Below, one piece after another: positions 1 through 64,000 of a DNA stretch of 64,000 nucleotides (position 1 is its first letter; each line of letters begins with the position of its first letter). The stretch covers positions 1,984,001 through 2,048,000 of the forward strand of contig NZ_CP047027.1 in assembly GCF_009797025.1 (NCBI RefSeq), in the 5' to 3' direction. Under the pieces are notes generated by a model, which was given only the letters and a program-made list of their open reading frames with translations, did no database searches and was not told where the DNA came from. Source of the DNA: Cellulophaga sp. L1A9. GTDB taxonomy: Bacteria > Bacteroidota > Bacteroidia > Flavobacteriales > Flavobacteriaceae. Both the position numbers and the translations under genes were made by a program.

Positions 1-197
1 CAGTAATTATCTTGATAGGAGGCATTGAGTTCTTCTCTACCTTCTTCAAAAGCAATATTACCATTGTACAAAACATTGTACTTGGTATTTAATGCGTGCC
101 AATTACGGTTTACAAAAGCATCTTTCTTCGTGGAACATGCATTAAACAGCAGGCCTCCAAAAACAAGAGCAGCAATAAGTTTAAACTGAAGCTTCAA
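1..197 (-). CDS. sprE: Gliding motility/T9SS lipoprotein SprE (PorW), N-terminal fragment
   Basis: The reverse strand from 197 to the window edge encodes an N-terminus with a lipoprotein signal peptide ending in a Leu-Phe-Asn-Ala-Cys lipobox. It continues with NRNWHALNTKYNVLYNGN, which matches my memory of SprE/PorW, an outer-membrane lipoprotein with TPR-like repeats needed for type IX secretion and gliding in Flavobacterium. Only about 65 codons lie in the window; the rest is to the left. The only plausible initiator is TTG at 195-197: no ATG lies between it and the in-frame stop just upstream, and the signal peptide begins right there. It fits with the T9SS-dependent adhesin and PorP/SprF protein further right. 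The family call rests on the short conserved N-terminus. Confidence 0.8.
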   Translation of the reverse strand, partial: MKLQFKLIAALVFGGLLFNACSTKKDAFVNRNWHALNTKYNVLYNGNIAFEEGREELNASYQDNY

Positions 198-538
198 TAT
201 TCTAAGTTTATCTAACTACTAAACTTAAAAAGAAGCTTATTATTATGTAGTTCATCGATAAAAAGCCCTTTATTTTTTAATAGATAGAAATGAATCACCT
301 CAAAAATATCGAATTATACAAACTAATCGGTTTGTATTTTAAAATTTACAGTGTAAAAAGGAGTAATTATTTGACCTTTAAACGATAATTTTAGGTGTAA
401 AATCGACAGATAAAAGAATAGACTATATTCTTTATAAATAGAAAACCAACCAAGTAGTTTTTTTCGATATTTATATGATTTTTCGATGAACGGTCGTCAA
501 TATGTTAAAGGAAAGTCGCTAAGTAATCAGTGAAAACT
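198..538. other. Intergenic region with a 22-bp inverted repeat
   Basis: No gene is seen here. The stretch separates the divergently placed start of sprE from the end of the small gene at 539. It holds an inverted repeat at 316-337, with arms ATACAAAC and GTTTGTAT around a 6-base loop. This could be a TetR-type operator or a weak hairpin; no T tract follows on either strand. It lies about 120 bp upstream of sprE. Confidence 0.4.
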
Positions 539-847
539 TTAATTTTTAATTATTTTTTGCTTTTGAAGAGAGCGTTTTAGCATTCTAACTTGAGCATAAA
601 GCATATCGTGATTTACCTCAAAATTTTTGTCGTTATTCATTTTAGAAAGAATATAGCTCTTGCAAAAATCTTCTACAGAGGCGGTAGATTTTTTAAATTT
701 CTCTACAGCATCATTTACATCTATAGCAGGGTGTAGGTCTACCGTGGAGAAACTAAGTAGGGTTTGGTTAATCTCACTAGAGATAAACTTCATAAATGCC
801 ACGAAGTCAGTACTCAGAGATTTAATTTTTTGTTTGGGTTTTGGCAT
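539..847 (-). CDS. Hypothetical protein, 102 aa
   Basis: Function not recognised. The product is a small soluble protein, probably helical, with lysine-rich ends and no signal peptide or membrane segment. Its ATG lies 26 bases inside the 3' end of the 4-TM protein gene upstream, so the two are probably co-transcribed and translationally coupled. It is the last gene of a three-gene cluster with the small lipoprotein at 1267-1416. Another short reading frame on the opposite strand over the same bases has no supporting context. The coding call rests on length, the ATG and the overlap; no homologue is known to me. Confidence 0.5.
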   Translation of the reverse strand: MPKPKQKIKSLSTDFVAFMKFISSEINQTLLSFSTVDLHPAIDVNDAVEKFKKSTASVEDFCKSYILSKMNNDKNFEVNHDMLYAQVRMLKRSLQKQKIIKN

Positions 848-1316
848 TCTTGTTGGTTAAGTAAAAATTGAGTATCAATAATACTCCCACCAAAAGTAAG
901 ATAAAAATTTTATAATTCCATCCATTAAATACAGTTTTACGTAGATTAAATACCATAAGTAACAATTGATAGCCATTAATTACTGTGGGAAATAAGAAAA
1001 TAAACCTGTAAGATTTACCTTTAGAAAACTCTAAAACTAGAAACCACGCTATAAAAGAGCTGAGTTGCATACCGACTAAAGCTAAAAAAATACGATATGA
1101 TGAATAGCCTAGGAACAATCCATTGGAATCAGAAAAAAAATTAACAATTCCTAAGTTTGGTACCCAACTTTTTAGTTCACCAGTATCAGATATTAATAAA
1201 TCATGTATAAATGGTAGCAATGAGCACAAGATTATGCCCATTGCAAACCAAATATTTGATTTATTTTTAAACGTCGATTTCTTTAACTTCTCCTTTTCCA
1301 AGTGATTGTTGTTCAT
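822..1316 (-). CDS. Small integral membrane protein, about 4 TM segments
   Basis: Family not recognised. The lysine-rich cytoplasmic N-terminus is followed by about four hydrophobic segments (beginning IWFAMGIILCSLLPF, RIFLALVGMQLSSFIAWF, FIFLFPTVINGYQLLLMVF and IFILLLVGVLLILNFYL), and it ends in a short basic tail. I chose the ATG at 1316 because the basic sequence KEKLKKSTFKNK before TM1 fits an inside-positive N-terminus. The frame stays open to an ATG at 1340, and another lies at 1241. With the chosen start, the 5' end overlaps the end of the small lipoprotein gene in a different frame, and the 3' end overlaps the next gene. The three overlaps suggest one small operon, perhaps an envelope module. 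Confidence 0.6.
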   Translation of the reverse strand: MNNNHLEKEKLKKSTFKNKSNIWFAMGIILCSLLPFIHDLLISDTGELKSWVPNLGIVNFFSDSNGLFLGYSSYRIFLALVGMQLSSFIAWFLVLEFSKGKSYRFIFLFPTVINGYQLLLMVFNLRKTVFNGWNYKIFILLLVGVLLILNFYLTNKNAKTQTKN

Positions 1317-1416
1317 ATACATTGTTTTCGCTATTCTCATTAGTATCGTTTGTACATGATGCCAATGATAACGTTACAATGGCTAAAGCTAATAAAAATG
1401 TTCTTGAAGTTTTCAT
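1267..1416 (-). CDS. Small lipoprotein, 49 aa
   Basis: A short gene reading ATG at 1416 to TAA at 1267. The product has a positively charged start, a hydrophobic stretch (FLLALAIVTLSLA) and the lipobox Leu-Ala-Ser-Cys with Cys21 as the expected lipidation site. A mature tail of about 29 residues rich in Asn, Asp and Glu follows. No family is recognised. The complete lipoprotein signal in a frame that also has a clean ATG makes chance unlikely. It overlaps the start of the 4-TM gene downstream, so the two are probably co-expressed. Short lipoproteins like this are easily missed in annotation. Confidence 0.65.
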   Translation of the reverse strand: MKTSRTFLLALAIVTLSLASCTNDTNENSENNVYEQQSLGKGEVKEIDV

Positions 1417-1698
1417 AATAAAATAGTTTTTTTGTGAGGGCGCAAACTATGAATTACGCCGAGTTCAAACTATTTTACACTCGTAATGATATTAGGTTTT
1501 TTTAACTACAGCCTGTTGATATTTTTATCTGCTTTGTAGTTCATCTCAAAGTTGTTGGTTTTAAATTAATTATAGATTAAATACATAAGCACCTGATTAT
1601 CTATATCTTAAGATGCTAAAATTTTGTTAACGGCTTTTTTTATCGTTAAAGTGTAGTTCTTAACAATTGTGGTGAAATAAATGCCAACATTTAATCTC

Positions 1699-2394
1699 TT
1701 ATCCAGCGAAAAACAGCTCTAATTCCTTCAGAGTCGCTTCAGATGTTTCAATATCTTTAACCAATTCCCCTTTATTTAATACTACAATACGTTCGCAAAC
1801 TTCAGTGACATGAATTAGGTCGTGACTAGAAACTAAAACCGTTACATTATTGTTTGCGGCCAAATCTTTTATAATACCTTTTAAACGTATCTGTGTGGTT
1901 GGATCTAGGTTCGCAAATGGTTCATCTAATATTACTACTTCAGGATTTCCTATGAAAGAAGCTACAATTCCTGCTTTTTTCTGATTTCCTTTAGATAGAT
2001 CACGTAAATATTTAGTTTGCCCTAGAATTTCCCCATGAAAAAAGTCTTGAAAATTAGAAAGTAGTGCATTGACATCTGCTTTGTTCTGGCCTCTTAGTTC
2101 CCCAATAAAGTAGAAATATTCTTCTGCAGTCAAATAGCCAATAAGAAAGGTTTCATCAATAAAAGCGGTGGTAAAAGGTTTCCAATCTTCGCTTATATTT
2201 ACCTGAACGCCATTGTTATTAATATGACCCGTAGTAGGCTGAATTAAATCTAAGAACAAACTGAATAAGGTTGTTTTACCAGCACCGTTATTACCTACCA
2301 ATCCAAAACTTTGGCCTTTAGGGATTTCTAATGAGGATATATTTAAAACGGTATTTTTACCGTATGTTTTTGTTAAGTTTTGTACTGTTATCAT
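1699..2394 (-). CDS. ABC transporter ATP-binding protein
   Basis: ATPase subunit of an ABC exporter, 231 aa. Visible motifs are Walker A GNNGAGKTT, a variant signature LSKGNQKK in place of LSGGQ, Walker B VVILDEPFANLD and the switch histidine in SSHD. Such signature variants are usual in the CcmA/NatA-like exporter class. The frame is open to a TTG at 2418, two bases after the upstream permease stop, but the ATG at 2394 puts the start just before the first strand (MITVQNLTKTYG) and is preferred. The gene follows the DUF5687 permease directly and surely forms one transporter with it. The substrate is unknown. Confidence 0.9.
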   Translation of the reverse strand: MITVQNLTKTYGKNTVLNISSLEIPKGQSFGLVGNNGAGKTTLFSLFLDLIQPTTGHINNNGVQVNISEDWKPFTTAFIDETFLIGYLTAEEYFYFIGELRGQNKADVNALLSNFQDFFHGEILGQTKYLRDLSKGNQKKAGIVASFIGNPEVVILDEPFANLDPTTQIRLKGIIKDLAANNNVTVLVSSHDLIHVTEVCERIVVLNKGELVKDIETSEATLKELELFFAG

Positions 2395-2419
2395 GCGGTT
2401 GTAGTATTTATTATTCAAG

Positions 2420-3892
2420 TTAGCTGACTTGTTTATAGGCTAACAGTGTTTTGTATTTTTCTTTTTTGTAGACTTTTTCTATTTTTTTAAAGACAAACCC
2501 TTTAAAAGCAAATCCTAATACACCGGCCATAGCTACAAAAATATATCCGGCATTAGGGCTAATCAAGTAATGGCCTAATCCGTAGATGATTAAAGGCAGT
2601 AAAAGCTTAGGCATTGTGAGCATTACTGTTTTTAAATTAAAAGATTGCTTGTCTCCAAAAGCTTTTTTTGCAGAGGTTAAATCTATTGGAGTCCTTGTAT
2701 ACGCCCCAGCCAATAAAACCACATAAGAGTTCACACCAATATTATAAACGGCACCCACAAGAACTGCCAAGTAAGCATCTAAACCAAAGTACAAATAGAA
2801 TGATGCAACGATGGTGCTAATAATGGTAGCTATGACCATCAAATACCATTTAGAATTTAAGTACTCTTTGTATTTAATGTTTTGTGACATCATTAGAGGA
2901 TAATAAGAACTATCCCAGCTAGGTACAAACTGTCCGAAACTAAATAAGAATCCGCCTGAAATGAAAATTCCTGCAAATATGCGCCAGATTGGACCATCAT
3001 ACGCTTCTATAGTTCCTGTGAAAAATAGGAATCCGTAGAATATGAAAAAGAAACTCGTAATCACCGCCATTTTAGAGCGTTTATTTCTTTTTATTAGTTT
3101 GATGTCGTTCTTTAAGAAGGTGCCTAAATTCCCAAATCTATTCAACCAACTTAAATCCTCTGTTTTAGCTATGGTTTGCTTGGTCTGCAATCCTGCATCT
3201 AAGTACAAATTCTTTTTAAAATAGTTGAAGGCGGCATAGTATAAGCCAAAGGTTAGCAACCAAAGAATAATAGAAATCCATGGTAGGGTGTAGAGCGCAT
3301 TGAAAAATGGTGCGGTATACGTCGTTATATCAAACCATTGTAAATATTGAAACAATCCTAAGAGTGCGATTAACCCCACTAATGGATAAAAAATACTGTC
3401 TTTGTTGTTCACTAGAACATTTATAAAATTGTTGCAATAGATTATAGCTATTAGGGCTAGATGCCAACCGACAACTCCAATAGGAGAATATCCTTTAGTT
3501 AGTAATACAATAGAGAGAGGGATAAAAAAGAAGGCATGAGACCAATTAAAATAGGACACAATTGTTTTTGCAAGCGAAAAATTAACCACTTGGCTTTTCT
3601 TAATCGGTAGGTAGAGTAGTGGTTTTATATTCGTTACAGGCATTTTTTGGAGCATATACCGAAAAACAAGATCTACAATTAGGTAGTAAATTATGAATTT
3701 GTTGATGACATCAAAAGGATCACCAATATTCATGTCTTCAATAACAAAGTAGGCACCAACACCCATTCCAATAAAGATGGCAGTCATATAAACAGCGGCA
3801 AAACCCATTAGAATTTTAATGGCAATACTACTTTTTAAGGAAGCTGCTCTAAAGAATGATTTCCATTGTAGGGTTATAAAATGTTTGAACAT
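2420..3892 (-). CDS. DUF5687 family ABC-2-type membrane protein
   Basis: A 490-residue polytopic membrane protein with roughly twelve hydrophobic segments. The N-terminal sequence FKHFITLQWKSFFR resembles the flavobacterial DUF5687 family, which is found beside ABC ATPases. It is the likely permease of the exporter whose ATPase follows 25 bases downstream. A Lys/Arg-rich central loop (about residues 255-275) lies between two membrane halves. The substrate cannot be read from the sequence. The gene starts 168 bp after the PadR-controlled membrane gene pair and may be read through from it. The family name is from memory; the permease role is a firm inference from context. Confidence 0.8.
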   Translation of the reverse strand: MFKHFITLQWKSFFRAASLKSSIAIKILMGFAAVYMTAIFIGMGVGAYFVIEDMNIGDPFDVINKFIIYYLIVDLVFRYMLQKMPVTNIKPLLYLPIKKSQVVNFSLAKTIVSYFNWSHAFFFIPLSIVLLTKGYSPIGVVGWHLALIAIIYCNNFINVLVNNKDSIFYPLVGLIALLGLFQYLQWFDITTYTAPFFNALYTLPWISIILWLLTFGLYYAAFNYFKKNLYLDAGLQTKQTIAKTEDLSWLNRFGNLGTFLKNDIKLIKRNKRSKMAVITSFFFIFYGFLFFTGTIEAYDGPIWRIFAGIFISGGFLFSFGQFVPSWDSSYYPLMMSQNIKYKEYLNSKWYLMVIATIISTIVASFYLYFGLDAYLAVLVGAVYNIGVNSYVVLLAGAYTRTPIDLTSAKKAFGDKQSFNLKTVMLTMPKLLLPLIIYGLGHYLISPNAGYIFVAMAGVLGFAFKGFVFKKIEKVYKKEKYKTLLAYKQVS

Positions 3893-4060
3893 GATGGTGT
3901 ATTTATGTTATGTAAGTACTATAATACCTTTAATTGTTACAAGGTTATCATCATTTTATATTCAGGATAAGTTTTTTCTAGGAGATTTTTCTCGTTCTAG
4001 TGGAATCACAAACACCATCTTATGCTTAAGTTTAATTTCTATTCATTATGGTTTTTTACG

Positions 4061-4741
4061 CTAAGCTAGTTTCATTTTTTTCGTCTTCATGTGATTTTTA
4101 TATAAATCATATATTAGAACGGCAGATGATATTGAGAAGAGATGAAAAAATAACATAAAATTGATTGACGATTGATTCATGTCTATTTTACATATTTCGA
4201 CAAATAAAGGGTTCATCAGGAAATTCAGGAAATAAATAAAGATAATTGGTAGACCTTGTCTATTAAATAAAAAACTATAGGATGTTTTATAGTGGCTTTT
4301 TCTAATAGTTCTATATAAAATGATGGATACACATCCGATGCATAAATAAATAACACCTATTGTTATATTTACTACCAGAGAATATTTAGATAGGTCTAAG
4401 AAATTATTTAACAGATAGATAATTAAAAAGGCTGGTATTGTATATGTTAATGCTTTAAGATAATTTTTTTTAATAGTTCTTACACATTTTTTCATCATGA
4501 TTTTTGGGCCAATCCATGCAATCCCTAGCCACCAACTTGAGTAATTGGCTAATTCTATATCCCATATAAGTATTTCCTTAGTAAAAGCTTCTTCAAAAGA
4601 GCGATTTTCAGAGTTCATTTTGGTTTCTATACCATTCGCTATATGGTCTAAAACTTCATTTCTTAAATCAATTTGAGTCAGGTCTTTTTGATTCAAGTAC
4701 GTCTCTATGTTTAAGAGTTGGTCTTTTGTTAGTTTATTCAT
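4061..4741 (-). CDS. Membrane protein, PadR-linked, paralogue of its upstream neighbour
   Basis: A 226-residue protein. An N-terminal soluble domain (about residues 1-65) contains a Leu-Arg-Asn-Glu-Val-Leu-Asp-His motif, and about four membrane segments follow. The N-terminal pattern (LxxxQLxxIExYL, then IDLRNEVLDHIA) matches that of the upstream gene, so the two are diverged paralogues. The Glu-x-x-Asp-His helix recalls HAAS-type domains, which I know as partners of PadR regulators; this likeness is inference. The ATG overlaps the upstream stop as ATGA (4738-4741), giving translational coupling. Cellular role unknown, possibly a membrane sensor or modulator of the adjacent ABC exporter. Confidence 0.7.
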   Translation of the reverse strand: MNKLTKDQLLNIETYLNQKDLTQIDLRNEVLDHIANGIETKMNSENRSFEEAFTKEILIWDIELANYSSWWLGIAWIGPKIMMKKCVRTIKKNYLKALTYTIPAFLIIYLLNNFLDLSKYSLVVNITIGVIYLCIGCVSIILYRTIRKSHYKTSYSFLFNRQGLPIIFIYFLNFLMNPLFVEICKIDMNQSSINFMLFFHLFSISSAVLIYDLYKNHMKTKKMKLA

Positions 4742-5373
4742 ACGATACTATTTTTATATAGACTAGTGTATTTTCTGTTATACTTATTTATGAGTATTAT
4801 AAATAAGTAGACTAGAGTGCAATCAAATGAGAACAATAGAATATTTAAATTACTATTCGTTTCAAATTCCGTTAAAGAGTAGAGTAAAAATTGATGCATC
4901 TGTATAAATAAGTTTAATATAATACTCAATCTTTCTATACCTGAATAGCGTTCTTTTCTGCCTAAATAAAAGCGAATACCGAAATAGTAGATTGCGAGGC
5001 CAATTAAAATAATTGCAGGTCCAAATTTTAAAAAATAATTTAGGTTGTAATTAATTGCTACTATTTTTAAAAAACTAAACATGGCAATAAATATGAGTGC
5101 ATACGCGGGTTTTTGGTAAAAGAATATGATTTCTTTTAGGATTCTTTTATCTGTGATTTTTACAAATTTTCTATTTTCTTTTAAATACACCTTTTTATTG
5201 ATTACCATGTAATTTTTAAAAGCATTATAAAAATCAAGGTTTTCAGCTTCTATTTTAGCCTCTACTTCCGATGCAACATGGTCTACCATTTCCATACGAA
5301 CATCAATAAATTCTATTTCTGAATTTTTAAGATACGTGTCTACAAAATGTATTTGTTCCCGATTTAATTTCAT
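4738..5373 (-). CDS. Membrane protein, PadR-linked, HAAS-like N-terminus
   Basis: A 211-residue protein with a soluble N-terminal helix-rich domain (KLNREQIHFVDTYL, then IDVRMEMVDHVA) and about four hydrophobic segments beginning near residue 75. The ATG at 5373 is preferred over the GTG directly before it at 5376. It lies 11 bases after the PadR stop and overlaps the paralogous gene downstream by four bases, so the three form one operon. The conserved helix with Asp/Glu-x-x-Asp-His occurs in both paralogues, which suggests a shared protein-interaction surface. No enzyme motif is visible. The PadR protein probably represses its own operon and thereby these two proteins. Confidence 0.7.
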   Translation of the reverse strand: MKLNREQIHFVDTYLKNSEIEFIDVRMEMVDHVASEVEAKIEAENLDFYNAFKNYMVINKKVYLKENRKFVKITDKRILKEIIFFYQKPAYALIFIAMFSFLKIVAINYNLNYFLKFGPAIILIGLAIYYFGIRFYLGRKERYSGIERLSIILNLFIQMHQFLLYSLTEFETNSNLNILLFSFDCTLVYLFIILINKYNRKYTSLYKNSIV

Positions 5374-5384
5374 CACAAAACAAT

Positions 5385-5723
5385 TTAATTAATACTCCAA
5401 TCAGGATTGACTAAATTTTGCATGCTGCGGATAAATTCTTCTAGCTCCGCAAGTCGGTTAACAGTTTCTTTTTCTCCTTGCTCTGTAAGCTTATAATACT
5501 TACGAAGTCGGTTATCTACTTTGGCAACTTCTACATCTAGCAAACCTTCAGCTTCTAATTTATGCAATGCCGGATAGAGTGCTCCTTCTGTAATGTTTAG
5601 CTCCCCTTTGGTAAGAGCTTTTACTTTCTGCGTTATTTCATAGCCATACATCTTACCTTGCTCATCTAAAAGTTTTAAGATGATGGTATTTAAACTCCCT
5701 TTGTATAATTTTGAATTACCCAT
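5385..5723 (-). CDS. PadR family transcriptional regulator
   Basis: A 112-residue winged-helix repressor of the short PadR class. It opens with GSLNTIILKLLDEQGKMYGYEI, followed by GELNITEGALYPALHKLEAEGLL, the classic recognition helix and wing, and a C-terminal dimerisation helix. PadR proteins are usually autorepressors that respond to small ligands or membrane stress and often control transporters. It is first in an operon with two HAAS-like membrane proteins, and the DUF5687 ABC exporter may also be in reach. An inverted repeat and a direct repeat in its promoter (5751-5786) are the probable binding sites. Confidence 0.93.
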   Translation of the reverse strand: MGNSKLYKGSLNTIILKLLDEQGKMYGYEITQKVKALTKGELNITEGALYPALHKLEAEGLLDVEVAKVDNRLRKYYKLTEQGEKETVNRLAELEEFIRSMQNLVNPDWSIN

Positions 5724-5745
5724 TTTATAAAGCTTTCTTTAATTT

Positions 5746-5786
5746 CAAATATACATAATTTTCTTATGTATAAGATTCTTATGTAT
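5746..5786 (-). promoter_or_regulatory. PadR operon promoter with inverted- and direct-repeat operator
   Basis: Reading toward padR, a Bacteroidota -7 element TATATTTG lies at 5746-5753. Overlapping it is a perfect inverted repeat, ATACATAA-N5-TTATGTAT (5751-5771). Next to that is a 13-bp palindrome, ATAAGATTCTTAT (5770-5782). The 11-mer TTCTTATGTAT occurs twice, 15 bp apart (5761-5771 and 5776-5786). The ATGTAT/ATACAT cores resemble known PadR-type operators. No clear -33 box is visible. Autorepression by the adjacent PadR is the natural reading. The divergent reductase gene starts 68 bp beyond and might also be affected. Confidence 0.65.
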
Positions 5787-5853
5787 GTTATTTTACGCTT
5801 TTTCAGTTTTATATGGTTTCGCCTTTGCTTAATTTTACAGAAAATAAATATCC

Positions 5854-6903
5854 ATGAGCGATTTTCATTCTTTAAAAGTTTCTAATATACAGCCCTTAAC
5901 TGCGAGTTCTGTAGCCATTACTTTTGCTATTCCAGATGATTTAAAAGATACTTTTACTTTTAGTGCGGGTCAATACATTACTATTAGTAAAGAAATAAAC
6001 GGTGTTGAAGTTAGAAGAGCTTATTCTATATCTTCTGTACCGGCATCAGGAAAAATAACTGTAGGTGTTAAAAAAATTACAGATGGTACCTTTTCGGTCT
6101 ATGCTAATGATAAAATAAAAGTAGGTGATGTTTTGGAGGTAATGCCACCAGACGGTCGTTTTGTGTTTCAGCCAAGTAATGCTGCAAAGCATGTTGCAGC
6201 ATTTGTTGCGGGAAGCGGAATTACACCAATTATGAGTATTGCAGAAACGGTATTAAAGAGCCATCTCAATAGTACCTTTGTTTTGGTATATGGAAACCAG
6301 AATGCAGACGAGGTTATGTTTTCTAAAGAAATAGAAGCATTGCAAAAACAGTATGCAAATCGTTTTTTCGTACAACATGTGTTTAGCAGAATAAACCAAG
6401 AGGGAGCTCTTTTTGGAAGAATTGAAGGTTCTACAGTAAATTATATCGTTAAAAATAAATTTAAGGACACTGCATTTGATGCTTTTTACCTTTGTGGACC
6501 AGAAGAAATGATCGATTTGGTTTCAAAAACATTACAAGCCGCAAATATTGCAAAAGATAAAATTCATTTTGAACTTTTTACGTCATCAGAAACCGTAGAT
6601 ACTATGGCTGAAAATTTAGACGGTGCTACTCAAGTAGAGGTGGTTGTAGATGATGAAACATTTACATTTTCAATGGATAAAAAAATGTTGGTGCTAGATG
6701 CTGTTTTAAAAGAAAACATAGATGCTCCTTATTCGTGTCAAGGCGGAGTTTGTAGTAGTTGTATTGCTAGAGTAACAGAAGGAAAGGCTGAAATGGTAAA
6801 GAATCAAATATTAACCGATGGAGAAATTGCAGAAGGTTTAATTCTTACCTGCCAAGCGCATCCGTTAACAGCAACATTGAAAGTAGATTTTGATGATGTA
6901 TAG
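5854..6903 (+). CDS. Ferredoxin-NAD(P)H reductase with C-terminal 2Fe-2S domain (PaaE-like)
   Basis: A 349-residue soluble electron-transfer flavoprotein. Domains in order are an FAD-binding barrel (RAYSISS, about residues 53-59), an NAD(P)H-binding fold (GSGITPIMS about 120; YLCGPEEM about 214), and a plant-type ferredoxin domain (about 260-349) with ligands in SCQGGVCSSC and a final Cys in LTCQAHP. This order matches the phenylacetyl-CoA epoxidase reductase PaaE/PaaK, but the other paa genes are absent, and in Flavobacteria such proteins are generally called ferredoxin-NADP reductase. The partner oxygenase or acceptor is unknown. It stands alone, divergent from padR, and ends at a bidirectional terminator. 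Confidence 0.88.
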   Translation: MSDFHSLKVSNIQPLTASSVAITFAIPDDLKDTFTFSAGQYITISKEINGVEVRRAYSISSVPASGKITVGVKKITDGTFSVYANDKIKVGDVLEVMPPDGRFVFQPSNAAKHVAAFVAGSGITPIMSIAETVLKSHLNSTFVLVYGNQNADEVMFSKEIEALQKQYANRFFVQHVFSRINQEGALFGRIEGSTVNYIVKNKFKDTAFDAFYLCGPEEMIDLVSKTLQAANIAKDKIHFELFTSSETVDTMAENLDGATQVEVVVDDETFTFSMDKKMLVLDAVLKENIDAPYSCQGGVCSSCIARVTEGKAEMVKNQILTDGEIAEGLILTCQAHPLTATLKVDFDDV

Positions 6904-6928
6904 TTTTTGAGTTATAAAATTCTAATGA

Positions 6929-6967
6929 ACAGGAATAGGAATGCTTGCATTTTATTCCTGTTTTTTT
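6929..6967 (+). terminator. Rho-independent terminator after the reductase gene
   Basis: An imperfect hairpin begins AACAGGAATA and returns as TATTCCTGTT, with GC-containing inner pairs, and is followed by a run of seven T (6961-6967). It lies between convergent genes, so it may also slow transcription of the patatin gene from the other side, although the T tract is much better on the plus strand. Confidence 0.75.
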
Positions 6968-7748
6968 ATGCTTTTGATAAGCCCTCAAATTGCCTACAAG
7001 CATGATCGTAACCTATAATATATGCCTTCTCTATGGCTTTGCGATCTAACATGCCAATATGTTCTAATTCTGATGATTCAAACAACAAATTACAGGATGC
7101 TAACTTTGCTTTTGAAGCGGCATAAATCATTAAACCCGTAACTCTACCTGTTAATTGATAGGAGTTTTTTAGATCTTTTTTTTCTAGCTTACTTACAATA
7201 GAAACATTACTCCCAATGATATAATCACATTTGTCATATAGCGGTTCTGCGGGAAAGTTATTCATGATTCCGCCATCAGCATATAATTGTCCATTTACTT
7301 CAATAGGACTAAATACTGGTGGTAATGCTGCGGATGCCAATAAAGGTCTAATTAACTGCCCTGTAGAGAAAAATTCTGCATTTCCATCTTGAATATTTGT
7401 CGCTACGATGTGCAATTCTTTCTCTAAAGACTCAAAAGTGTCTTCTGGGAAATAGGCTTTAAAAAAACGAATGTACTTATCTGTATCCATAAACCCTGCT
7501 TTTGCAATGGTTAAGAACTGATAATTAAATAAAGGAGTTGTTTTAAAAAAACTCAACATGTCATCGATAGAATTTCCATTGGCATATAATGCACCTACTA
7601 GTGCACCTACGCTACTTCCCGTAACAGATTTTGCTTCAATATCAAATTCTTTCATGGCTTTAATAAGCCCAATATGTGCCATGCCTCTAACACCTCCACC
7701 TGATAATACAAGTCCGATTGATTTATTATTCGACAATTCTTTGGTCAT
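6966..7748 (-). CDS. Patatin-like phospholipase (RssA-like)
   Basis: A 260-residue serine lipase of the patatin class. It carries the oxyanion-hole glycines LSGGGVRG (about 15-22), the nucleophile elbow GSSVG (Gly-x-Ser-x-Gly, about 44-48) and the Asp of the Ser-Asp dyad in DGG (about 158-160). Length and lack of a signal peptide fit the short cytoplasmic RssA/YchK-type enzymes rather than the large outer-membrane PlpD type. It likely hydrolyses acyl esters of membrane lipids; the physiological substrate is unknown. It is transcribed alone, convergent with the reductase gene. A TAAATTTG -7-like element lies shortly upstream on its strand. Confidence 0.9.
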   Translation of the reverse strand: MTKELSNNKSIGLVLSGGGVRGMAHIGLIKAMKEFDIEAKSVTGSSVGALVGALYANGNSIDDMLSFFKTTPLFNYQFLTIAKAGFMDTDKYIRFFKAYFPEDTFESLEKELHIVATNIQDGNAEFFSTGQLIRPLLASAALPPVFSPIEVNGQLYADGGIMNNFPAEPLYDKCDYIIGSNVSIVSKLEKKDLKNSYQLTGRVTGLMIYAASKAKLASCNLLFESSELEHIGMLDRKAIEKAYIIGYDHACRQFEGLSKA

Positions 7749-7934
7749 AAATAGCTATAATTTGAAAGCACTCCGTTCAAATTTACTATAAAATAGCCGT
7801 TAAAAGCTTAATTTTTTAGACCGTTTGGTTTGTAAAAAGTATAGTATTCCATTTATCTCAAACAAATAGGTGGTTCATCGATGAAATGCATGTACTCGGA
7901 GGAGTATATGTGTAGATGAGGATTTCAATAGAGC

Positions 7935-7964
7935 ACCAAAACCAACTGGTCAGTCGGTTTTGGT
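7935..7964. promoter_or_regulatory. 30-bp near-perfect inverted repeat downstream of the SusCD operon
   Basis: Two 14-base arms, ACCAAAACCAACTG and CAGTCGGTTTTGGT, pair at 13 of 14 positions around a two-base loop. The site lies just after the end of the kinase gene (7991) on the minus strand and could be its terminator stem, but no T tract follows on either side. The very short loop and the core (ACCAACTGGTCAGT) also fit a TetR-type operator. Which of the two it is cannot be decided here. Confidence 0.45.
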
Positions 7965-7990
7965 ATTCTATTACGAGTATGTTTATTTGA

Positions 7991-8976
7991 CTAGTTTGAG
8001 AGCATTTTTTGGGCTTCCTTTAATAATGTAACCCTCTTTTCTAGGGGTATTTGCAAAGGTAATTGTGCTAGGCCAATGATTCTTCTTATGATCTCTACCG
8101 CTACAAATTTCTCACATAACTCATCATTTAAAGTGCAAGAATTTTTATAATGTCTTAAGGCTTTTTTAATTAACTCTTCTGGTTGATCTGCCATTTTTAA
8201 ATGCGCAATGGTAACGCCAATTTCAAATTCAGGTATTCCAAAAAAGCAAAACTCAGGATCTATTATGCGTACTCCAGAGGCTCTTTTTAGCCAACTGCCA
8301 GGAAAGTAATCTCCATGTAATAATACATTGCCATCTGTTAAATAAAGTTTACCTAACGCTAAGACTTCTTTTTTTAATTTTTCATCTTGTTTTAAAAGAT
8401 CTGCCTCTTGCTGTAGGCCAGGTACAATATCATCTAAATTAATTCCGTTTTCCTCTAAGTACGGATATTTAAAAATATGCTCATGGTTAACTCCCGCATT
8501 TTTTTATTTGCAATTCTCTGCGATGTCGTTTCTGAATTAATAGACGTATGTAGTTTTGCGATAAAATAGATAACCGTAAGTAAGTCTGCTTCAGAAATAA
8601 CATTTCCTTCTTCATAAAGGTAGGAGTAGTCTAAACCTTTTCCTAAATCATCCATTAGCATAATGCTATTTTCTTGATCTAAGCCGATGAGGTTAGGCAT
8701 CATTAATTTAAGTTGAGGTACGGTTCCTGCTAAGTTGTAAAACTCTGCTTCAAGTAATACTCGTTCTGAAGGTGCTGCTACTTGCGGGTACTTTTCTACA
8801 TATTCCCGACTTTGTTTTATGATAAATGATCTTCTATTCGTGGTAATCCGCAGTGTAAAATTCATATTGCCATCTCCTGGCTTTTCGGCCGAAAGAATAG
8901 TTTCATCGTCATAAAGCCATTCTTTTGATTGAAGGTATGAACTTAGTTCTGCTATGGTCTTATTAAGTTTAATCAC
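7991..8976 (-). pseudogene. APH-fold phosphotransferase (small-molecule kinase), frameshifted
   Basis: One kinase gene split by a single-base loss near 8480-8505. The first frame starts at GTG 8976 (one base after the hydrolase stop) and has the N-lobe: EKPGDGNMNFTLRI, the ATP-binding lysine region SFIIKQSR and a hinge IMLMDDLG. It ends early at TAG 8455-8457. The second frame continues without stops from about NHEHIF (near 8485) to 7991 and carries the catalytic loop LLHGDYFPGSWLK and metal-binding IIDPEFCF. Joined, the protein is about 328 aa, like methylthioribose/choline-kinase relatives. A run of seven A at 8499-8505 and the TTAACC at 8484-8489 are the likely points of base loss. It may be a true pseudogene, phase variation or a sequencing error. 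Confidence 0.8.
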
Positions 8977-8977
8977 G

Positions 8978-10033
8978 TTACTTATTTTTATAACTAGCTA
9001 TTAATTTTTGGTGGTAATCTGGAACCACATCAAAGCAATATTTTACTGGGGTTCCTTTGGTATCATCACAAAGAAGGTATTGTTTGAATATTTGCTTATC
9101 ATTGTCTTTTAAGGTGTCATCAAGATGCAGTTCTAAACGTGCTAATAAAGGTTCAGAAACAATATCTTCTGGTGCAATAATATAATGACTTGCCAAAGCG
9201 TCAAATGGATTAAATCCTGTTGCGCCTTGTGTTTTCCATTGCTCTAACCAAGGTTGCGATGCTGTTGCTAGCCAGTTCATTGGAGTGTTAAAGGTTTTGA
9301 GCGTATCTAAATCTTGTTGCCCAATCCAAACTTTACTAGAAATCTCAAACGGACATAATACTACAGGAACTTCATGATCTAAAAGAATTTGAAATGCAGC
9401 ATTGTCTAGATCAAAATTTAAATCTTTTGCCTTAACGCCCTTTGTTCCAATATTAAAGATATCATTTGGGGTTCTGCGACCCGCAACTAAAACTACTTCT
9501 ATAATTTGCGATTTCAGTTCTGGATATTTCAACATTAAGAGACCAATATTTGTAGCAGGGCCTATGGCTAAAATGGTCATAGGTTCTTTTTTAAGAGCGC
9601 TTGCCAAAGCTTCTACAGCATCATTTGTTTTCACACTGTTGAGGTTAATGGGTTCTCCAGAACCTTTAAAAACAGAAATTTTCTGTTCCATAAACTCTTG
9701 GTTTATATAATTGCCTATGCTAAACGCATTATCAACACTGTTATTTCCAAAAACAGTACTCATGCCTTTTATCTCTACATGTTCGGCATATAATAGTTGT
9801 AATACAGCATAGCCATCATCAACATCAGAATAGCCTGGTCTATTAATGTTTTTCTTGCCAACTGCTAGATCAGCATCAATCCACACCATTTTTTTACCTT
9901 CAATTTTTTCTTCAATTATGGTAGCCGTTTGTGTTATTTTAGTTTGAATAACATCTTTCTTTTTTTCTGAATTACAAGCGCTAAACATTGTAATTACTAA
10001 TAAAATACCGATTAGGTTAATTTTTTGTCTCAT
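8978..10033 (-). CDS. Nucleoside hydrolase (IUNH family) lipoprotein
   Basis: A 351-residue enzyme that should cleave nucleosides to base plus ribose in the periplasm. The start at ATG 10033, four bases after the SusD stop, gives a lipoprotein signal peptide with Phe-Ser-Ala-Cys; an upstream in-frame start would precede the signal with an unlikely extension. The Ca-binding aspartates are in WIDADLA and, after an insert, DVDDGYAVLQLL. Other family elements are AIGPATNIGLLM and FDLDNAA, the latter close to the third ligand region. The gene lies between SusD and a kinase, pointing to uptake and breakdown of nucleosides. Exact base preference is unknown. Confidence 0.85.
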   Translation of the reverse strand: MRQKINLIGILLVITMFSACNSEKKKDVIQTKITQTATIIEEKIEGKKMVWIDADLAVGKKNINRPGYSDVDDGYAVLQLLYAEHVEIKGMSTVFGNNSVDNAFSIGNYINQEFMEQKISVFKGSGEPINLNSVKTNDAVEALASALKKEPMTILAIGPATNIGLLMLKYPELKSQIIEVVLVAGRRTPNDIFNIGTKGVKAKDLNFDLDNAAFQILLDHEVPVVLCPFEISSKVWIGQQDLDTLKTFNTPMNWLATASQPWLEQWKTQGATGFNPFDALASHYIIAPEDIVSEPLLARLELHLDDTLKDNDKQIFKQYLLCDDTKGTPVKYCFDVVPDYHQKLIASYKNK

Positions 10034-10037
10034 AAAT

Positions 10038-11489
10038 TTATTCTTTTTCCCACCATCCTTTACTATTAATAGTATCTCCGCCAATTCTTTCAGATGCTTC
10101 TTGATAATTTGCATTGTTTGAAGCTTGTTCTGATTCTGGATATAAATACCGAACGGGATATTTTCCTTCGTTAAAATTATCAGGTCCTGCTTTTAAATTA
10201 GGAATACCCGTTCTGCGTACATTGAACCAAGCTTCGTGCCCTACCGAAATTAAACTTAACCACTTCTGAGCTAGTATCTTAGTAAGATCAGTGTCACTTC
10301 CGTCTAAAGCTATTTCAGACCTTGTCATATAATCTGCTGGTAAAACGGTATTGTAATAATCAAAGCTTGCTGCAATTGCATTTTCGTAATAGGTATTTGC
10401 ATCTCCAGAGATAAAACCTTTAGCAACAGCTTCTGCCAAGGCAAATTGTGTTTCTGAATATTGCATGTATTGTGCATCTACACCATCTGGCTCATCGCGG
10501 AAAATACTTCCGAATAAGGAAATATTATTTAAATCTACACCACTACTTGCAATCGTATTTGTAGACTGCCCATTTACTAAACCATTGTATTCTGGGGTGG
10601 TATTGTTGCTAGTAGCAGGAGAAGCGCTGTAAAGCACCATCATACGCGGATCATTCCATGATTTTAAGATAGAATCTGCAGTAGCGGTCATGCGGTGTTC
10701 ATTATACGTACCCGAAGAGGCGTTGAATAAAGGAAATTGGTTTGGCGCAGAACTCAAATAAGGTACCACGGCATTATCGGCATTTGACTGCATTAGGTTC
10801 CCAGAATCGGCTAAGGTCTGTAAGGCACTAAAATCTATACTCCTTTTGCTAATGCGCATTAGGTAGCGCACTTGTAAAGAGTTCGCAAATTTTATCCATT
10901 TAGTTAAATCGCCATTAAACAACACATCTCCTTCAATAGTAGCGTTGCTATTTTCTAAGGTAGCAACCGATTTTTGCAATACTGCAATAATCCCAATTTG
11001 TGGGTCTGTATAAATACTTTCTTGTGTATCGTATTTTGGTAAAAATGCACCATCTAAAGCACCTAAAGCCTCTGTATAGGGCACATCATTCCATAAATCT
11101 GTGAGTTGAGAGAATAAATAGCTTTTCATAATATCACCCACAGCGTTGTAGGCTTCATTAGAAGCTGTAGATGCTTTTATAGATTGAATGTCAGAAAGTA
11201 ATCCGAAAATTGAATTCCAATACTCGCTATTAGAGCCCATTTCATAACGATCAATACGTTCAAATTCTATACTTGCCGAGAATTGAGCTAAATAATTAGA
11301 CTGTCTAAACCCTTGTTCATAGGCATTTAAATCTGATGAAACAGATAGTACATTCGTCAATAAAAATTGCGGACTTACCGTTTCTGGATTATTATTGTTT
11401 TCGTTTATTTCATTAAAATCATCCGTACACGCCGTAAAAACGGTACTAGAAACCAGTAGTGCTAAAAGTAGCTTTATATAATTTTTCAT
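10038..11489 (-). CDS. SusD/RagB-like nutrient-binding lipoprotein (SusD-like 2 type)
   Basis: A 483-residue outer-membrane lipoprotein. The signal peptide ends Phe-Thr-Ala-Cys, and the mature start TDDFNEINENNNNPETVSPQFLLTNVL is typical of the PF12771-like SusD group. Its all-helical TPR-like fold caps the SusC barrel and captures ligand. It follows SusC by five bases and precedes the nucleoside hydrolase by four, so it belongs to one operon. This SusD branch is often linked to substrates other than classical polysaccharides, which agrees with a nucleoside or nucleoside-derived ligand. The family call is firm; the ligand is an inference from the neighbouring hydrolase. Confidence 0.92.
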   Translation of the reverse strand: MKNYIKLLLALLVSSTVFTACTDDFNEINENNNNPETVSPQFLLTNVLSVSSDLNAYEQGFRQSNYLAQFSASIEFERIDRYEMGSNSEYWNSIFGLLSDIQSIKASTASNEAYNAVGDIMKSYLFSQLTDLWNDVPYTEALGALDGAFLPKYDTQESIYTDPQIGIIAVLQKSVATLENSNATIEGDVLFNGDLTKWIKFANSLQVRYLMRISKRSIDFSALQTLADSGNLMQSNADNAVVPYLSSAPNQFPLFNASSGTYNEHRMTATADSILKSWNDPRMMVLYSASPATSNNTTPEYNGLVNGQSTNTIASSGVDLNNISLFGSIFRDEPDGVDAQYMQYSETQFALAEAVAKGFISGDANTYYENAIAASFDYYNTVLPADYMTRSEIALDGSDTDLTKILAQKWLSLISVGHEAWFNVRRTGIPNLKAGPDNFNEGKYPVRYLYPESEQASNNANYQEASERIGGDTINSKGWWEKE

Positions 11490-11494
11490 TTTTC

Positions 11495-14400
11495 TTAAAA
11501 TTCAGTTTTTAGACTAATACCAAAGCTTCTCGTAGACGGATATGAAAAATCTTCTACCCCGTAGGTAATACTTTGTTCTTGTAAGGCATTTAATTCTGGA
11601 TCAAAATGAGGATTTTCAGTAAACAATAATAAATTACTCCCTACTAATCCTAGTTTTATTTTATTAAAACCAATAGCGCTAACCAATTGATCAGGGAAAT
11701 TGTAGTAGATGCTTACCTGTCTTAATTTTACATAAGAAGCATCATACAAAGCACTGGCTTCATTACCACGATCAAAGAAAGTGTTGTTGTAATCTTGAGC
11801 AGAAACTACCGTAGTATTCGCTACATATTGTGGCGTATCTGCAGTACCTACGTTAACCACACCAGCACCAACAATACCGGTTTCTCTACCTTCAAGTGTT
11901 TCTTTTAAAACACCGGAAGTACTACCCAATGCTTTTGTTCTAGAAACAATAGTCCCGCCTTGTCTCCAATCAAATAAGAATGTGAAATCTAAATTTTTAA
12001 AAGAGAATTTATTGTTAAACCCAATTTGAAAATCGGCATTATAATTTCCTAATAAGCGTAGGTTAGGATCCTGAATAGGGAATCCGTTTGAATCGTGAAC
12101 CACTTGGCCATCAACCTCAACAAAACCTGTTCCATACATATCACCAACACGACCATTTTCGCGAGCAATATAGAATACTGTATTAGAACCACCACCCCCA
12201 GAGAAGATGTTTGCTGTTCCGGTAACAAATTGGTCTACGCCTTCAGGAAGTTCTGTGACAATACTTTTAGAGGTAGAAAAATTGGCAGAACTTTGCCATT
12301 GGAAATCGGCATTCTTTATAATAGTTCCGCTTACCAATGCCTCAAAACCTCTAGTACGTACTTTACCACCATTTACATTAAAATTTCCAAACCCACTGGC
12401 TTGTGATATGGGTCTAGATATAATTTGGTCTACACTGGTATTCTGGTATCCCGCAAGATCTATTTGTAGGCGTCCATTTAAAAACCAAGCCTCTAAACCG
12501 GTTTCAAAAGCATTTAATCGCTCTGGTTTTAGGTTGGCATTTTTTAGAACATTTTCATTGGTTACCCTAAAATCTGCACCATAATTTTGATTCAATAGAA
12601 AGTTCTGATTGTTTTGATAGGGGTCTGTATCATTACCAACACTAGCAGCACTAAACCTTAAGTTTAAGAAAGTGATTGCTTCTGGCATGGTAAACATATT
12701 ACTTACCACGTAACTGAACCCGGCAGAGTAATAACCAAAAGAGTTGCTATTTTCGGGCAGTGTACTACTCCAATCATTACGGTAGGTAAAATCAAAATAC
12801 AGGGAGTTTTTATAGGATAGGTTTCCTGTTCCATAGATACTATTTATCCTTTTCGTAAATAAATTGCTCTCTGCAACTAAGGCAGATTTAGAATTTGCTA
12901 AGGTGTAGATATCAGGTATGGCTAATTGTGAGGCTTCGGTAAAACTGTATTTAATGTCCTGATCAAAACGGTTGGCACCAGCCGCAACAGTATACTTCCA
13001 TTCATCATTGATAATATCCTTATAAGATAGTAAGATATCGGTATTCAATTCTCTAAAATAGACATTGTCTTCTCTAAACGAACCGTCAGGATTTGCATTG
13101 GTACTTACTGCACGTCTAAATTCTCTTTTATCATTATAGGTGTCGATACCTGCACGTACCGTCACATCAAGCTTATTCGTTATGTTATAAATTGCAGATG
13201 CGTTTCCTAAAAACCGGTTTTTATTAAAGCTATTGGTATTTTCAAAAACGGTTAAATACGGATTAGTCAACCAATTGTAATTAATATCAAAATGCTGAAC
13301 ATTGGTTTGGCCTGCTTGCCAATAGTCTTTTAATGACGCTACGTTTGCTTGCCTACCTGTCCAATTAAAACCATAAAGCGGATTTTCATATCCATAGCCT
13401 AAATTAGGACGATTGCCACTTCTAGTATTTATATAGTTTACAAATGCGTTAACATTAAGTTTATCACTTAAAATTTGATTTACACTGAGTGAAATACCAT
13501 CTCTATCTAAATCCGTGTTAGGAATAATGCCTTCATTTCTAAGAGTACTGTAAGATAAACGGCTGCTCCCATTTTCTCCTGAAGAATTTACGGCGATGTT
13601 ATTTTGTTTGGTTACTCCGGTTTCAAAAAAGTTACGCACGTTATCAGGATTAGATACCCAAGGTGTTGCGGTTATAGGTGTATAGGAGCCATCTGCAAAA
13701 GTTCTTGCGAGTACATCACCAGCACGCACGGGATTGCCGTTAATATCTGAGGATGGACTATCAAATTGATTGATTAAAAGCCCTTCGTTTAATTTTGGAC
13801 CATAACTACTTAAGCCACCATCATTAACCCCAGCTCCAGCGCCATTCTGAAAAGAATATGCGCCATTAGAACCACCACCATATACATTTTGATAGTCAGG
13901 TAAGGTTAATAGTGTTTCAACCGTTAAAGAACTACTCGTTGTAACACCAAAGCCTTTTTTATTTTTTCCTCTTTTCGTGGTGATAACGACTACTCCGTTT
14001 GCTGCTCTTGCACCATATAATGCTGCAGAACCAGCACCTTTTAATATAGAGATAGAGGCGATATCATCAGGACTAATTTCAGATCCTCCATTACCAAAAT
14101 CTACTTCCTGTAATGCTCCATTATTTACAAGGTTACTCGTAATTTGTTCATTACTGATAGGAACACCATCTACTACAAATAAGGGTTGGTTGCTACCACT
14201 TAAAGAGTTTTCTCCACGAATTACAATTCTTGAAGAAGAACCTACGCCCGATGAGCCATTGGTTATTTGTACCCCAGCAACTTGACCCGCAAGACTGTTT
14301 ACTACGTTGGTTAAAGTAACATCTGTTAATTTTTCTGGAGCAACAGTTGTTACCGCCGACACTAAAGACTGCTTTTCTCTTTCTATACCTAAAGCAGTTA

Positions 14401-14713
14401 CCACAATTTCATTTAATTGTTCAGTATCCGTTTCTAATATTATTTTCTGAGGAAAATTACCAGCGGTAATTGTAATTTTCTGACTCTTATAACCAATGGA
14501 CGTAATGTTGATTACGAAATTAGCCGTTTCTGTTTTTAAGCTGAAACTACCGTCATCATCACTCGTGGTATAATTATTTGTTGTTGCCTGATTGATTGTT
14601 ACAAAAGGTATTGGTAGATTATCAGTATCTACCACAATTGCCTTGTACGTATTTGTCTGTGCAAGTACGGTTAGTGCAAATAACTGGAATACAGCTATTA
14701 GTGCTATTTTCAT
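11495..14713 (-). CDS. SusC/RagA family TonB-linked outer membrane transporter
   Basis: A 1072-residue TonB-dependent porin. In order: a signal peptide ending LTVLAQ, a carboxypeptidase-regulatory-like domain (about 22-100), a TonB-box region NEIVVTALGIERE (about 100-112), the plug with LFVVDGVPI and SILKGAGSAALYGARAANGVVVITTKRG (about 175-245), then a 22-strand barrel ending in FGISLKTEF with a terminal Phe. It pumps the ligand captured by SusD into the periplasm using TonB energy. It is first in an operon with SusD, nucleoside hydrolase and a broken kinase. No sigma/anti-sigma pair lies beside it. An inverted repeat TCTAGT-N5-ACTAGA sits upstream at 14760-14776. Confidence 0.95.
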   Translation of the reverse strand: MKIALIAVFQLFALTVLAQTNTYKAIVVDTDNLPIPFVTINQATTNNYTTSDDDGSFSLKTETANFVINITSIGYKSQKITITAGNFPQKIILETDTEQLNEIVVTALGIEREKQSLVSAVTTVAPEKLTDVTLTNVVNSLAGQVAGVQITNGSSGVGSSSRIVIRGENSLSGSNQPLFVVDGVPISNEQITSNLVNNGALQEVDFGNGGSEISPDDIASISILKGAGSAALYGARAANGVVVITTKRGKNKKGFGVTTSSSLTVETLLTLPDYQNVYGGGSNGAYSFQNGAGAGVNDGGLSSYGPKLNEGLLINQFDSPSSDINGNPVRAGDVLARTFADGSYTPITATPWVSNPDNVRNFFETGVTKQNNIAVNSSGENGSSRLSYSTLRNEGIIPNTDLDRDGISLSVNQILSDKLNVNAFVNYINTRSGNRPNLGYGYENPLYGFNWTGRQANVASLKDYWQAGQTNVQHFDINYNWLTNPYLTVFENTNSFNKNRFLGNASAIYNITNKLDVTVRAGIDTYNDKREFRRAVSTNANPDGSFREDNVYFRELNTDILLSYKDIINDEWKYTVAAGANRFDQDIKYSFTEASQLAIPDIYTLANSKSALVAESNLFTKRINSIYGTGNLSYKNSLYFDFTYRNDWSSTLPENSNSFGYYSAGFSYVVSNMFTMPEAITFLNLRFSAASVGNDTDPYQNNQNFLLNQNYGADFRVTNENVLKNANLKPERLNAFETGLEAWFLNGRLQIDLAGYQNTSVDQIISRPISQASGFGNFNVNGGKVRTRGFEALVSGTIIKNADFQWQSSANFSTSKSIVTELPEGVDQFVTGTANIFSGGGGSNTVFYIARENGRVGDMYGTGFVEVDGQVVHDSNGFPIQDPNLRLLGNYNADFQIGFNNKFSFKNLDFTFLFDWRQGGTIVSRTKALGSTSGVLKETLEGRETGIVGAGVVNVGTADTPQYVANTTVVSAQDYNNTFFDRGNEASALYDASYVKLRQVSIYYNFPDQLVSAIGFNKIKLGLVGSNLLLFTENPHFDPELNALQEQSITYGVEDFSYPSTRSFGISLKTEF

Positions 14714-14812
14714 AATAGTATTTTATAGTTTGGAAGAAATAGTTACATAAAGTAAACTGTCTAGTGTTTTACTAGATTAATTTTCTTAATGCTGATTTTA
14801 AATATTGGAAAA

Positions 14813-15511
14813 CTATAAGGTAGGGGGGCCTCTTAAAAGAGAATTATGAAGTAGTATGTTTGATGTAAAATCTACTGTATTATTTTCATATTCCGTTTTA
14901 ACTGAAGTTAAGTGAAATAAGATGTATAAAGCAATGGTTAATTTTGAATTGGTGTAAGCGAATTCTAAGGCATTTTTTTTAGAATCAATATCTTCCAGAG
15001 TTTCTAATACCGAGAATGAAAGTTCTTTTTGAATCGCAAAATCTTCTATTTCATTAGAAAGCTTACTAGTTAACCAAGAGAAATTGCTAAATGCCTTTTT
15101 ATCAAAAGCTTTTTTAGTATACCCCAAAAGATATACGCCACCATCTTTTGAAGGACCAAATACTAGTTGCTGATGCGAAAGTGATTTAATCGCATTTGTA
15201 ATATGATTGGAGGTAAGATTAGGAGTGTCGTTACCAATAGAGATAACATTTTCGTACCCTTGATCAAATAAAGACTGATACGCGTTGGAGTACCGTTCAT
15301 GAAAGGTATTCCCTTTCTGCTGTGTTTCATCAATCCAAACAACATCAACACCACTATTTTTGGCGACTTTAAGAGTTTTCTTATTTAATAGTCTAAAAAA
15401 TTCTTTGGAAACATTCTTTTTGTTGACCCCAAATAACGGTTTCCTCTCTGCTTCAATTGTAGCAGAAAGAGAAAAAACAAATAATACTGTTTTGTTGATA
15501 TTTGGTGTCAT
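14813..15511 (-). CDS. DUF2064 family (TIGR04282-like) nucleotidyl/glycosyltransferase-fold protein
   Basis: A 232-residue GT-A-like protein. Recognisable parts are the start KTVLFVFSLSATIEAERKP, the Asn-Asp-Thr-Pro motif in ISIGNDTPNLTSNHI, and GPSKDGGVYLLGYTK, all usual in DUF2064 proteins, which resemble MobA/CofC transferases. The substrate is unknown. The ATG at 15511 is favoured; an in-frame start at 15541 would add ten residues without family support. It is divergent from the TetR gene and convergent with nothing nearby. Its upstream region holds an ACCGACCAAACGG-type sequence (15516-15533, reverse strand) similar to other TetR-like sites in the window. Confidence 0.75.
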   Translation of the reverse strand: MTPNINKTVLFVFSLSATIEAERKPLFGVNKKNVSKEFFRLLNKKTLKVAKNSGVDVVWIDETQQKGNTFHERYSNAYQSLFDQGYENVISIGNDTPNLTSNHITNAIKSLSHQQLVFGPSKDGGVYLLGYTKKAFDKKAFSNFSWLTSKLSNEIEDFAIQKELSFSVLETLEDIDSKKNALEFAYTNSKLTIALYILFHLTSVKTEYENNTVDFTSNILLHNSLLRGPPTL

Positions 15512-15712
15512 TGTTCCGTTTGGTCGGTAAAAAATAGCCAACCTTAATTTTTTTGTAAATATTTTTGAAGTAAAAGTAGCTAACTTTTAAAACTATCTGT
15601 CGATGTAACTACGATAAAACCGACTAATGGGTTTGGTAATTATACTAAAATAGCCATTTATCTATAATTTTTGGTAGTATAACGTAATATTTACTCCATC
15701 TGCCTTCCTTTA

Positions 15713-15743
15713 TTGAGATTATTGAGAGTACTTGATATCTTTG
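15713..15743 (+). promoter_or_regulatory. Promoter of the TetR gene
   Basis: A Bacteroidota-type promoter with TTG at 15713-15715, a 20-bp spacer and TATCTTTG (TAnnTTTG) at 15736-15743. Transcription would start near 15750, leaving a leader of about 35 nt before the ATG at 15785. This placement is one reason for rejecting the longer reading frame from 15713, whose start codon would lie inside the promoter. Confidence 0.6.
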
Positions 15744-15784
15744 TAACAGACCCTACAGTCTGTTTACCCCAAAACCCAAATCGT

Positions 15785-16399
15785 ATGGAAAAGAGTTTAA
15801 AACGCATGGCTACCGTGCATAAAATGCAAGTTACAGGGCTTGAGTTGTTCTATAAAAAAGGATATTACAATACAAGTGTAGATGAAATTTTAAAAGAACT
15901 TAGTCTTTCTAAAGGAGCATTCTACTATCACTTTAAGTCAAAAGAAGATTATTTTATTAGTATTCTACAACAATTGGTGGTGCGTAAAGTATACAGTATG
16001 CTCATTGAACCTATTGAAGGGCATAATAACCCTTTAGAATTAATTTCTTCTTGTTTGGATGAATCCTTACAAACTGCCGAACATAATGAGAACGACTATG
16101 GTTTTGTATTGAGTAATTTCATCACAGAATTTAACGGTAAGAATCCAGAAATTATGAAGTATTTAAATGATACTTTAAAAATTTGGGAAGTCAACTTAGT
16201 CTCTGCATTACAACGCGGAAAATTTAATGGGTATGTAGATCGTCATATTGACTGTGAGGGAGCCGCAAGTTATATTATATCTTCTTATATAGGAATTAGA
16301 ACTATAATGGTAGAAGGGAGCCCTACTGCTTTAAGATACCGCTATATGCAACAAATGCGATTTTTCCTTAGAGCTATGGCGAACAAGCAAGCGGCTTAG
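15785..16399 (+). CDS. TetR/AcrR family transcriptional regulator
   Basis: A 204-residue repressor. The N-terminal helix-turn-helix spans about residues 8-55, with GLELFYKKGYYNTSVDEI and the recognition segment LSLSKGAFYYHFKSKEDYF; the rest is the helical ligand and dimer domain. The start at 15785 lies after a good promoter, and the family N-terminus begins there. Upstream, AAACC-N8-GGTTT at 15616-15636 could be its operator, shared with the divergent DUF2064 gene. Ligand and targets are unknown. The 3' end overlaps the convergent GT9 gene by four bases. Confidence 0.93.
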   Translation: MEKSLKRMATVHKMQVTGLELFYKKGYYNTSVDEILKELSLSKGAFYYHFKSKEDYFISILQQLVVRKVYSMLIEPIEGHNNPLELISSCLDESLQTAEHNENDYGFVLSNFITEFNGKNPEIMKYLNDTLKIWEVNLVSALQRGKFNGYVDRHIDCEGAASYIISSYIGIRTIMVEGSPTALRYRYMQQMRFFLRAMANKQAA

Positions 16400-17433
16400 T
16401 GTAAGATTTCTTCAATCTTTTTCAGTACCATTTCTGGTGTGATGCTCTCCATGACTTTACCATAACCAATAGGTACTTTATTGCCATAAATAGAAGTTGG
16501 TATTAAAGGATACTTGGCTATGTCTGAAAGTAAAGCATTTTTTTCTTTCTGTCTAAAAGGGTAGAATCCAGCATAAGGATGGGTTACGCCCCAAAGGGTT
16601 AATGTAGGCGTGCCAAACATTGCAGCTAGGTGAGCATTACCACTGTCCATAGCTACCATGATATCTAGCTGAGAAATTACAGCAAGTTCTTCTTCTAGCG
16701 CTATTTGGCCAGCCATGTTTATGGTATTGCTATAATTGTTTTCCCATTTAGAGAGTTCTTCTTTCTCTTTAGCACCTCCGCCAAAAAGAATAATTTTATA
16801 CCTATTGGTATTATTTAATTCCGACACTATTTTTTCCATAGAAGCAAGCGGATACATTTTTCCGGGAAAAGCAGCGAAAGGTGCTATGCCAATCCAAGTC
16901 TTAGTTCCTTTACCTACAAGGTTTTGTGTGTTTTCATTGATGGATTCCTTTTTCAGAAGTTTCGATTCTTCTAAATTTAAGGGAAAACCTAATTTCTCAA
17001 ACACATCTGCATACCGTTGATGGCTTGTTTTGAGTGCTATGAACTTTTTATTTTTTTTTGCTACTAAGGCTTTTTTTTCAGCTCTTCCTTTATCAATTTG
17101 AATAAAAGGGATTTTACTGGTTTTAAAGTATTGTCTAACAATATTAGTTCTTAGTACATTATGCAGATCTGCAATAGCATCTACCTTTAAGGCTTTTAAT
17201 TCTTTTTGTAGACGGTACAAGCCAATCATACCTTTATGTCTTCCTTTTAAATCGGCTTCAATAATTGAAACGTTTTGTAATTGAGAAAACATCGGCTTAA
17301 AAAATGCCCTTGTTAGTAGGCTGATTTTAACATCCGGGTATTGCTCTTGAAAGGCTAGTAAAACAGGTACAGTCATCGCAACATCACCCATAGCAGATAA
17401 TCGTATGACCAAAATATGTTTGGTAGGTGTCAT
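16396..17433 (-). CDS. Glycosyltransferase family 9 (heptosyltransferase-like)
   Basis: A 345-residue GT-B enzyme. The N-terminus HILVIRLSAMGDVAMTVPVL is the hallmark of the WaaF/WaaC/RfaF family. The C-terminal donor-binding region has AMDSGNAHLAAMFGTPTLTLWG and HPYAGFYPF, close to the conserved Asp-Ser-Gly-x-x-His of GT9. It probably adds a heptose or other sugar to the lipid A core on the inner face of the cytoplasmic membrane. It is followed upstream by a DUF4254 gene 14 bases away, a pairing I recall from other Bacteroidota. It may complete the core that receives the O-chain from the locus further right. Confidence 0.9.
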   Translation of the reverse strand: MTPTKHILVIRLSAMGDVAMTVPVLLAFQEQYPDVKISLLTRAFFKPMFSQLQNVSIIEADLKGRHKGMIGLYRLQKELKALKVDAIADLHNVLRTNIVRQYFKTSKIPFIQIDKGRAEKKALVAKKNKKFIALKTSHQRYADVFEKLGFPLNLEESKLLKKESINENTQNLVGKGTKTWIGIAPFAAFPGKMYPLASMEKIVSELNNTNRYKIILFGGGAKEKEELSKWENNYSNTINMAGQIALEEELAVISQLDIMVAMDSGNAHLAAMFGTPTLTLWGVTHPYAGFYPFRQKEKNALLSDIAKYPLIPTSIYGNKVPIGYGKVMESITPEMVLKKIEEILH

Positions 17434-17447
17434 AAGGGAAGCAGAAT

Positions 17448-18050
17448 TTATTTTTTGCCGCGAAGAATAGGGTTCATTTCATCATCGTTATACATTTTCA
17501 TCTGTTTGTAGACTTTCATGTATTTTTCACCATTTTCAATGTCCTTTAATAATTGATCAATAGCTGTAAATAAATCTTTTTTCTGTTCTAAAAGTATGTT
17601 GAGCTTAACACTACATTTTTCTAAATGTTCAGGAGAAGCGTCTGTTCTATGCGCTTCTTCGTTCATGTGGTAGATTTTCAAGGCTAATATTGACAAACGA
17701 TCAATGGCCCAAGCTGGACTTTCTGTATTAATGGTGGCATTATCTTTAATTAAAACCGATTGGTGTTTATTTAAGAAGTAACTGTCAATATATTCCACAA
17801 GATCGGTTCTATCTTGATTGCTCGCATCAATCTTACGCTTTAAAACTAATGCAGCCTCTGGGTTTATGTTGGGATCACGGATAATATCTTCGTAATGCCA
17901 TTGTACGGTATCAATCCAATTTTTTCGATAGAGTAGGTGCGAGATATCATCTTTGGGATACGGGTTTTCAAAAGATTGATACACATCATCCTTTACATGG
18001 TATTTGGCTATACTTTCTTCGAAGATTTTGAATGCAAATTCGCTAAACAT
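17448..18050 (-). CDS. DUF4254 family protein
   Basis: A 200-residue soluble, helix-rich protein recognised as DUF4254 from NWIDTVQWHYEDIIRDPNIN and from the histidine and charged pattern in IYHMNEEAHRTDASPEHLEKC. The function is unknown. It lies directly before the GT9 gene and after a DUF6427 membrane protein in the same direction. The GT9 neighbour suggests a role in lipopolysaccharide core or envelope synthesis, by context only. No signal peptide or membrane segment is present. Confidence 0.8.
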   Translation of the reverse strand: MFSEFAFKIFEESIAKYHVKDDVYQSFENPYPKDDISHLLYRKNWIDTVQWHYEDIIRDPNINPEAALVLKRKIDASNQDRTDLVEYIDSYFLNKHQSVLIKDNATINTESPAWAIDRLSILALKIYHMNEEAHRTDASPEHLEKCSVKLNILLEQKKDLFTAIDQLLKDIENGEKYMKVYKQMKMYNDDEMNPILRGKK

Positions 18051-18083
18051 AAATTACGCTTTCTTGCAAAGATACTATTTGAC

Positions 18084-19016
18084 TTAAATAAACCGTATCA
18101 TCAAGATGATAAAAGGGATAATAATACTCGCAATTAAAGCTATTTCTTTAATATTTGGTTTTTTTATGGTTTCAATATAATTGGACATAAAAACCGAAGC
18201 AGGAAAGAAGGTCATCAATATGGGAGATATCTCATGATTAGAATTGAGCAAGGTAATGATGAGGCCTATCAAGAAAAACACATTAATAAGACGTATAGTG
18301 TTAATTCTCCCTTGACCAGATTTACTTAGTTTTATAAATGTTATGACAATTAACACAAGTACTGCAAAAATATAAGTCACCAAGCGAATACTATGGCGCC
18401 ATTCTAATAAATATTCAGATTTTGTGCTTACCGTAAATTTGTAATGATTCAGGATATATTCTGGCTGGTGAACTAAAATTAAAATAGCTGAAGAAATTAG
18501 AAAAACCGTAGCGACTCCAATGAGCGGTACAATCCAGTTTCTAATGTTTTTTGGGTTGTATAGGTATATAGTAATGTATACTAGAATTAAGAATAAGATG
18601 GCCCAGTCATAAAATAAACTTGCCAAAGCAATCCACATACTCGCATCAAAGATTTTAATTTTAATGGCTTGAAGTGATTTTATACTTAATAGCCTTCTTA
18701 AGGCTAAAAGCAGAAAAAAGGAGCAGACAATACTGTAGTTATCTAATAAAATTTCAGGAAAAACTAAAATTAAAAGGGTGAAAAATAAGATAGTATACGA
18801 ATGATCTGATGTTATTTTATTACGTTTTACGATGAAGTTGATAATAAAAACCATAAATAGTAATACAGCCAAAACCCCTATTTGAGTAAAGATAGTAGTA
18901 GAATTATATGGGGTAGAATAAAGGATGAAAACGGTAAACCAATAGAATACAAACAGAAATGAAAGTATTAAGATATAATTTATTGGTTTTGTTTTTCCAA
19001 AAATGCTTGAAATCAT
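18084..19016 (-). CDS. DUF6427 family integral membrane protein
   Basis: A 310-residue protein with about nine membrane segments. The start MISSIFGKTKPINYILIL and the central ILLDNYSIVCSFFLLLALRRL are what I recall of the flavobacterial DUF6427 family. No catalytic motif is visible and the function is unknown. It is divergent from the DUF6341 gene, whose promoter TTG lies inside its first codons, so the two are likely expressed from a shared control region. DUF4254 and GT9 follow in the same direction. Confidence 0.75.
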   Translation of the reverse strand: MISSIFGKTKPINYILILSFLFVFYWFTVFILYSTPYNSTTIFTQIGVLAVLLFMVFIINFIVKRNKITSDHSYTILFFTLLILVFPEILLDNYSIVCSFFLLLALRRLLSIKSLQAIKIKIFDASMWIALASLFYDWAILFLILVYITIYLYNPKNIRNWIVPLIGVATVFLISSAILILVHQPEYILNHYKFTVSTKSEYLLEWRHSIRLVTYIFAVLVLIVITFIKLSKSGQGRINTIRLINVFFLIGLIITLLNSNHEISPILMTFFPASVFMSNYIETIKKPNIKEIALIASIIIPFIILMIRFI

Positions 19017-19036
19017 CTTAGGTTTTTATATTTTTG
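19007..19036 (+). promoter_or_regulatory. Promoter of the DUF6341 gene
   Basis: TTG at 19007-19009, a 19-bp spacer and TATTTTTG at 19029-19036, matching the Bacteroidota consensus. The leader to the ATG at 19056 is about 15 nt. The -33 element overlaps the 5' end of the divergent DUF6427 gene. Confidence 0.55.
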
Positions 19037-19055
19037 CATGGTAAATATAATTAAG

Positions 19056-19277
19056 ATGGAATCATTTTTTAGAGCGATTGAAGATTTATTTGTAAATGTA
19101 TTGTTTATGCCTCTTGATGCATTGCGTTTTATGCATAGCTGGTGGGCTGCTAGTACATTGAATTGGATTTTCATGATTATTGGTGCTGTAGCCTTTGTAT
19201 ATTGGATGTTACAATTGAAAAAATATAACGATTCTGGGGAAGAACGTAAAGATGTTTCTGGACATTCTTTCTTGTAA
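19056..19277 (+). CDS. DUF6341 family small membrane protein
   Basis: A 73-residue protein with one clear membrane segment (WIFMIIGAVAFVYWMLQL). It is preceded by the conserved FFRAIEDLFVNVLFMPLDALRF and followed by a short charged tail. This pattern is widespread in Flavobacteria as DUF6341 and is sometimes mislabelled uracil phosphoribosyltransferase; there is no such enzyme motif. The ATG at 19056 follows a good promoter, so the longer frame from 19038 is rejected. Function unknown. It ends at a strong terminator shared with purD. Confidence 0.8.
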   Translation: MESFFRAIEDLFVNVLFMPLDALRFMHSWWAASTLNWIFMIIGAVAFVYWMLQLKKYNDSGEERKDVSGHSFL

Positions 19278-19283
19278 GAACTA

Positions 19284-19309
19284 AAAAAGCCCTTGTGAAA
19301 GGGCTTTTT
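19284..19309. terminator. Bidirectional terminator between DUF6341 gene and purD
   Basis: A perfect hairpin with arms AAAAAGCCCTT and AAGGGCTTTTT around GTGA. Both strands end in a T run, so it serves the DUF6341 gene on the plus strand and purD on the minus strand. Confidence 0.9.
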
Positions 19310-19330
19310 ATTATTATATAAAGTTTTGTT

Positions 19331-20602
19331 TTAAAGGTCAAATCCTAGATCTTTTCTATAATTCATCTTTTCAAACTTCAATTTTTCGATATTTTGGTAC
19401 GCGATTTTTAAAGCTTCTTTAAAATCAGCTCCGAAAGCAGTTACCGCTAATACGCGTCCACCTGAAGTTACCACTTTTCCATCTTCTAAAGTTGTACCAG
19501 CATGAAACACTGTGGCATCTTTAACCAAATCGAAACCAGTAATTTCTTTTCCTTTTTCGTAAGCTTCTGGATAGCCGCCTGAAACCGCCATAACGGTTGT
19601 GGCAGTACGTTCATCAACCTGTAAGTCTATTTCATTTAAGGTTTGATTCGCAACCGCTTGTAAAACGTCTACTAAATCATTTTTTAAACGAGGGATAACT
19701 ACTTCGGTCTCTGGATCTCCTAAACGTACATTGTATTCAATAACCTTAGGATTATCATTCACCTTAATCAATCCAATAAATATAAATCCTTTATAAGGTA
19801 AATTATCCTTTTTAAGACCTTCTACGGTAGGGATAACAACTTGAGTGTGTATTTTGTCCATGAAGGCATCGCTAGCGAAAGGAACAGGAGAAATAGCACC
19901 CATACCGCCTGTATTAAGTCCAGTATCTCCTTCACCAATACGTTTGTAGTCTTTTGCGGTAGGTAGTACTTTATAGTTTTTACCATCCGTTAGTACAAAA
20001 ACACTTAATTCTATACCGTCTAAGAATTCTTCTATAACAACAGTGGTGCTAGCTGTACCAAATTTTGCATCCACTAGCATAGCTTTAAGTTCGTCTTTAG
20101 CTTCCTGTAAATCTTTTAAAATTACTACACCTTTACCAGCTGCAAGCCCATCTGCTTTTAAGACATAAGGAGGCGTTAAGCTTTCTAAAAAAGTATATCC
20201 TTTTTCAAGAGTTTCAGCCGTAAAACTTTCATAAGCAGCCGTAGGGATGTTATGACGCATCATAAACTCTTTAGCAAAATCTTTACTTCCTTCAAGGGTT
20301 GCCGCTGCTTTTTGCGGGCCTATAACGGGAATATTTTTCAACGTAGCATCGTTCAAGAAAAAATCATGAACCCCATTTACTAAGGGATCTTCAGGCCCTA
20401 CGATGACCATTTCTATTTTTTCTGAAATAACCGCATTTTTAATAGCCTCAAAATCATTGACACCAATGTTGAGGTTTGTAGCTATTGCAGCGGTACCAGC
20501 ATTACCTGGGGCTACAAAAAGATTAGATAGTTTTGGGCTTTGTTTTAATTTCCATGCAAGGGTATGTTCACGACCGCCTGCTCCAAGAATAAGAATGTTC
20601 AT
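19331..20602 (-). CDS. purD: Phosphoribosylamine-glycine ligase
   Basis: A 423-residue ATP-grasp enzyme of purine synthesis that joins glycine to 5-phosphoribosylamine. It has the N-terminal MNILILGAGGREHTLAWKL, the central GLAAGKGVVI ATP-grasp loop, NTGGMGAISP, and EYNVRLGDPETEVVIPRLK with metal-binding residues. The ATG at 20602 is chosen since the family starts there; the in-frame upstream codons add an unsupported octapeptide. It lies downstream of the polysaccharide locus with a 76-bp gap and may get part of its expression from read-through, though no functional link is implied. Confidence 0.97.
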   Translation of the reverse strand: MNILILGAGGREHTLAWKLKQSPKLSNLFVAPGNAGTAAIATNLNIGVNDFEAIKNAVISEKIEMVIVGPEDPLVNGVHDFFLNDATLKNIPVIGPQKAAATLEGSKDFAKEFMMRHNIPTAAYESFTAETLEKGYTFLESLTPPYVLKADGLAAGKGVVILKDLQEAKDELKAMLVDAKFGTASTTVVIEEFLDGIELSVFVLTDGKNYKVLPTAKDYKRIGEGDTGLNTGGMGAISPVPFASDAFMDKIHTQVVIPTVEGLKKDNLPYKGFIFIGLIKVNDNPKVIEYNVRLGDPETEVVIPRLKNDLVDVLQAVANQTLNEIDLQVDERTATTVMAVSGGYPEAYEKGKEITGFDLVKDATVFHAGTTLEDGKVVTSGGRVLAVTAFGADFKEALKIAYQNIEKLKFEKMNYRKDLGFDL

Positions 20603-20678
20603 ACTACTAGAAGGTTTGGGCAAAAATACCTATTGGAGTTGAATAATACCAGTTATTTTAAATGATAAATACTACGGG

Positions 20679-21659
20679 CTAAGCTTTACTTGTGAAATTC
20701 CTATGTTCTTTTTTCTGAAGTTCTTCAGGCGATAAGGATTTAAAATAATCGTAAACTATTTTAAGGCCTTCAGCGCGCTCTACTTTAGGTTCCCATCCTA
20801 GAATTTCTTTTGCTTTAGTGATGTCTGGTTGTCTCTGTAAAGGATCATCCTGCGGTAATGGTTCAAAAATAATTTGTTGCTGCGTACCAGTAAGCTTAAT
20901 GATTTCTTGTGCGAACTCTAAAATAGTAGTTTCATGAGGGTTTCCAATATTGATAGGATTGCTATAATCACTCATTAGTAAACGATAAATACCTTCTACT
21001 TGATCATCGATATAACAGAAAGAACGTGTCTGAGAACCATCCCCGAAAACAGTAATGTCTTCACCACGGAGTGCTTGCCCCATAAATGCAGGAACCACAC
21101 GACCATCATTTAATCGCATTCTAGGGCCGTAGGTATTAAAAATACGTACGATACGCGTATCTACACCATGATAGCGGTGATAGGCCATGGTAAGTGATTC
21201 CATAAAGCGTTTGGCTTCATCATATACGCCACGTGGACCAATAGAGCTAACATTGCCATAATACTCTTCATTTTGAGGGTGTACTAGCGGGTCGCCATAT
21301 ATTTCAGAGGTAGATGCAACTAAGATTCTTGCATTTTTTTGTTTTGCTAAACCTAATAAGTTTAATGTTCCTACAGAGCTTACTTTAAGTGTTTGAATAG
21401 GAATCTTTAAATAATCTATTGGACTAGCGGGCGATGCGAAATGTAATATATAGTCTAATTCGCCACTAACATGTACAAAATTGCATACATCATGATGATG
21501 AAATTCAAATTGTTTTAAGGGAAAAAGGTGTTCTATGTTTTTTAAGTCACCCGTAATTAGATTATCCATGCCAATCACATAGTACCCGTCTTTTATAAAG
21601 CGATCACATAAATGAGAACCTAAAAATCCTGCTGCTCCTGTAATTAGTACTCTTTTCAT
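20679..21659 (-). CDS. UDP-glucuronic acid decarboxylase (UDP-xylose synthase)
   Basis: A 326-residue short-chain dehydrogenase-type enzyme converting UDP-glucuronate to UDP-xylose with bound NAD. It shows GAAGFLGSH, the HFASPASP and [14 protein letters not shown] segments, the active-site Tyr-x-x-x-Lys in GVYDEAKR, and NTYGPRM, all typical of the UXS branch. It ends the polysaccharide operon, four bases after the polyprenyl-phosphate transferase. No UDP-glucose dehydrogenase is in the window, so UDP-glucuronate must come from elsewhere. It may alternatively supply a 4-keto-pentose intermediate for another sugar. Confidence 0.9.
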
Positions 21660-21662
21660 TTA

Positions 21663-23015
21663 CTATATTGCTTTTTCGTCGCCAACAATTGCTTTTATAA
21701 CTGTCTGAACTGTAATTTTTAAATCTAAAATTAAAGACCAATTTTCGACATAAAAAATATCAAATTTTACGCGATTAATAATATCTGAATCTTCTTCAAT
21801 CTCTCCTCGATATCCTCTTACCTGCGCTAATCCTGTAATACCAGGTTTTACAAATTGGCGTAACATGTATTTATCAACGATAGCCTCATATTCAAGGGAT
21901 AATTTAAGCATATGCGGTCTAGGACCTACTACGGACATTGTTCCAAAGAAGACATTGTAAAATTGTGGTAACTCGTCAATACTTGTTCTTCTTATGAATT
22001 TTCCAACTCGTGTAACACGCATATCGTTCTTTACTGTCTGAAATTTGTCACCCCCGTTGTCTAGGCCCATAGAACGAAACTTATAACAATAAAATTCTTT
22101 ATTATCAATTCCATTTCTAAGTTGTCTGAAAAATATAGGTCCTTTAGACTCTAAACGTATGATTAATGCTAATATGGGAGTCAACCAAGATAATACCCCA
22201 AGAATTACAATTATTGAGAATACGATATCAAAAGTTCTTTTCAGTATAGCGTTTAATGGGTTGTGTAATGGAATATCTCTTAAAGAAAGTACGGGAATAT
22301 AATCGTAATATTCAAATTTTAATTTTTTGGAAAAGATATTTTTATTATCAGGTATAAATTTTAAAATTTTAATATTATTATCCGCAAAACTTATAATTTC
22401 ATTTAATTCTGAATTTTTTAGTTCTGATACTGAACAGTAAATTTCATTAATATTATTTTTGATTACAAAATCAAAAATAGATTTTAATTCAAACTCTTTT
22501 TCTTTTGGATTAAATTGTTTTGTAAAATGATATCCATATTCTGGAAAATCATGAAATACGCCAATTAATTGATCCGTTTTCTTATTTTTTCCTATAACAA
22601 CAACATTTCGTAAATTTCCTTTAATGAACTTTCTAAAGGTCATCAGTAAGCCATAAACAATGAATTTTAGACAAAAAATAATTAAAGCCACCTCAAAGAA
22701 ATATTTTATTAGAATAAAATTACTAATATCTGGCTGTTTGAAAAAACCTATAAATGTAAATAGTGCTAAAAAAAATACTGCAAATTGGCGTAATAGTAAA
22801 ATTAAAATTGAGGTGACTTTTGTATAACGATAAACTGTATAAAATTCACTTTTTACTGATATAATTATCCATGCTATTGATATGTAAAAATAGAAATATA
22901 CTGGTATATTAAATTTTGAAAAAATAAAGTACCCAAGTATATTTATAACTAAAATGTCCAATATATGTGAGATTGGATTTATTAAGTTTGAATATCTATT
23001 TTGTTTAAAAACCAT
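21663..23015 (-). CDS. Polyprenyl glycosylphosphotransferase (WcaJ/WbaP-like)
   Basis: A 450-residue initiating sugar-phosphate transferase. About four N-terminal membrane segments are followed by a Rossmann-like middle domain (about 140-245), a membrane re-entrant helix beginning KRTFDIVFS (about 260), and the Bac_transf catalytic domain with GPIFFRQLRNGIDNKEFYCY, KFRSM, SIDELPQFYNVFFG and GPRPH. It loads the first sugar-1-phosphate onto undecaprenyl phosphate at the inner membrane and so starts the repeat unit. The donor (UDP-Glc, UDP-Gal or other) cannot be read. It is the only initiating enzyme in the locus. Confidence 0.93.
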   Translation of the reverse strand: MVFKQNRYSNLINPISHILDILVINILGYFIFSKFNIPVYFYFYISIAWIIISVKSEFYTVYRYTKVTSILILLLRQFAVFFLALFTFIGFFKQPDISNFILIKYFFEVALIIFCLKFIVYGLLMTFRKFIKGNLRNVVVIGKNKKTDQLIGVFHDFPEYGYHFTKQFNPKEKEFELKSIFDFVIKNNINEIYCSVSELKNSELNEIISFADNNIKILKFIPDNKNIFSKKLKFEYYDYIPVLSLRDIPLHNPLNAILKRTFDIVFSIIVILGVLSWLTPILALIIRLESKGPIFFRQLRNGIDNKEFYCYKFRSMGLDNGGDKFQTVKNDMRVTRVGKFIRRTSIDELPQFYNVFFGTMSVVGPRPHMLKLSLEYEAIVDKYMLRQFVKPGITGLAQVRGYRGEIEEDSDIINRVKFDIFYVENWSLILDLKITVQTVIKAIVGDEKAI

Positions 23016-23098
23016 ATTACAAATTACGTTAGTTTTTATGAAAATTTAATATTTATAACGATTGAATTTTTCAGAAGAAATTTTAAAACAAGAAGAAA

Positions 23099-23938
23099 TT
23101 ATTTGTTTTTTGTAAATTGTAAATCAAATTGAGAAAGTGTCTTTTTATTTATTGCTTTTCTGCCTTTATCAAAGATCCAGCCCCATTTATTAAAGTATTT
23201 TATCATAGACGTTATATGGTAATATAGTAATTTTCTGTTTTTATAAGAACCTCTACCATGTTTATGAATTATAGTTACTTTAGGGTAAAAGATAGCTTTT
23301 GAGTGTTCGGCTATGCGTCTGGTGAGGTCTATATCTTCTGGATACATAAAAAATCGTTCATCAAATCCATTAACCATTTCAAATATTTTTGTGTTTATGA
23401 AGAGAAAGCAACCCATAGCATAAGGAATTTCTATAACTTCATTAAAATCAAAAAAATGGAATTCATAATTATAATCCATCTTTTTCTTTAAAGATTTTAT
23501 AGGAATAAATCTTCTTATAATTAGGTTTAAAGGGCTAGGGAGCAATTTAACAGAATATTGTATTGTTCCATCTGGATTTAGTATTTTCGGAGCAAGTAAG
23601 CCAGTGTTTTGATTAACCTTCATGTAGTTATAGCATTCCTCTAAAATGCTTGCTTCAAAAGTCACATCTGCATTTAATACTAAATGAAATTCTGAAATAT
23701 CTTTAGTCTTTGATATGGCTAAGTTATGACCAGCTCCAAAACCTACATTTTGGTTTGAATATATATACTCTAAACTTTCATTTTGTCTAATATGGTTTTC
23801 TAGACTTCTATTTGGAGAGTTGTCCACAAAAAATAGTTTAACCTTTAGTTTAGAAGCTAAAACTGTCCTAATAACATTATTGATTTCTTCGAGATCAGTA
23901 TTGAATAGAACTACTGAAATGGTTAAATTATATTCCAT
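23099..23938 (-). CDS. Family 2 glycosyltransferase (rhamnosyltransferase-like)
   Basis: A 279-residue GT-A enzyme. It has the donor-binding start SVVLFNTDLEEI, NQNVGFGAGHNLAI, the metal-binding NADVTF (Asp-x-Asp equivalent), and the acceptor-side MGCFLFINTKIF with GFDERFFMYPEDIDLTRRI. The closest remembered relatives are WbbL-type rhamnosyltransferases, which fits the dTDP-rhamnose genes in the same locus. It acts on the cytoplasmic face on a polyprenyl-linked glycan. It starts three bases after the ligase-like gene. The specific linkage is unknown. Confidence 0.9.
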   Translation of the reverse strand: MEYNLTISVVLFNTDLEEINNVIRTVLASKLKVKLFFVDNSPNRSLENHIRQNESLEYIYSNQNVGFGAGHNLAISKTKDISEFHLVLNADVTFEASILEECYNYMKVNQNTGLLAPKILNPDGTIQYSVKLLPSPLNLIIRRFIPIKSLKKKMDYNYEFHFFDFNEVIEIPYAMGCFLFINTKIFEMVNGFDERFFMYPEDIDLTRRIAEHSKAIFYPKVTIIHKHGRGSYKNRKLLYYHITSMIKYFNKWGWIFDKGRKAINKKTLSQFDLQFTKNK

Positions 23939-23941
23939 GAA

Positions 23942-25672
23942 TTAGTTTTCGTTTATTACTGGTTTTTGGGTATTTGTTGAAATTAACAGAAATAAAAAGC
24001 AGAGTATGTAAAGTGGCTTCGAAGTCTGTAAAATTGATTCAGTTAAAAACATTAATGAAAGTGCGAATATAAACAAAACCATTGTTATATTTTTATATAG
24101 CTTTATTCTAAATAAAAAGGCTAATATAAAAGTAGCTAAGGTTAAACAACCAATAAAACCTATTTCTATTAGTAATGTCAAATACTGATTGTGAGAGTGA
24201 TTTAAGGCTTCGGGAATTATCACCTTATGTTCTTTCATTAGATGTGTACTATGTAATACCCTATCAGATGATCCTATTCCGTGACCTAAAAAAGGTTTCT
24301 CTTTAATTGCTTCCCATGATATTTGCCATAATGCAGCTCTTGTTTTATCAATTTTTTTAATTGAAAGAAATAATGTTAAGGCTAGAAATATGAAAATACC
24401 GAAGTTTACTATTATTGGTTTTTTTATTTTATTCTTTAAAAGAATATTGAGTAATAGTATTATATAAATAATCAAGCAAATACGTACACCCATTAATATT
24501 ATAGTAAGCAGTAAAAATATATGATAACTATAATTTAAAATTTTCTCTTTTTTTGATGTGTTTTTGGTGTGTTTTAAAAAGAGTAAACCAATCAATCCAA
24601 AAAATGTCAAGAATGCGGCATGATCAAAATATAGGAAATTTCTAATATTTCCACTAAATGTTTTAATATGAATGAAATAATCGGTCAATTCTAATCCGAA
24701 ATTAAGAGGAAAATTCAGCAAAAAAATGATTGATGCAGTAATTAATATTGCATTTAAAATTATAAAGATTTTTATATATAAATCTTTTATCAATGCACTA
24801 TTCCATTCTAGTGTTAAAGCAATGATGCCAAATAGTGCTATGCCTAATTGATGATCAATTTTTTGTATTTCATTAGGTCTTCCAATTATAGCAAAAAGTA
24901 GAAATAGAATAATTAGGAAGTACCCCACAAGAGCATTCTCACCTAATTTTCGGTTTCTTATGTATTTATATAGGGAATAAGCTACTAACAATAATGTTGC
25001 CAACGTCGTCCATGCAATCTTTAAGGGAATACATATAATGAAGATAATCATAAGGTAATCCTCTACCGATAAAATAGTATTCTTTGGAATAATTTTTTTC
25101 CAAACAATGATTCCAAAAATTATAAATGGAAGTAATAATATAATCTTTTTAATAGGGTTGTGGTCTATTATAGTTTGACTTAATGGATTAAAAATGATAT
25201 ATGGATCAAATACCTCAGCTCCCTCGTTAATTGTAATTATATTGCTTGCATAGGTTAGATTGATTGCTTCACTATTTAGAAAAAATTCAGTATATACTTC
25301 CTTATCTTTAATTTTAATATAGCCGTCATTAAAAAGGAAGAGAATGCTTTTTAACTGAATGGTATTTGGATGATTATCATTACCAAGATCGAGCCTATAA
25401 TTTGTAATATATTTTTCATTTTTAGTTAGGATAAATTTTAAGCTATCCTTTGATTTGCTTGAATTTTTTATTTTATTTTCACTTTTGAAGCCATCTTTAT
25501 ATGCATAGTATAGTTCGCTATTAAAAGTTACGTTAGACTCTATTTCAAATTCAATGCTTATTAAATCTGATTTTATTTTTCTTTCAATATAAGATGATAA
25601 TATTGCGTTGAAAATAATAGCTGTAAGCATCGCTAATACTAAAGAACCTATAAAACTTTTATTCATTTTCAT
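23942..25672 (-). CDS. O-antigen ligase/polymerase (Wzy_C family) membrane protein
   Basis: A 576-residue protein: one N-terminal membrane segment, a soluble stretch of about 130 residues, then ten or so membrane segments. The loop typical of Wzy_C proteins is visible: KPFLGHGIGSSDRVL followed by NHSHNQYLTLLIEIGF, with the conserved histidines. It may ligate O-chains to lipid A core (WaaL) or polymerise repeat units. The extra 130-residue extracytoplasmic domain near the N-terminus is unusual. The start at 25672 overlaps the upstream GT2 stop as ATGA. Confidence 0.85.
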   Translation of the reverse strand: MKMNKSFIGSLVLAMLTAIIFNAILSSYIERKIKSDLISIEFEIESNVTFNSELYYAYKDGFKSENKIKNSSKSKDSLKFILTKNEKYITNYRLDLGNDNHPNTIQLKSILFLFNDGYIKIKDKEVYTEFFLNSEAINLTYASNIITINEGAEVFDPYIIFNPLSQTIIDHNPIKKIILLLPFIIFGIIVWKKIIPKNTILSVEDYLMIIFIICIPLKIAWTTLATLLLVAYSLYKYIRNRKLGENALVGYFLIILFLLFAIIGRPNEIQKIDHQLGIALFGIIALTLEWNSALIKDLYIKIFIILNAILITASIIFLLNFPLNFGLELTDYFIHIKTFSGNIRNFLYFDHAAFLTFFGLIGLLFLKHTKNTSKKEKILNYSYHIFLLLTIILMGVRICLIIYIILLLNILLKNKIKKPIIVNFGIFIFLALTLFLSIKKIDKTRAALWQISWEAIKEKPFLGHGIGSSDRVLHSTHLMKEHKVIIPEALNHSHNQYLTLLIEIGFIGCLTLATFILAFLFRIKLYKNITMVLFIFALSLMFLTESILQTSKPLYILCFLFLLISTNTQKPVINEN

Positions 25673-26364
25673 AACAGTCTGGATAGAAGGCACAAACCTA
25701 ATTTTAATCTAATTTTAATTTTAGTTTTAATTGTATTGGTGCTTTTTTCCCCCGTTTCTGAGGCGTTTTCGCCATGCCTCCTGTAATATATTAACGGTTC
25801 ATCTATGTAATGGGTTTTTGCCATAATCTCAGCAATAGAAGCTAACCATGCATCATGCATGTATATGTTACTTGGAAAGGGGAGTGCTTTGGTTAAAATC
25901 TTTTGATTAAAAGCCATGGTCGCTCCTATATAGTTATTTTTTATAAAATTTTTGACGAAGCCTGTTTTTTTACTTCCATTTTTATACAATAATTTATTTT
26001 TATTTTTATTCTTAGAAAATACACTGGCATTAGAGAAAATTAGATCATTCGTTTCTAAGTATTTCCGAGATATTCTTACCTTATTTGGGTACCAGATATC
26101 GTCCTGATCTGAGAGAAATATTATTTCTCCTGTAGCATTATTTAATGCATTTTCAAAATTTTTTATTATACTACCTCCGTTAGAGGAATAAATTTTTATT
26201 CTATTATCTTGAAACTTTTCTATTATGGATATTGTGCCATCGGTTGATTTGTCATCTGAAATTATTAATTCATCTTTTTGATCCAATTGTGGTAGAATGG
26301 ATTTTATTTGTTCTTCAATATATTTTTCGCCGTTATATACGGCCATACAAACGGATATTTTCAT
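25669..26364 (-). CDS. Family 2 glycosyltransferase
   Basis: A 231-residue GT-A enzyme. It starts ISVCMAVYNGEKYIEEQI and has ISDDKSTDGT, the donor-site FLSDQDDIWYPNK (Asp-x-Asp), and a C-terminal MHDAWLASIAE and YRRHGENAS motif that is usual in rhamnosyl- or glucosyltransferases of O-antigen loci. It is soluble or peripheral. It overlaps both neighbours by four bases (ATGA), so it is tightly coupled with the polymerase upstream and the ligase downstream. The C-terminus is slightly short and very basic, perhaps for membrane contact. Confidence 0.9.
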   Translation of the reverse strand: MKISVCMAVYNGEKYIEEQIKSILPQLDQKDELIISDDKSTDGTISIIEKFQDNRIKIYSSNGGSIIKNFENALNNATGEIIFLSDQDDIWYPNKVRISRKYLETNDLIFSNASVFSKNKNKNKLLYKNGSKKTGFVKNFIKNNYIGATMAFNQKILTKALPFPSNIYMHDAWLASIAEIMAKTHYIDEPLIYYRRHGENASETGEKSTNTIKTKIKIRLKLGLCLLSRLL

Positions 26365-27524
26365 CTTTTAATTACAAATTTTTTGTTTTCAAATAAAGCA
26401 AATACTATGCAAAATGCTAATTGAAAGAATATTCCTGTTACTGTTAATATATTTCCAAAAACACTTAATAATATAATTACGGATAATATAGAGTTTGTAG
26501 TTATATGATAACTGCTTGTTTTGGGAACTAAAAATATTATAATTATTAAATAAACTAGCAAGTGATAAAGCACTAATAAATAACAACCATACCAATTGAG
26601 GTATGAATAAGATTCTGCATAGGCAGTACCTACTGTCAGCCAAGGTACAATCCTCACAAGATCTCTATGATGAAGATCTAAAATCTTATCAAATTTTTTA
26701 GATATCATTTGTGGCATTGCTTCAAAGAAAACAAATTCTTTAAAATTGTAACTATTCACCTTTTTTAGGTTGATAGTGTTTTGAAAATTTGCTAATGGGG
26801 ATGCAACATACAAATAGGTCCAATAATATTCTTTTGGTATTGATGAAGATGTGAATTTATCACTAACCTTACTTTGCTCGTAAATATATGCGCCGCCTGA
26901 TCTCAAATTACCTATAACTCCAAAAAAGTATAATGCTATGGCAACCGCTGTGATTAGTTTAAATAAGTTCTTAATGGTAAGTTTATTAATATATTGTAAG
27001 TATATAAACAATGAAGTTAATCCTCCAAGCATTAATATACTCCTACTTAAAAATAAAAGTGCAGGTATATATAAAATTAGGTTATACTTTAAATATCTTT
27101 TGTCATCTTTAGATTTGAAGCTATTAAACGAATGTGCTATTAAAAACGAATTAAAAGAAATTAGAAGACCATGCAGTAGAGGTATACCAAATTCTCTATA
27201 GTTAACTCCTTTAGTACCATTTAATTGAGAAAGTAATGGTATATCTTGTTCAACAATGAACTCAATTAGGTATAAGGTTAGTAAAACTATTGTTGATTTC
27301 CTTATTAAACTTAATTTTGTGTTTGAGAATGTTTTTTTGATTAAACCAAGCTTATCAATTATTTGACCACTTAAAATAAAAAGTATAAATGTTATAGTAA
27401 AGAACAATTTTATAGAAAATGTTAATTCTGGGTAGATATTAGACCATCCAAAATTATATACTATAAATACCAATGTGAAACCTAAAACATATATGTATAA
27501 TGGATTTCTAAGAATTTTAAGCAT
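26361..27524 (-). CDS. Oligosaccharide repeat-unit polymerase (Wzy-like)
   Basis: A 387-residue protein with about ten membrane segments and a larger loop near residues 210-290 that includes LRSGGAYIYEQSKVSD and YLYVASPLANFQNTI. This layout and the loop pattern recall the O-antigen/oligosaccharide polymerase family. Wzy proteins are poorly conserved, so the call rests on topology, loop character and context: flippase, GTs and a Wzz-like protein in the same operon. The neighbouring Wzy_C protein could share or swap the role, one acting as polymerase and the other as ligase. The stop overlaps the next start (ATGA). Confidence 0.7.
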   Translation of the reverse strand: MLKILRNPLYIYVLGFTLVFIVYNFGWSNIYPELTFSIKLFFTITFILFILSGQIIDKLGLIKKTFSNTKLSLIRKSTIVLLTLYLIEFIVEQDIPLLSQLNGTKGVNYREFGIPLLHGLLISFNSFLIAHSFNSFKSKDDKRYLKYNLILYIPALLFLSRSILMLGGLTSLFIYLQYINKLTIKNLFKLITAVAIALYFFGVIGNLRSGGAYIYEQSKVSDKFTSSSIPKEYYWTYLYVASPLANFQNTINLKKVNSYNFKEFVFFEAMPQMISKKFDKILDLHHRDLVRIVPWLTVGTAYAESYSYLNWYGCYLLVLYHLLVYLIIIIFLVPKTSSYHITTNSILSVIILLSVFGNILTVTGIFFQLAFCIVFALFENKKFVIKR

Positions 27525-27575
27525 GAATAATATATCTTTTTAGGCAAGTTATAAAAAGTATTTTTTGATCTGTTG

Positions 27576-28589
27576 TTAATTTAACAACTTGTTTAAATCA
27601 AAATTATTTTTAGAACGAAATGTTTGGAATAATTTATCCTCCATTAATGTGTTTTCATAGGTTGTAACATTACACCCAAAAGCTTTCGAGTAAAATAATA
27701 GGCTGGAACTAAAACCTAGAACATGTAGGTTTTTACTTGAGATTGCAATTTGTTCAAATGGAATTTCATCAGGAATTATAAAAAACTGAATATTGTGATC
27801 TTTAAAAGTGGATTCTATCTTTTTTCGATTATCAGTAGATTGGACTGGGTGGTATTTTATATAAATTTTTTCAAATTTTTCTTTACTTATAATTTCTATA
27901 ATACCTTTTAGTAATGTGTTAAAATTTAAATTTCCTTGTTCCACCGCACCCTCTAAGACTAAAGCATAGCTATTATCAATTTTGTAAGAAATACTAATAT
28001 CTTCAATTGAGGGTATTAATTTTATTGTATAGGGCAATCCTTGAAATGCTCTATCATCTATACTGTAAAAAATTGTAGGTTCACTTTTTTTAAATGTTCT
28101 TATGTCGTAAACTTTAACGTAATAGAACCTGTTATTAAATACTGATAGTATCGAGTTAAATGTTTTCTTTATAACTGATTCCCAAATATTGTTAAATTGG
28201 AATGTCATAAAGTGTGGAGCATATGATGTACCACCTTCTTCAATTATATTAAAAGCTTTACAATTTTTATGTGTGGCAAATAACTGCATTAATTTATTTT
28301 CGACATGGGGTAGGTATGCTGTGAAACTCTCCTGTTTTAATTCAAATTTTAATTTTTTATCAAATTTTTTAATGTACGGATAGATTGAATAGAATTTATT
28401 AATATAGATTCTATTCAACTCATCATACTCCTTTGATAAATCAATTGTTTTTAAATTCTTTAATGTATTATTAGTATAATTTCTAGCAGTTACAAATAGA
28501 ATATCTTGCTTATTTATTTTTTTATAATTAATTACAGCGATTGATACGAAGTAGGTAATGTGGCTATGTAAAAAAAAAATATGTTTCAT
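27576..28589 (-). CDS. Sialyltransferase-like glycosyltransferase with EEG and HP motifs
   Basis: A 337-residue GT-B-type protein, probably cytoplasmic. Three features match bacterial sialyltransferase/Kdo-transferase-type families (GT52, GT38, GT80 and related): an acidic Glu-Glu-Gly at residues 117-119, a His-Pro in IYIKYHPVQ at 247-248, and a Ser-Ser-Ser at 294-296 in LGFSSSLLFY. In those families the acidic residue is the catalytic base, and HP plus serines bind the CMP donor. It sits just downstream of a cytidylyltransferase operon, which fits use of a CMP-sugar. Overall similarity to any single family cannot be checked here. The gene follows the flippase by four bases. Confidence 0.65.
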   Translation of the reverse strand: MKHIFFLHSHITYFVSIAVINYKKINKQDILFVTARNYTNNTLKNLKTIDLSKEYDELNRIYINKFYSIYPYIKKFDKKLKFELKQESFTAYLPHVENKLMQLFATHKNCKAFNIIEEGGTSYAPHFMTFQFNNIWESVIKKTFNSILSVFNNRFYYVKVYDIRTFKKSEPTIFYSIDDRAFQGLPYTIKLIPSIEDISISYKIDNSYALVLEGAVEQGNLNFNTLLKGIIEIISKEKFEKIYIKYHPVQSTDNRKKIESTFKDHNIQFFIIPDEIPFEQIAISSKNLHVLGFSSSLLFYSKAFGCNVTTYENTLMEDKLFQTFRSKNNFDLNKLLN

Positions 28590-28593
28590 TAAT

Positions 28594-29868
28594 TTATTTA
28601 AAATTAAACCGAATAGCGTTATTTTTAATTCTTAATAATTTCTTTAAATCTTTATCAAAGTAATCAATCAAATAATTACCTATAAATAATGATATAATTG
28701 TTGTTATCGCAGCTCCTTCTTTACCATATTTTGGAATTATGATTAAATTTAGTAATATATTACATGTTAATGCCACAATTGTTCTGGTTGCTTGTTTTTT
28801 TTCTTTTTTTTCTACAATTAGGTACCTAGCAGTCACGGAACCCAAAGATGCAAAAGAAGAGGCCCAAAATATTATTGAAAACACCAATTGTGCGCCATTG
28901 TACTCCTCACCATATAAAAACGTTATTAGTATTGGTCCAATAAAGGTCATTATGAGCGCAATTAAATTATTTCCCCAAAATACATAACTAAATAATTTAG
29001 TAAAACCAGCTGTATATTCTTTTTCTGATTTGTGCTTGAGGGCTAAAATTGCGGGCATCATTGATAATGAAACTACAATTATTAGAGAAACATAACCTTC
29101 GTAAATACGAATGGCAGATGAGTATAGACCCAATTCTTCAGCACTAACCATTTGTTTGAGCATTATTTGGTCAATTCTCATATAAAGTATTACAGACAAC
29201 GCGGATAACACAATTGGCCAAGCGCTACGAATCAAATCTTTGAATATTTTTAAATCAAAATATTTTGTAAATTTTATATTTTCTATTTTCCAAAAAGTAA
29301 TAAGGTAAAAAAGTGCTAAAAGAATAAATTCGAGTACTAGTACATAAACAATATATATTATTGGAAAGTTGAATGCAACAATGATAAATTTTAAAAGTAA
29401 TGTAATCAGTATCGAAATTGTTTTACATATAGAAGAAATTTTGGCTTTAACTTCTGACTGAAAGTAGAAATCTATAACATCAAGTGGCTTAGCAAATAGT
29501 ATAAAGGAATATAATAATATCCAGTAACTAATAGTTTGATCCTCGTCAATGGTTAGGTTTATGATATTTAAAACTACAAATGATAAAAAAGAAAACAATA
29601 GCAACAAGTAAAATGAAGTGCCTAAAATTATTTTTTTTTTGTTCTTATGAATTATATAGTCTCTGACTAAAATTGAAGACATGCCAAATTCTGAGAATGG
29701 AATAAATATGGATACAAAGGCTATTGCATAGTTCAAATTTCCAAATTGGGACGGACCCAAATATCTAGCAAACAGTATTGAAGTTAAGATTGCAGCTATC
29801 ATCCTTATCAATTTCTCGGCCAGCATCCAGGCTGAATTGAAAAAATAAGTTTTTTTTGTTTCAGACAT
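28594..29868 (-). CDS. Wzx-type polysaccharide flippase
   Basis: A 424-residue protein of the MATE/MOP superfamily with about twelve membrane segments. It opens FFNSAWMLAEKLIRMIAAIL and has LFARYLGPSQFGNLNYAIAF, the signature of oligosaccharide flippases, and ISYWILLYSFILFAKPLDVIDFYFQSE. It moves polyprenyl-linked repeat units to the periplasmic face of the inner membrane. Its ATG shares a base with the upstream stop (TAATG at 29866-29870), coupling it to the HAD phosphatase and, through it, to the CMP-sugar genes. Such coupling hints that the exported unit contains that sugar. Confidence 0.92.
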   Translation of the reverse strand: MSETKKTYFFNSAWMLAEKLIRMIAAILTSILFARYLGPSQFGNLNYAIAFVSIFIPFSEFGMSSILVRDYIIHKNKKKIILGTSFYLLLLFSFLSFVVLNIINLTIDEDQTISYWILLYSFILFAKPLDVIDFYFQSEVKAKISSICKTISILITLLLKFIIVAFNFPIIYIVYVLVLEFILLALFYLITFWKIENIKFTKYFDLKIFKDLIRSAWPIVLSALSVILYMRIDQIMLKQMVSAEELGLYSSAIRIYEGYVSLIIVVSLSMMPAILALKHKSEKEYTAGFTKLFSYVFWGNNLIALIMTFIGPILITFLYGEEYNGAQLVFSIIFWASSFASLGSVTARYLIVEKKEKKQATRTIVALTCNILLNLIIIPKYGKEGAAITTIISLFIGNYLIDYFDKDLKKLLRIKNNAIRFNFK

Positions 29869-30467
29869 TAAAAAATAGTTGGAATTGTATTTAATTTTTC
29901 CAAATCTTCATTGTTATACCCTATGAAGTCTATTGAGTTTATTGTAGCTGCTTCGTAATCATTTATAGAATCACCTATAAGGAAAACCTCTTTTTTGTCG
30001 TACTTATAGATGGTTAGTAAATCTTTAACTAACTGAATTTTAGGAGTAGGTGAGCCATGAATGCTTAAAAAGAAAGTATTTATTTCCAATTTTTCGCACA
30101 GAAAACGTAGTTCGTTTTGATCTGATCCTGATACAATGTGAAAATTATATTTATTGTAATTTTGTCCTATGAAGTTAACAGTCTCTTCTATTAAATATTT
30201 CTTTTGTGTTAATTCTGCCCTCATATATTCTGAAAACTTACTTGCAAATTTAATGATAGTATTCTCAGAAACTTCTTTTTTCAATATCTCCTCAAAAAAA
30301 TACCTTATCTTAACATATCTAGATAGTCCACCATTTATTCTGTGAAATTCAAGCAATTTTTTAACATCCTTTGCCTCGTAACTTTCAAAAATTATTTCGA
30401 AACCTAGATCTCTGATCTTCATAGAGTCCAGAATTACGCCATCAAAATCCCATAGTATTGTTTTCAT
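29868..30467 (-). CDS. HAD-superfamily phosphatase, candidate sugar-acid phosphatase
   Basis: A 199-residue HAD hydrolase. Motif I is DFDGVILDS with nucleophile Asp7 and acid/base Asp9; motif II is VSGS (112-115), motif III Lys143, and motif IV GDSINDYEAA (165-174). A helical cap lies between motifs I and II, like the phosphoglycolate phosphatase/beta-PGM group, and unlike the capless KdsC. The gene overlaps the cytidylyltransferase (ATGA) and the flippase (TAATG). I infer that it removes a phosphate from a sugar-acid phosphate before CMP activation, as KdsC or NeuAc-9-P phosphatase do. The substrate is unproven. Confidence 0.85.
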   Translation of the reverse strand: MKTILWDFDGVILDSMKIRDLGFEIIFESYEAKDVKKLLEFHRINGGLSRYVKIRYFFEEILKKEVSENTIIKFASKFSEYMRAELTQKKYLIEETVNFIGQNYNKYNFHIVSGSDQNELRFLCEKLEINTFFLSIHGSPTPKIQLVKDLLTIYKYDKKEVFLIGDSINDYEAATINSIDFIGYNNEDLEKLNTIPTIF

Positions 30468-31144
30468 TTATTCAATGATTTAAAAATCAATTCTCCAAGT
30501 GTAAAATCATCGGGCCAATCAATATCAAATGAAGATAATCCAGGTGATTCAAAATATTTTGGAGAATTGCCAATTCTGTTTTGATATTTTACGTAATTCT
30601 CAATTGAATTTATAAAAACACCACTATTAATTTCGTATAATTTATTTAGAGTTTGTGTTCTTGGCCACTTTTCTATTTTACTATCATAATTAAAACTTCC
30701 GTTTTCACCCCATAGAAAGTTCTGAATTTTATTTACAGACATTAAACTGTCGTGGGTTTTGTTTTCAATTCCGGACAAATACTCTTGAATTGCACTTGTA
30801 TAATTATCAGTGTTAAAGAAAGGGGAAGTTACATGTGTCCAAACTACATGTCCAGCATTAATTATATTTGGAACATAATTAATTACTTCATCCGTGCTAG
30901 TTGATGACAAAGTTAAATGTTCTGGTCTTTTATCAATGATTATTTTTTTGTTTTTAAAGGATTGCGCTATTTTAATTACTTGCGTATCATTGGTTGATAT
31001 TAATAATTTGTCTATTAATTTAACCTCAACTAATTGTTCTATCTTAATTTTAAGAAGTCCCCCTTTAATCCCGGCAAAATCTTTAGTGTTTTTGTTGGGT
31101 ATTCTTTCGCTACCAGCCCTACAAGGTAAAAATGCTGTAATCAT
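30464..31144 (-). CDS. CMP-sugar-acid synthetase (NeuA/KdsB-like cytidylyltransferase)
   Basis: A 226-residue nucleotidyltransferase. The P-loop-like start LPCRAGSERIPNKNTKDF (6-23) is the signature of acylneuraminate cytidylyltransferases and CMP-Kdo synthetases. Other elements are LISTNDTQVIKIA, STSTDEVI, WTHVTSPF and the late FDIDWPDDF with an acidic metal-binding pair. It should activate an ulosonic or nonulosonic acid with CTP to give a CMP-sugar. It is linked by overlapping codons to an aldolase upstream (TAATG) and a HAD phosphatase downstream (ATGA). No NeuB or KdsA is present. The exact sugar is unknown. Confidence 0.9.
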   Translation of the reverse strand: MITAFLPCRAGSERIPNKNTKDFAGIKGGLLKIKIEQLVEVKLIDKLLISTNDTQVIKIAQSFKNKKIIIDKRPEHLTLSSTSTDEVINYVPNIINAGHVVWTHVTSPFFNTDNYTSAIQEYLSGIENKTHDSLMSVNKIQNFLWGENGSFNYDSKIEKWPRTQTLNKLYEINSGVFINSIENYVKYQNRIGNSPKYFESPGLSSFDIDWPDDFTLGELIFKSLNK

Positions 31145-32703
31145 TATAAATAGTTGAAAATTGATGTAGTTTCTAAATTTTTATATTTTGTCGGGGTAAT
31201 TGATTTTGTGGTTATTTTCTCCAATTTTACCACGTCATTTATGATGGATTGATTTTCATTAGCTAAATTAAATTGAGTTTGATCAATTTTATCCATGTTA
31301 TAGCCATCGAATCCTGCTAATAGTATTTCTTCTACCCCCAAGTCTATGGCTGCTTGGACCGCTACAACCATTGGTGAATCTTCTGAACTTTGTGTAAAAT
31401 TTAATTTATCTAATTCGAAACTAATATTTTTTATCTTATCGAGAATTATTGTTCCCATTTTTCTAGGATATGGTGGGTATATACAAATCTGCGAAACTAG
31501 TTGCTTGTTTCCCAATTGTTTAAGTAGTTTTTCGCTTTCAAAACCAACTAAAGCGTAAAATTGTTTAATTTCATTATTTATATATTTTTCAACATGTTTA
31601 ACACCTGCGTGTATAATACAAGTATTCTCTGATTGCTTTAGATAGGCTTCTAAGGCCTTATCTATTTTAATAACAGAATCACCTCCACCAAGTATTATTG
31701 CTTTTTTAAATTTATGCTGAGTATCTAGTTTTGGTAATTTTAAATTGTCTTTGACATCCTCTTTCTGATTATTTAAAGCATTTACAATATTACTAATCGG
31801 GTATCTGTTCATTCCAACCCATTCCATAACTTGTTTTTGAGGTAATGAATAAGCTCCTGAGAACATGTACGGAAGATTTGTTCCCCACTCATAGCTTTTT
31901 TTAAGTGTTTCAAAATTAGATACTGTTTTACCTAAATGAAAAAACTTAATGTCTTTGTTATCAATACTATTTAAATATGTCAAGAATAGTTCAGTTCTTA
32001 GATTTCCTGCTCCTCTTCCCATTCCCGTAATTGTGCAATCTATAAGCTCGACCCCATTTTCTATTGCTGTTAAGGAATTGATCAGTGCCATTTCTAAGTT
32101 GTTGTGCCCATGAAAACCAATAGGAACTGTTAATTTAGGTTTAATTATATTTAGGATATCTATAACATCATTAGGAAGAACAGCACCAAAAGAATCGACC
32201 ATGTAGAAATAGTCTATGTGATCATTCAGTTCATGAAGTGATTCAATGAATTCTGGATTGTTTTTCCAGTCTGACATATACATTACATTAAAAGCAACCT
32301 CAAATCCTAACTTTTTAATTGCAATGGCAAGTTTTACGGCATTTTTAACCCTTAGTGGACTTACTGCTAACCTAACTAAACTAATGTATGGTTTACAAGG
32401 CTCCATTAGTTTATTAATATCTGATTCTTTTATGTTTTTTTCATCTAGTATTATTACTAGTTTTTTGTTTGGCATTTTGGATTTTAGATCCTTCATTAAA
32501 TAATCGGGACAATAAAAATATTCTCCTAGATAACCATTGAGTGTAGTACTTCTGTAACCTATTTCAACGTAGTCTATTGGCAAATCTTCCATGGCAGTAC
32601 AATAATCATCTACCAACGATCTGTCAAAGTCCCAATTTGTATAATAACCCCCATCTCTCAAAGTGCAATCAAGAATCTGAAATTTTTTATTTTTTATTGA
32701 CAT
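31144..32703 (-). CDS. HMGL-like aldolase fused to a sialyltransferase/MptE-like Rossmann domain
   Basis: A 519-residue two-domain protein. Domain 1 (about 8-300) is a DRE-TIM aldolase: LDCTLRDGG (11-19) with Arg16/Asp17, metal ligands in GFHGHNN (196-202), and GMGRGAGN (227-234). The nearest known type is 4-hydroxy-2-oxovalerate aldolase, though the residue at its catalytic His position appears to be Tyr. Domain 2 (about 330-519) begins KKAIILGGGDSVIKID (333-348) and has a helix-strand unit at 443-468 ending LLAGFDGY, then SITPTKY. This recalls GT42 sialyltransferases and DUF115/MptE proteins. It heads the coupled set aldolase-cytidylyltransferase-phosphatase-flippase. I infer synthesis of a 2-keto sugar acid from pyruvate and an aldehyde; the second domain may transfer, bind or modify it. 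Confidence 0.75.
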   Translation of the reverse strand: MSIKNKKFQILDCTLRDGGYYTNWDFDRSLVDDYCTAMEDLPIDYVEIGYRSTTLNGYLGEYFYCPDYLMKDLKSKMPNKKLVIILDEKNIKESDINKLMEPCKPYISLVRLAVSPLRVKNAVKLAIAIKKLGFEVAFNVMYMSDWKNNPEFIESLHELNDHIDYFYMVDSFGAVLPNDVIDILNIIKPKLTVPIGFHGHNNLEMALINSLTAIENGVELIDCTITGMGRGAGNLRTELFLTYLNSIDNKDIKFFHLGKTVSNFETLKKSYEWGTNLPYMFSGAYSLPQKQVMEWVGMNRYPISNIVNALNNQKEDVKDNLKLPKLDTQHKFKKAIILGGGDSVIKIDKALEAYLKQSENTCIIHAGVKHVEKYINNEIKQFYALVGFESEKLLKQLGNKQLVSQICIYPPYPRKMGTIILDKIKNISFELDKLNFTQSSEDSPMVVAVQAAIDLGVEEILLAGFDGYNMDKIDQTQFNLANENQSIINDVVKLEKITTKSITPTKYKNLETTSIFNYL

Positions 32704-32778
32704 AATATTTTCTCTTTATAAACAAGTTAAACAATTTTCTATCAATTTTAGGCTTAGACTTCCCTTTTTGACATTTTA

Positions 32779-33990
32779 TTAATTAATATTTTTTTTTAGT
32801 TCAATAACCGCCATTTTATAAAAATCCTTAATTTTTAAGAACAGATTTTTCTCATTAGAAGTATGGTCTCTTAAATAGGTCATTGGGTTTTCGAAATATT
32901 TGAAGAGAAGTATGGATAAAAGAATTGTGGAAGATAAATAAAAAATAAAGTAAATTATACCTGTAAAAAGGTTTGTATTATGGTTGGTAAATAGATTCAT
33001 ACCCTTTAGAATAAAAGAAAAATGTATTAGATACATTGAATACGATATTAATGATATAAGTGTGATTGATTTATTTATTAAAGTTGTAGGTCTTTTTGCT
33101 TTGTTGTAGCTTGAAAATGGCAATAATAGACCAAACCCAATACTTGTTATAGAAAAGTAAAATGTCTTGCTGAAAATTGAAGAATAATTTAGTCCATTAT
33201 TCATTACGTCGTTAAAATATATATAACAAGAAAAAATAATGAGAAAAAAGCTAAAAAACAGCATTGGTAATCGGTATTTATTAAATTTCGTTCTGTAATA
33301 AAATTTTAACCAAGCGAAAAATACTCCTGTCAATATAGAGTCTAGTCTTAATGGAGTTATTTTTCTTATTCCTGAATCCCAATTAGGATTTAGTTCTAAT
33401 GCTGAATATATACGTAGAAGAAGGCAAACTATAAAAATGCTTAATATTGAAACTAATAAAAGGTTTTTTTTGTTTTTTATCCCCTTAATAAATCTGGTTA
33501 AGCAGTAGAGTATTATTGGAAAACTTAAGTAAAACCACTCCTCTACAGCTAAACTCCAGGCTTCTTCAAAAAAATGTGGATGTTGAGTAACGAAATTTTG
33601 AAAAAAAATTATAAATGCATAGTTTCTCCAATCACTAAAATCAAATGATTTTAGTGATATTGCTATGATTATATTTAAGAGTAAAATTAAATAGTAGTTT
33701 GGTAAGGTTCTAAACCATCGTCTTTTCCAAAAATTGATTAGTACAGTTTTATTGAAGGATTCCCCATTGTCATATATTTTTATTAAAATACCTCCTATTA
33801 AAAAACCGCTTAAAACAAAAAATAATTCAACACCCCAAAAACCACCAATCGACATAAACTCAGTGGGTATTTTCAATGAATTTAGAAGGTGTCTGCCATG
33901 TGATAAAATTACCATTATAATTGCTAAAAAACGTAATAGATCTAATCCGAAAATTCGTTCTTGTGAAAAATTAACTTTAAAAATTTTCAT
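32779..33990 (-). CDS. Acyltransferase family 3 (OafA-like) membrane protein
   Basis: A 403-residue membrane protein with about ten segments. The start FGLDLLRFLAIIMVILSHG holds the conserved Arg and catalytic His of acyltransferase-3 proteins. GFWGVELFFVLSGFLIGGIL and WSLAVEEWFYLSFPI are further hallmarks. There is no SGNH extension. It likely O-acetylates a sugar of the repeat unit using acyl-CoA from the cytoplasm. It lies between rfbD (2 bp away) and the aldolase gene (75 bp away). Confidence 0.93.
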   Translation of the reverse strand: MKIFKVNFSQERIFGLDLLRFLAIIMVILSHGRHLLNSLKIPTEFMSIGGFWGVELFFVLSGFLIGGILIKIYDNGESFNKTVLINFWKRRWFRTLPNYYLILLLNIIIAISLKSFDFSDWRNYAFIIFFQNFVTQHPHFFEEAWSLAVEEWFYLSFPIILYCLTRFIKGIKNKKNLLLVSILSIFIVCLLLRIYSALELNPNWDSGIRKITPLRLDSILTGVFFAWLKFYYRTKFNKYRLPMLFFSFFLIIFSCYIYFNDVMNNGLNYSSIFSKTFYFSITSIGFGLLLPFSSYNKAKRPTTLINKSITLISLISYSMYLIHFSFILKGMNLFTNHNTNLFTGIIYFIFYLSSTILLSILLFKYFENPMTYLRDHTSNEKNLFLKIKDFYKMAVIELKKNIN

Positions 33991-33992
33991 GG

Positions 33993-34862
33993 TTATTCTT
34001 TAAATGTTTTTAAGCATTCTTTCAAGCTAATTTTCCAATTATTGATTTTTACATTAAAATTATTTTTAGCTTTTGTTTTATCCATAACACTATATAGTGG
34101 GCGGGTAGCTGGAGTTATATAATTCTTTGATTTAACAGTGTTTAAATCAATTATTATATTTTTTTGTTTAAATATTTCTTTAGCAAAATCATACCAGCTT
34201 ATTTCTCCTTCATTGCTATAGTTATAAATTCCATAATTGGTTGAATTATTTGTTACTATATGCAGTATAAAACTAGCTAGATCTGCTGCATATGTTGGGG
34301 ATCCAATTTGATCATCTACAACACTTAATTCATTTCTTTCTTTTCCTAAACGCAACATGGTTTTAACAAAATTATTCCCATGTTCTGAAAAAACCCATGA
34401 TGTCCTAATGATAAAATATTTACTTATTGTGGTTTGTATGTAGTTTTCTCCTTTTAATTTTGATGAGCCGTATACATTTAATGGGGCACCGTTGGCCTCT
34501 TCGGTATAAGGGGTTGTATTAGTCCCGTCAAAAACAAAATCGGTGGAAATGTGGATTAAGGTGCTTTTAAATTGCTTACAAGCTTCTGCTAAGTGTTTAA
34601 CAGCTTCTGAATTTACTAAGTAAGCTTTTTCTGGCTCATTTTCAGCCTTATCAACTGCTGTATAAGCGGCACAGTTTATGCAATAATTGTATTTTTCTTT
34701 TTGGAAAAAATGATTTATTTGTTTTGCATCTGTAATATTTAAATCAGAAGATGATTTGAAGTAAAATTTATATTGTGGATATTCGATAGAAATGTTTTTT
34801 AAACATTTTCCTAATTGCCCATTGGCTCCTGTTACTAAAATATGTAATATTTTGTTACTCAT
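33993..34862 (-). CDS. rfbD: dTDP-4-dehydrorhamnose reductase
   Basis: A 289-residue short-chain reductase, last step of dTDP-L-rhamnose synthesis. It has HILVTGANGQLGKCL, the NCAAYTAVDKAENEPEKA segment, STDFVFDG, and the catalytic Tyr-x-x-x-Lys in NVYGSSKLKGE. The ATG shares a base with the rfbC stop (TAATG). The gene order rfbB-rfbA-rfbC-rfbD on the minus strand supplies L-rhamnose to the GT2 enzymes of this locus. Confidence 0.95.
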   Translation of the reverse strand: MSNKILHILVTGANGQLGKCLKNISIEYPQYKFYFKSSSDLNITDAKQINHFFQKEKYNYCINCAAYTAVDKAENEPEKAYLVNSEAVKHLAEACKQFKSTLIHISTDFVFDGTNTTPYTEEANGAPLNVYGSSKLKGENYIQTTISKYFIIRTSWVFSEHGNNFVKTMLRLGKERNELSVVDDQIGSPTYAADLASFILHIVTNNSTNYGIYNYSNEGEISWYDFAKEIFKQKNIIIDLNTVKSKNYITPATRPLYSVMDKTKAKNNFNVKINNWKISLKECLKTFKE

Positions 34863-35407
34863 TAAAGTTTGGCATTTTGTAATGTAGGTAATTCCAGGTC
34901 CTTTTTGGAAACATTAATATGATTTACACTTACTTTCCAATCTATCTGTAGAGTCGGGTCATTATAAATTATTCCACCTTCAGATTCTTTGTTGTAAAAG
35001 TTGTCACATTTATAAAAAAATTCAGCTGTTTCACTTAAAACTGAGAATCCATGACCAAAACCTCTTGGTATAAATAATTGCTTTTTATTTTCTTCAGATA
35101 GCTCTATTGCAAAGTGTTCTCCAAATGTTGGAGAGCCTTCTCTTAAATCTACTGCAACATCTAGAACTCTTCCTTTAATAACACGTACTAATTTTGCTTG
35201 AGCATGATGTCCTATTTGGTAATGAATAGCTCTTATGACTCCTTTAGTTGAGTAGGATTGATTGTCTTGAACAAAGTGCGCTTTATTTCCTGTTAATTCG
35301 GTAAATTGGTTCTCGTTAAAACTTTCGAAAAAATAGCCACGATCATCTTCAAAAACTTTTGGATCTAGCACGAAACAGCCTTTTAAGTAGGTTTCTTTTA
35401 CTTGCAT
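34862..35407 (-). CDS. rfbC: dTDP-4-dehydrorhamnose 3,5-epimerase
   Basis: A 181-residue cupin-fold epimerase. It shows KGCFVLDPKVFEDDRGYFFE, FVQDNQSYSTKGVIRAIHYQ with the catalytic His, the active-site DVAVDLREGSPTFG, and IPRGFGHGFSVLS. It inverts C3 and C5 of dTDP-4-keto-6-deoxyglucose. It is coupled by TAATG junctions to rfbA upstream and rfbD downstream, so the three enzymes should be made in balanced amounts. Confidence 0.96.
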   Translation of the reverse strand: MQVKETYLKGCFVLDPKVFEDDRGYFFESFNENQFTELTGNKAHFVQDNQSYSTKGVIRAIHYQIGHHAQAKLVRVIKGRVLDVAVDLREGSPTFGEHFAIELSEENKKQLFIPRGFGHGFSVLSETAEFFYKCDNFYNKESEGGIIYNDPTLQIDWKVSVNHINVSKKDLELPTLQNAKL

Positions 35408-36273
35408 TATTTATTTTTTAGTATACCAAGAAGATTTTTACCATAACCACTTTTCATTAATGGCTTAGCTAATTCTATTAGTTGTTCTTCGTTTATAAGT
35501 CCCATTTCGTAGGCTGCACCTTCAATAGTTCCAATCTTTAATCCTTGACGTTCTTCAATAACTTCAACAAATTGTGATGCTTGCATAAGTGATTGGAAGG
35601 TGCCAGTATCTAGCCAGGCAGTTCCTCTATCTAGAATACTAACACTTAATTTATTTTTCTCTAGATACACTTTATTGATATCTGTAATTTCTAATTCGCC
35701 TCTGTGGCTAGGTGCGATATTTTTTGCAATTTTCACGACTTCATTGTCATAAAAATAGATTCCTGGTACAGCAAAATTTGATTTTGGTTCTAGGGGCTTT
35801 TCTTCGATAGATATTGCTTTTCCATTATTATCGAACTCTACAACGCCATAGCGCTCAGGATCATGTACTCTATACGCATAGATGATACCGCCATCAGGAT
35901 CGTTGTTGGATTGTAGTAAATTAGCTAAGCCAGAACCATAAAATATATTATCTCCTAAAATTAACGCTACTTTGTCTTGCCCAATAAAGTTTTCACCTAT
36001 AATAAAGGCTTCAGCAAGTCCATTAGGATTTTCTTGGACAGCATATTCAAATCTACAACCAAATTTACTGCCATCACCCAATAAATCCTCAAATAATGGA
36101 AGATCTTTTGGTGTTGAAATAATTAATATTTCATTTATTCCAGCGTAAATCAGGGTAGATAAAGGGTAATAAATCATTGGCTTATCATAAATAGGCATCA
36201 ATTGCTTACTTACGGACAAAGTTAAAGGATGTAGGCGTGTACCTGAACCTCCTGCTAAAATTATTCCTTTCAT
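35407..36273 (-). CDS. rfbA: Glucose-1-phosphate thymidylyltransferase
   Basis: A 288-residue nucleotidyltransferase that makes dTDP-glucose from dTTP and glucose-1-phosphate. It begins [18 protein letters not shown], the nucleotide-binding loop, with [27 protein letters not shown], and [12 protein letters not shown]. Length and motifs match RmlA exactly. It lies 23 bases after rfbB and overlaps rfbC. Confidence 0.97.
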
Positions 36274-36296
36274 TTTATGATTGATTTATGTTTATA

Positions 36297-37340
36297 TTAT
36301 TGATACATGTTAGTATAGTAGTCTTTATAAGAACCACTAGTAACATTTTCAAGCCAATCTCTGTTATTCAAAAACCAATCTATTGTTTTAGATAAACCTT
36401 CTTCAAAAGTAACTGATGGTTTCCAACCTAATTCTTTATTTATTTTGGAAGCGTCAATAGCGTAGCGTAAATCATGACCTGGTCTATCTTTAACATAAGT
36501 GATTAATTTTTCACTATCACCAGTAGGACGCTTCAGCTTACTGTCCATTAATTTGCATAGCAGTTTAACTAAATCTAAATTTTTCCACTCATTAAACCCA
36601 CCAATATTATAGGTTTCGTGATTTTTTCCTTCATGAAAGGCTAAATCTATTGCTGTAGCATGGTCTTCAACATAAAGCCAGTCTCTTGTGTAATTTCCAT
36701 CACCATAGACGGGTAAGCTCTTATTATTAATAATGTTATTGATGAAAAGTGGAATTAACTTTTCAGGAAAATGATTTGGTCCATAATTATTGGAACAATT
36801 AGAAATTATAAAAGGCAAATTATAGGTTTCACCATAAGCACGTACAAAGTGGTCAGAACTTGCTTTTGATGCGGAATAGGGTGAATTCGGATCATAAGAA
36901 GTTGTTTCCGTAAATAAGCCTGTTGCTCCTAAAGACCCATAAACTTCGTCCGTACTAACATGGTAAAAAAGTTTTCCTTCTAGATTTTCTTTCCATAGTT
37001 CTTTAGATGCATTTAATAAGTTCACTGTTCCTATCACATTTGTTTTCACAAAGGAAAGAGGATCTGTAATAGATCTATCCACATGTGATTCTGCAGCAAG
37101 GTGGATTACTCGGTCAAATTTATATTTATTGAAGATTAAATCTATAAAAGGAGCGTCTGTAATATCTCCTTTTAAAAATGTATAATTTTCTAAATGTTCA
37201 ATATCTTTTAAGTTTTCTAAATTACCAGCATACGTCAATGCATCCAAATTATAGATGTTATAATTTGGATAATTTTGAACCATTCTTCTGATAACGTGTG
37301 AACCAATAAAACCTGCTCCTCCTGTAATAAGAATATTCAT
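36297..37340 (-). CDS. rfbB: dTDP-glucose 4,6-dehydratase
   Basis: A 347-residue SDR enzyme. The NAD loop ILITGGAGFIGSHVIRRM, HLAAESHVDRSI, the catalytic STDEVYG and Tyr-x-x-x-Lys in YSASKASSDH, and SNNYGPNHFPEKLIPL all match RmlB. It makes dTDP-4-keto-6-deoxyglucose, the branch point to rhamnose and other 6-deoxysugars. It follows the Wzz-like gene by three bases. Confidence 0.97.
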   Translation of the reverse strand: MNILITGGAGFIGSHVIRRMVQNYPNYNIYNLDALTYAGNLENLKDIEHLENYTFLKGDITDAPFIDLIFNKYKFDRVIHLAAESHVDRSITDPLSFVKTNVIGTVNLLNASKELWKENLEGKLFYHVSTDEVYGSLGATGLFTETTSYDPNSPYSASKASSDHFVRAYGETYNLPFIISNCSNNYGPNHFPEKLIPLFINNIINNKSLPVYGDGNYTRDWLYVEDHATAIDLAFHEGKNHETYNIGGFNEWKNLDLVKLLCKLMDSKLKRPTGDSEKLITYVKDRPGHDLRYAIDASKINKELGWKPSVTFEEGLSKTIDWFLNNRDWLENVTSGSYKDYYTNMYQ

Positions 37341-37343
37341 GAG

Positions 37344-38399
37344 TTAATTTTTTTTATAATTTTTTAAGTATCTATTCAGTGATAATAAGCTAAGTATAAA
37401 TAGGGTTATACTTAGTAACGCTAAAGGAACTATAAACTTATAGCTATTCCAAATTCCTTTGATGGCCACCCCTTTTCTCGGGAAAGCAGAGATTACATTT
37501 AAAATACTAGATTTATTCGCTTTCTCCTCATTAAGTAGTACAAGACTTTCTTTAAGTTCTTCCATTTTATTAATTAACGAAAGTTCTTTATTGTCCTTAT
37601 TTCCGCCTTCCCCAAGACTTATATTGGTCCCTTGCATAGGTTTATCTGCTTCTTTTAGCATCACTCTCTTGTATAAGAGTTGTAGGGAATCTATTTCGGT
37701 GATTTGTTTGCTATTTAAACTGTCCTGTAACTTAATGTTTATATCACTAATGTCTTTCTGTAGATTGAAATAATCATTTCTTGAAATTGAATTGATAATG
37801 GCGTCTTGAATTTTTTTTCCAACACCATTGTTCGTGGCTATCAATGCAATGGTATGAAATCTCGCATCCAATGAATTAAAATTTTTAAGATATGCTTCCA
37901 TATCTATCGCTTTCTGTGTGGTAGTATCTAAACTTTTTACAAACTTATCAAACAATTGAACTTTCTGATTTTCGTCTGAATACGACTCTACTGTGAATTT
38001 TTTTATAGAACCAGCCTCTTTCAAAGTAATGTCTAATGCTTCCGCCAAGGCAATGGAATCCTCAGATTTAGCCAACTCATCATAAAAATTAATATTATTG
38101 TAGAGTTGCTGAACACTATTAAAGTTGGGTTCTACAACCATAGTTGAGAGATACTGGGGCTCTTTATTTATGTCAAGATAGATACCGATTGCTATTCCGA
38201 TAACAGCAACAATAGCAAACTTGATAAAGTGTTTTTGTATGAATTGTAAAAAAATTATGACTGCTCCAAAAATTCCTTTAAAAATATCACCAATAAATCG
38301 AAACAGTTTCTTAAAACCATTTCCAATTAAATGAAATAATTGTCCTAAATCTACTTCGTCAGAATTAGAAGGAGGTTGCTGTGGTGTTTGGTTGTTCAT
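37344..38399 (-). CDS. Wzz-like chain-length regulator candidate
   Basis: A 351-residue protein with a Pro/Gln-rich cytoplasmic start, a first membrane segment near residues 58-78 (FIKFAIVAVIGIAIGIYL), a periplasmic domain of about 230 residues with helical, coiled-coil-like stretches, and a second membrane segment near the C-terminus (IVPLALLSITLFILSLLSL). This two-TM hairpin layout and its place at the head of an O-antigen-type operon fit a Wzz/PCP protein that sets chain length. No tyrosine-kinase domain is attached and no Wza is present, so lipopolysaccharide is more likely than a capsule. Sequence identity to known Wzz is not obvious, so the call is moderate. Confidence 0.6.
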   Translation of the reverse strand: MNNQTPQQPPSNSDEVDLGQLFHLIGNGFKKLFRFIGDIFKGIFGAVIIFLQFIQKHFIKFAIVAVIGIAIGIYLDINKEPQYLSTMVVEPNFNSVQQLYNNINFYDELAKSEDSIALAEALDITLKEAGSIKKFTVESYSDENQKVQLFDKFVKSLDTTTQKAIDMEAYLKNFNSLDARFHTIALIATNNGVGKKIQDAIINSISRNDYFNLQKDISDINIKLQDSLNSKQITEIDSLQLLYKRVMLKEADKPMQGTNISLGEGGNKDNKELSLINKMEELKESLVLLNEEKANKSSILNVISAFPRKGVAIKGIWNSYKFIVPLALLSITLFILSLLSLNRYLKNYKKN

Positions 38400-38405
38400 G
38401 CTTAC

Positions 38406-40091
38406 TTATGACTTAAATATTTGTTCTAAAATTTTATCGGTGATCAAGTAGGTTGGCTTTACACCAGTAGTGCCTAATCCGCCAGAAGCTAAAGTGCTTC
38501 CTGTTTCAAGGGGGTTGTCTGAGGCGTAATATGCATAACGCACTTTAACATCTTCCCGAATGCTTTTACGCACTTTTGAAGCAGATTGTATTGCTTTTTG
38601 ATAATGTACACCTTCCATTTCTAAACCAATAACATTCCACGTAGAGGCGTGGAAAAACTTCAAGATATCTTTATTCTGCAACGAAGTTCCTAAAACAGTA
38701 ATCATAGCGCCCTCTAAAACCTCCAATCCATTGCCCTTGAAATCATCTGCGGATAATTCGTTTTTAAAGGGGTAGTTATCTGCTGTTCCTTCAAAAACAT
38801 GAGCTGTAGGGATCATTAAATCTCCTTTTCCGCCTTCTAGAATTCCTGCCTTACCCATAATTGAAATAGAGTGAACGTCGATAAAAACGGGTTGATTTTT
38901 TTTAACCTTATACGGCTTTAAAAGCTCGTCAATAGTTTCATAAGCTTGTTCTCCAAAAGCATAATCCATTACAAAGATAATAGGTTTCTTCTCCCCTGGA
39001 ATATCTTTGCTAAAGGCGTAACTACAAACATCATCAGTAAACTTCGCGGTGTCAAATATTTGAACGTCAATATTAGTTCCGGACATATCATCAATGGCAA
39101 TCATTCCATTTTTAACTGCAACGGCTGTTACTTTGTTTCTTAGTGCTGAGTTTTCTGAAGAGCTTAATTTTTCATAAATCTCTAGCGAATCATTATTCGG
39201 AAATTCTTTCCTCAAAGCTTTTCTCGCAAATAAGGAATTCATGACACTGTGCATGTTGGCACTGATAATATGAATAGGTCTGTCTAGCAAACCTGCAGTA
39301 TTCAAGATCTCTTTTATCGCATCAGACCAACGCTCTCCATGAATATGGTGTCCTAGTCGCTCTCTCAATAGAGGAGTAAAGGTTATAGCACGTTTGTCTC
39401 CTGTTAATTCTTCTTCAATGGCCAATTTTCCTAACCAATAGATGATTTTTAAAAAGCGATCTGGATTCTTTTTCGTCGCAAATTTTTCATAGACTTCTAT
39501 GATCTCTGCAAAAGAGCGTCCAAGAATATTTGCCGTATGGATTATGGCAATTTCACGTTCTGCTTGTGTGAGCTTAGATTTGCTAATTGCATTTTCTAAT
39601 TTCCCCCAATCGCGGATTGTAGTACCCGTATCTTCAATAATTACACGGGTAGCAATTTTGTAAGATTCTATGAATAGAAAAGTTAAATGTGTTAGAATAT
39701 CATAAATATCAGATCTCCCTCTTGTAATCTCGATATTCATTTGTTCGTCATCTATACGATAACAATTACGTCTTCTTTTTGGTGGTACAATTGCTTCAAA
39801 ATGAGATTTTCCGTACCCTTCATCAGAAGTAAGGTTTATAAATTTGCACTGTTCTATCCCTTCCGGTAATCGTTCTAAAACGTATATTAATCCACTTAAT
39901 TCCCCTTTTTCTTCAGCAATAGTCCCATAAATTTCTGGTCTTAATTGAAGTAATGCATTACGTAGGGTTTCGCCAGAAACCCCCATAGGCTTATAAAAAC
40001 CACGATTGAATAAATGACGCATCGTAATGTACAAACGCTCAATAGCATTCGTAGATTCTTGCGCCCTAGTGGTATTTGTTGTCTTGCTCAT
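38406..40091 (-). CDS. DUF6909 family protein with phosphorylase-like motif
   Basis: A 561-residue soluble protein that I recall as flavobacterial DUF6909. The first half is helical and contains RRRNCYRIDDEQMNIEITRG. The second half has an alpha/beta domain with PIFVDVHSISIMGKAGILEG, PTAHVFEGTADNYPF and WNVIGLEMEGVHY. The last element resembles the Glu-Met-Glu-Gly substrate loop of nucleoside phosphorylases; this is a visual likeness, not proof. It lies between the polysaccharide operon (6 bp before the Wzz-like gene) and a GH3-like gene 78 bp upstream. No link to polysaccharide is evident. Confidence 0.7.
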   Translation of the reverse strand: MSKTTNTTRAQESTNAIERLYITMRHLFNRGFYKPMGVSGETLRNALLQLRPEIYGTIAEEKGELSGLIYVLERLPEGIEQCKFINLTSDEGYGKSHFEAIVPPKRRRNCYRIDDEQMNIEITRGRSDIYDILTHLTFLFIESYKIATRVIIEDTGTTIRDWGKLENAISKSKLTQAEREIAIIHTANILGRSFAEIIEVYEKFATKKNPDRFLKIIYWLGKLAIEEELTGDKRAITFTPLLRERLGHHIHGERWSDAIKEILNTAGLLDRPIHIISANMHSVMNSLFARKALRKEFPNNDSLEIYEKLSSSENSALRNKVTAVAVKNGMIAIDDMSGTNIDVQIFDTAKFTDDVCSYAFSKDIPGEKKPIIFVMDYAFGEQAYETIDELLKPYKVKKNQPVFIDVHSISIMGKAGILEGGKGDLMIPTAHVFEGTADNYPFKNELSADDFKGNGLEVLEGAMITVLGTSLQNKDILKFFHASTWNVIGLEMEGVHYQKAIQSASKVRKSIREDVKVRYAYYASDNPLETGSTLASGGLGTTGVKPTYLITDKILEQIFKS

Positions 40092-40169
40092 GTATTAAAA
40101 AATTCTTGTAAAACTACGATTTATTATTCAGATTTATAATTCTTATCCGAATGAAAACTTTAAGCTAAC

Positions 40170-41666
40170 CTAGCGTTTAAGGGTATTTAACTCATTTGCC
40201 ACTTTACGATCATTGGATAAGCGCTGTACTTTATTCTGACCACCCAACTTTCCAATGGATTTCATATACTCATTAAAACCACCTTCTTTGATGCTTGTAA
40301 TCTTTAGCGTTTGGAGTATTTTTCCGTCAATAAGATCAAAATAATAGCTGTTTTGTTGCTGGAGTTCTTGGTCTAAAATCGAAATAAATTTAGAATAATC
40401 AGAAGGTTCTTTTTCAAATTCTATAAACCATTCATGATAGGGTAATTCGTCTATTTCTGGAGTTATTTGGGGTGCAACCGTAAATTCATTTACGCGAGCA
40501 TCTGTTTCTTCAATGGCTTTCTGCATCGCAGATTCTACTTCTTTTCCAATTACATGCTCCCCAAAGGCAGAAATAAAATGCTTTATTCTTCCAGAAACTA
40601 TAATTTTATAAGGCTTCAAGGAAATAAACTGAACGGTATCTCCTAGGTTGTACGCCCATAAACCGGCATCTGTGGAAATAATCATCACGTAGTTAATACC
40701 AATTTCAACATCTTTAATAGTAAGACGCTTTGGATTTGCTTCAAAAAATTCATCAGATTTAATAAACTCATAAAACACTCCGGAGTTTAGGAGAAGCAAC
40801 ATTCCTTTTTCTGTCTGGGAGTTTTGGTAGGCAAAAAATCCTTCACTTGCAGGAAACAGTTCAATACTATCTACTTTTCTGCCAATTAAATTTTCAAACT
40901 TAGCTCTATAGGGTTCGTAGTTTACGCCGCCATAAATAAAGAGGTTAAAGTTTTTAAAAAGTTCGCCTACTTTTTTATTTCCAACGGTATTTAATTTCTC
41001 AAAATACATCTGTACCCAAGAAGGGATGCCTGCTATTACGGTCATATCTTCATGAATCGTTTCGTTAACGATGGTATTCACTTTGGTATCCCAATCTTCA
41101 ATACAATTCGTTTCCCAACTAGGTAATCTATTTTTCTGGAGATAATTGGGTACATAATGCGCAGATATGCCGGATAATCTACCCAATTTAACTCCGTTCT
41201 TTTCTGTCAATACAGGGCTTCCTTGTAAAAAAATCATTTTACCATTTACAAAATCGGCTTTGCCTGTTTCATCTATGTAATTTAAGATGGCATTTCGCGA
41301 TGCTTCTACTTGATGTTTTATAGAGGTTTCTGTAATTGGAATATATTTTGCTCCGGAAGTTGTACCTGAAGTTTTGGCGAAATAAATAGGTTTATTTGGC
41401 CATAAAATATCAGACTCCCCAGCTACAACTTTTTCTACATAAGGTTTTAGCTCTTCGTAATCTCTTACAGGCACTTTTTCTATAAAGTCAGCATGGTTTT
41501 TTATTTCTGCAAAACCATGATCCTTTCCAAACGCCGTATTTTTAGCGGTTTCAATGAGGCCTGCTAATAGTTTTTCTTGAGTGACGATAGGATTATCTAC
41601 CCACTTTTGAGTTTTTTTTGCAATTCTTCTTGCGAAAATTTTGGCAGCTAAAGACTTTATAGACAT
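40170..41666 (-). CDS. GH3 auxin-responsive promoter family protein (acyl-adenylate ligase fold)
   Basis: A 498-residue protein of the GH3/ANL fold. Motifs are the nucleotide-binding FAKTSGTTSGAKYIPIT (about 103-119), the central LFIYGGVNYEPY, ELFPASEGFFAYQ and YNLGDTVQFISLKPYKIIVSGR. In plants GH3 enzymes join amino acids to auxin or jasmonate; the bacterial substrate is unknown. It follows the M23 peptidase gene by six bases. In several Flavobacteria, as I recall, this gene lies beside tatA and an M23 peptidase, so the arrangement here is ordinary. Confidence 0.9.
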   Translation of the reverse strand: MSIKSLAAKIFARRIAKKTQKWVDNPIVTQEKLLAGLIETAKNTAFGKDHGFAEIKNHADFIEKVPVRDYEELKPYVEKVVAGESDILWPNKPIYFAKTSGTTSGAKYIPITETSIKHQVEASRNAILNYIDETGKADFVNGKMIFLQGSPVLTEKNGVKLGRLSGISAHYVPNYLQKNRLPSWETNCIEDWDTKVNTIVNETIHEDMTVIAGIPSWVQMYFEKLNTVGNKKVGELFKNFNLFIYGGVNYEPYRAKFENLIGRKVDSIELFPASEGFFAYQNSQTEKGMLLLLNSGVFYEFIKSDEFFEANPKRLTIKDVEIGINYVMIISTDAGLWAYNLGDTVQFISLKPYKIIVSGRIKHFISAFGEHVIGKEVESAMQKAIEETDARVNEFTVAPQITPEIDELPYHEWFIEFEKEPSDYSKFISILDQELQQQNSYYFDLIDGKILQTLKITSIKEGGFNEYMKSIGKLGGQNKVQRLSNDRKVANELNTLKR

Positions 41667-41672
41667 GTAGAA

Positions 41673-42542
41673 TTATTTAAAATCAATATAATCTCTTGGA
41701 TCGGCAGGGCTTGAATTGTTCCACAGTTCAAAATGTAAATGCGGACCAGTACTGAGTTCACCTGTATTACCTACGGAGGCAATGACTTCTCCTGCTCTTA
41801 CTAAATCTCCCTGTTCCTTACTCAATGAACCATTATGTTTGTAAACCGATAGTAACCCGTCTTTATGTTCAACAATAATTACATAGCCCGTTTCAGAAGT
41901 CCACTCAGAAAATATGACAGTACCATCTGCTACGGATTTTACCGGAGTTCCTTTTGTGGCTACAATATCTATTGCATAATGTTTTGTTTTAGGATCATAA
42001 TCCTGAGAAACACTCCCATTGATTGGTGGGAATAAAATTTGATTGACATTTTTAGCTGTTCGTTCAAATAAATTGTATTTATCTTCCAATTCTACTTGTG
42101 CTCTTAAAATTGAATCTTCTTTTATGGGCGTTAAATCTACACTTGCAGGGTCTAATTTAAATTGTTCAAATAATGAATCTCTATTCATTTGGTTGTTCGC
42201 AATATCCCCATTCAATACTTTTCTAATATTGTCTAAATATTTATTGGTGTAATTTAAAACGGTTACTAAAGAATCTGATTTATATGTAAGTTCTGTGGCT
42301 TGCCTTTTTAGTTTCGTAGAGGAATACCCTGGAATGTATTCTCTTAATGGTGTAAATGCAATTAATAAAGTAGTAAGCGCTATTAGACAAACAATAAATA
42401 AAGAGCCAGTAATGAAAACATTAAGTCTGCTAAGTTTAAAAGATATTTTTTCTTCAAAAGTATTTTCATTTAGAATTACTAAACGATACTTATGGAGCAA
42501 TTTTTTTTTAATGTCTTTTCTTTTTTTCTTCTTTTTTGCCAT
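41673..42542 (-). CDS. M23 family metallopeptidase (LytM-like)
   Basis: A 289-residue membrane-anchored peptidoglycan hydrolase or its regulator. A basic cytoplasmic start is followed by one membrane segment (about 38-60), a coiled-coil region (about 78-165) and a C-terminal LytM domain with HYAIDIVA (His-x-x-x-Asp zinc ligands), GLLSVYKHNG and GPHLHFEL. All zinc ligands look intact, so activity is plausible. It is divergent from tatA. A CAAATATA sequence (reverse TATATTTG) at 42549-42556 sits so close to the ATG that, if it is the -7 box, the transcript would be nearly leaderless. Confidence 0.92.
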   Translation of the reverse strand: MAKKKKKRKDIKKKLLHKYRLVILNENTFEEKISFKLSRLNVFITGSLFIVCLIALTTLLIAFTPLREYIPGYSSTKLKRQATELTYKSDSLVTVLNYTNKYLDNIRKVLNGDIANNQMNRDSLFEQFKLDPASVDLTPIKEDSILRAQVELEDKYNLFERTAKNVNQILFPPINGSVSQDYDPKTKHYAIDIVATKGTPVKSVADGTVIFSEWTSETGYVIIVEHKDGLLSVYKHNGSLSKEQGDLVRAGEVIASVGNTGELSTGPHLHFELWNNSSPADPRDYIDFK

Positions 42543-42711
42543 ACTTCACAAATATAACTTAGAATCTTATTGGTATAAAATACTTTTTAAAATTACATCG
42601 AATTTATAAATACTAAACTGTAAGTAGTATACGTTTAGCAAATTATTATGGACTTTTTCATTTTTTTCTTTTACTAAATAAATATTAACACTGTGTGTAA
42701 TACTTTTTTAG

Positions 42712-42719
42712 TAAATTTG
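42712..42719 (+). promoter_or_regulatory. Candidate -7 element for tatA
   Basis: TAAATTTG fits the Bacteroidota -7 consensus and lies 19 bases before the tatA ATG. No clear TTG lies 19-21 bp upstream, so this is a weak call. Confidence 0.35.
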
Positions 42720-42738
42720 TGGTTCTAAAATCTAATCT

Positions 42739-42927
42739 ATGATAGTTTCAAATATTTTTTTAGGAATAATCGGGCCATGGCAAATTGCGGTTGTAGTAGT
42801 GCTTGTACTATTACTTTTTGGAGGGAAAAAAATTCCTGAATTAATGCGTGGTTTGGGTAGCGGTATAAAAGAGTTTAAAGATGCCTCGAAAGAAGAGGAT
42901 ACACCAGATAAGATAGAAGAAAAATAG
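42739..42927 (+). CDS. tatA: Twin-arginine translocase subunit TatA/TatE
   Basis: A 62-residue protein with a short N-terminal membrane helix (QIAVVVVLVLLLFGGKKIPEL), the conserved Phe-Gly hinge, then an amphipathic helix (RGLGSGIKEFKDA) and an acidic tail. This is the standard TatA layout; it forms the pore for folded proteins bearing RR signals. TatC is not in the window. It has its own terminator (42955-42984). Confidence 0.95.
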   Translation: MIVSNIFLGIIGPWQIAVVVVLVLLLFGGKKIPELMRGLGSGIKEFKDASKEEDTPDKIEEK

Positions 42928-43275
42928 AATATTTATTTTTTTTAAAAAATAGCTAAGTCCTTAATTTTATTAAGGGCTTTTTTTATGCTCAAGAATTAAG
43001 TTTTTCTCTCCTTAAGTGTAATCTATTTAAAAGTGTTTTTGATCGATAACTCATATAGATATAGCATGGTGGGGCGCTTTTAGAGATTGACTATTGTAGG
43101 AAACAACAGCTTTATAAGCTTACATATACATTTTATCATAATTCACAACAAATTAGAACTCATTTCATATCTGTAAATCTATTTTTGCGTTATAACCTAA
43201 TAATTAACCAATTAACTGCATTTCATTTATCTCATTACGTGTAGTTAAAAAACCAGGTAGTAATTCCTAATTTTT
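42928..43275. other. Intergenic: tatA terminator and adhesin leader
   Basis: A hairpin at 42955-42979 (arms AAGTCCTTAA and TTAAGGGCTT with one G-T pair), followed by T residues to 42984, ends tatA. Further on, TATTTTTG at 43180-43187 could be the -7 box of the adhesin gene, with a leader of about 85 nt, but no good -33 TTG is seen. No further gene is seen between them. Confidence 0.5.
42955..42984 (+). terminator. Rho-independent terminator of tatA
   Basis: A ten-base-pair stem with one wobble pair around a six-base AT loop, followed by seven T. The stem begins 27 bases after the tatA stop. Confidence 0.75.
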
Positions 43276-46200
43276 ATGAACAGTTGTACCATAAATTATA
43301 AATTTATTCTACTCATATTTTTATCGACAATTCAATTTGCTTTTGCAAAAGCTGATTTAAATTTTTTCTTTTCTGAAAGAAGTAATGAATCCTTTATAAA
43401 TAGTTTCGAATTTGCTCCACCAACTTTTACAGGTTGCGATACGGCTTCTTTAAATGTTCAAGTAACTTACACTGCCGGCCAATGTGGTGGTATTGTAAAT
43501 TGGAATGCGCCTATTGCTTCAGTGGATGCAGTAACAGTGACAAGTAATTATCAACCTGGTGACAACATTTTGCCAGGAACTACTGCTATAGTCTACCGTG
43601 CGGAGAATGCTGCTGGAGAAGTGGGTATCTGTACTTTTAACGTTACAGTTGAGGATAATGAAAAACCGTTATTTGACACTTTTCCTTCTAATGTTACTTT
43701 AACTGCCGATCCTGATAGTTGCACAGCTACTCATACATGGGTAGAACCAACGGTTTCAGATAACTGTCCTGCGGGCGAGGGTGAGGCGCCTGTTCTTCAG
43801 GATTTTGAATCGGCATTGAATCAATGCTACGTTTTTACCAAAACATCTATTGATAGTGGTGGGCAAATAAATGGAAGTAGAAATTTGATAGCAAACTCAT
43901 TATCTTTAGCTCCGTTTTATACGAGTACTATTGTTACACCTACTATGTATTTTAACGGTGAAGGTGAAATTTCATTTTCCCATTCGATAAATACCGTGGC
44001 AAATAATGCACAAATTCATGTAGATATTTTAGATAGTTCAATGGCAGTTGTCCAAACCGATTTTTTTAGTAAAGTCTATACAGATACAGCCGTTCATCAG
44101 GAAAACATTCCTTTTACGCTAACTGGGAATTACAATATTAGAATTCGCTATTCTTCCACTGTTTTTAATAATACGGCACAAATTGCTTATTTAGACGATT
44201 TACTGTTGCCAGGCACAATTGTTACAAATTTAACGGATACCGCTTGTGAGTTAGCTGAATATTCTGTCATTAGAACCGACGGAAATGGAAAGCTAAATGG
44301 TGACGATTTTGAAATTGGAACGACAATTATTGTGTATCGGGTTTTTGATGCTAATGATCAATTCACAACAAGGTCATTCACAATTACTGTTGAGAATGAT
44401 TTAAATGCACCAACTGGATCCTCAGAATATACTTATTGTGAAGGAAATTTACCTCCAGAAATGAGTGTCACTGTAGATGAATCAGTAGGTGAGACCGCTA
44501 ACTGGTATGATTCTTTAGGAAATCTTGTCGCATCTAATACAACTTCATATACAGCACCAGATAGTACTGAGTTATTTAGAAATTATTCGGTTTATTCGCA
44601 AAACGTAAATGGATGTTCAAGTGATACATTCATTTCTATCGATTTGTATCAATTTCCTTTGCCAGATGCACCAACTGCCAAATCTCCCATTGAATATTGT
44701 GTAGGTGATGCTCCTGTTCCTTTACAAGCATCTGGAGACTCAGGGAATACTTTGCAATGGTACAATGCAGCTACAGGTGGCACTATGTATACGTCAAACC
44801 CTACGCCCAGTACTACAACAGCAGGAAGTACCTTTTACTATGTTGAACAAACGGATATTTATACAGGTTGCATTAGCTCAAGAACAGCCGTAGAGGTAAT
44901 TATAAATGCTTTGCCGGTAAGACCCACCTTGACAGCAAATACTATTACTTATTGTCTAGGAGATACTGCCCAAGAATTAGATAACTATGTTCAGTCAGGA
45001 TCAAACTTAACTTGGTATGATGCAGCTACGGGTGGAAATGAACTTGTAGGAACTACCATTCCTGAAACAACTACAGCTGGTACTACGGATTATTGGGTTA
45101 CTCAAACTGAAACAACCTCTACTTGTGAAAGTACTAGAAGAAGATTGAGAATAATTGTAAATGATCCTCCTATGGTTACGGGCCAACCTCTAAATGCTGA
45201 GATTTGTGAGTTCGAAAACGCTACTTTCACTGCAATAATTTCCAATGCTAGCACCTATCAATGGCAAATTTTTGATGGTTCAAACTGGGTAAACCTAACT
45301 AATGCGAGTCCATATAGTAATACGTCAACTTCTTCACTAGTAATTACAGCTGCGCCTATAACTTTAAATAATACTACTTATAGATTAGTTTCTTCGAGTG
45401 CAACATTAACTTGTGACGATGCATTTTCAGAAGAGAGAGTATTAACCGTAAACCCACAACCGTCAGCACCTACAGTGAGTGATGTTGAGTATTGTGAGAA
45501 CGGTACTGCAAGTGCGTTAACAGCAAGTGGTACAAATATTTTATGGTATACTGTAGCAACTGGCGGAACGGGTAATTCAACAGCACCAACCCCAAGTACT
45601 TTAACTGCAGGTACAACTTCATACTACGTAACACAAACAAATTCTAGTGGTTGTGAGAGTCCACGATCTGAGATTGAAGTAACAGTGTATGCCTTACCAT
45701 CAGCACCCACAGTGAGTGATGTTGAGTATTGTGAGAATGATACAGCAAGTGCCTTAACAGCATCGGGCACAAATTTATTATGGTATACAGTTGCGAGTGG
45801 TGGAACGGGTAGTTCAACAGCACCAACCCCAAGTACAGCATCAGTTGGGAGTACATCTTATTATGTAAGTCAAACGAATGGAAATGGCTGTGAAGGTCCA
45901 CGTTCAGAAATTGAAGTAACGATAAATGCTTTGCCAACAGCACCAGGGGTAACAAGTCCAGTTGTTTATTGTCAAAATGATACACCAAGCGCATTGACTG
46001 CGACAGGTACAAATTTGTTATGGTACACCGTGGCATCTGGTGGAACTGGTAGTTCAACAGCGCCGACTCCAAGCACAACTGCCGTAGGGAATACATCTTA
46101 TTATGTTAGCCAAACAAATGGAAATGGTTGTGAAGGACCTCGTTCAGAAATTATAGTAACTATTAACCCACAACCGTCAGCACCCACAGTGAGTGATGTT

Positions 46201-49200
46201 GAGTATTGTGAGAACGGTACTGCAAGTGCGTTAACAGCAAGTGGTACAAATATTTTATGGTATACTGTAGCAACTGGCGGAACGGGTAATTCAACAGCAC
46301 CAACCCCAAGTACTTTAACTGCAGGTACAACTTCATACTACGTAACACAAACAAATTCTAGTGGTTGTGAGAGTCCACGATCTGAGATTGAAGTAACAGT
46401 GTATGCCTTACCATCAGCACCCACAGTGAGTGATGTTGAGTATTGTGAGAATGATACAGCAAGTGCCTTAACAGCATCGGGCACAAATTTATTATGGTAT
46501 ACAGTTGCGAGTGGTGGAACGGGTAGTTCAACAGCACCAACCCCAAGTACAGCATCAGTTGGGAGTACATCTTATTATGTAAGTCAAACGAATGGAAATG
46601 GCTGTGAAGGTCCACGTTCAGAAATTGAAGTAACGATAAATGCTTTGCCAACAGCACCAGGGGTAACAAGTCCAGTTGTTTATTGTCAAAATGATACACC
46701 AAGCGCATTGACTGCGACAGGTACAAATTTGTTATGGTACACCGTGGCATCTGGTGGAACTGGTAGTTCAACAGCGCCGACTCCAAGCACAACTGCCGTA
46801 GGGAATACATCTTATTATGTTAGCCAAACAAATGGAAATGGTTGTGAAGGACCTCGTTCAGAAATTATAGTAACTATTAACCCACAACCGTCAGCACCCA
46901 CAGTGAGTGATGTTGAGTATTGTGAGAACGGTACTGCAAGTGCGTTAACAGCAAGTGGTACAAATATTTTATGGTATACTGTAGCAACTGGCGGAACGGG
47001 TAATTCAACAGCACCAACCCCAAGTACTTTAACTGCAGGTACAACTTCATACTACGTAACACAAACAAATTCTAGTGGTTGTGAGAGTCCACGATCTGAG
47101 ATTGAAGTAACAGTGTATGCCTTACCATCAGCACCCACAGTGAGTGATGTTGAGTATTGTGAGAATGATACAGCAAGTGCCTTAACAGCATCGGGCACAA
47201 ATTTATTATGGTATACAGTTGCGAGTGGTGGAACGGGTAGTTCAACAGCACCAACCCCAAGTACAGCATCAGTTGGGAGTACATCTTATTATGTAAGTCA
47301 AACGAATGGAAATGGCTGTGAAGGTCCACGTTCAGAAATTGAAGTAACGATAAATGCTTTGCCAACAGCACCAGGGGTAACAAGTCCAGTTGTTTATTGT
47401 CAAAATGATACACCAAGCGCATTGACTGCGACAGGTACAAATTTGTTATGGTACACCGTGGCATCTGGTGGAACTGGTAGTTCAACAGCGCCGACTCCAA
47501 GCACAACTGCCGTAGGGAATACATCTTATTATGTTAGCCAAACAAATGGAAATGGTTGTGAAGGACCTCGTTCAGAAATTATAGTAACTATTAATCCATT
47601 ACCAATAATAAGTACAACAAGCGCACCAACTTGCTCTCCAGATTTAACAACATACTCAATTTCAGTATCGGTTAGTACAGGTACGTTAACGAGTACTGAA
47701 GGCACAGTGGTAAATACTAGTGGTAATGATTGGACCATTTCTGGAGTTACTTCAGGAAATAACATTGTACTTACGGTAACAAACGGAACAACATCTTGTG
47801 AAAATACATTAAATGTTACAGCTCCTGATTGTAGCTGTCCACCAGTTGACGAACCAGTAGCAGACAATGGAGATCAAGAATATTGTGCGGGTCAAAGTAT
47901 TCCAACAATTTCTGTTTTAGTTAATTCAGGAGAAACTGTAGACTGGTACTCAAGCGCTAGTGGAGGTATTGCTTTATCTATTGGATCATTGAGTTATCAG
48001 CCAGCAAGTTTAGGAAGTGGTTCAACTACTTTTTATGCAGAGTCAAGAAATATAACAACAGCCTGTAGGAGTAGTACAAGAAGAGCTGTAAGTATCACGC
48101 AAAATGCATTGCCGGAAGCACCCACAGTGAGTGATGTTGAGTATTGTGAGAATGATACAGCAAGTGCCTTAACAGCATCGGGCACAAATTTATTATGGTA
48201 TACAGTTGCGAGTGGTGGAACGGGTAGTTCAACATCACCAACCCCAAGTACAGCATCAGTTGGGAGTACATCTTATTATGTAAGTCAAACGAATGGAAAT
48301 GGCTGTGAAGGTCCACGTTCAGAAATTGAAGTAACGATAAATGCTTTGCCAACAGCACCAGGGGTAACAAGTCCAGTTGTTTATTGTCAAAATGATACAC
48401 CAAGCGCATTGACTGCGACAGGTACAAATTTGTTATGGTACACGGTGGCATCTGGTGGAACTGATAGTTCAACAGCGCCGACTCCAAGCACAACTGCTGT
48501 AGGGAATACATCTTATTATGTTAGCCAAACAAATGGAAATGGTTGTGAAGGACCTCGTTCAGAAATTATAGTTACCATTAATCCATTACCAACAATAAGT
48601 ACAACAAGCGCACCAACTTGTTCTGCAGATTTAACAACATACTCAATTTCGGTATCGGTTAGTACAGGTACGTTAACGAGTACTGAAGGTACAGTGGTAA
48701 ATACTAGTGGTAATGATTGGACCATTTCTGGAGTTACTTCAGGAAATAACATTGTACTTACGGTAACAAACGGAACAACATCTTGTGAAAATACATTAAA
48801 TGTTACAGCTCCTGATTGCAGCTGTCCACCAGTTGACGAACCAGTAGCAGACAATGGAGATCAAGAATATTGTGCGGGTCAAAGTATTCCAACAATTTCT
48901 GTTTTAGTTAATTCAGGAGAAACTGTAGACTGGTACTCAAGCGCTAGTGGAGGTATTGCTTTATCTATTGGATCATTGAGTTATCAGCCAGCAAGTTTAG
49001 GAAGTGGTTCAACTACTTTTTATGCAGAGTCAAGAAATATAACAACAGCCTGTAGGAGTAGTATAAGAAGAGCTGTAAGTATCACGCAAAATGCATTGCC
49101 GGCAGCACCCACAGTGAGTGATGTTGAGTATTGTGAGAATGATACAGCAAGTGCCTTAACAGCATCAGGCACAAATTTATTATGGTATACAGTTGCGAGT

Positions 49201-51417
49201 GGTGGAACGGGTAGTTCAACAGCACCAACCCCTAGTACAGCATCAGTTGGGGGTACTTCTTATTATGTAAGTCAGACCAATGCCAATGGCTGTGAAGGCC
49301 TACGTTCAGAAATTAGAATAACCATAAATGCTTTGCCGACAGTCGTGGCAAACGCATCAGCAACATCTATATATGCAGGTGAAAGTGTTATTTTAACTGG
49401 ATCGGGAGCATCAAGTTATACTTGGGACAATGGAGCAATTGATGGAGGTTCAGTATCGCCATTGGTAACCACAACTTACACGGTTACGGGGTCAGATAGC
49501 AATTCTTGTGATAATAGCGATAGCGTAACTATAAATGTTTCGGCTACATCCGATTTAAGTTTAACAAAAATTGTTAATGATGCTATCCCAAATGTTGGAT
49601 CAAATGTGACTTTTACATTAGCAGTGACAAATGATGGGCCAATAGATTCCCCAGCAGGGATAATTGTAAAGGATTTATTACCATCAGGATATATTTTTGT
49701 AAGTGATGATTCTAGTGTATCTAATGGAGTTTACCAAGCATCATCAGGAAATTGGATCCTTCCTGCTTTAATGAGTGGTTCATCAGTTTCTTTAGATATC
49801 GTAGCAATAGTAAACGAGCCAAGTTCAGACATTAATCAGTATATAAATGTTGCAGAAATTACAAATACTATCAACTACGACCCAGACAGTATCCCTAATA
49901 ATGATGATGGTGATCAAAGTGAAGATGATGAATCAAGCGTTACAGTAAATCCTCAGGTTATAGATTTAGAGCTCGTAACCACTATTTCAGAAGAAACCGC
50001 CAATCCAGGTGAGCTCATCACAATTTTTGTTGAGGTTTTTAATAATGGAAGTTTCGACGCCACCAATATTGGAATTGAAAATTATATACCAATTGGTTTT
50101 GCTATTAATTCAATAGATAATGGGGGTGTACAGTCAGGAAATATTATCAGATGGAACGGTCTTACAATAAGTGCAGGATCTTCAATAGTATTATCGTTTG
50201 ACGCTCTTGTAAATCTACCTACGAATACTTCAAATGAATATTTCAATAGCGCACAAGTTGTTCAGGTCGCACAATATGATTTAGATTCGTCACCAAATAA
50301 TGATGATGGGGATCAAAGTGAAGATGATGAAGATAATGTGTCTCTAGATTTAATTCCAGCAGACTTAAGCTTGTCTAAAGCTTTAGTTGGTGGTTCAGTA
50401 GCTAGTCCTAATACGGGTGATACTTTAACTTTTGAAATTATTTTAGAAAATAACGGACCAGGTTTAGCAACAAATGTTAGCATTGTTGATGTTGTACCAG
50501 TGGGTTACACTTTCAATAATGTTAATAATGGTGGAGTAATTACTGGTAATTCTATTGAGTGGCAGATAGCTACAGTGCCAGTTGGAAGTCAAACATTTAG
50601 TTATGAAGTTACCGTTAATGCGCCATCTAACGTGTTAGATGAATATAAGAACACGGTGCAGATTACTTCTACAGATCAATTCGATCCTGATTCTTCACCA
50701 AATAATGATGACGGTGATCAGAGTGAAGATGATGAAGCCTTTTTTACTATTGCTTCACCTACTGTAGATCTTGAAGTGAATAAAACAATTGATAAAGATC
50801 AGACTTATTCGGGTGATGTAGTGGTATTTACGATTACGGTGTTAAATAATAGCGCCTATGATGCAACGAATATTGGTATTGAAGATATGCTTCCTGATGG
50901 ATATACCCCTATTAATCATACGGAAAGCTTAGGTACCTATGATGAAAACATGGGTATGTGGGATATTCCTTTGTTGCAAATAGGAGAAACTGCTGTTCTG
51001 CAAGTGACCGTTGGAGTTACCGAAATTGATGACTATACTAACGTAGCAGAATTGGTTTATGTAGACCAATTGGATTTAAATGTTGGTAATGACAGAGATG
51101 AAGTTACCCCGACAGTTACTCAAGAAGAATGTTTGACTGTTTTTAATGAATTTTCTCCAAATAATGATGGCGCAAATGATATCTTTTTTATTGAATGCAT
51201 TGAGAACTATCCTAATAATACACTACAAATATTTAACCGATGGGGAGCTAAGGTTTTCGAGGCAAAAAATTATGATAATACTTGGACTGGAACTTCTAAA
51301 AAAGGACTTAGACTTGGTGCAGAAGAAAAATTGCCTTCAGGGACTTATTATTATTTGTTGAACCTTGGTGATGGTACTGAAAAAACGAGAACTGGATGGT
51401 TATACATTATCAGATAA
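43276..51417 (+). CDS. Giant T9SS-secreted adhesin with HYR, Ig-like and DUF11 repeats
   Basis: A 2713-residue cell-surface protein. A signal peptide (cut near AFA, residue 24) is followed by HYR-type domains (about 48-375), interrupted at about 172-310 by a beta-rich insert. Some twenty Ig-like, CHU_C-associated modules follow (about 376-2090), each with two cysteines and a core like SALTASGTNLLWYTVASGGT. Four DUF11 domains start near 2093, 2230, 2363 and 2498; the first three end in an Asp-rich linker such as PNNDDGDQSEDDE, probably calcium-binding. The gliding-motility C-terminal domain (2619-2713; FSPNNDGANDIF, NRWGAKVF, GTYYYLL) is the type-B T9SS signal. The PorP/SprF gene 23 bp downstream is its expected partner. 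Likely an SprB-like adhesin. The core is built of near-identical DNA repeats. Confidence 0.93.
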   Translation: MNSCTINYKFILLIFLSTIQFAFAKADLNFFFSERSNESFINSFEFAPPTFTGCDTASLNVQVTYTAGQCGGIVNWNAPIASVDAVTVTSNYQPGDNILPGTTAIVYRAENAAGEVGICTFNVTVEDNEKPLFDTFPSNVTLTADPDSCTATHTWVEPTVSDNCPAGEGEAPVLQDFESALNQCYVFTKTSIDSGGQINGSRNLIANSLSLAPFYTSTIVTPTMYFNGEGEISFSHSINTVANNAQIHVDILDSSMAVVQTDFFSKVYTDTAVHQENIPFTLTGNYNIRIRYSSTVFNNTAQIAYLDDLLLPGTIVTNLTDTACELAEYSVIRTDGNGKLNGDDFEIGTTIIVYRVFDANDQFTTRSFTITVENDLNAPTGSSEYTYCEGNLPPEMSVTVDESVGETANWYDSLGNLVASNTTSYTAPDSTELFRNYSVYSQNVNGCSSDTFISIDLYQFPLPDAPTAKSPIEYCVGDAPVPLQASGDSGNTLQWYNAATGGTMYTSNPTPSTTTAGSTFYYVEQTDIYTGCISSRTAVEVIINALPVRPTLTANTITYCLGDTAQELDNYVQSGSNLTWYDAATGGNELVGTTIPETTTAGTTDYWVTQTETTSTCESTRRRLRIIVNDPPMVTGQPLNAEICEFENATFTAIISNASTYQWQIFDGSNWVNLTNASPYSNTSTSSLVITAAPITLNNTTYRLVSSSATLTCDDAFSEERVLTVNPQPSAPTVSDVEYCENGTASALTASGTNILWYTVATGGTGNSTAPTPSTLTAGTTSYYVTQTNSSGCESPRSEIEVTVYALPSAPTVSDVEYCENDTASALTASGTNLLWYTVASGGTGSSTAPTPSTASVGSTSYYVSQTNGNGCEGPRSEIEVTINALPTAPGVTSPVVYCQNDTPSALTATGTNLLWYTVASGGTGSSTAPTPSTTAVGNTSYYVSQTNGNGCEGPRSEIIVTINPQPSAPTVSDVEYCENGTASALTASGTNILWYTVATGGTGNSTAPTPSTLTAGTTSYYVTQTNSSGCESPRSEIEVTVYALPSAPTVSDVEYCENDTASALTASGTNLLWYTVASGGTGSSTAPTPSTASVGSTSYYVSQTNGNGCEGPRSEIEVTINALPTAPGVTSPVVYCQNDTPSALTATGTNLLWYTVASGGTGSSTAPTPSTTAVGNTSYYVSQTNGNGCEGPRSEIIVTINPQPSAPTVSDVEYCENGTASALTASGTNILWYTVATGGTGNSTAPTPSTLTAGTTSYYVTQTNSSGCESPRSEIEVTVYALPSAPTVSDVEYCENDTASALTASGTNLLWYTVASGGTGSSTAPTPSTASVGSTSYYVSQTNGNGCEGPRSEIEVTINALPTAPGVTSPVVYCQNDTPSALTATGTNLLWYTVASGGTGSSTAPTPSTTAVGNTSYYVSQTNGNGCEGPRSEIIVTINPLPIISTTSAPTCSPDLTTYSISVSVSTGTLTSTEGTVVNTSGNDWTISGVTSGNNIVLTVTNGTTSCENTLNVTAPDCSCPPVDEPVADNGDQEYCAGQSIPTISVLVNSGETVDWYSSASGGIALSIGSLSYQPASLGSGSTTFYAESRNITTACRSSTRRAVSITQNALPEAPTVSDVEYCENDTASALTASGTNLLWYTVASGGTGSSTSPTPSTASVGSTSYYVSQTNGNGCEGPRSEIEVTINALPTAPGVTSPVVYCQNDTPSALTATGTNLLWYTVASGGTDSSTAPTPSTTAVGNTSYYVSQTNGNGCEGPRSEIIVTINPLPTISTTSAPTCSADLTTYSISVSVSTGTLTSTEGTVVNTSGNDWTISGVTSGNNIVLTVTNGTTSCENTLNVTAPDCSCPPVDEPVADNGDQEYCAGQSIPTISVLVNSGETVDWYSSASGGIALSIGSLSYQPASLGSGSTTFYAESRNITTACRSSIRRAVSITQNALPAAPTVSDVEYCENDTASALTASGTNLLWYTVASGGTGSSTAPTPSTASVGGTSYYVSQTNANGCEGLRSEIRITINALPTVVANASATSIYAGESVILTGSGASSYTWDNGAIDGGSVSPLVTTTYTVTGSDSNSCDNSDSVTINVSATSDLSLTKIVNDAIPNVGSNVTFTLAVTNDGPIDSPAGIIVKDLLPSGYIFVSDDSSVSNGVYQASSGNWILPALMSGSSVSLDIVAIVNEPSSDINQYINVAEITNTINYDPDSIPNNDDGDQSEDDESSVTVNPQVIDLELVTTISEETANPGELITIFVEVFNNGSFDATNIGIENYIPIGFAINSIDNGGVQSGNIIRWNGLTISAGSSIVLSFDALVNLPTNTSNEYFNSAQVVQVAQYDLDSSPNNDDGDQSEDDEDNVSLDLIPADLSLSKALVGGSVASPNTGDTLTFEIILENNGPGLATNVSIVDVVPVGYTFNNVNNGGVITGNSIEWQIATVPVGSQTFSYEVTVNAPSNVLDEYKNTVQITSTDQFDPDSSPNNDDGDQSEDDEAFFTIASPTVDLEVNKTIDKDQTYSGDVVVFTITVLNNSAYDATNIGIEDMLPDGYTPINHTESLGTYDENMGMWDIPLLQIGETAVLQVTVGVTEIDDYTNVAELVYVDQLDLNVGNDRDEVTPTVTQEECLTVFNEFSPNNDGANDIFFIECIENYPNNTLQIFNRWGAKVFEAKNYDNTWTGTSKKGLRLGAEEKLPSGTYYYLLNLGDGTEKTRTGWLYIIR
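45466..47594 (+). repeat. 714-bp in-frame tandem repeat, three copies
   Basis: Three head-to-tail copies start at 45466, 46180 and 46894; the third breaks off at 47594, 13 bases short. Each is 238 codons and holds three related Ig-like modules. Copies 2 and 3 look identical, and copy 1 differs from copy 2 by a C/T at 45470/46184, with no other change noticed by eye. Identity at silent sites shows very recent expansion or constant homogenisation. The antisense frames over the repeat recur exactly every 714 bp, which confirms the period. Confidence 0.95.
47131..49335 (+). repeat. 987-bp in-frame repeat, two copies plus a partial third
   Basis: Copies begin at 47131, 48118 and 49105. Each full unit of 329 codons includes two of the Ig-like modules of the 714-bp unit, a shorter ISTTSAPTC module and a DEPVADNGDQEYCAG module. 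The third copy drifts after about 49230 and ends near 49335. A few base differences separate the first two copies (for example tcaacaGcacc/tcaacaTcacc and actgGtagt/actgAtagt), so this duplication seems older than the 714-bp one or is less homogenised. The first unit overlaps the last 714-bp copy. Confidence 0.9.
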
Positions 51418-51440
51418 TTGCTGTAAAAATTTAGAAAAAT

Positions 51441-52355
51441 ATGATTAGAAATAAGATATTAACTGTTGCACTATTGTTGTTTGTGTATTGTGTTCAAGGT
51501 CAGCAAGACCCGCAATTTACGCTTTACAACTATAATACAATGACTGTTAATCCCGGTTACGCGGGTTCAAGAGGACATATGGCTGTATTAAGTTTGTATA
51601 GAGATCAATGGGTAGGTATTGATGGTGCACCACGAACAATATCATTAGGTATAGATTCACCTATAGGTCTATTTGATGGAATTGGACTTTCAGTAATCCA
51701 AGATGATATTGGTCCTTCCCAAGAAACATTTATTGATGGAAATTATGCGCATCAATTAATTTTAAATAGGAGAGGAGATAGGCTTGGGCTTGGTGTGAAA
51801 GCTGGTATAAGGATGTTTAGTTTGGACTGGTCAAAAGGTTTGTATAGAGATCAAGATGCGGTGTTCAATCAAAATGTTAATAGTAAAATATTGCCTACTA
51901 TAGGAGCTGGTATTTTTTACTATACTGATAGATCTTATTTAGGAGTTTCAGTCCCAAATATAATCACTAATTTACGTTATGATGAGATTGAAGAAGAAGA
52001 AGCTTCTGAAAAAGTGCATTATTATTTCATCGCTGGTTATGTTTTTGATCTGAATCGGAAATTAAAGTTTAAGCCTTCTGTTTTTGCTAAACATGTTAAC
52101 GGAGCGCCTCTTACTGTTGACACATCAGCAAATTTCTTATTATACGAAAAAGTTAATTTTGGCGTTAACTATAGGTGGGATGAATCTATAAGTGCCTTGA
52201 TGGGTTTTCAGATTACTCCGCAATTCAGCATGGGCTATGCCTATGATTTTACGACCAATAACTTAACGCGGTATAATTCTGGTACGCATGAAATATTCTT
52301 GAGATATCAGTTTTTATCCTTACAAACAATTTTAAAATCCCCAAGATTTTTCTAA
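51441..52355 (+). CDS. PorP/SprF family type IX secretion membrane protein
   Basis: A 304-residue outer-membrane beta-barrel. A signal peptide (ending VQGQ) is followed by QDPQFTLYNYNTMTVNPGYAGSRG, the hallmark of PorP/SprF proteins, and by repeated amphipathic strands to the C-terminus. SprF-type proteins anchor or help export large adhesins with the type-B C-terminal domain, such as SprB in Flavobacterium johnsoniae. It lies 23 bp after such an adhesin and 10 bp before an OmpA-family gene, forming a typical three-gene unit. It is probably specific for the adhesin beside it. Confidence 0.93.
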   Translation: MIRNKILTVALLLFVYCVQGQQDPQFTLYNYNTMTVNPGYAGSRGHMAVLSLYRDQWVGIDGAPRTISLGIDSPIGLFDGIGLSVIQDDIGPSQETFIDGNYAHQLILNRRGDRLGLGVKAGIRMFSLDWSKGLYRDQDAVFNQNVNSKILPTIGAGIFYYTDRSYLGVSVPNIITNLRYDEIEEEEASEKVHYYFIAGYVFDLNRKLKFKPSVFAKHVNGAPLTVDTSANFLLYEKVNFGVNYRWDESISALMGFQITPQFSMGYAYDFTTNNLTRYNSGTHEIFLRYQFLSLQTILKSPRFF

Positions 52356-52365
52356 TTAACCTACT

Positions 52366-54429
52366 ATGAAAAAATTACTTATATCCTTAACAATGCTATT
52401 TCATTTTGCTAGCTATGCGCAAGAGATTAGTAGTCCTGGCAACAGTGTTGCTCAAAATATTACTGTTCCAATAGAAGCTGTAAATATTGAAATGCTCAAT
52501 TCTCTGAAAGAAGATAGCGAGAAATTAGATCTTCCAAATAATAGTAGGTTAGTACAAAAAGCAGACTACTATTTTAATAAGATGTGGTATGCTGAGGCCG
52601 CTGAAACTTATGAAAAGGTTCTGTCAGATAAGAATAATTACTCATCAATCTTGCTAAAAAAAATTGGTGATTCTTATTATTTCAATACGAATATGGAAAA
52701 GGCTTATTACTGGTATAATATTCTATATAATGAATACGAAAGTAAGATGACGGCAGATAATTACTTTAAGTATTCCCATACACTAAAAGGTAATGGTAAA
52801 TATAGTAAAGCTAAAAGGTTTATGCGTTTGTATGAAAAGATGCAAAAGGAAGATACTCAAAATACATATGCTTTTAATGCTCCAAGGGAAGAGGTTGCCT
52901 TAGATAAAATCATTAATGGTGATGCTCGTTTTACGATAGATAATGTGGCTATAAACTCTGAATATTCAGATTTTTCGCCTATGTTTTATGATAATGATAA
53001 GGTGGTATTTTCTTCTTCATTAGATTCATCGGTCTTTGTTACGCGCAAGTATAAATGGAATGATCAGCCGTTTTTAGATTTATATGTTTCTAAGATAAAC
53101 GAGGAGTCTGCAGATTTAAAAAGTGCTATTAAATTTTCCAAAAAGATAAATTCTAAATATCACGAGGCTTCTGTTACGTTTTCTCCAGATAATGAAACTA
53201 TGTACTTTACACGTAATAATTACGGTAAAAAGCTAAAGCGAGATAAAAATGGTGTTAATCACTTGAAAATCTATACGTCTGTTAAGGTTGGTGATGATTG
53301 GGCAGAACCTAAAGAACTTCCTTTTAATAGTGATAGTTATTCTACGGGGCATCCGGCCTTAAGTCCTGATGGTAAATTATTGTATTTCGTTTCTGATATG
53401 CCGGGGAGTTTAGGTGCTTCAGATATTTTTGTTGTTGATGTTTTGGAAGATGGTACTTATTCTACCCCTAGAAATTTAGGTCCTGAAATTAATACGGAGA
53501 AAAGAGAAATGTTTCCATTTGTTACAGACAAGAAAATTTACTTTTCATCAGATGGGCATGCCGGACTTGGTGGTCTAGATGTTTTTGAAGCTTCTTATGA
53601 CGTTGATGGTTTTCAGGAAGTTAAGAATGTAGGGGTTCCTGTAAACAGTAATAAAGATGATTTCTCTTATATTGTCAGTGAGGAGAGTCAGAAAGGATAT
53701 TTTGCTTCTAACCGTGCGGGTGGAAAAGGTGATGATGATATTTACTCCTTTCAACGTTTAGCGCTGGAAGAGGTAACCCATACAGCTATTGCTGGTGTGG
53801 TAACAGAATTGGTGACAGGTGATGTTATGCCTAAAGCTCTAGTGATGCTTTTGGACGAAAACAATATTAAGCTTAAGGAAGTAGAAACAGCTGAAGATGG
53901 TAGTTTTGTTTTTGAAGATCTTGACGGGAATAAGAAATATAGTATCAAAACAAATAGAAAAGAATTTTTTCAAGATGTTAAGGAGGTCATGACTACATTA
54001 AATGAAACAGAGATGGTTGATGTTTCATTGAAAAAGCTAAAAGAACTTATAGTAATTGATGACGGAATAAGAAAACTTAAGACAGATATGATTTATTTTG
54101 ATTTTGATAAATCATTTATTCGAGACGATGCTTCAAAAGAGTTAGATAAATTAGTTGAAGTAATGACGGAATACCCAGAAATGGTTATTAAAATAGAATC
54201 CCATACGGATAGTCGTGGTGCTAGTGAATATAATAGATACTTATCGGATAAGCGTGCGAAATCATCAAGAGATTATATCATATCTCAGGGTATTGATGCA
54301 GACCGTATAGAAAGTGCAATTGGGTATGGTGAGGATAGGTTATTAAATGATTGTGATGGTAGCGTTAAATGTACTCGTGAGAAGCATGAGTTAAACAGAC
54401 GATCAGAATTTATAATTGTAAAAATGTAA
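52366..54429 (+). CDS. OmpA family protein with TPR, PD40 and carboxypeptidase-regulatory domains
   Basis: A 687-residue envelope protein. A signal peptide (ending ASYAQ) leads to a TPR-like region (about 60-160), then a WD40-like PD40 propeller (about 190-465; FSPDNETMYFTRN, LSPDGKLLYFVSD, KIYFSSDGHAG), a carboxypeptidase-regulatory-like domain (about 475-560), and a C-terminal OmpA domain (about 575-687) with IESHTDSRGASEYNRYLSDK for peptidoglycan binding. Such proteins accompany PorP/SprF genes and probably tie the adhesin export complex to the cell wall. Related to PorE-like proteins, but not provably orthologous. Confidence 0.92.
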   Translation: MKKLLISLTMLFHFASYAQEISSPGNSVAQNITVPIEAVNIEMLNSLKEDSEKLDLPNNSRLVQKADYYFNKMWYAEAAETYEKVLSDKNNYSSILLKKIGDSYYFNTNMEKAYYWYNILYNEYESKMTADNYFKYSHTLKGNGKYSKAKRFMRLYEKMQKEDTQNTYAFNAPREEVALDKIINGDARFTIDNVAINSEYSDFSPMFYDNDKVVFSSSLDSSVFVTRKYKWNDQPFLDLYVSKINEESADLKSAIKFSKKINSKYHEASVTFSPDNETMYFTRNNYGKKLKRDKNGVNHLKIYTSVKVGDDWAEPKELPFNSDSYSTGHPALSPDGKLLYFVSDMPGSLGASDIFVVDVLEDGTYSTPRNLGPEINTEKREMFPFVTDKKIYFSSDGHAGLGGLDVFEASYDVDGFQEVKNVGVPVNSNKDDFSYIVSEESQKGYFASNRAGGKGDDDIYSFQRLALEEVTHTAIAGVVTELVTGDVMPKALVMLLDENNIKLKEVETAEDGSFVFEDLDGNKKYSIKTNRKEFFQDVKEVMTTLNETEMVDVSLKKLKELIVIDDGIRKLKTDMIYFDFDKSFIRDDASKELDKLVEVMTEYPEMVIKIESHTDSRGASEYNRYLSDKRAKSSRDYIISQGIDADRIESAIGYGEDRLLNDCDGSVKCTREKHELNRRSEFIIVKM

Positions 54430-54452
54430 TACAACTTAAAAATAGCGTAATT

Positions 54453-54485
54453 AAAAACCCAAGCAGTAATGCTTGGGTTTTTTTG
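54453..54485. terminator. Bidirectional terminator between the OmpA-family gene and sdhB
   Basis: A perfect hairpin with arms AAAAACCCAAGCA and TGCTTGGGTTTTT around GTAA, with T runs outside on both strands. It separates the convergent adhesin and sdh operons. Confidence 0.92.
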
Positions 54486-54505
54486 TATGTAAAAAAAAGC
54501 TTTTT

Positions 54506-55246
54506 TTAAACGTTCGCTTTTAATAATTCTCTGTTCATACGTGCAATGTTTTCTAAAGAAATTCCTTTAGGACATTCAACTTCACAAGCTCCAGTATTTG
54601 TACAGTTTCCAAAACCTTCTAAGTCCATTTGTGCAACCATGTTTTTAACACGATCTGTGGCTTCTACTTGGCCTTGTGGTAATAAAGCGTATTGAGATAC
54701 TTTTGCACCAACAAAAAGCATTGCAGAAGCATTTTTACAACTTGCTACACAAGCACCACAACCAATACAAGTAGCAGAATCCATAGCTTCATCGGCTGCA
54801 TGCTTAGAAATAGGAGTTCCGTTAGCGTCTTGAGTATTTCCAGATGTGTTTACAGAAATATAGCCACCCGCATGCTGTATACGGTCAAAAGCACTTCTAT
54901 CAACAACTAAATCTTTTATTACAGGAAAAGCTTTTGCTCTAAATGGCTCTATAGTAATAGTGTCTCCATCTTTGAACATACGCATGTGTAATTGACAAGT
55001 AGTTACACCTCTATCTGGTCCGTGTGCTTCGCCATTAATAAACATAGAACACATTCCGCAGATACCTTCACGACAATCATGATCAAAAGAAACAGGCTCT
55101 TCACCTTTATTGATTAATTGTTCGTTTAACACATCCATCATTTCTAAGAAAGACATGTGTTCAGATATCTCTGTCACTTTATAATCGACCATTTTACCCT
55201 TAGCTTGGGCATTTTTCTGTCTCCAAATTTTTAATGTCAGATTCAT
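54506..55246 (-). CDS. sdhB: Succinate dehydrogenase/fumarate reductase iron-sulfur subunit
   Basis: A 246-residue protein carrying three clusters. The N-terminal ferredoxin part has [18 protein letters not shown] and a later Cys in TTCQLH for [2Fe-2S]. The C-terminal part has [13 protein letters not shown] and [14 protein letters not shown] for the [4Fe-4S] and [3Fe-4S] centres. It passes electrons between SdhA flavin and the membrane quinone site. It ends the sdhCAB operon, 64 bp after sdhA. Confidence 0.96.
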
Positions 55247-55310
55247 ATTTTAAGTATTGAGTAATGAGTATTATAGAGTGATAGGTATCACGTGTAATAG
55301 CTCAATACTA

Positions 55311-57326
55311 TTATTTATAACTTCTTTGTTTTAATTCTATCTCTTTGAACTCTAACTGCTCTTTATGTAAAACAGCATCAGAGGGCTCGCCTTTAAATTC
55401 CCAAGCAGAAACAAATGCAAAATCTTTGTCATTACGTTTCGCTTCTCCTTTTTGTTCGCCATCTAGTTCAACGGACTCTTCTCTAAAGTGTCCACCACAA
55501 GATTCGTCTCTCTCAAGCGCATCTTTAGCAAATAACTCTCCTAATTCTAAGAAGTCAGCCACACGACCAGCTTTTTCAAGTTCGGCATTTAGTTCGTCTG
55601 ATGTTCCAGGAACACTTACGTTTTTATAGAAATCTTCACGTAAAGCTTTAATTTCTGCCATGGCTTCTGTTAAACCTGCAGCGTTACGAGACATTCCACA
55701 TTTATCCCACATGATTTTACCTAATTTCTTATGGTAATAATCAACAGAGTGAGACCCTTTATTATTGATAAAGAAATCAATTTTATCGGTTACAGATTTT
55801 TCCGCTTCATCGAACTCAGGAGTATTCGTTGGAATTTTTCCTGTTCTAATTTCGTGAGAAAGATAATCGCCAATCGTGTATGGCAATACAAAATATCCAT
55901 CGGCCAGACCTTGCATTAAGGCAGAAGCTCCAAGTCTGTTTGCACCGTGATCAGAGAAGTTAGCTTCACCAATACAGTATAAACCTTGAACAGTAGTCAT
56001 TAAGTTGTAATCTACCCAAACACCACCCATAGTATAGTGAACAGCAGGGTAAATCATCATTGGTGTTTTGTACGGATCTTGATCTACGATTTTTTCGTAC
56101 ATCTGGAAAAGGTTTCCGTATTTAGCTTTTACAATAGCTGCACCTAATTCATATAATTTTTCAGCAGAAGCATTTTCAATATTATGGATTTTTGCTTGCT
56201 CAACACCATAACGTTGTATGGCAGTTGCAAAATCTAAATAAACAGCTTCGCCAGTTGCATTTACGCCATATCCAGCATCACAACGTTCTTTCGCAGCTCT
56301 TGATGCCACATCACGTGGTACCAAGTTACCAAACGCTGGGTAACGACGCTCTAAGTAGTAATCTCTTTGGTCTTCAGATAAATCTGTTGGCTTTTTCTTT
56401 CCTTCGCGAATTGCCATTACATCCTCTAAATTTTTAGGAACCCAAATACGACCATCATTACGTAATGACTCCGACATTAAGGTTAATTTAGATTGATAAT
56501 CACCAGAACGTGGAATACACGTTGGGTGAATTTGCGTATAACAAGGGTTTGCAAAAAATGCTCCTTTTTTGTGTATTTTCCAAGCTGCGGTAGCGTTAGA
56601 TCCCATTGCATTGGTAGATAAGAAATATACATTTCCGTATCCTCCAGAAGCAATAACAACCGCATGTGCAGAGTGGCGTTCTATTTTTCCTGTAACTAAG
56701 TCACGTGCAATAATACCTCTTGCTTTACCGTCAACCTTAACAACATCTAGCATTTCATGACGGTTGAACGGGGTAATTTTACCACGTGCAATTTGTCTAT
56801 TCATTGCAGAATATGCCCCTAATAATAATTGTTGTCCAGTTTGTCCTTTTGCATAAAAAGTACGAGAAACTAATACACCACCAAAGGAACGGTTGTCTAA
56901 TAATCCACCATAATCACGTGCAAACGGAACTCCTTGTGCAACACATTGGTCAATGATATTTCCAGAAACTTCTGCTAATCGGTACACGTTAGCTTCACGA
57001 GAACGGTAATCTCCACCTTTTACCGTGTCATAAAATAAACGGTAGGTAGAATCGCCATCTCCTTGATAGTTTTTTGCTGCGTTAATACCTCCTTGTGCAG
57101 CAATTGAGTGTGCTCTACGTGGAGAATCTTGGTAACAAAATGTTTTAACGTTATAGCCAAGCTCTGCTAAAGTAGCAGCGGCAGAACCACCAGCTAAACC
57201 CGTTCCAACAACAATAACATCAATATTACGCTTGTTTGCAGGGTTAACTAAATCAATATGATTTTTATAATCGGTCCATTTATCCTTTAATGAGCCTTTT
57301 GGTACTTTTGAGTCTAATACAGACAT
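55311..57326 (-). CDS. sdhA: Succinate dehydrogenase/fumarate reductase flavoprotein subunit
   Basis: A 671-residue enzyme that interconverts succinate and fumarate. It has the FAD-binding [21 protein letters not shown], the histidine for covalent FAD in [10 protein letters not shown], substrate residues in HPTCIPRSG and [12 protein letters not shown], and [13 protein letters not shown]. Length and insertions match the Bacteroidota type-B enzyme related to Bacteroides FrdA. It lies between sdhC (11 bp) and sdhB. Confidence 0.97.
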
Positions 57327-57337
57327 AAGTAATAGTA

Positions 57338-58015
57338 TTAATGATTAAAATGATGAAAAAGGGCAATTATTATAAATCCTAAAGGAATTATAATAGCATA
57401 CGCTTTACCGAAAATTTGTAATTTTTCTTTTCTCATAGACGAAACACCTGCAGATTGGAATGCAGAACTGAAACCGTGCATAAGGTGTAACGATAAAAAT
57501 ACAAATGCAATAACATAAGCGCCAACCCTTAGTGGATTCACGAACTTATGCGTTAATTCTTCATAATAACGGAAACCTTCACCATCTGCTAATAATCCAG
57601 ACATATCGCCTTGAATATATTTAGTATTAATTTCTGGAAGCCAGAAATCAATAAAGTGAAGCACTAAAAAGGCTAAAATAGCCAATCCGCTATAAATCAT
57701 GTTTCTACTCATCCAGCTAGAATTAGCTGCTCCATTATTCTTAGCGTATTTTGCTACTCTAGCATTTCTGTTTTTAATTTCTAAAATGAAACCCATTATA
57801 AAATGGTACATCACTCCAAAAATTAAAATTGGTTGCAATAGATATTGTACCGCCCAGAATGTTCCCATAAAATGAGATGCTTCATTAAATGCATCTGGAC
57901 TAAAAACCGATAAAATATTAATTGCAAAATGCTGAAGTAGAAAAAACATTAAGAAGAAAGCAGAAAGTGCCATGGCATACTTTCTACCAATCGAAGATTT
58001 GAAAAATCCGCTCAT
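57338..58015 (-). CDS. sdhC: Succinate dehydrogenase cytochrome b subunit (type B)
   Basis: A 225-residue membrane anchor with five transmembrane helices and no separate SdhD, typical of type-B di-heme enzymes. Likely heme-ligand histidines lie in [22 protein letters not shown] and SLHLMHGF. It binds quinone and links the soluble SdhA/SdhB to the menaquinone pool. It is the first gene of sdhCAB and has a clear promoter just upstream. Confidence 0.95.
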
Positions 58016-58557
58016 TAGTTGTTAGTTTTTTTTACAAATTTACAGTACTGACAAGTTATTAACAAACTTTACTAATAAATCCTACTCTTATTTAGAATCA
58101 GAATAAGTAATTGGTTGACCACTTTGGAGATTTATTACTAAATGCTACTAAAACGTTTGAAATTTATGCTTCGCAACGAAAATCTTCTTCCAAAAAACAA
58201 AGCGAATAATCTATTGCAGGTTTTTTAATTGCTTAATTTGATGCGCAAGAGGTGTTTTTAAGGATAAAATTTACACTAAAACCAATTTTGAATTTAAGAT
58301 ATAGGATTTCAAAGTTAAAAAAACAAATTTGGGTCGTCTGTTTGGTTGTTTGACTATTTGCAATTAAAGTTGGGTAGAATCAATTGACCTTAATTTTAAT
58401 TCCTATAAATCAGAAAAAACAGTAAGTATAGTTATTAAAAACCTTTTCTATTAATGGCGAACGAATAGCAAGAGAAAATTAACTTTTGCCTACTATTTTT
58501 CTCAAAATTAAAAAGTAGACTTACCTGCGCGAGTACCGCTCTTGCCTATACAGCAAA
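58016..58557. other. Intergenic region, sdh promoter only
   Basis: Apart from the sdhC promoter (58035-58066) I see no supported gene, hairpin or repeat in this 542-bp stretch. Short open frames are present (for example about 20 codons from 58169), but none has family likeness. It could include a decayed gene or the leader of an unseen small RNA. Confidence 0.4.
58035..58066 (-). promoter_or_regulatory. Promoter of the sdhCAB operon
   Basis: On the minus strand TTTG (58066-58063) is followed after exactly 20 bp by TAAATTTG (58042-58035), a near-ideal Bacteroidota promoter. The ATG is 20 bases further on, so the leader is short. Confidence 0.75.
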
Positions 58558-58944
58558 TCACTCCAAATCTTTCAATTGAATAGACAATGCTTTGGTTGAT
58601 AGTTGCACTTCTATAAATGACAAGATAAGCGAGGTCATTAAGGCTAAAAGGCTTATTCCGAAAACTAGTTTTGCCCAAAAATCTAGTTGAACATAAATTA
58701 AAAACATGCTAATTACTGCTAAAAGGAAGCTGAAAATAGCCACTGCTTGCATGTTTTTAATGATCACTAGACGTTTTCTAAGTTTTTGAACTTGTAAACT
58801 AACAGATGATGATGCCGTTTCTTGATATTTTTGATGCAGTTGTCTTATCAACGCAGCAATGGCTAAATACCGTGCGTTGTATGCTAGCATGGTTAGTGAA
58901 ATTGCTGGGAAAAGTAAAGCAGGAATACCTAATGTTAAATCCAT
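58558..58944 (-). CDS. DUF2721 family membrane protein
   Basis: A 128-residue protein with three hydrophobic segments: GIPALLFPAISLTMLAYNARYLAIAALIR at the start, then AVAIFSFLLAVISMFLIYV and FGISLLALMTSLILSFIEV. The first segment with its Asn-Arg pair is typical of DUF2721. The function is unknown. It follows the cupin gene by ten bases in the same direction and probably shares its transcript with the propeller protein upstream. Confidence 0.8.
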   Translation of the reverse strand: MDLTLGIPALLFPAISLTMLAYNARYLAIAALIRQLHQKYQETASSSVSLQVQKLRKRLVIIKNMQAVAIFSFLLAVISMFLIYVQLDFWAKLVFGISLLALMTSLILSFIEVQLSTKALSIQLKDLE

Positions 58945-58954
58945 AATTCAATAA

Positions 58955-59293
58955 TTAATCGGTGGCGACTCCAAAATATAGCCATTCTACATTTTCGTCA
59001 AAAGGATTGTGTTGTGCATGAATTTCACCAGGTTCAATAGTGATGCAGTCTCCTTTTTCTACGATGAACTTTTTAGAATTTACTGTAAATTCTGCTTTAC
59101 CACTTTGAATGTAGAATACTTCAAACATGGTATCGTGTTTGTGTAATTCTACAGACTGTCCTGGTGTAAATACGGCACTACCATACATCATAAGCTGAGG
59201 AATTTCTCCCTTAGCTATAAATACTTTCTTTTTGATTTCTGTATTATGAGAAACGCCAAGTTCTGGTAGTGCCGTAGTTTTAGATATTTTCAT
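58955..59293 (-). CDS. Cupin domain protein
   Basis: A 112-residue single-domain cupin. Motif 1 is GQSVELHKHDTMFEVFYIQSG (two histidines and a glutamate for metal), and motif 2 is PGEIHAQHNP with another histidine. Such proteins bind small molecules or act as isomerases or dioxygenases; the role here is open. It lies 12 bp after the large Asp-box protein and 10 bp before DUF2721. Confidence 0.85.
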   Translation of the reverse strand: MKISKTTALPELGVSHNTEIKKKVFIAKGEIPQLMMYGSAVFTPGQSVELHKHDTMFEVFYIQSGKAEFTVNSKKFIVEKGDCITIEPGEIHAQHNPFDENVEWLYFGVATD

Positions 59294-59305
59294 TTCTGTT
59301 GTTTA

Positions 59306-62152
59306 CTATTCAATCTCGAAAGCAATTACTTCTTTTATCCCTTTCCCCGTTAACTTAACAGTGTATTTTCCTTTTGGCAAATATGTTTTACCATTATTGG
59401 CTTCTTTTAATTCGGTTTTCACCTTCTTTAGATATGCTGATTTTCCAGATTTAGAAAACGCTAAATCGTAAGACAATAGATTAAACCCTTTATCTGTTTG
59501 TATTGAAGTGTTGCTTACTTCTACACCATTGCTTGCAAGTATGCTCGCTTCTAAGGTTTCTGGAGTATTTGTGAAAAAACTAAGATCTAAACCTGGTGTT
59601 TGTGGTTCGCCCCAAGTACTCCAAGAAGATCCCCATCTAGTAGAATACTTAATATTTTCTGGCTGAAAAACATGTATCTCTTTAAGGAGTATCTCAGAAG
59701 TCATTTTCTGTAAATTACTAATATCGGCCTTATAAATACTACGCCCGTGAGTACCTACGATTAAATGTTTTGCTTCGGGTTGAATGACTAAATCGTGAAT
59801 CGCAACATTGGGGATGTCGTTTTGAAAAACTTCCCAAGATTCACCTCTGTTTAAGGATATATATAAGCCATTGTCTGTTCCAACAAATAATAAATTTTCG
59901 TTTTCAGGGTCTTCTATAATAACATTTACAGGAGAAGAAGGGATATTATTGGCAATGTCTTGCCATGTTTTTCCAAAATCGTCACTTACGTAAATATAAG
60001 CCTCAAAATCATCACTTCGGTATCCATTTAAAGTGGCGTAAATGCGTTCTTTTTTATGTTTGGAAGCGAGGACTCGTGTCACCCAAAGGTTTTTTGGTAA
60101 TGAGTTAGCGATGTTATCCCAGCTACCGCCACCATTTTGTGTCATATATACCAAACCATCGTCACTACCCGTATAGATTAAGCCGAATTTAAATGGAGAT
60201 TCTGATAGGGTAGTTAAAGTTCCAAAAGCTACATTGCCTTCTTTGCCTCCGTTGGTTAAATCTGTAGATATGGTTTCCCAATCTGTTCCTTGGTTTAGGG
60301 ACCTATGTAATTTATTGCCTCCTAAGTAAAGTATGTCTTGATTGTGAGAAGATAGTAGAATAGGAGTTTGCCAATTAAAACGGTAAGGTGTTTCTCCCAA
60401 TTCGTGTTTAGGCTGAATATAATCTCGTTTTTTGTTTTCTAAATCTAAACGAAAGTAGTTTCCAAACTGAAAACCAGTATATATAATATTCGCATTCCGG
60501 TTATCTATTTGAACTTGCATACCGTCTCCACCCAAAATAGATTTCCAAGGATAATCTCCAGTTTGATGCCAAGCTGTGCTTTCTTCTGCTGTATTCGGAC
60601 CTTTCCAGACGCCATTGTCTTGAAGACCGCCATAGATATTATAGGGTTTTTCGTTATCGACATTAATAGCATAGAATTGGCCCACGGCAGGAGTGTTGCT
60701 TTTAATCCAATTGGCGCCATCATCGTAGGAGATATTTACGCCACCATCATTTCCATTTATTAAATGACCAGACATTTTAGGGTTTACCCATAATGCATGA
60801 TGATCCGCATGAACATTATCACCATTAATAGAAATATAGGTTTTTCCGCCATCATCGGACCTGATGATAGGTACTCCAGCAAGATAGATTTTATCAACAT
60901 TGCTAGGGTCTACATTTATTTGAGCAAAGTAATATCCATAGCTGTAAAACAAATCATCTATGTAATTTTCGTTTTGTTTTTCCCATGTAATTCCTCCATC
61001 ATTACTTCTGTAGACTTCTGCGCCAATTACTGGGGTATCAAAAAGCATGGAGTTGGCGTCTTCTAAATATTTCGCTAAATCTATTGGTTTTACACTTCCG
61101 CTACGCACCAATTGTTTTACATTATCTGCTCGGTATTTTTCTTGAAAACCATTAGTTTTCAGGTACTCGTTTAGTTTTTTGTCTTCTATTTTTAAAAGAT
61201 CGTCGGCGGTCATCGACTTAAAATCTTCTTTCGTTAATCCCTCAGATTTTTTTAATGATGCTAATTTTTCTCTTCTAGATTGGTTGTCATGAACAGCATA
61301 AACGGTATTTTCATCAAAAACAGCTAGACCAATTCTGCCGACACCTTCGCCAGTAGGAAAGCCGCTTGTAGGTGTAGTTACTTTTGTCCAAGTAGTACCT
61401 GCGTCGGTACTTTTGTAAATTCCTGAACCATTGCCATTCCCTATGAAATCCCATGCCTTTCTACCTTTTTCCCATGTGGCCGCGTACATGATGTTAAAAT
61501 TATTAGGAGCAAAAGCAACATCTATAACACCTGTCGTAGTATTAACAAATAGGGTTTTTTTCCAGGATTTACCGCCATCTGTTGTTTTGTAAATTCCACG
61601 TTCTTCATTGTCAGAATACAAATGACCGGTAGCGCCAACAATTACATCGTCTGCATTGTTAGGGTTTATAAGTATTCTTCCGATATGTTGAGAATCTAAT
61701 AAGCCAGCATTTTCCCATGTTTTTCCTTGATCTGTAGATTTTAAGATACCAATTCCGGCATAAGAAGATCTGGAAGCGTTATTTTCTCCAGTACCTACCC
61801 AGATAATACCATTATTCCAGTCTACAGCAATATCACCTACATTTTGAGTGGGAGCATTGTCTAAAATAGGAATAAAGGTGGTGCCATTGTTCTTCGTGTG
61901 CCAAACGCCTCCAGAGGCATAACCTACGTAAAATTCTGTAGGGTTTTTGGGGTTCACATCAACATCTACGACGCGCCCACTCATTACAGTAGGGCCTACA
62001 TTGGTAAAAGGTATGTTTTTTACAATGGAACTATTTGTTAATTGTTCTTTTTGGCGCAATGCATTTGCAATATCTTCTGAGCTTGAAGGAGCGTTTTGTG
62101 CAAAAATAAACGTAGCAGAAAGGAATAGGGGTAAGCCTAAAAATTTGTTCAT
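59306..62152 (-). CDS. Secreted Asp-box (BNR/VPS10-like) beta-propeller protein
   Basis: A 948-residue exported protein. A signal peptide starts at ATG 62152 (MNKFLGLPLFLSATFIFAQ); the in-frame ATG at 62176 would only add eight residues. At least ten Asp-box motifs (Ser/Thr-x-Asp-x-Gly-x-Thr-Trp, such as STDQGKTW, TTDGGKSW, SDDFGKTW) are spread over about 100-790, which indicates two large propellers of the sortilin/VPS10 or sialidase-like type. A beta-rich tail follows. A glycosidase active site is not evident, so the common label glycosyl hydrolase is unproven. The central stretch 300-360 is charged and helical, an insertion between blades. Confidence 0.88.
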   Translation of the reverse strand: MNKFLGLPLFLSATFIFAQNAPSSSEDIANALRQKEQLTNSSIVKNIPFTNVGPTVMSGRVVDVDVNPKNPTEFYVGYASGGVWHTKNNGTTFIPILDNAPTQNVGDIAVDWNNGIIWVGTGENNASRSSYAGIGILKSTDQGKTWENAGLLDSQHIGRILINPNNADDVIVGATGHLYSDNEERGIYKTTDGGKSWKKTLFVNTTTGVIDVAFAPNNFNIMYAATWEKGRKAWDFIGNGNGSGIYKSTDAGTTWTKVTTPTSGFPTGEGVGRIGLAVFDENTVYAVHDNQSRREKLASLKKSEGLTKEDFKSMTADDLLKIEDKKLNEYLKTNGFQEKYRADNVKQLVRSGSVKPIDLAKYLEDANSMLFDTPVIGAEVYRSNDGGITWEKQNENYIDDLFYSYGYYFAQINVDPSNVDKIYLAGVPIIRSDDGGKTYISINGDNVHADHHALWVNPKMSGHLINGNDGGVNISYDDGANWIKSNTPAVGQFYAINVDNEKPYNIYGGLQDNGVWKGPNTAEESTAWHQTGDYPWKSILGGDGMQVQIDNRNANIIYTGFQFGNYFRLDLENKKRDYIQPKHELGETPYRFNWQTPILLSSHNQDILYLGGNKLHRSLNQGTDWETISTDLTNGGKEGNVAFGTLTTLSESPFKFGLIYTGSDDGLVYMTQNGGGSWDNIANSLPKNLWVTRVLASKHKKERIYATLNGYRSDDFEAYIYVSDDFGKTWQDIANNIPSSPVNVIIEDPENENLLFVGTDNGLYISLNRGESWEVFQNDIPNVAIHDLVIQPEAKHLIVGTHGRSIYKADISNLQKMTSEILLKEIHVFQPENIKYSTRWGSSWSTWGEPQTPGLDLSFFTNTPETLEASILASNGVEVSNTSIQTDKGFNLLSYDLAFSKSGKSAYLKKVKTELKEANNGKTYLPKGKYTVKLTGKGIKEVIAFEIE

Positions 62153-62380
62153 AATGTGTTGGTTGTAATTAGTCATCGGAAAGTTAAGAAATCTAGCGTA
62201 AAGATTACAAGGACTTGACTTTAAATGAGAAAATATTACCTTTCTATTAACAGGGGCTTGTGTGTATTAATTCTTACTTTTGAAGTGATTAAAAGTTATA
62301 GGCGTTTTAATTCGCAATTCTTACGATTTATATGTCGCGGCAATGTATAGCTGATTTTAATAAAAAAATATCTTTTACAA

Positions 62381-63676
62381 ATGAAATACGATTTAATAAA
62401 AAATTCACTTTTTATAAAAAACAGAAAGAAATTTATGGCAGCTATGCTTCCTAAAAGTATAGCTGTTTTTAACTCTAACGATGTGTATCCTATAAGTGCA
62501 GATGCCACAATGCCTTTTGAGCAACACCGAGATATATTTTACCTTTCGGGAGCAGATCAAGAAGAAACTATTTTAGTTTTATTTCCTGATGCCTTAAATA
62601 AGAAACACCGCGAAGTACTTTTTGTTCGTGAAACAAATGAGCATATTGCGGTTTGGGAAGGAGAGAAACTGACGAAAGAAAAGGCAACTTTGGTTTCTGG
62701 GATAGAAACAGTATACTGGTTGTCCGATTTTGAAAAGATTTTCTTCGATTTGATGACGGAAGCAAGTACAATCTATTTTAATACTAATGAGCATTACCGC
62801 CAAGCGGTAGAAACGCAAACCAGAGAAGACCGTTTTATTCAGAAATGTAAATTACAATTCCCTGCACATCAATATGCAAAAAGCAATCCTATTTTACAGG
62901 AAATTAGAGGCGTAAAAGAACCGGAAGAATTGGCGTTAATGCAAACGGCTTGTAATATCACAGAAAAAGGATTTAGAAGATTGCTTGGTTTTGTTAAGCC
63001 AGATGTATGGGAGTATGAAATTGAAGCAGAACTCTTGTATGAATTTATTCGCAATAGATCTAAAGGTTTTGCGTATACCCCAATTATAGCATCAGGAAAT
63101 AATGCCAATGTACTTCATTATATAGAGAACAACCAGCAATGTAAAGCGGGCGATTTAATTTTGATGGATGTCGCAGCGGAATATGCCAACTACTCAAGTG
63201 ATTTGACTAGAACCATTCCTGTTAGTGGAAAATTTACGCCAAGACAAAGAGAAGTGTACGATGCTGTCCTACGTGTTAAAAATGAAGCAACTAATATGTT
63301 GGTTCCAGGAACTATCTGGTCAGAATATCATAAAGAAGTGGGTAAAATAATGACTTCGGAATTAATCGGACTTAAATTACTCGATAAGGCAGATGTGAAA
63401 AATGAAAATCCAGAATGGCCAGCTTATAAAAAATACTTCATGCATGGTACGAGTCACCATATAGGATTAAATACCCATGATTACGGTGCGTTAAAAACAC
63501 CAATGAAAGCAAATATGGTATTTACGGTGGAGCCAGGAATTTATATTCCAAATGAAAATATGGGAATTCGTTTAGAAGATGATGTCGTAATTCAAGAAAA
63601 AGGAGCTCCCTTTAATTTGATGCAAAACATTCCTATCGAAGCAGACGAGATTGAAAATTTAATGAATAAAAACTAA
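62381..63676 (+). CDS. pepP: Aminopeptidase P family (M24) metallopeptidase
   Basis: A 431-residue enzyme that removes N-terminal residues before proline. The N-terminal creatinase-like domain (about 1-170) is followed by the pita-bread domain with the five metal ligands: Asp in LILMDVAAEY, Asp in SSDLTRTIP, His in HGTSHHIGL, Glu in TVEPGIYIP and Glu in IRLEDDVVI. It is cytoplasmic, with no signal peptide. It is followed after nine bases by an amidohydrolase gene. Confidence 0.93.
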   Translation: MKYDLIKNSLFIKNRKKFMAAMLPKSIAVFNSNDVYPISADATMPFEQHRDIFYLSGADQEETILVLFPDALNKKHREVLFVRETNEHIAVWEGEKLTKEKATLVSGIETVYWLSDFEKIFFDLMTEASTIYFNTNEHYRQAVETQTREDRFIQKCKLQFPAHQYAKSNPILQEIRGVKEPEELALMQTACNITEKGFRRLLGFVKPDVWEYEIEAELLYEFIRNRSKGFAYTPIIASGNNANVLHYIENNQQCKAGDLILMDVAAEYANYSSDLTRTIPVSGKFTPRQREVYDAVLRVKNEATNMLVPGTIWSEYHKEVGKIMTSELIGLKLLDKADVKNENPEWPAYKKYFMHGTSHHIGLNTHDYGALKTPMKANMVFTVEPGIYIPNENMGIRLEDDVVIQEKGAPFNLMQNIPIEADEIENLMNKN

Positions 63677-63685
63677 TGTTTTCCA

Positions 63686-64000
63686 ATGATTATAGATGTT
63701 CATACGCATATAAATAACTACCATGAAGATCGTGTAGTTTCTCTTGAAGAGTGTTTAGATAAGCTTACACAGACCATGATTGAGAATAACGTAGATTATT
63801 CTTTGGTTCTAACCTCCTATAAGGTAAATGAACACAGGCCAAGTACAAAGCAAGTCGTTGAGGCCATAAGTGGGAGAGATAATTTGGGGGTTGTAGCAGG
63901 TATAAGCTACCTTAATTATACGTATAGAGACTTAAGAGAAATAGGCGATTATTTGGAGCAAGGACTGATAAAGGCCTTGAAATTTTATCCTGGATATGAG
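63686..64000 (+). CDS. Amidohydrolase family protein, N-terminal fragment
   Basis: An open frame from ATG 63686 to the window edge (105 codons). It begins MIIDVHTHINNYHED, whose His-x-His after a hydrophobic strand is the first metal site of amidohydrolase/TatD-type TIM barrels. It continues with YSLVLTSYKVNE and LIKALKFYPGYE, as in the amidohydrolase_2 group. The rest is outside the window. An ATG at 63676 in another frame leads to a quick stop and is rejected. It probably forms an operon with the aminopeptidase. Confidence 0.75.
   Translation, partial: MIIDVHTHINNYHEDRVVSLEECLDKLTQTMIENNVDYSLVLTSYKVNEHRPSTKQVVEAISGRDNLGVVAGISYLNYTYRDLREIGDYLEQGLIKALKFYPGYE

Follow-up and report, generated by a model that had tools for sequence, protein, structure and literature searches.

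A candidate aldolase-based route to a CMP-activated ulosonic acid in a polysaccharide locus of Cellulophaga sp. L1A9

PEP-dependent synthases are known to produce Kdo as well as sialic, legionaminic, and pseudaminic acid, and NeuB is the usual genome marker for nonulosonic acids. Characterised members of both the NeuA-like and the KdsB-like cytidylyltransferase families activate 2-keto-3-deoxy sugar acids. In outline, the sialic/nonulosonic acid pathway comprises NeuB, an optional 9-phosphatase, NeuA, and a sialyltransferase, as in the Kdn route (PMC6200933). In the operon described here, the position expected for the PEP-dependent NeuB is taken by an aldolase of DRE-TIM class II. Its likeness to that pathway, as we propose it, would lie in the condensation of a three-carbon keto acid, dephosphorylation by a HAD enzyme, CMP activation, and transfer by an enzyme of a sialyltransferase family. 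With the Kdo pathway (KdsA, KdsC, and KdsB), it would have a CMP-activated 2-keto-3-deoxy acid in common. Among the titles and abstract openings listed in searches of open-licence literature, we found no description of such an aldolase-based set.

The operon and its surroundings

The stretch analysed (the window) comprises 64,000 nt of contig NZ_CP047027.1 from Cellulophaga sp. L1A9, whose genome is a single contig of 5.07 Mb. All the genes of the window described here are on the minus strand. Four of them overlap, with the junctions TAATG, ATGA, and TAATG read in the sequence: an HMGL-like aldolase of 519 aa (ALD, 31144–32703; Pfam HMGL-like, 84.7 bits), a NeuA/PseF-like cytidylyltransferase of 226 aa predicted to be a CMP-ulosonate synthetase (CTP, 30464–31144; CTP_transf_3, PF02348, 43.3 bits), a HAD phosphatase of 199 aa (HAD, 29868–30467; HAD_2, PF13419, 53.7 bits), and a Wzx-type flippase of 424 aa (28594–29868; Polysacc_synt, PF01943, 90.8 bits). 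Each of the four matches is over the curated cut-off of its family, and the gene order, junctions, and protein families given in a preliminary description of the locus are borne out. That description did not include a fifth gene, 4 bases past Wzx, which encodes a PF07388 polysialyltransferase-family glycosyltransferase (27576–28589; 43.1 bits, over the cut-off of 23.3). A scan for promoters and terminators gave a result at chance level.

The same cluster continues with a membrane protein (26361–27524) that has no Pfam match over the cut-off and is possibly the repeat-unit polymerase, judging from its position and length. It is followed by a GT2 glycosyltransferase (25669–26364; PF00535, 84.8 bits), an O-antigen ligase-family membrane protein (23942–25693; PF04932, 44 bits), and the initiating sugar-phosphate transferase (21663–23015; PF02397, 204 bits). 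On the other side, 75 bases upstream of ALD, lies an acyltransferase-3 family protein (32779–33990; PF01757, 102.9 bits). The next four ORFs (33993–37340) we take, from their sequences, to be the dTDP-rhamnose genes rmlD, rmlC, rmlA, and rmlB, and rhamnose is therefore a likely partner sugar.

The match of CTP to PF02348 places it in the NeuA/KdsB superfamily of the NulO pathway, and it aligns to the CMP-Neu5Ac synthetases 1qwj and 1eyr. Its Asp pair D207/D209, a pair whose role is described in PMC2901514, is conserved in 32 of the 33 aligned sequences, and the position of Gln104 is occupied by His in 31 of the 33. A score of 67.9 bits against PseF (TIGR03584), under the equivalog cut-off of 205.7, rules out that CTP is PseF. 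Nor is it simply KdsB: the genome has two PF02348 genes, CTP and a separate KdsB-like one. A sample of 395 Bacteroidota genomes yielded four CTPs above 200 bits outside the genome of origin, each starting at most 25 bases from a match to ALD, and the next best match in that sample scored 94 bits.

The residues of HAD that we take to form its intact catalytic motifs are almost invariant among 44 aligned sequences (D7 and D9 in 43, K143 in 42, D166 and D170 in all 44). The PF07388 gene supplies the ulosonate transferase family of the NulO pathway, and the protein aligns with those of seven such genes from related loci. Among 32 homologues, two are called "polysialyltransferase family glycosyltransferase" in their source records, and a sequence search of the PDB with this protein returned no meaningful relative. 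On this family assignment, it is the predicted user of the CMP-sugar.

A two-domain aldolase

ALD consists of a DRE-TIM aldolase barrel (residues ~8–313) and a second domain (~325–519) that is absent from the preliminary description. The barrel has the Arg-Asp and His-x-His metal site of its superfamily: R16, D17, H198, and H200 are kept in 79 of 79 ALDs and align with the same residues of DmpG. It thus has both fold and motifs in common with DmpG/BphI, but its score against the corresponding family (TIGR03217, 4-hydroxy-2-oxovalerate aldolase) is 94.1 bits, under the equivalog cut-off of 286. The catalytic base of DmpG is presumably the His next to the Arg-Asp motif, and the aligned position is Tyr20 in all 79 ALDs, so that the chemistry of ALD may differ from that of DmpG. 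Further differences are the additional C-terminal domain and the genomic partner, which is an acetaldehyde dehydrogenase for an ordinary DmpG/BphI-type member and a cytidylyltransferase for ALD. A relative in the same aldolase family (340 bits) is 3dxi, the N-terminal domain of BVU_2661 from Bacteroides vulgatus, titled "putative aldolase". The model of full-length ALD is weak in the active-site loops, with pLDDT <50 at residues 18–21, 227–234, and 273–290.

Structure matches and hhalign assign the C-terminal domain (31147–31731) a predicted fold like that of Maf, MptE, and sialyltransferases, with a Maf glycosyltransferase as best match, followed by SteA, MptE-type kinases, and Cst sialyltransferases; this puts the predicted fold in the Maf/Cst (GT42-like) group. 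The hhalign comparison with the MptE-like genes that adjoin ALD in other loci gives 95.3%. Against PF01973 (MptE-like), the domain scores 19.4 bits, under the cut-off of 34.6, and 13 of 38 C-domains (that of the Cellulophaga ALD plus 37 taken from 66 such pieces) match this family at E 0.01 or better. A PDB sequence search with the C-domain profile returned no meaningful relative. Compared with Maf flagellin glycosyltransferase, the Cst sialyltransferases, and MptE, the domain in ALD is distinct in its fusion to an aldolase. Speculatively, it is most likely a sensor or docking module that would bind the CMP-sugar or CMP.

Recurrence of the gene set and the distribution of synthases

We examined the best 80 of 558 related loci, a sample that leans towards the Cellulophaga type, and counted CTP, HAD, NeuB, and other genes with profiles grown on these same loci (99 of 108 genes were taken into the neighbour-gene set). 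In 71 of the 80, the distance between ALD and a CTP gene is at most 3.5 kb. Further out in the same loci, 18 CTP genes occur in 854 kb, a background of 0.148 per 7 kb, and the adjacency of ALD and CTP therefore exceeds chance. Five of the nine loci without a CTP near ALD have <700 bases of sequence downstream, and in L057, L063, and L064, no CTP adjoins ALD although downstream sequence is present. HAD is found near ALD by the profile of the window type in 43 loci and as another subfamily in 7 more; in the other 30, some of them incomplete, neither subfamily was found. The preliminary description proposed looking for the set in polysaccharide loci; ALD and CTP, with or without HAD, do recur in several phyla next to genes for glycosyltransferases and flippases.

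A quick tree of 79 ALDs (that of the window and those of 78 of the 80 loci, from ORFs >480 residues) has at least 15 switches between NeuA-like and KdsB-like enzymes in the CTP slot. The partners are NeuA-like for 33 ALDs, KdsB-like for 36 (69 classed cases), "other" for 3, and absent for 7. Such KdsB-like partners, e.g., in the Gelidibacter locus L014 and the Leisingera locus L098, recall the Kdo pathway, from which the ALD loci differ in that only one of the 80 has a KdsA-like ORF in the vicinity of ALD, at the edge of the locus, and in that the Cellulophaga genome keeps its separate KdsB-like gene. The KdsB-like partner is not the housekeeping KdsB: PF02348 genes were counted in 14 of the 50 genomes searched below, and in the 7 of these with such a partner, a stronger match to the family is present elsewhere.

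A gene of the GT29, PF07388, or MptE/Maf-like families lies nearby in 17 of the 80 loci. GT29 directly follows HAD in six loci, PF07388 is found in seven and in the Cellulophaga locus, and MptE/Maf-like genes in four. One GT29-like protein matches a mammalian sialyltransferase weakly, at E 0.016 only.

No NeuB that could feed CTP turned up elsewhere in the genome. The single-contig Cellulophaga genome has 0 matches to the NeuB family (PF03102), which rules out a hidden PEP-dependent synthase of this family; a control search was positive in 9 of 14 genomes. It has two DAHP-synthase-family genes, at 0.80 Mb, which from its sequence and length we take to be KdsA, and at 2.70 Mb. The operon lies at ~2.01 Mb, and KdsA is thus not linked to it, the nearest gene of the family being that at 2.70 Mb. 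Searches in the genomes of 50 of the 80 loci found NeuB somewhere in 32, and the other 18 have ALD and no NeuB match, so that the set does occur without this synthase. The absence is weaker evidence for 11 of these 18, whose titles mark them as metagenome or single-cell assemblies. At least 17 of the 80 loci have NeuB no more than 10 kb from ALD, a lower bound since many loci span <10 kb on a side, and 14 of these 17 contain a second CTP gene.

The bookkeeping comes out alike for Cellulophaga and for five isolates (Mangrovimonas, Chitinophaga eiseniae, Pararoseomonas, Methylovulum, and Nitrincola): NeuB matches are absent, DAHP-synthase-family genes number one or two, and of exactly two PF02348 genes, one belongs to the ALD locus. 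PF02348 genes are more numerous in two of the seven NeuB-less genomes examined closely, with four in G522 and, in G523, three, of which one scores below the cut-off.

Proposed pathway and alternatives

We consider it probable that the operon makes a CMP-ulosonic acid by a route that is independent of PEP and based on a pyruvate aldolase, and that it also provides for transfer and export of the sugar. ALD would join pyruvate to a phosphorylated aldose in a metal-dependent aldol reaction, and HAD would remove the phosphate from the sugar. Judging from their families, CTP would then form the CMP-sugar, the PF07388 enzyme would transfer the sugar residue onto a repeat unit carried by a lipid, and this unit would then be flipped by Wzx. 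The product would be an acidic 2-keto-3-deoxy sugar, i.e., a sialic-acid-like or Kdo-like ulosonic acid, obtained without a PEP-dependent synthase. The preliminary description had read the locus as an aldolase pathway of this kind, and this is supported because the genomic checks on the recurrence of the set and on the absence of NeuB favour it; we infer how ALD acts and on which keto acid and aldehyde, and that HAD acts on this sugar.

Alternatively, ALD might only supply or modify a precursor, by a retro-aldol reaction or with another keto acid, while an unlinked housekeeping enzyme, e.g., KdsA, makes the 2-keto acid used by CTP. KdsA does exist in the Cellulophaga genome, but the rarity of KdsA-like ORFs near ALD speaks against its involvement. 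Similarly, an HpaI-like pyruvate aldolase is added to the set in 7 of the 80 loci, where it could be the true synthase, whereas the Cellulophaga genome has no clear enzyme of this type: its two PF03328 matches are weak, at 29.1 and 21.5 bits, and belong to frames that are 494 and 484 residues long, and we reject such a use there. The KdsB-like enzymes that occupy the CTP slot in about half of the loci would also fit a housekeeping source, but at least two PF02348 genes are present in each of the 14 genomes in which they were counted, and the enzyme in the CTP slot is therefore not the only one of its family. We regard this alternative as unlikely.

Somewhat less probable still is that the C-terminal domain acts as a Maf/Cst-type transferase in its own right, with ALD both making the sugar and sharing in its transfer; the matches to its predicted fold include these transferases and also non-transferases (SteA, MptE-type, and thiamine pyrophosphokinases). 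We give very little credence to a role of ALD and CTP in the CMP activation of a non-sugar acid, such as a hydroxy-keto acid side group. Cytidylyltransferases of other families do activate non-sugars, but both families found in the CTP slot are known as ulosonate activators, and GT29 or PF07388 genes, of named sialyltransferase families, lie beside the set in 13 of the 80 loci and in Cellulophaga.

The aldolase route may extend well beyond this operon. The record labels of the set cover Bacteroidota, Balneolota, Pseudomonadota, Cyanobacteriota, Bacillota, Omnitrophota, and Myxococcota, many of them from metagenome or single-cell assemblies. We see roughly even chances that these seven phyla have in common a modular PEP-independent CMP-ulosonate route, unrecognised so far, in which the two-domain aldolase would be combined with a swappable activator (NeuA-like or KdsB-like) and swappable sialyltransferases (GT29, PF07388, or MptE/Maf-like). 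The C-domain would read the CMP-sugar pool or join in transfer, and several of the products might be new ulosonic acids. If the proposed route is real, genomes scored as lacking nonulosonic acids can still make sialic-acid-like sugars. The ALD set would then direct attention to new acidic sugars of marine and gut bacteria, and ALD would offer synthesis a useful pyruvate aldolase. Its three proteins are small and of predicted solubility, and the set can be tested at once.

Phage and plasmid records also contain matches. The one match in phage records is an aldolase beside an acetaldehyde dehydrogenase. Nine plasmid records have a match, four of which were examined. Three of these encode proteins of ~290–340 aa, and the incomplete gene table of PLSDB lists no cytidylyltransferase up to 8 kb away from them. 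The other, a plasmid of Leisingera caerulea, has the set in a sugar locus, as an aldolase, a "3-deoxy-manno-octulosonate cytidylyltransferase", and a HAD hydrolase.

Gene order and surrounding cluster

The preliminary description had read the aldolase (ALD), the cytidylyltransferase (CTP), the HAD phosphatase and the Wzx flippase as genes joined in this order by overlaps, and this arrangement is borne out on the minus strand, with junction overlaps of 1 or 4 bases. A fifth gene, encoding a protein of the polysialyltransferase family PF07388, lies 4 bases beyond Wzx; the five-gene stretch covers 27576-32703 (minus strand), and all five products pass the curated Pfam family cut-offs. The operon sits within a Wzx-type surface-sugar cluster that includes an initiating sugar transferase (21663-23015) and, by family matches, GT2 enzymes, an O-antigen ligase-family protein and an acyltransferase. 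Four of its ORFs are presumably dTDP-rhamnose genes. Elsewhere in the window, a 2713-aa ORF (43276-51417, plus strand) has antisense 150-aa ORFs at 45644, 46358 and 47072, whose recurrence every 714 bases suggests that it contains internal repeats.

The set in other genomes

A scan of species genomes resulted in 558 ALD relatives, of which the best 80 loci were kept; the counting profiles for CTP, HAD and NeuB were grown from these same loci. A CTP gene lies within 3.5 kb of ALD in 71 of these best 80 loci, against a background, more than 3.5 kb from ALD in the same loci, of 18 CTP genes in 854 kb (0.148 per 7 kb). The window-type HAD lies within 4 kb of ALD in 43 of the best 80, and a different HAD subfamily is present in 7 further loci. 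Nine loci have no CTP near ALD: in five, the sequence downstream of ALD is shorter than 700 bases, while L057, L063, L064 and L084 make up the rest, and L084 stops about 1.4 kb downstream of ALD. In L063 and L064 (two Pelagibacteraceae), a B12-binding radical SAM protein follows ALD in place of the cytidylyltransferase (11666-13279 in L063).

ALD is present in 9 of 395 Bacteroidota genomes. Outside the window's own genome, four CTPs exceed 200 bits in this set (G293, G297, G298, G413), all starting within 25 bases of the ALD match; the other matches reach at most 94 bits, two of them near ALD (G152, 1.7 kb; G209, 0.7 kb). For two further genomes with ALD, G104 and G220, a search for CTPs of the window type gave no match among those listed. 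Contig C1 of G209 carries two ALD copies (3156610 and 3177220), about 20 kb apart.

Databases name ALD-type proteins "4-hydroxy-2-oxovalerate aldolase" or "aldolase catalytic domain-containing protein", and the Leisingera cytidylyltransferase of the set is annotated "3-deoxy-manno-octulosonate cytidylyltransferase". Short ALD relatives (about 290-340 aa) occur in three loci without annotated sugar-coat genes (L100, L101, L102); the one in Legionella adelaidensis has an isocitrate/isopropylmalate-dehydrogenase-like gene and a gene of the RraA family nearby. Among the 80 loci, seven also encode an HpaI/GarL-like aldolase, and a PfkB protein resembling KDG kinase is encoded in three. An extended set in L070, L075, L079, L080 and L087 (in differing order in L087) comprises ALD, an LdpA-like Fe-S protein with no obvious role in sugar synthesis, HAD, an HpaI-like aldolase, a KdsB-like CTP and a DUF6716/TIGR04326-like protein.

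PEP-dependent synthases

The preliminary description had proposed checking whether the set occurs without NeuB or KdsA in polysaccharide loci. Of 50 genomes that carry ALD, 18 lack NeuB (by title, 7 isolates and 11 metagenome or single-cell assemblies). NeuB lies within 10 kb of ALD in 17 of the best 80 of 558 loci, 14 of which have a second CTP gene (the exceptions are L037, L079 and L084). All 14 genomes examined more closely have at least two genes of the cytidylyltransferase family PF02348 and one or two of the DAHP-synthase family. Exactly two PF02348 genes, one within the ALD locus, are present in five of the seven isolates that lack NeuB (G490, G514, G521, G524, G533); of the other two, G523 has a third match below the cut-off besides its two above it, and G522 has four.

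The window's genome is a single contig of 5.07 Mb, across which the NeuB family has no match. Its two PF02348 genes are the operon CTP and a strong match at 3.35 Mb, which from its sequence reads as a probable KdsB. The DAHP-synthase family is represented by two frames, one of 277 residues at 0.80 Mb, read as KdsA, and one of 366 residues at 2.70 Mb, taken for an aromatic-pathway enzyme; for the HpaI family there are two weak matches, which fall within reading frames 494 and 484 residues long. On this tally, therefore, no PEP-dependent synthase dedicated to the operon CTP is apparent.

Exchange of activators and the proposed pathway

The CTP of the window belongs to the NeuA/PseF type (67.9 bits with the PseF model, against a cut-off of 205.7). 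In L014 and L075, the protein in the CTP slot is KdsB-like and scores above the subfamily cut-off that NCBIfam sets for PRK13368. We inferred a tree of 79 ALDs by a quick method, with SH-aLRT as the sole support; their partners are NeuA-like in 33 cases (window included), KdsB-like in 36, other in 3 and absent in 7. At least 15 partner switches are needed on this tree; when just the well-supported branches are counted, the minimum is 7 switches by the NeuA-like label and 9 by the KdsB-like label. Close kin have unlike partners: NeuA-like in Winogradskyella, KdsB-like in Gelidibacter and Polaribacter. In both families, the members that have been characterised activate 2-keto-3-deoxy sugar acids (KdsB is compared with CMP-Neu5Ac synthetase in PMC2901514). 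The exchange is therefore best explained if the product is a ulosonic acid. The same study describes, in the Neisseria CMP-Neu5Ac synthetase, an Asp pair that binds metal and a Gln104 important for the sugar (PMC2901514). The alignment keeps the Asp pair in 32 of the 33 NeuA-like partners and has His at the Gln104 position in 31, which would fit a sugar different from that of the Neisseria enzyme.

In the proposed pathway, ALD would condense pyruvate with an aldose phosphate to a 2-keto-3-deoxy acid phosphate, HAD would dephosphorylate it, CTP would activate the acid with CMP, the PF07388 protein would transfer the sugar and Wzx would export it. The barrel family, metal motifs, activator families and transferase families of these parts are established. 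Searches of open-licence literature for the system and for its individual members gave no description of it among the papers listed. We file the ALD-CTP set as a variant of the CMP-ulosonate pathway, taken as new.

Several loci carry candidate transferases beside the set. A gene of the sialyltransferase family GT29, a mainly eukaryotic family, lies directly 3' of HAD in six loci (L019, L021, L025, L027, L050, L051), all Bacteroidota, at about 12.8-13.6 kb of the locus; the six aligned proteins have what we take to be sialyl motifs L, S and VS. PF07388-type genes are found in seven loci and the window (assigned by profile beyond the window and L024), and an MptE-like gene in four of the 80; none of these three types lies within 7 kb in the other 63. 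The commonest transferase families among 99 neighbour genes scanned are GT2 (11) and GT1 (8).
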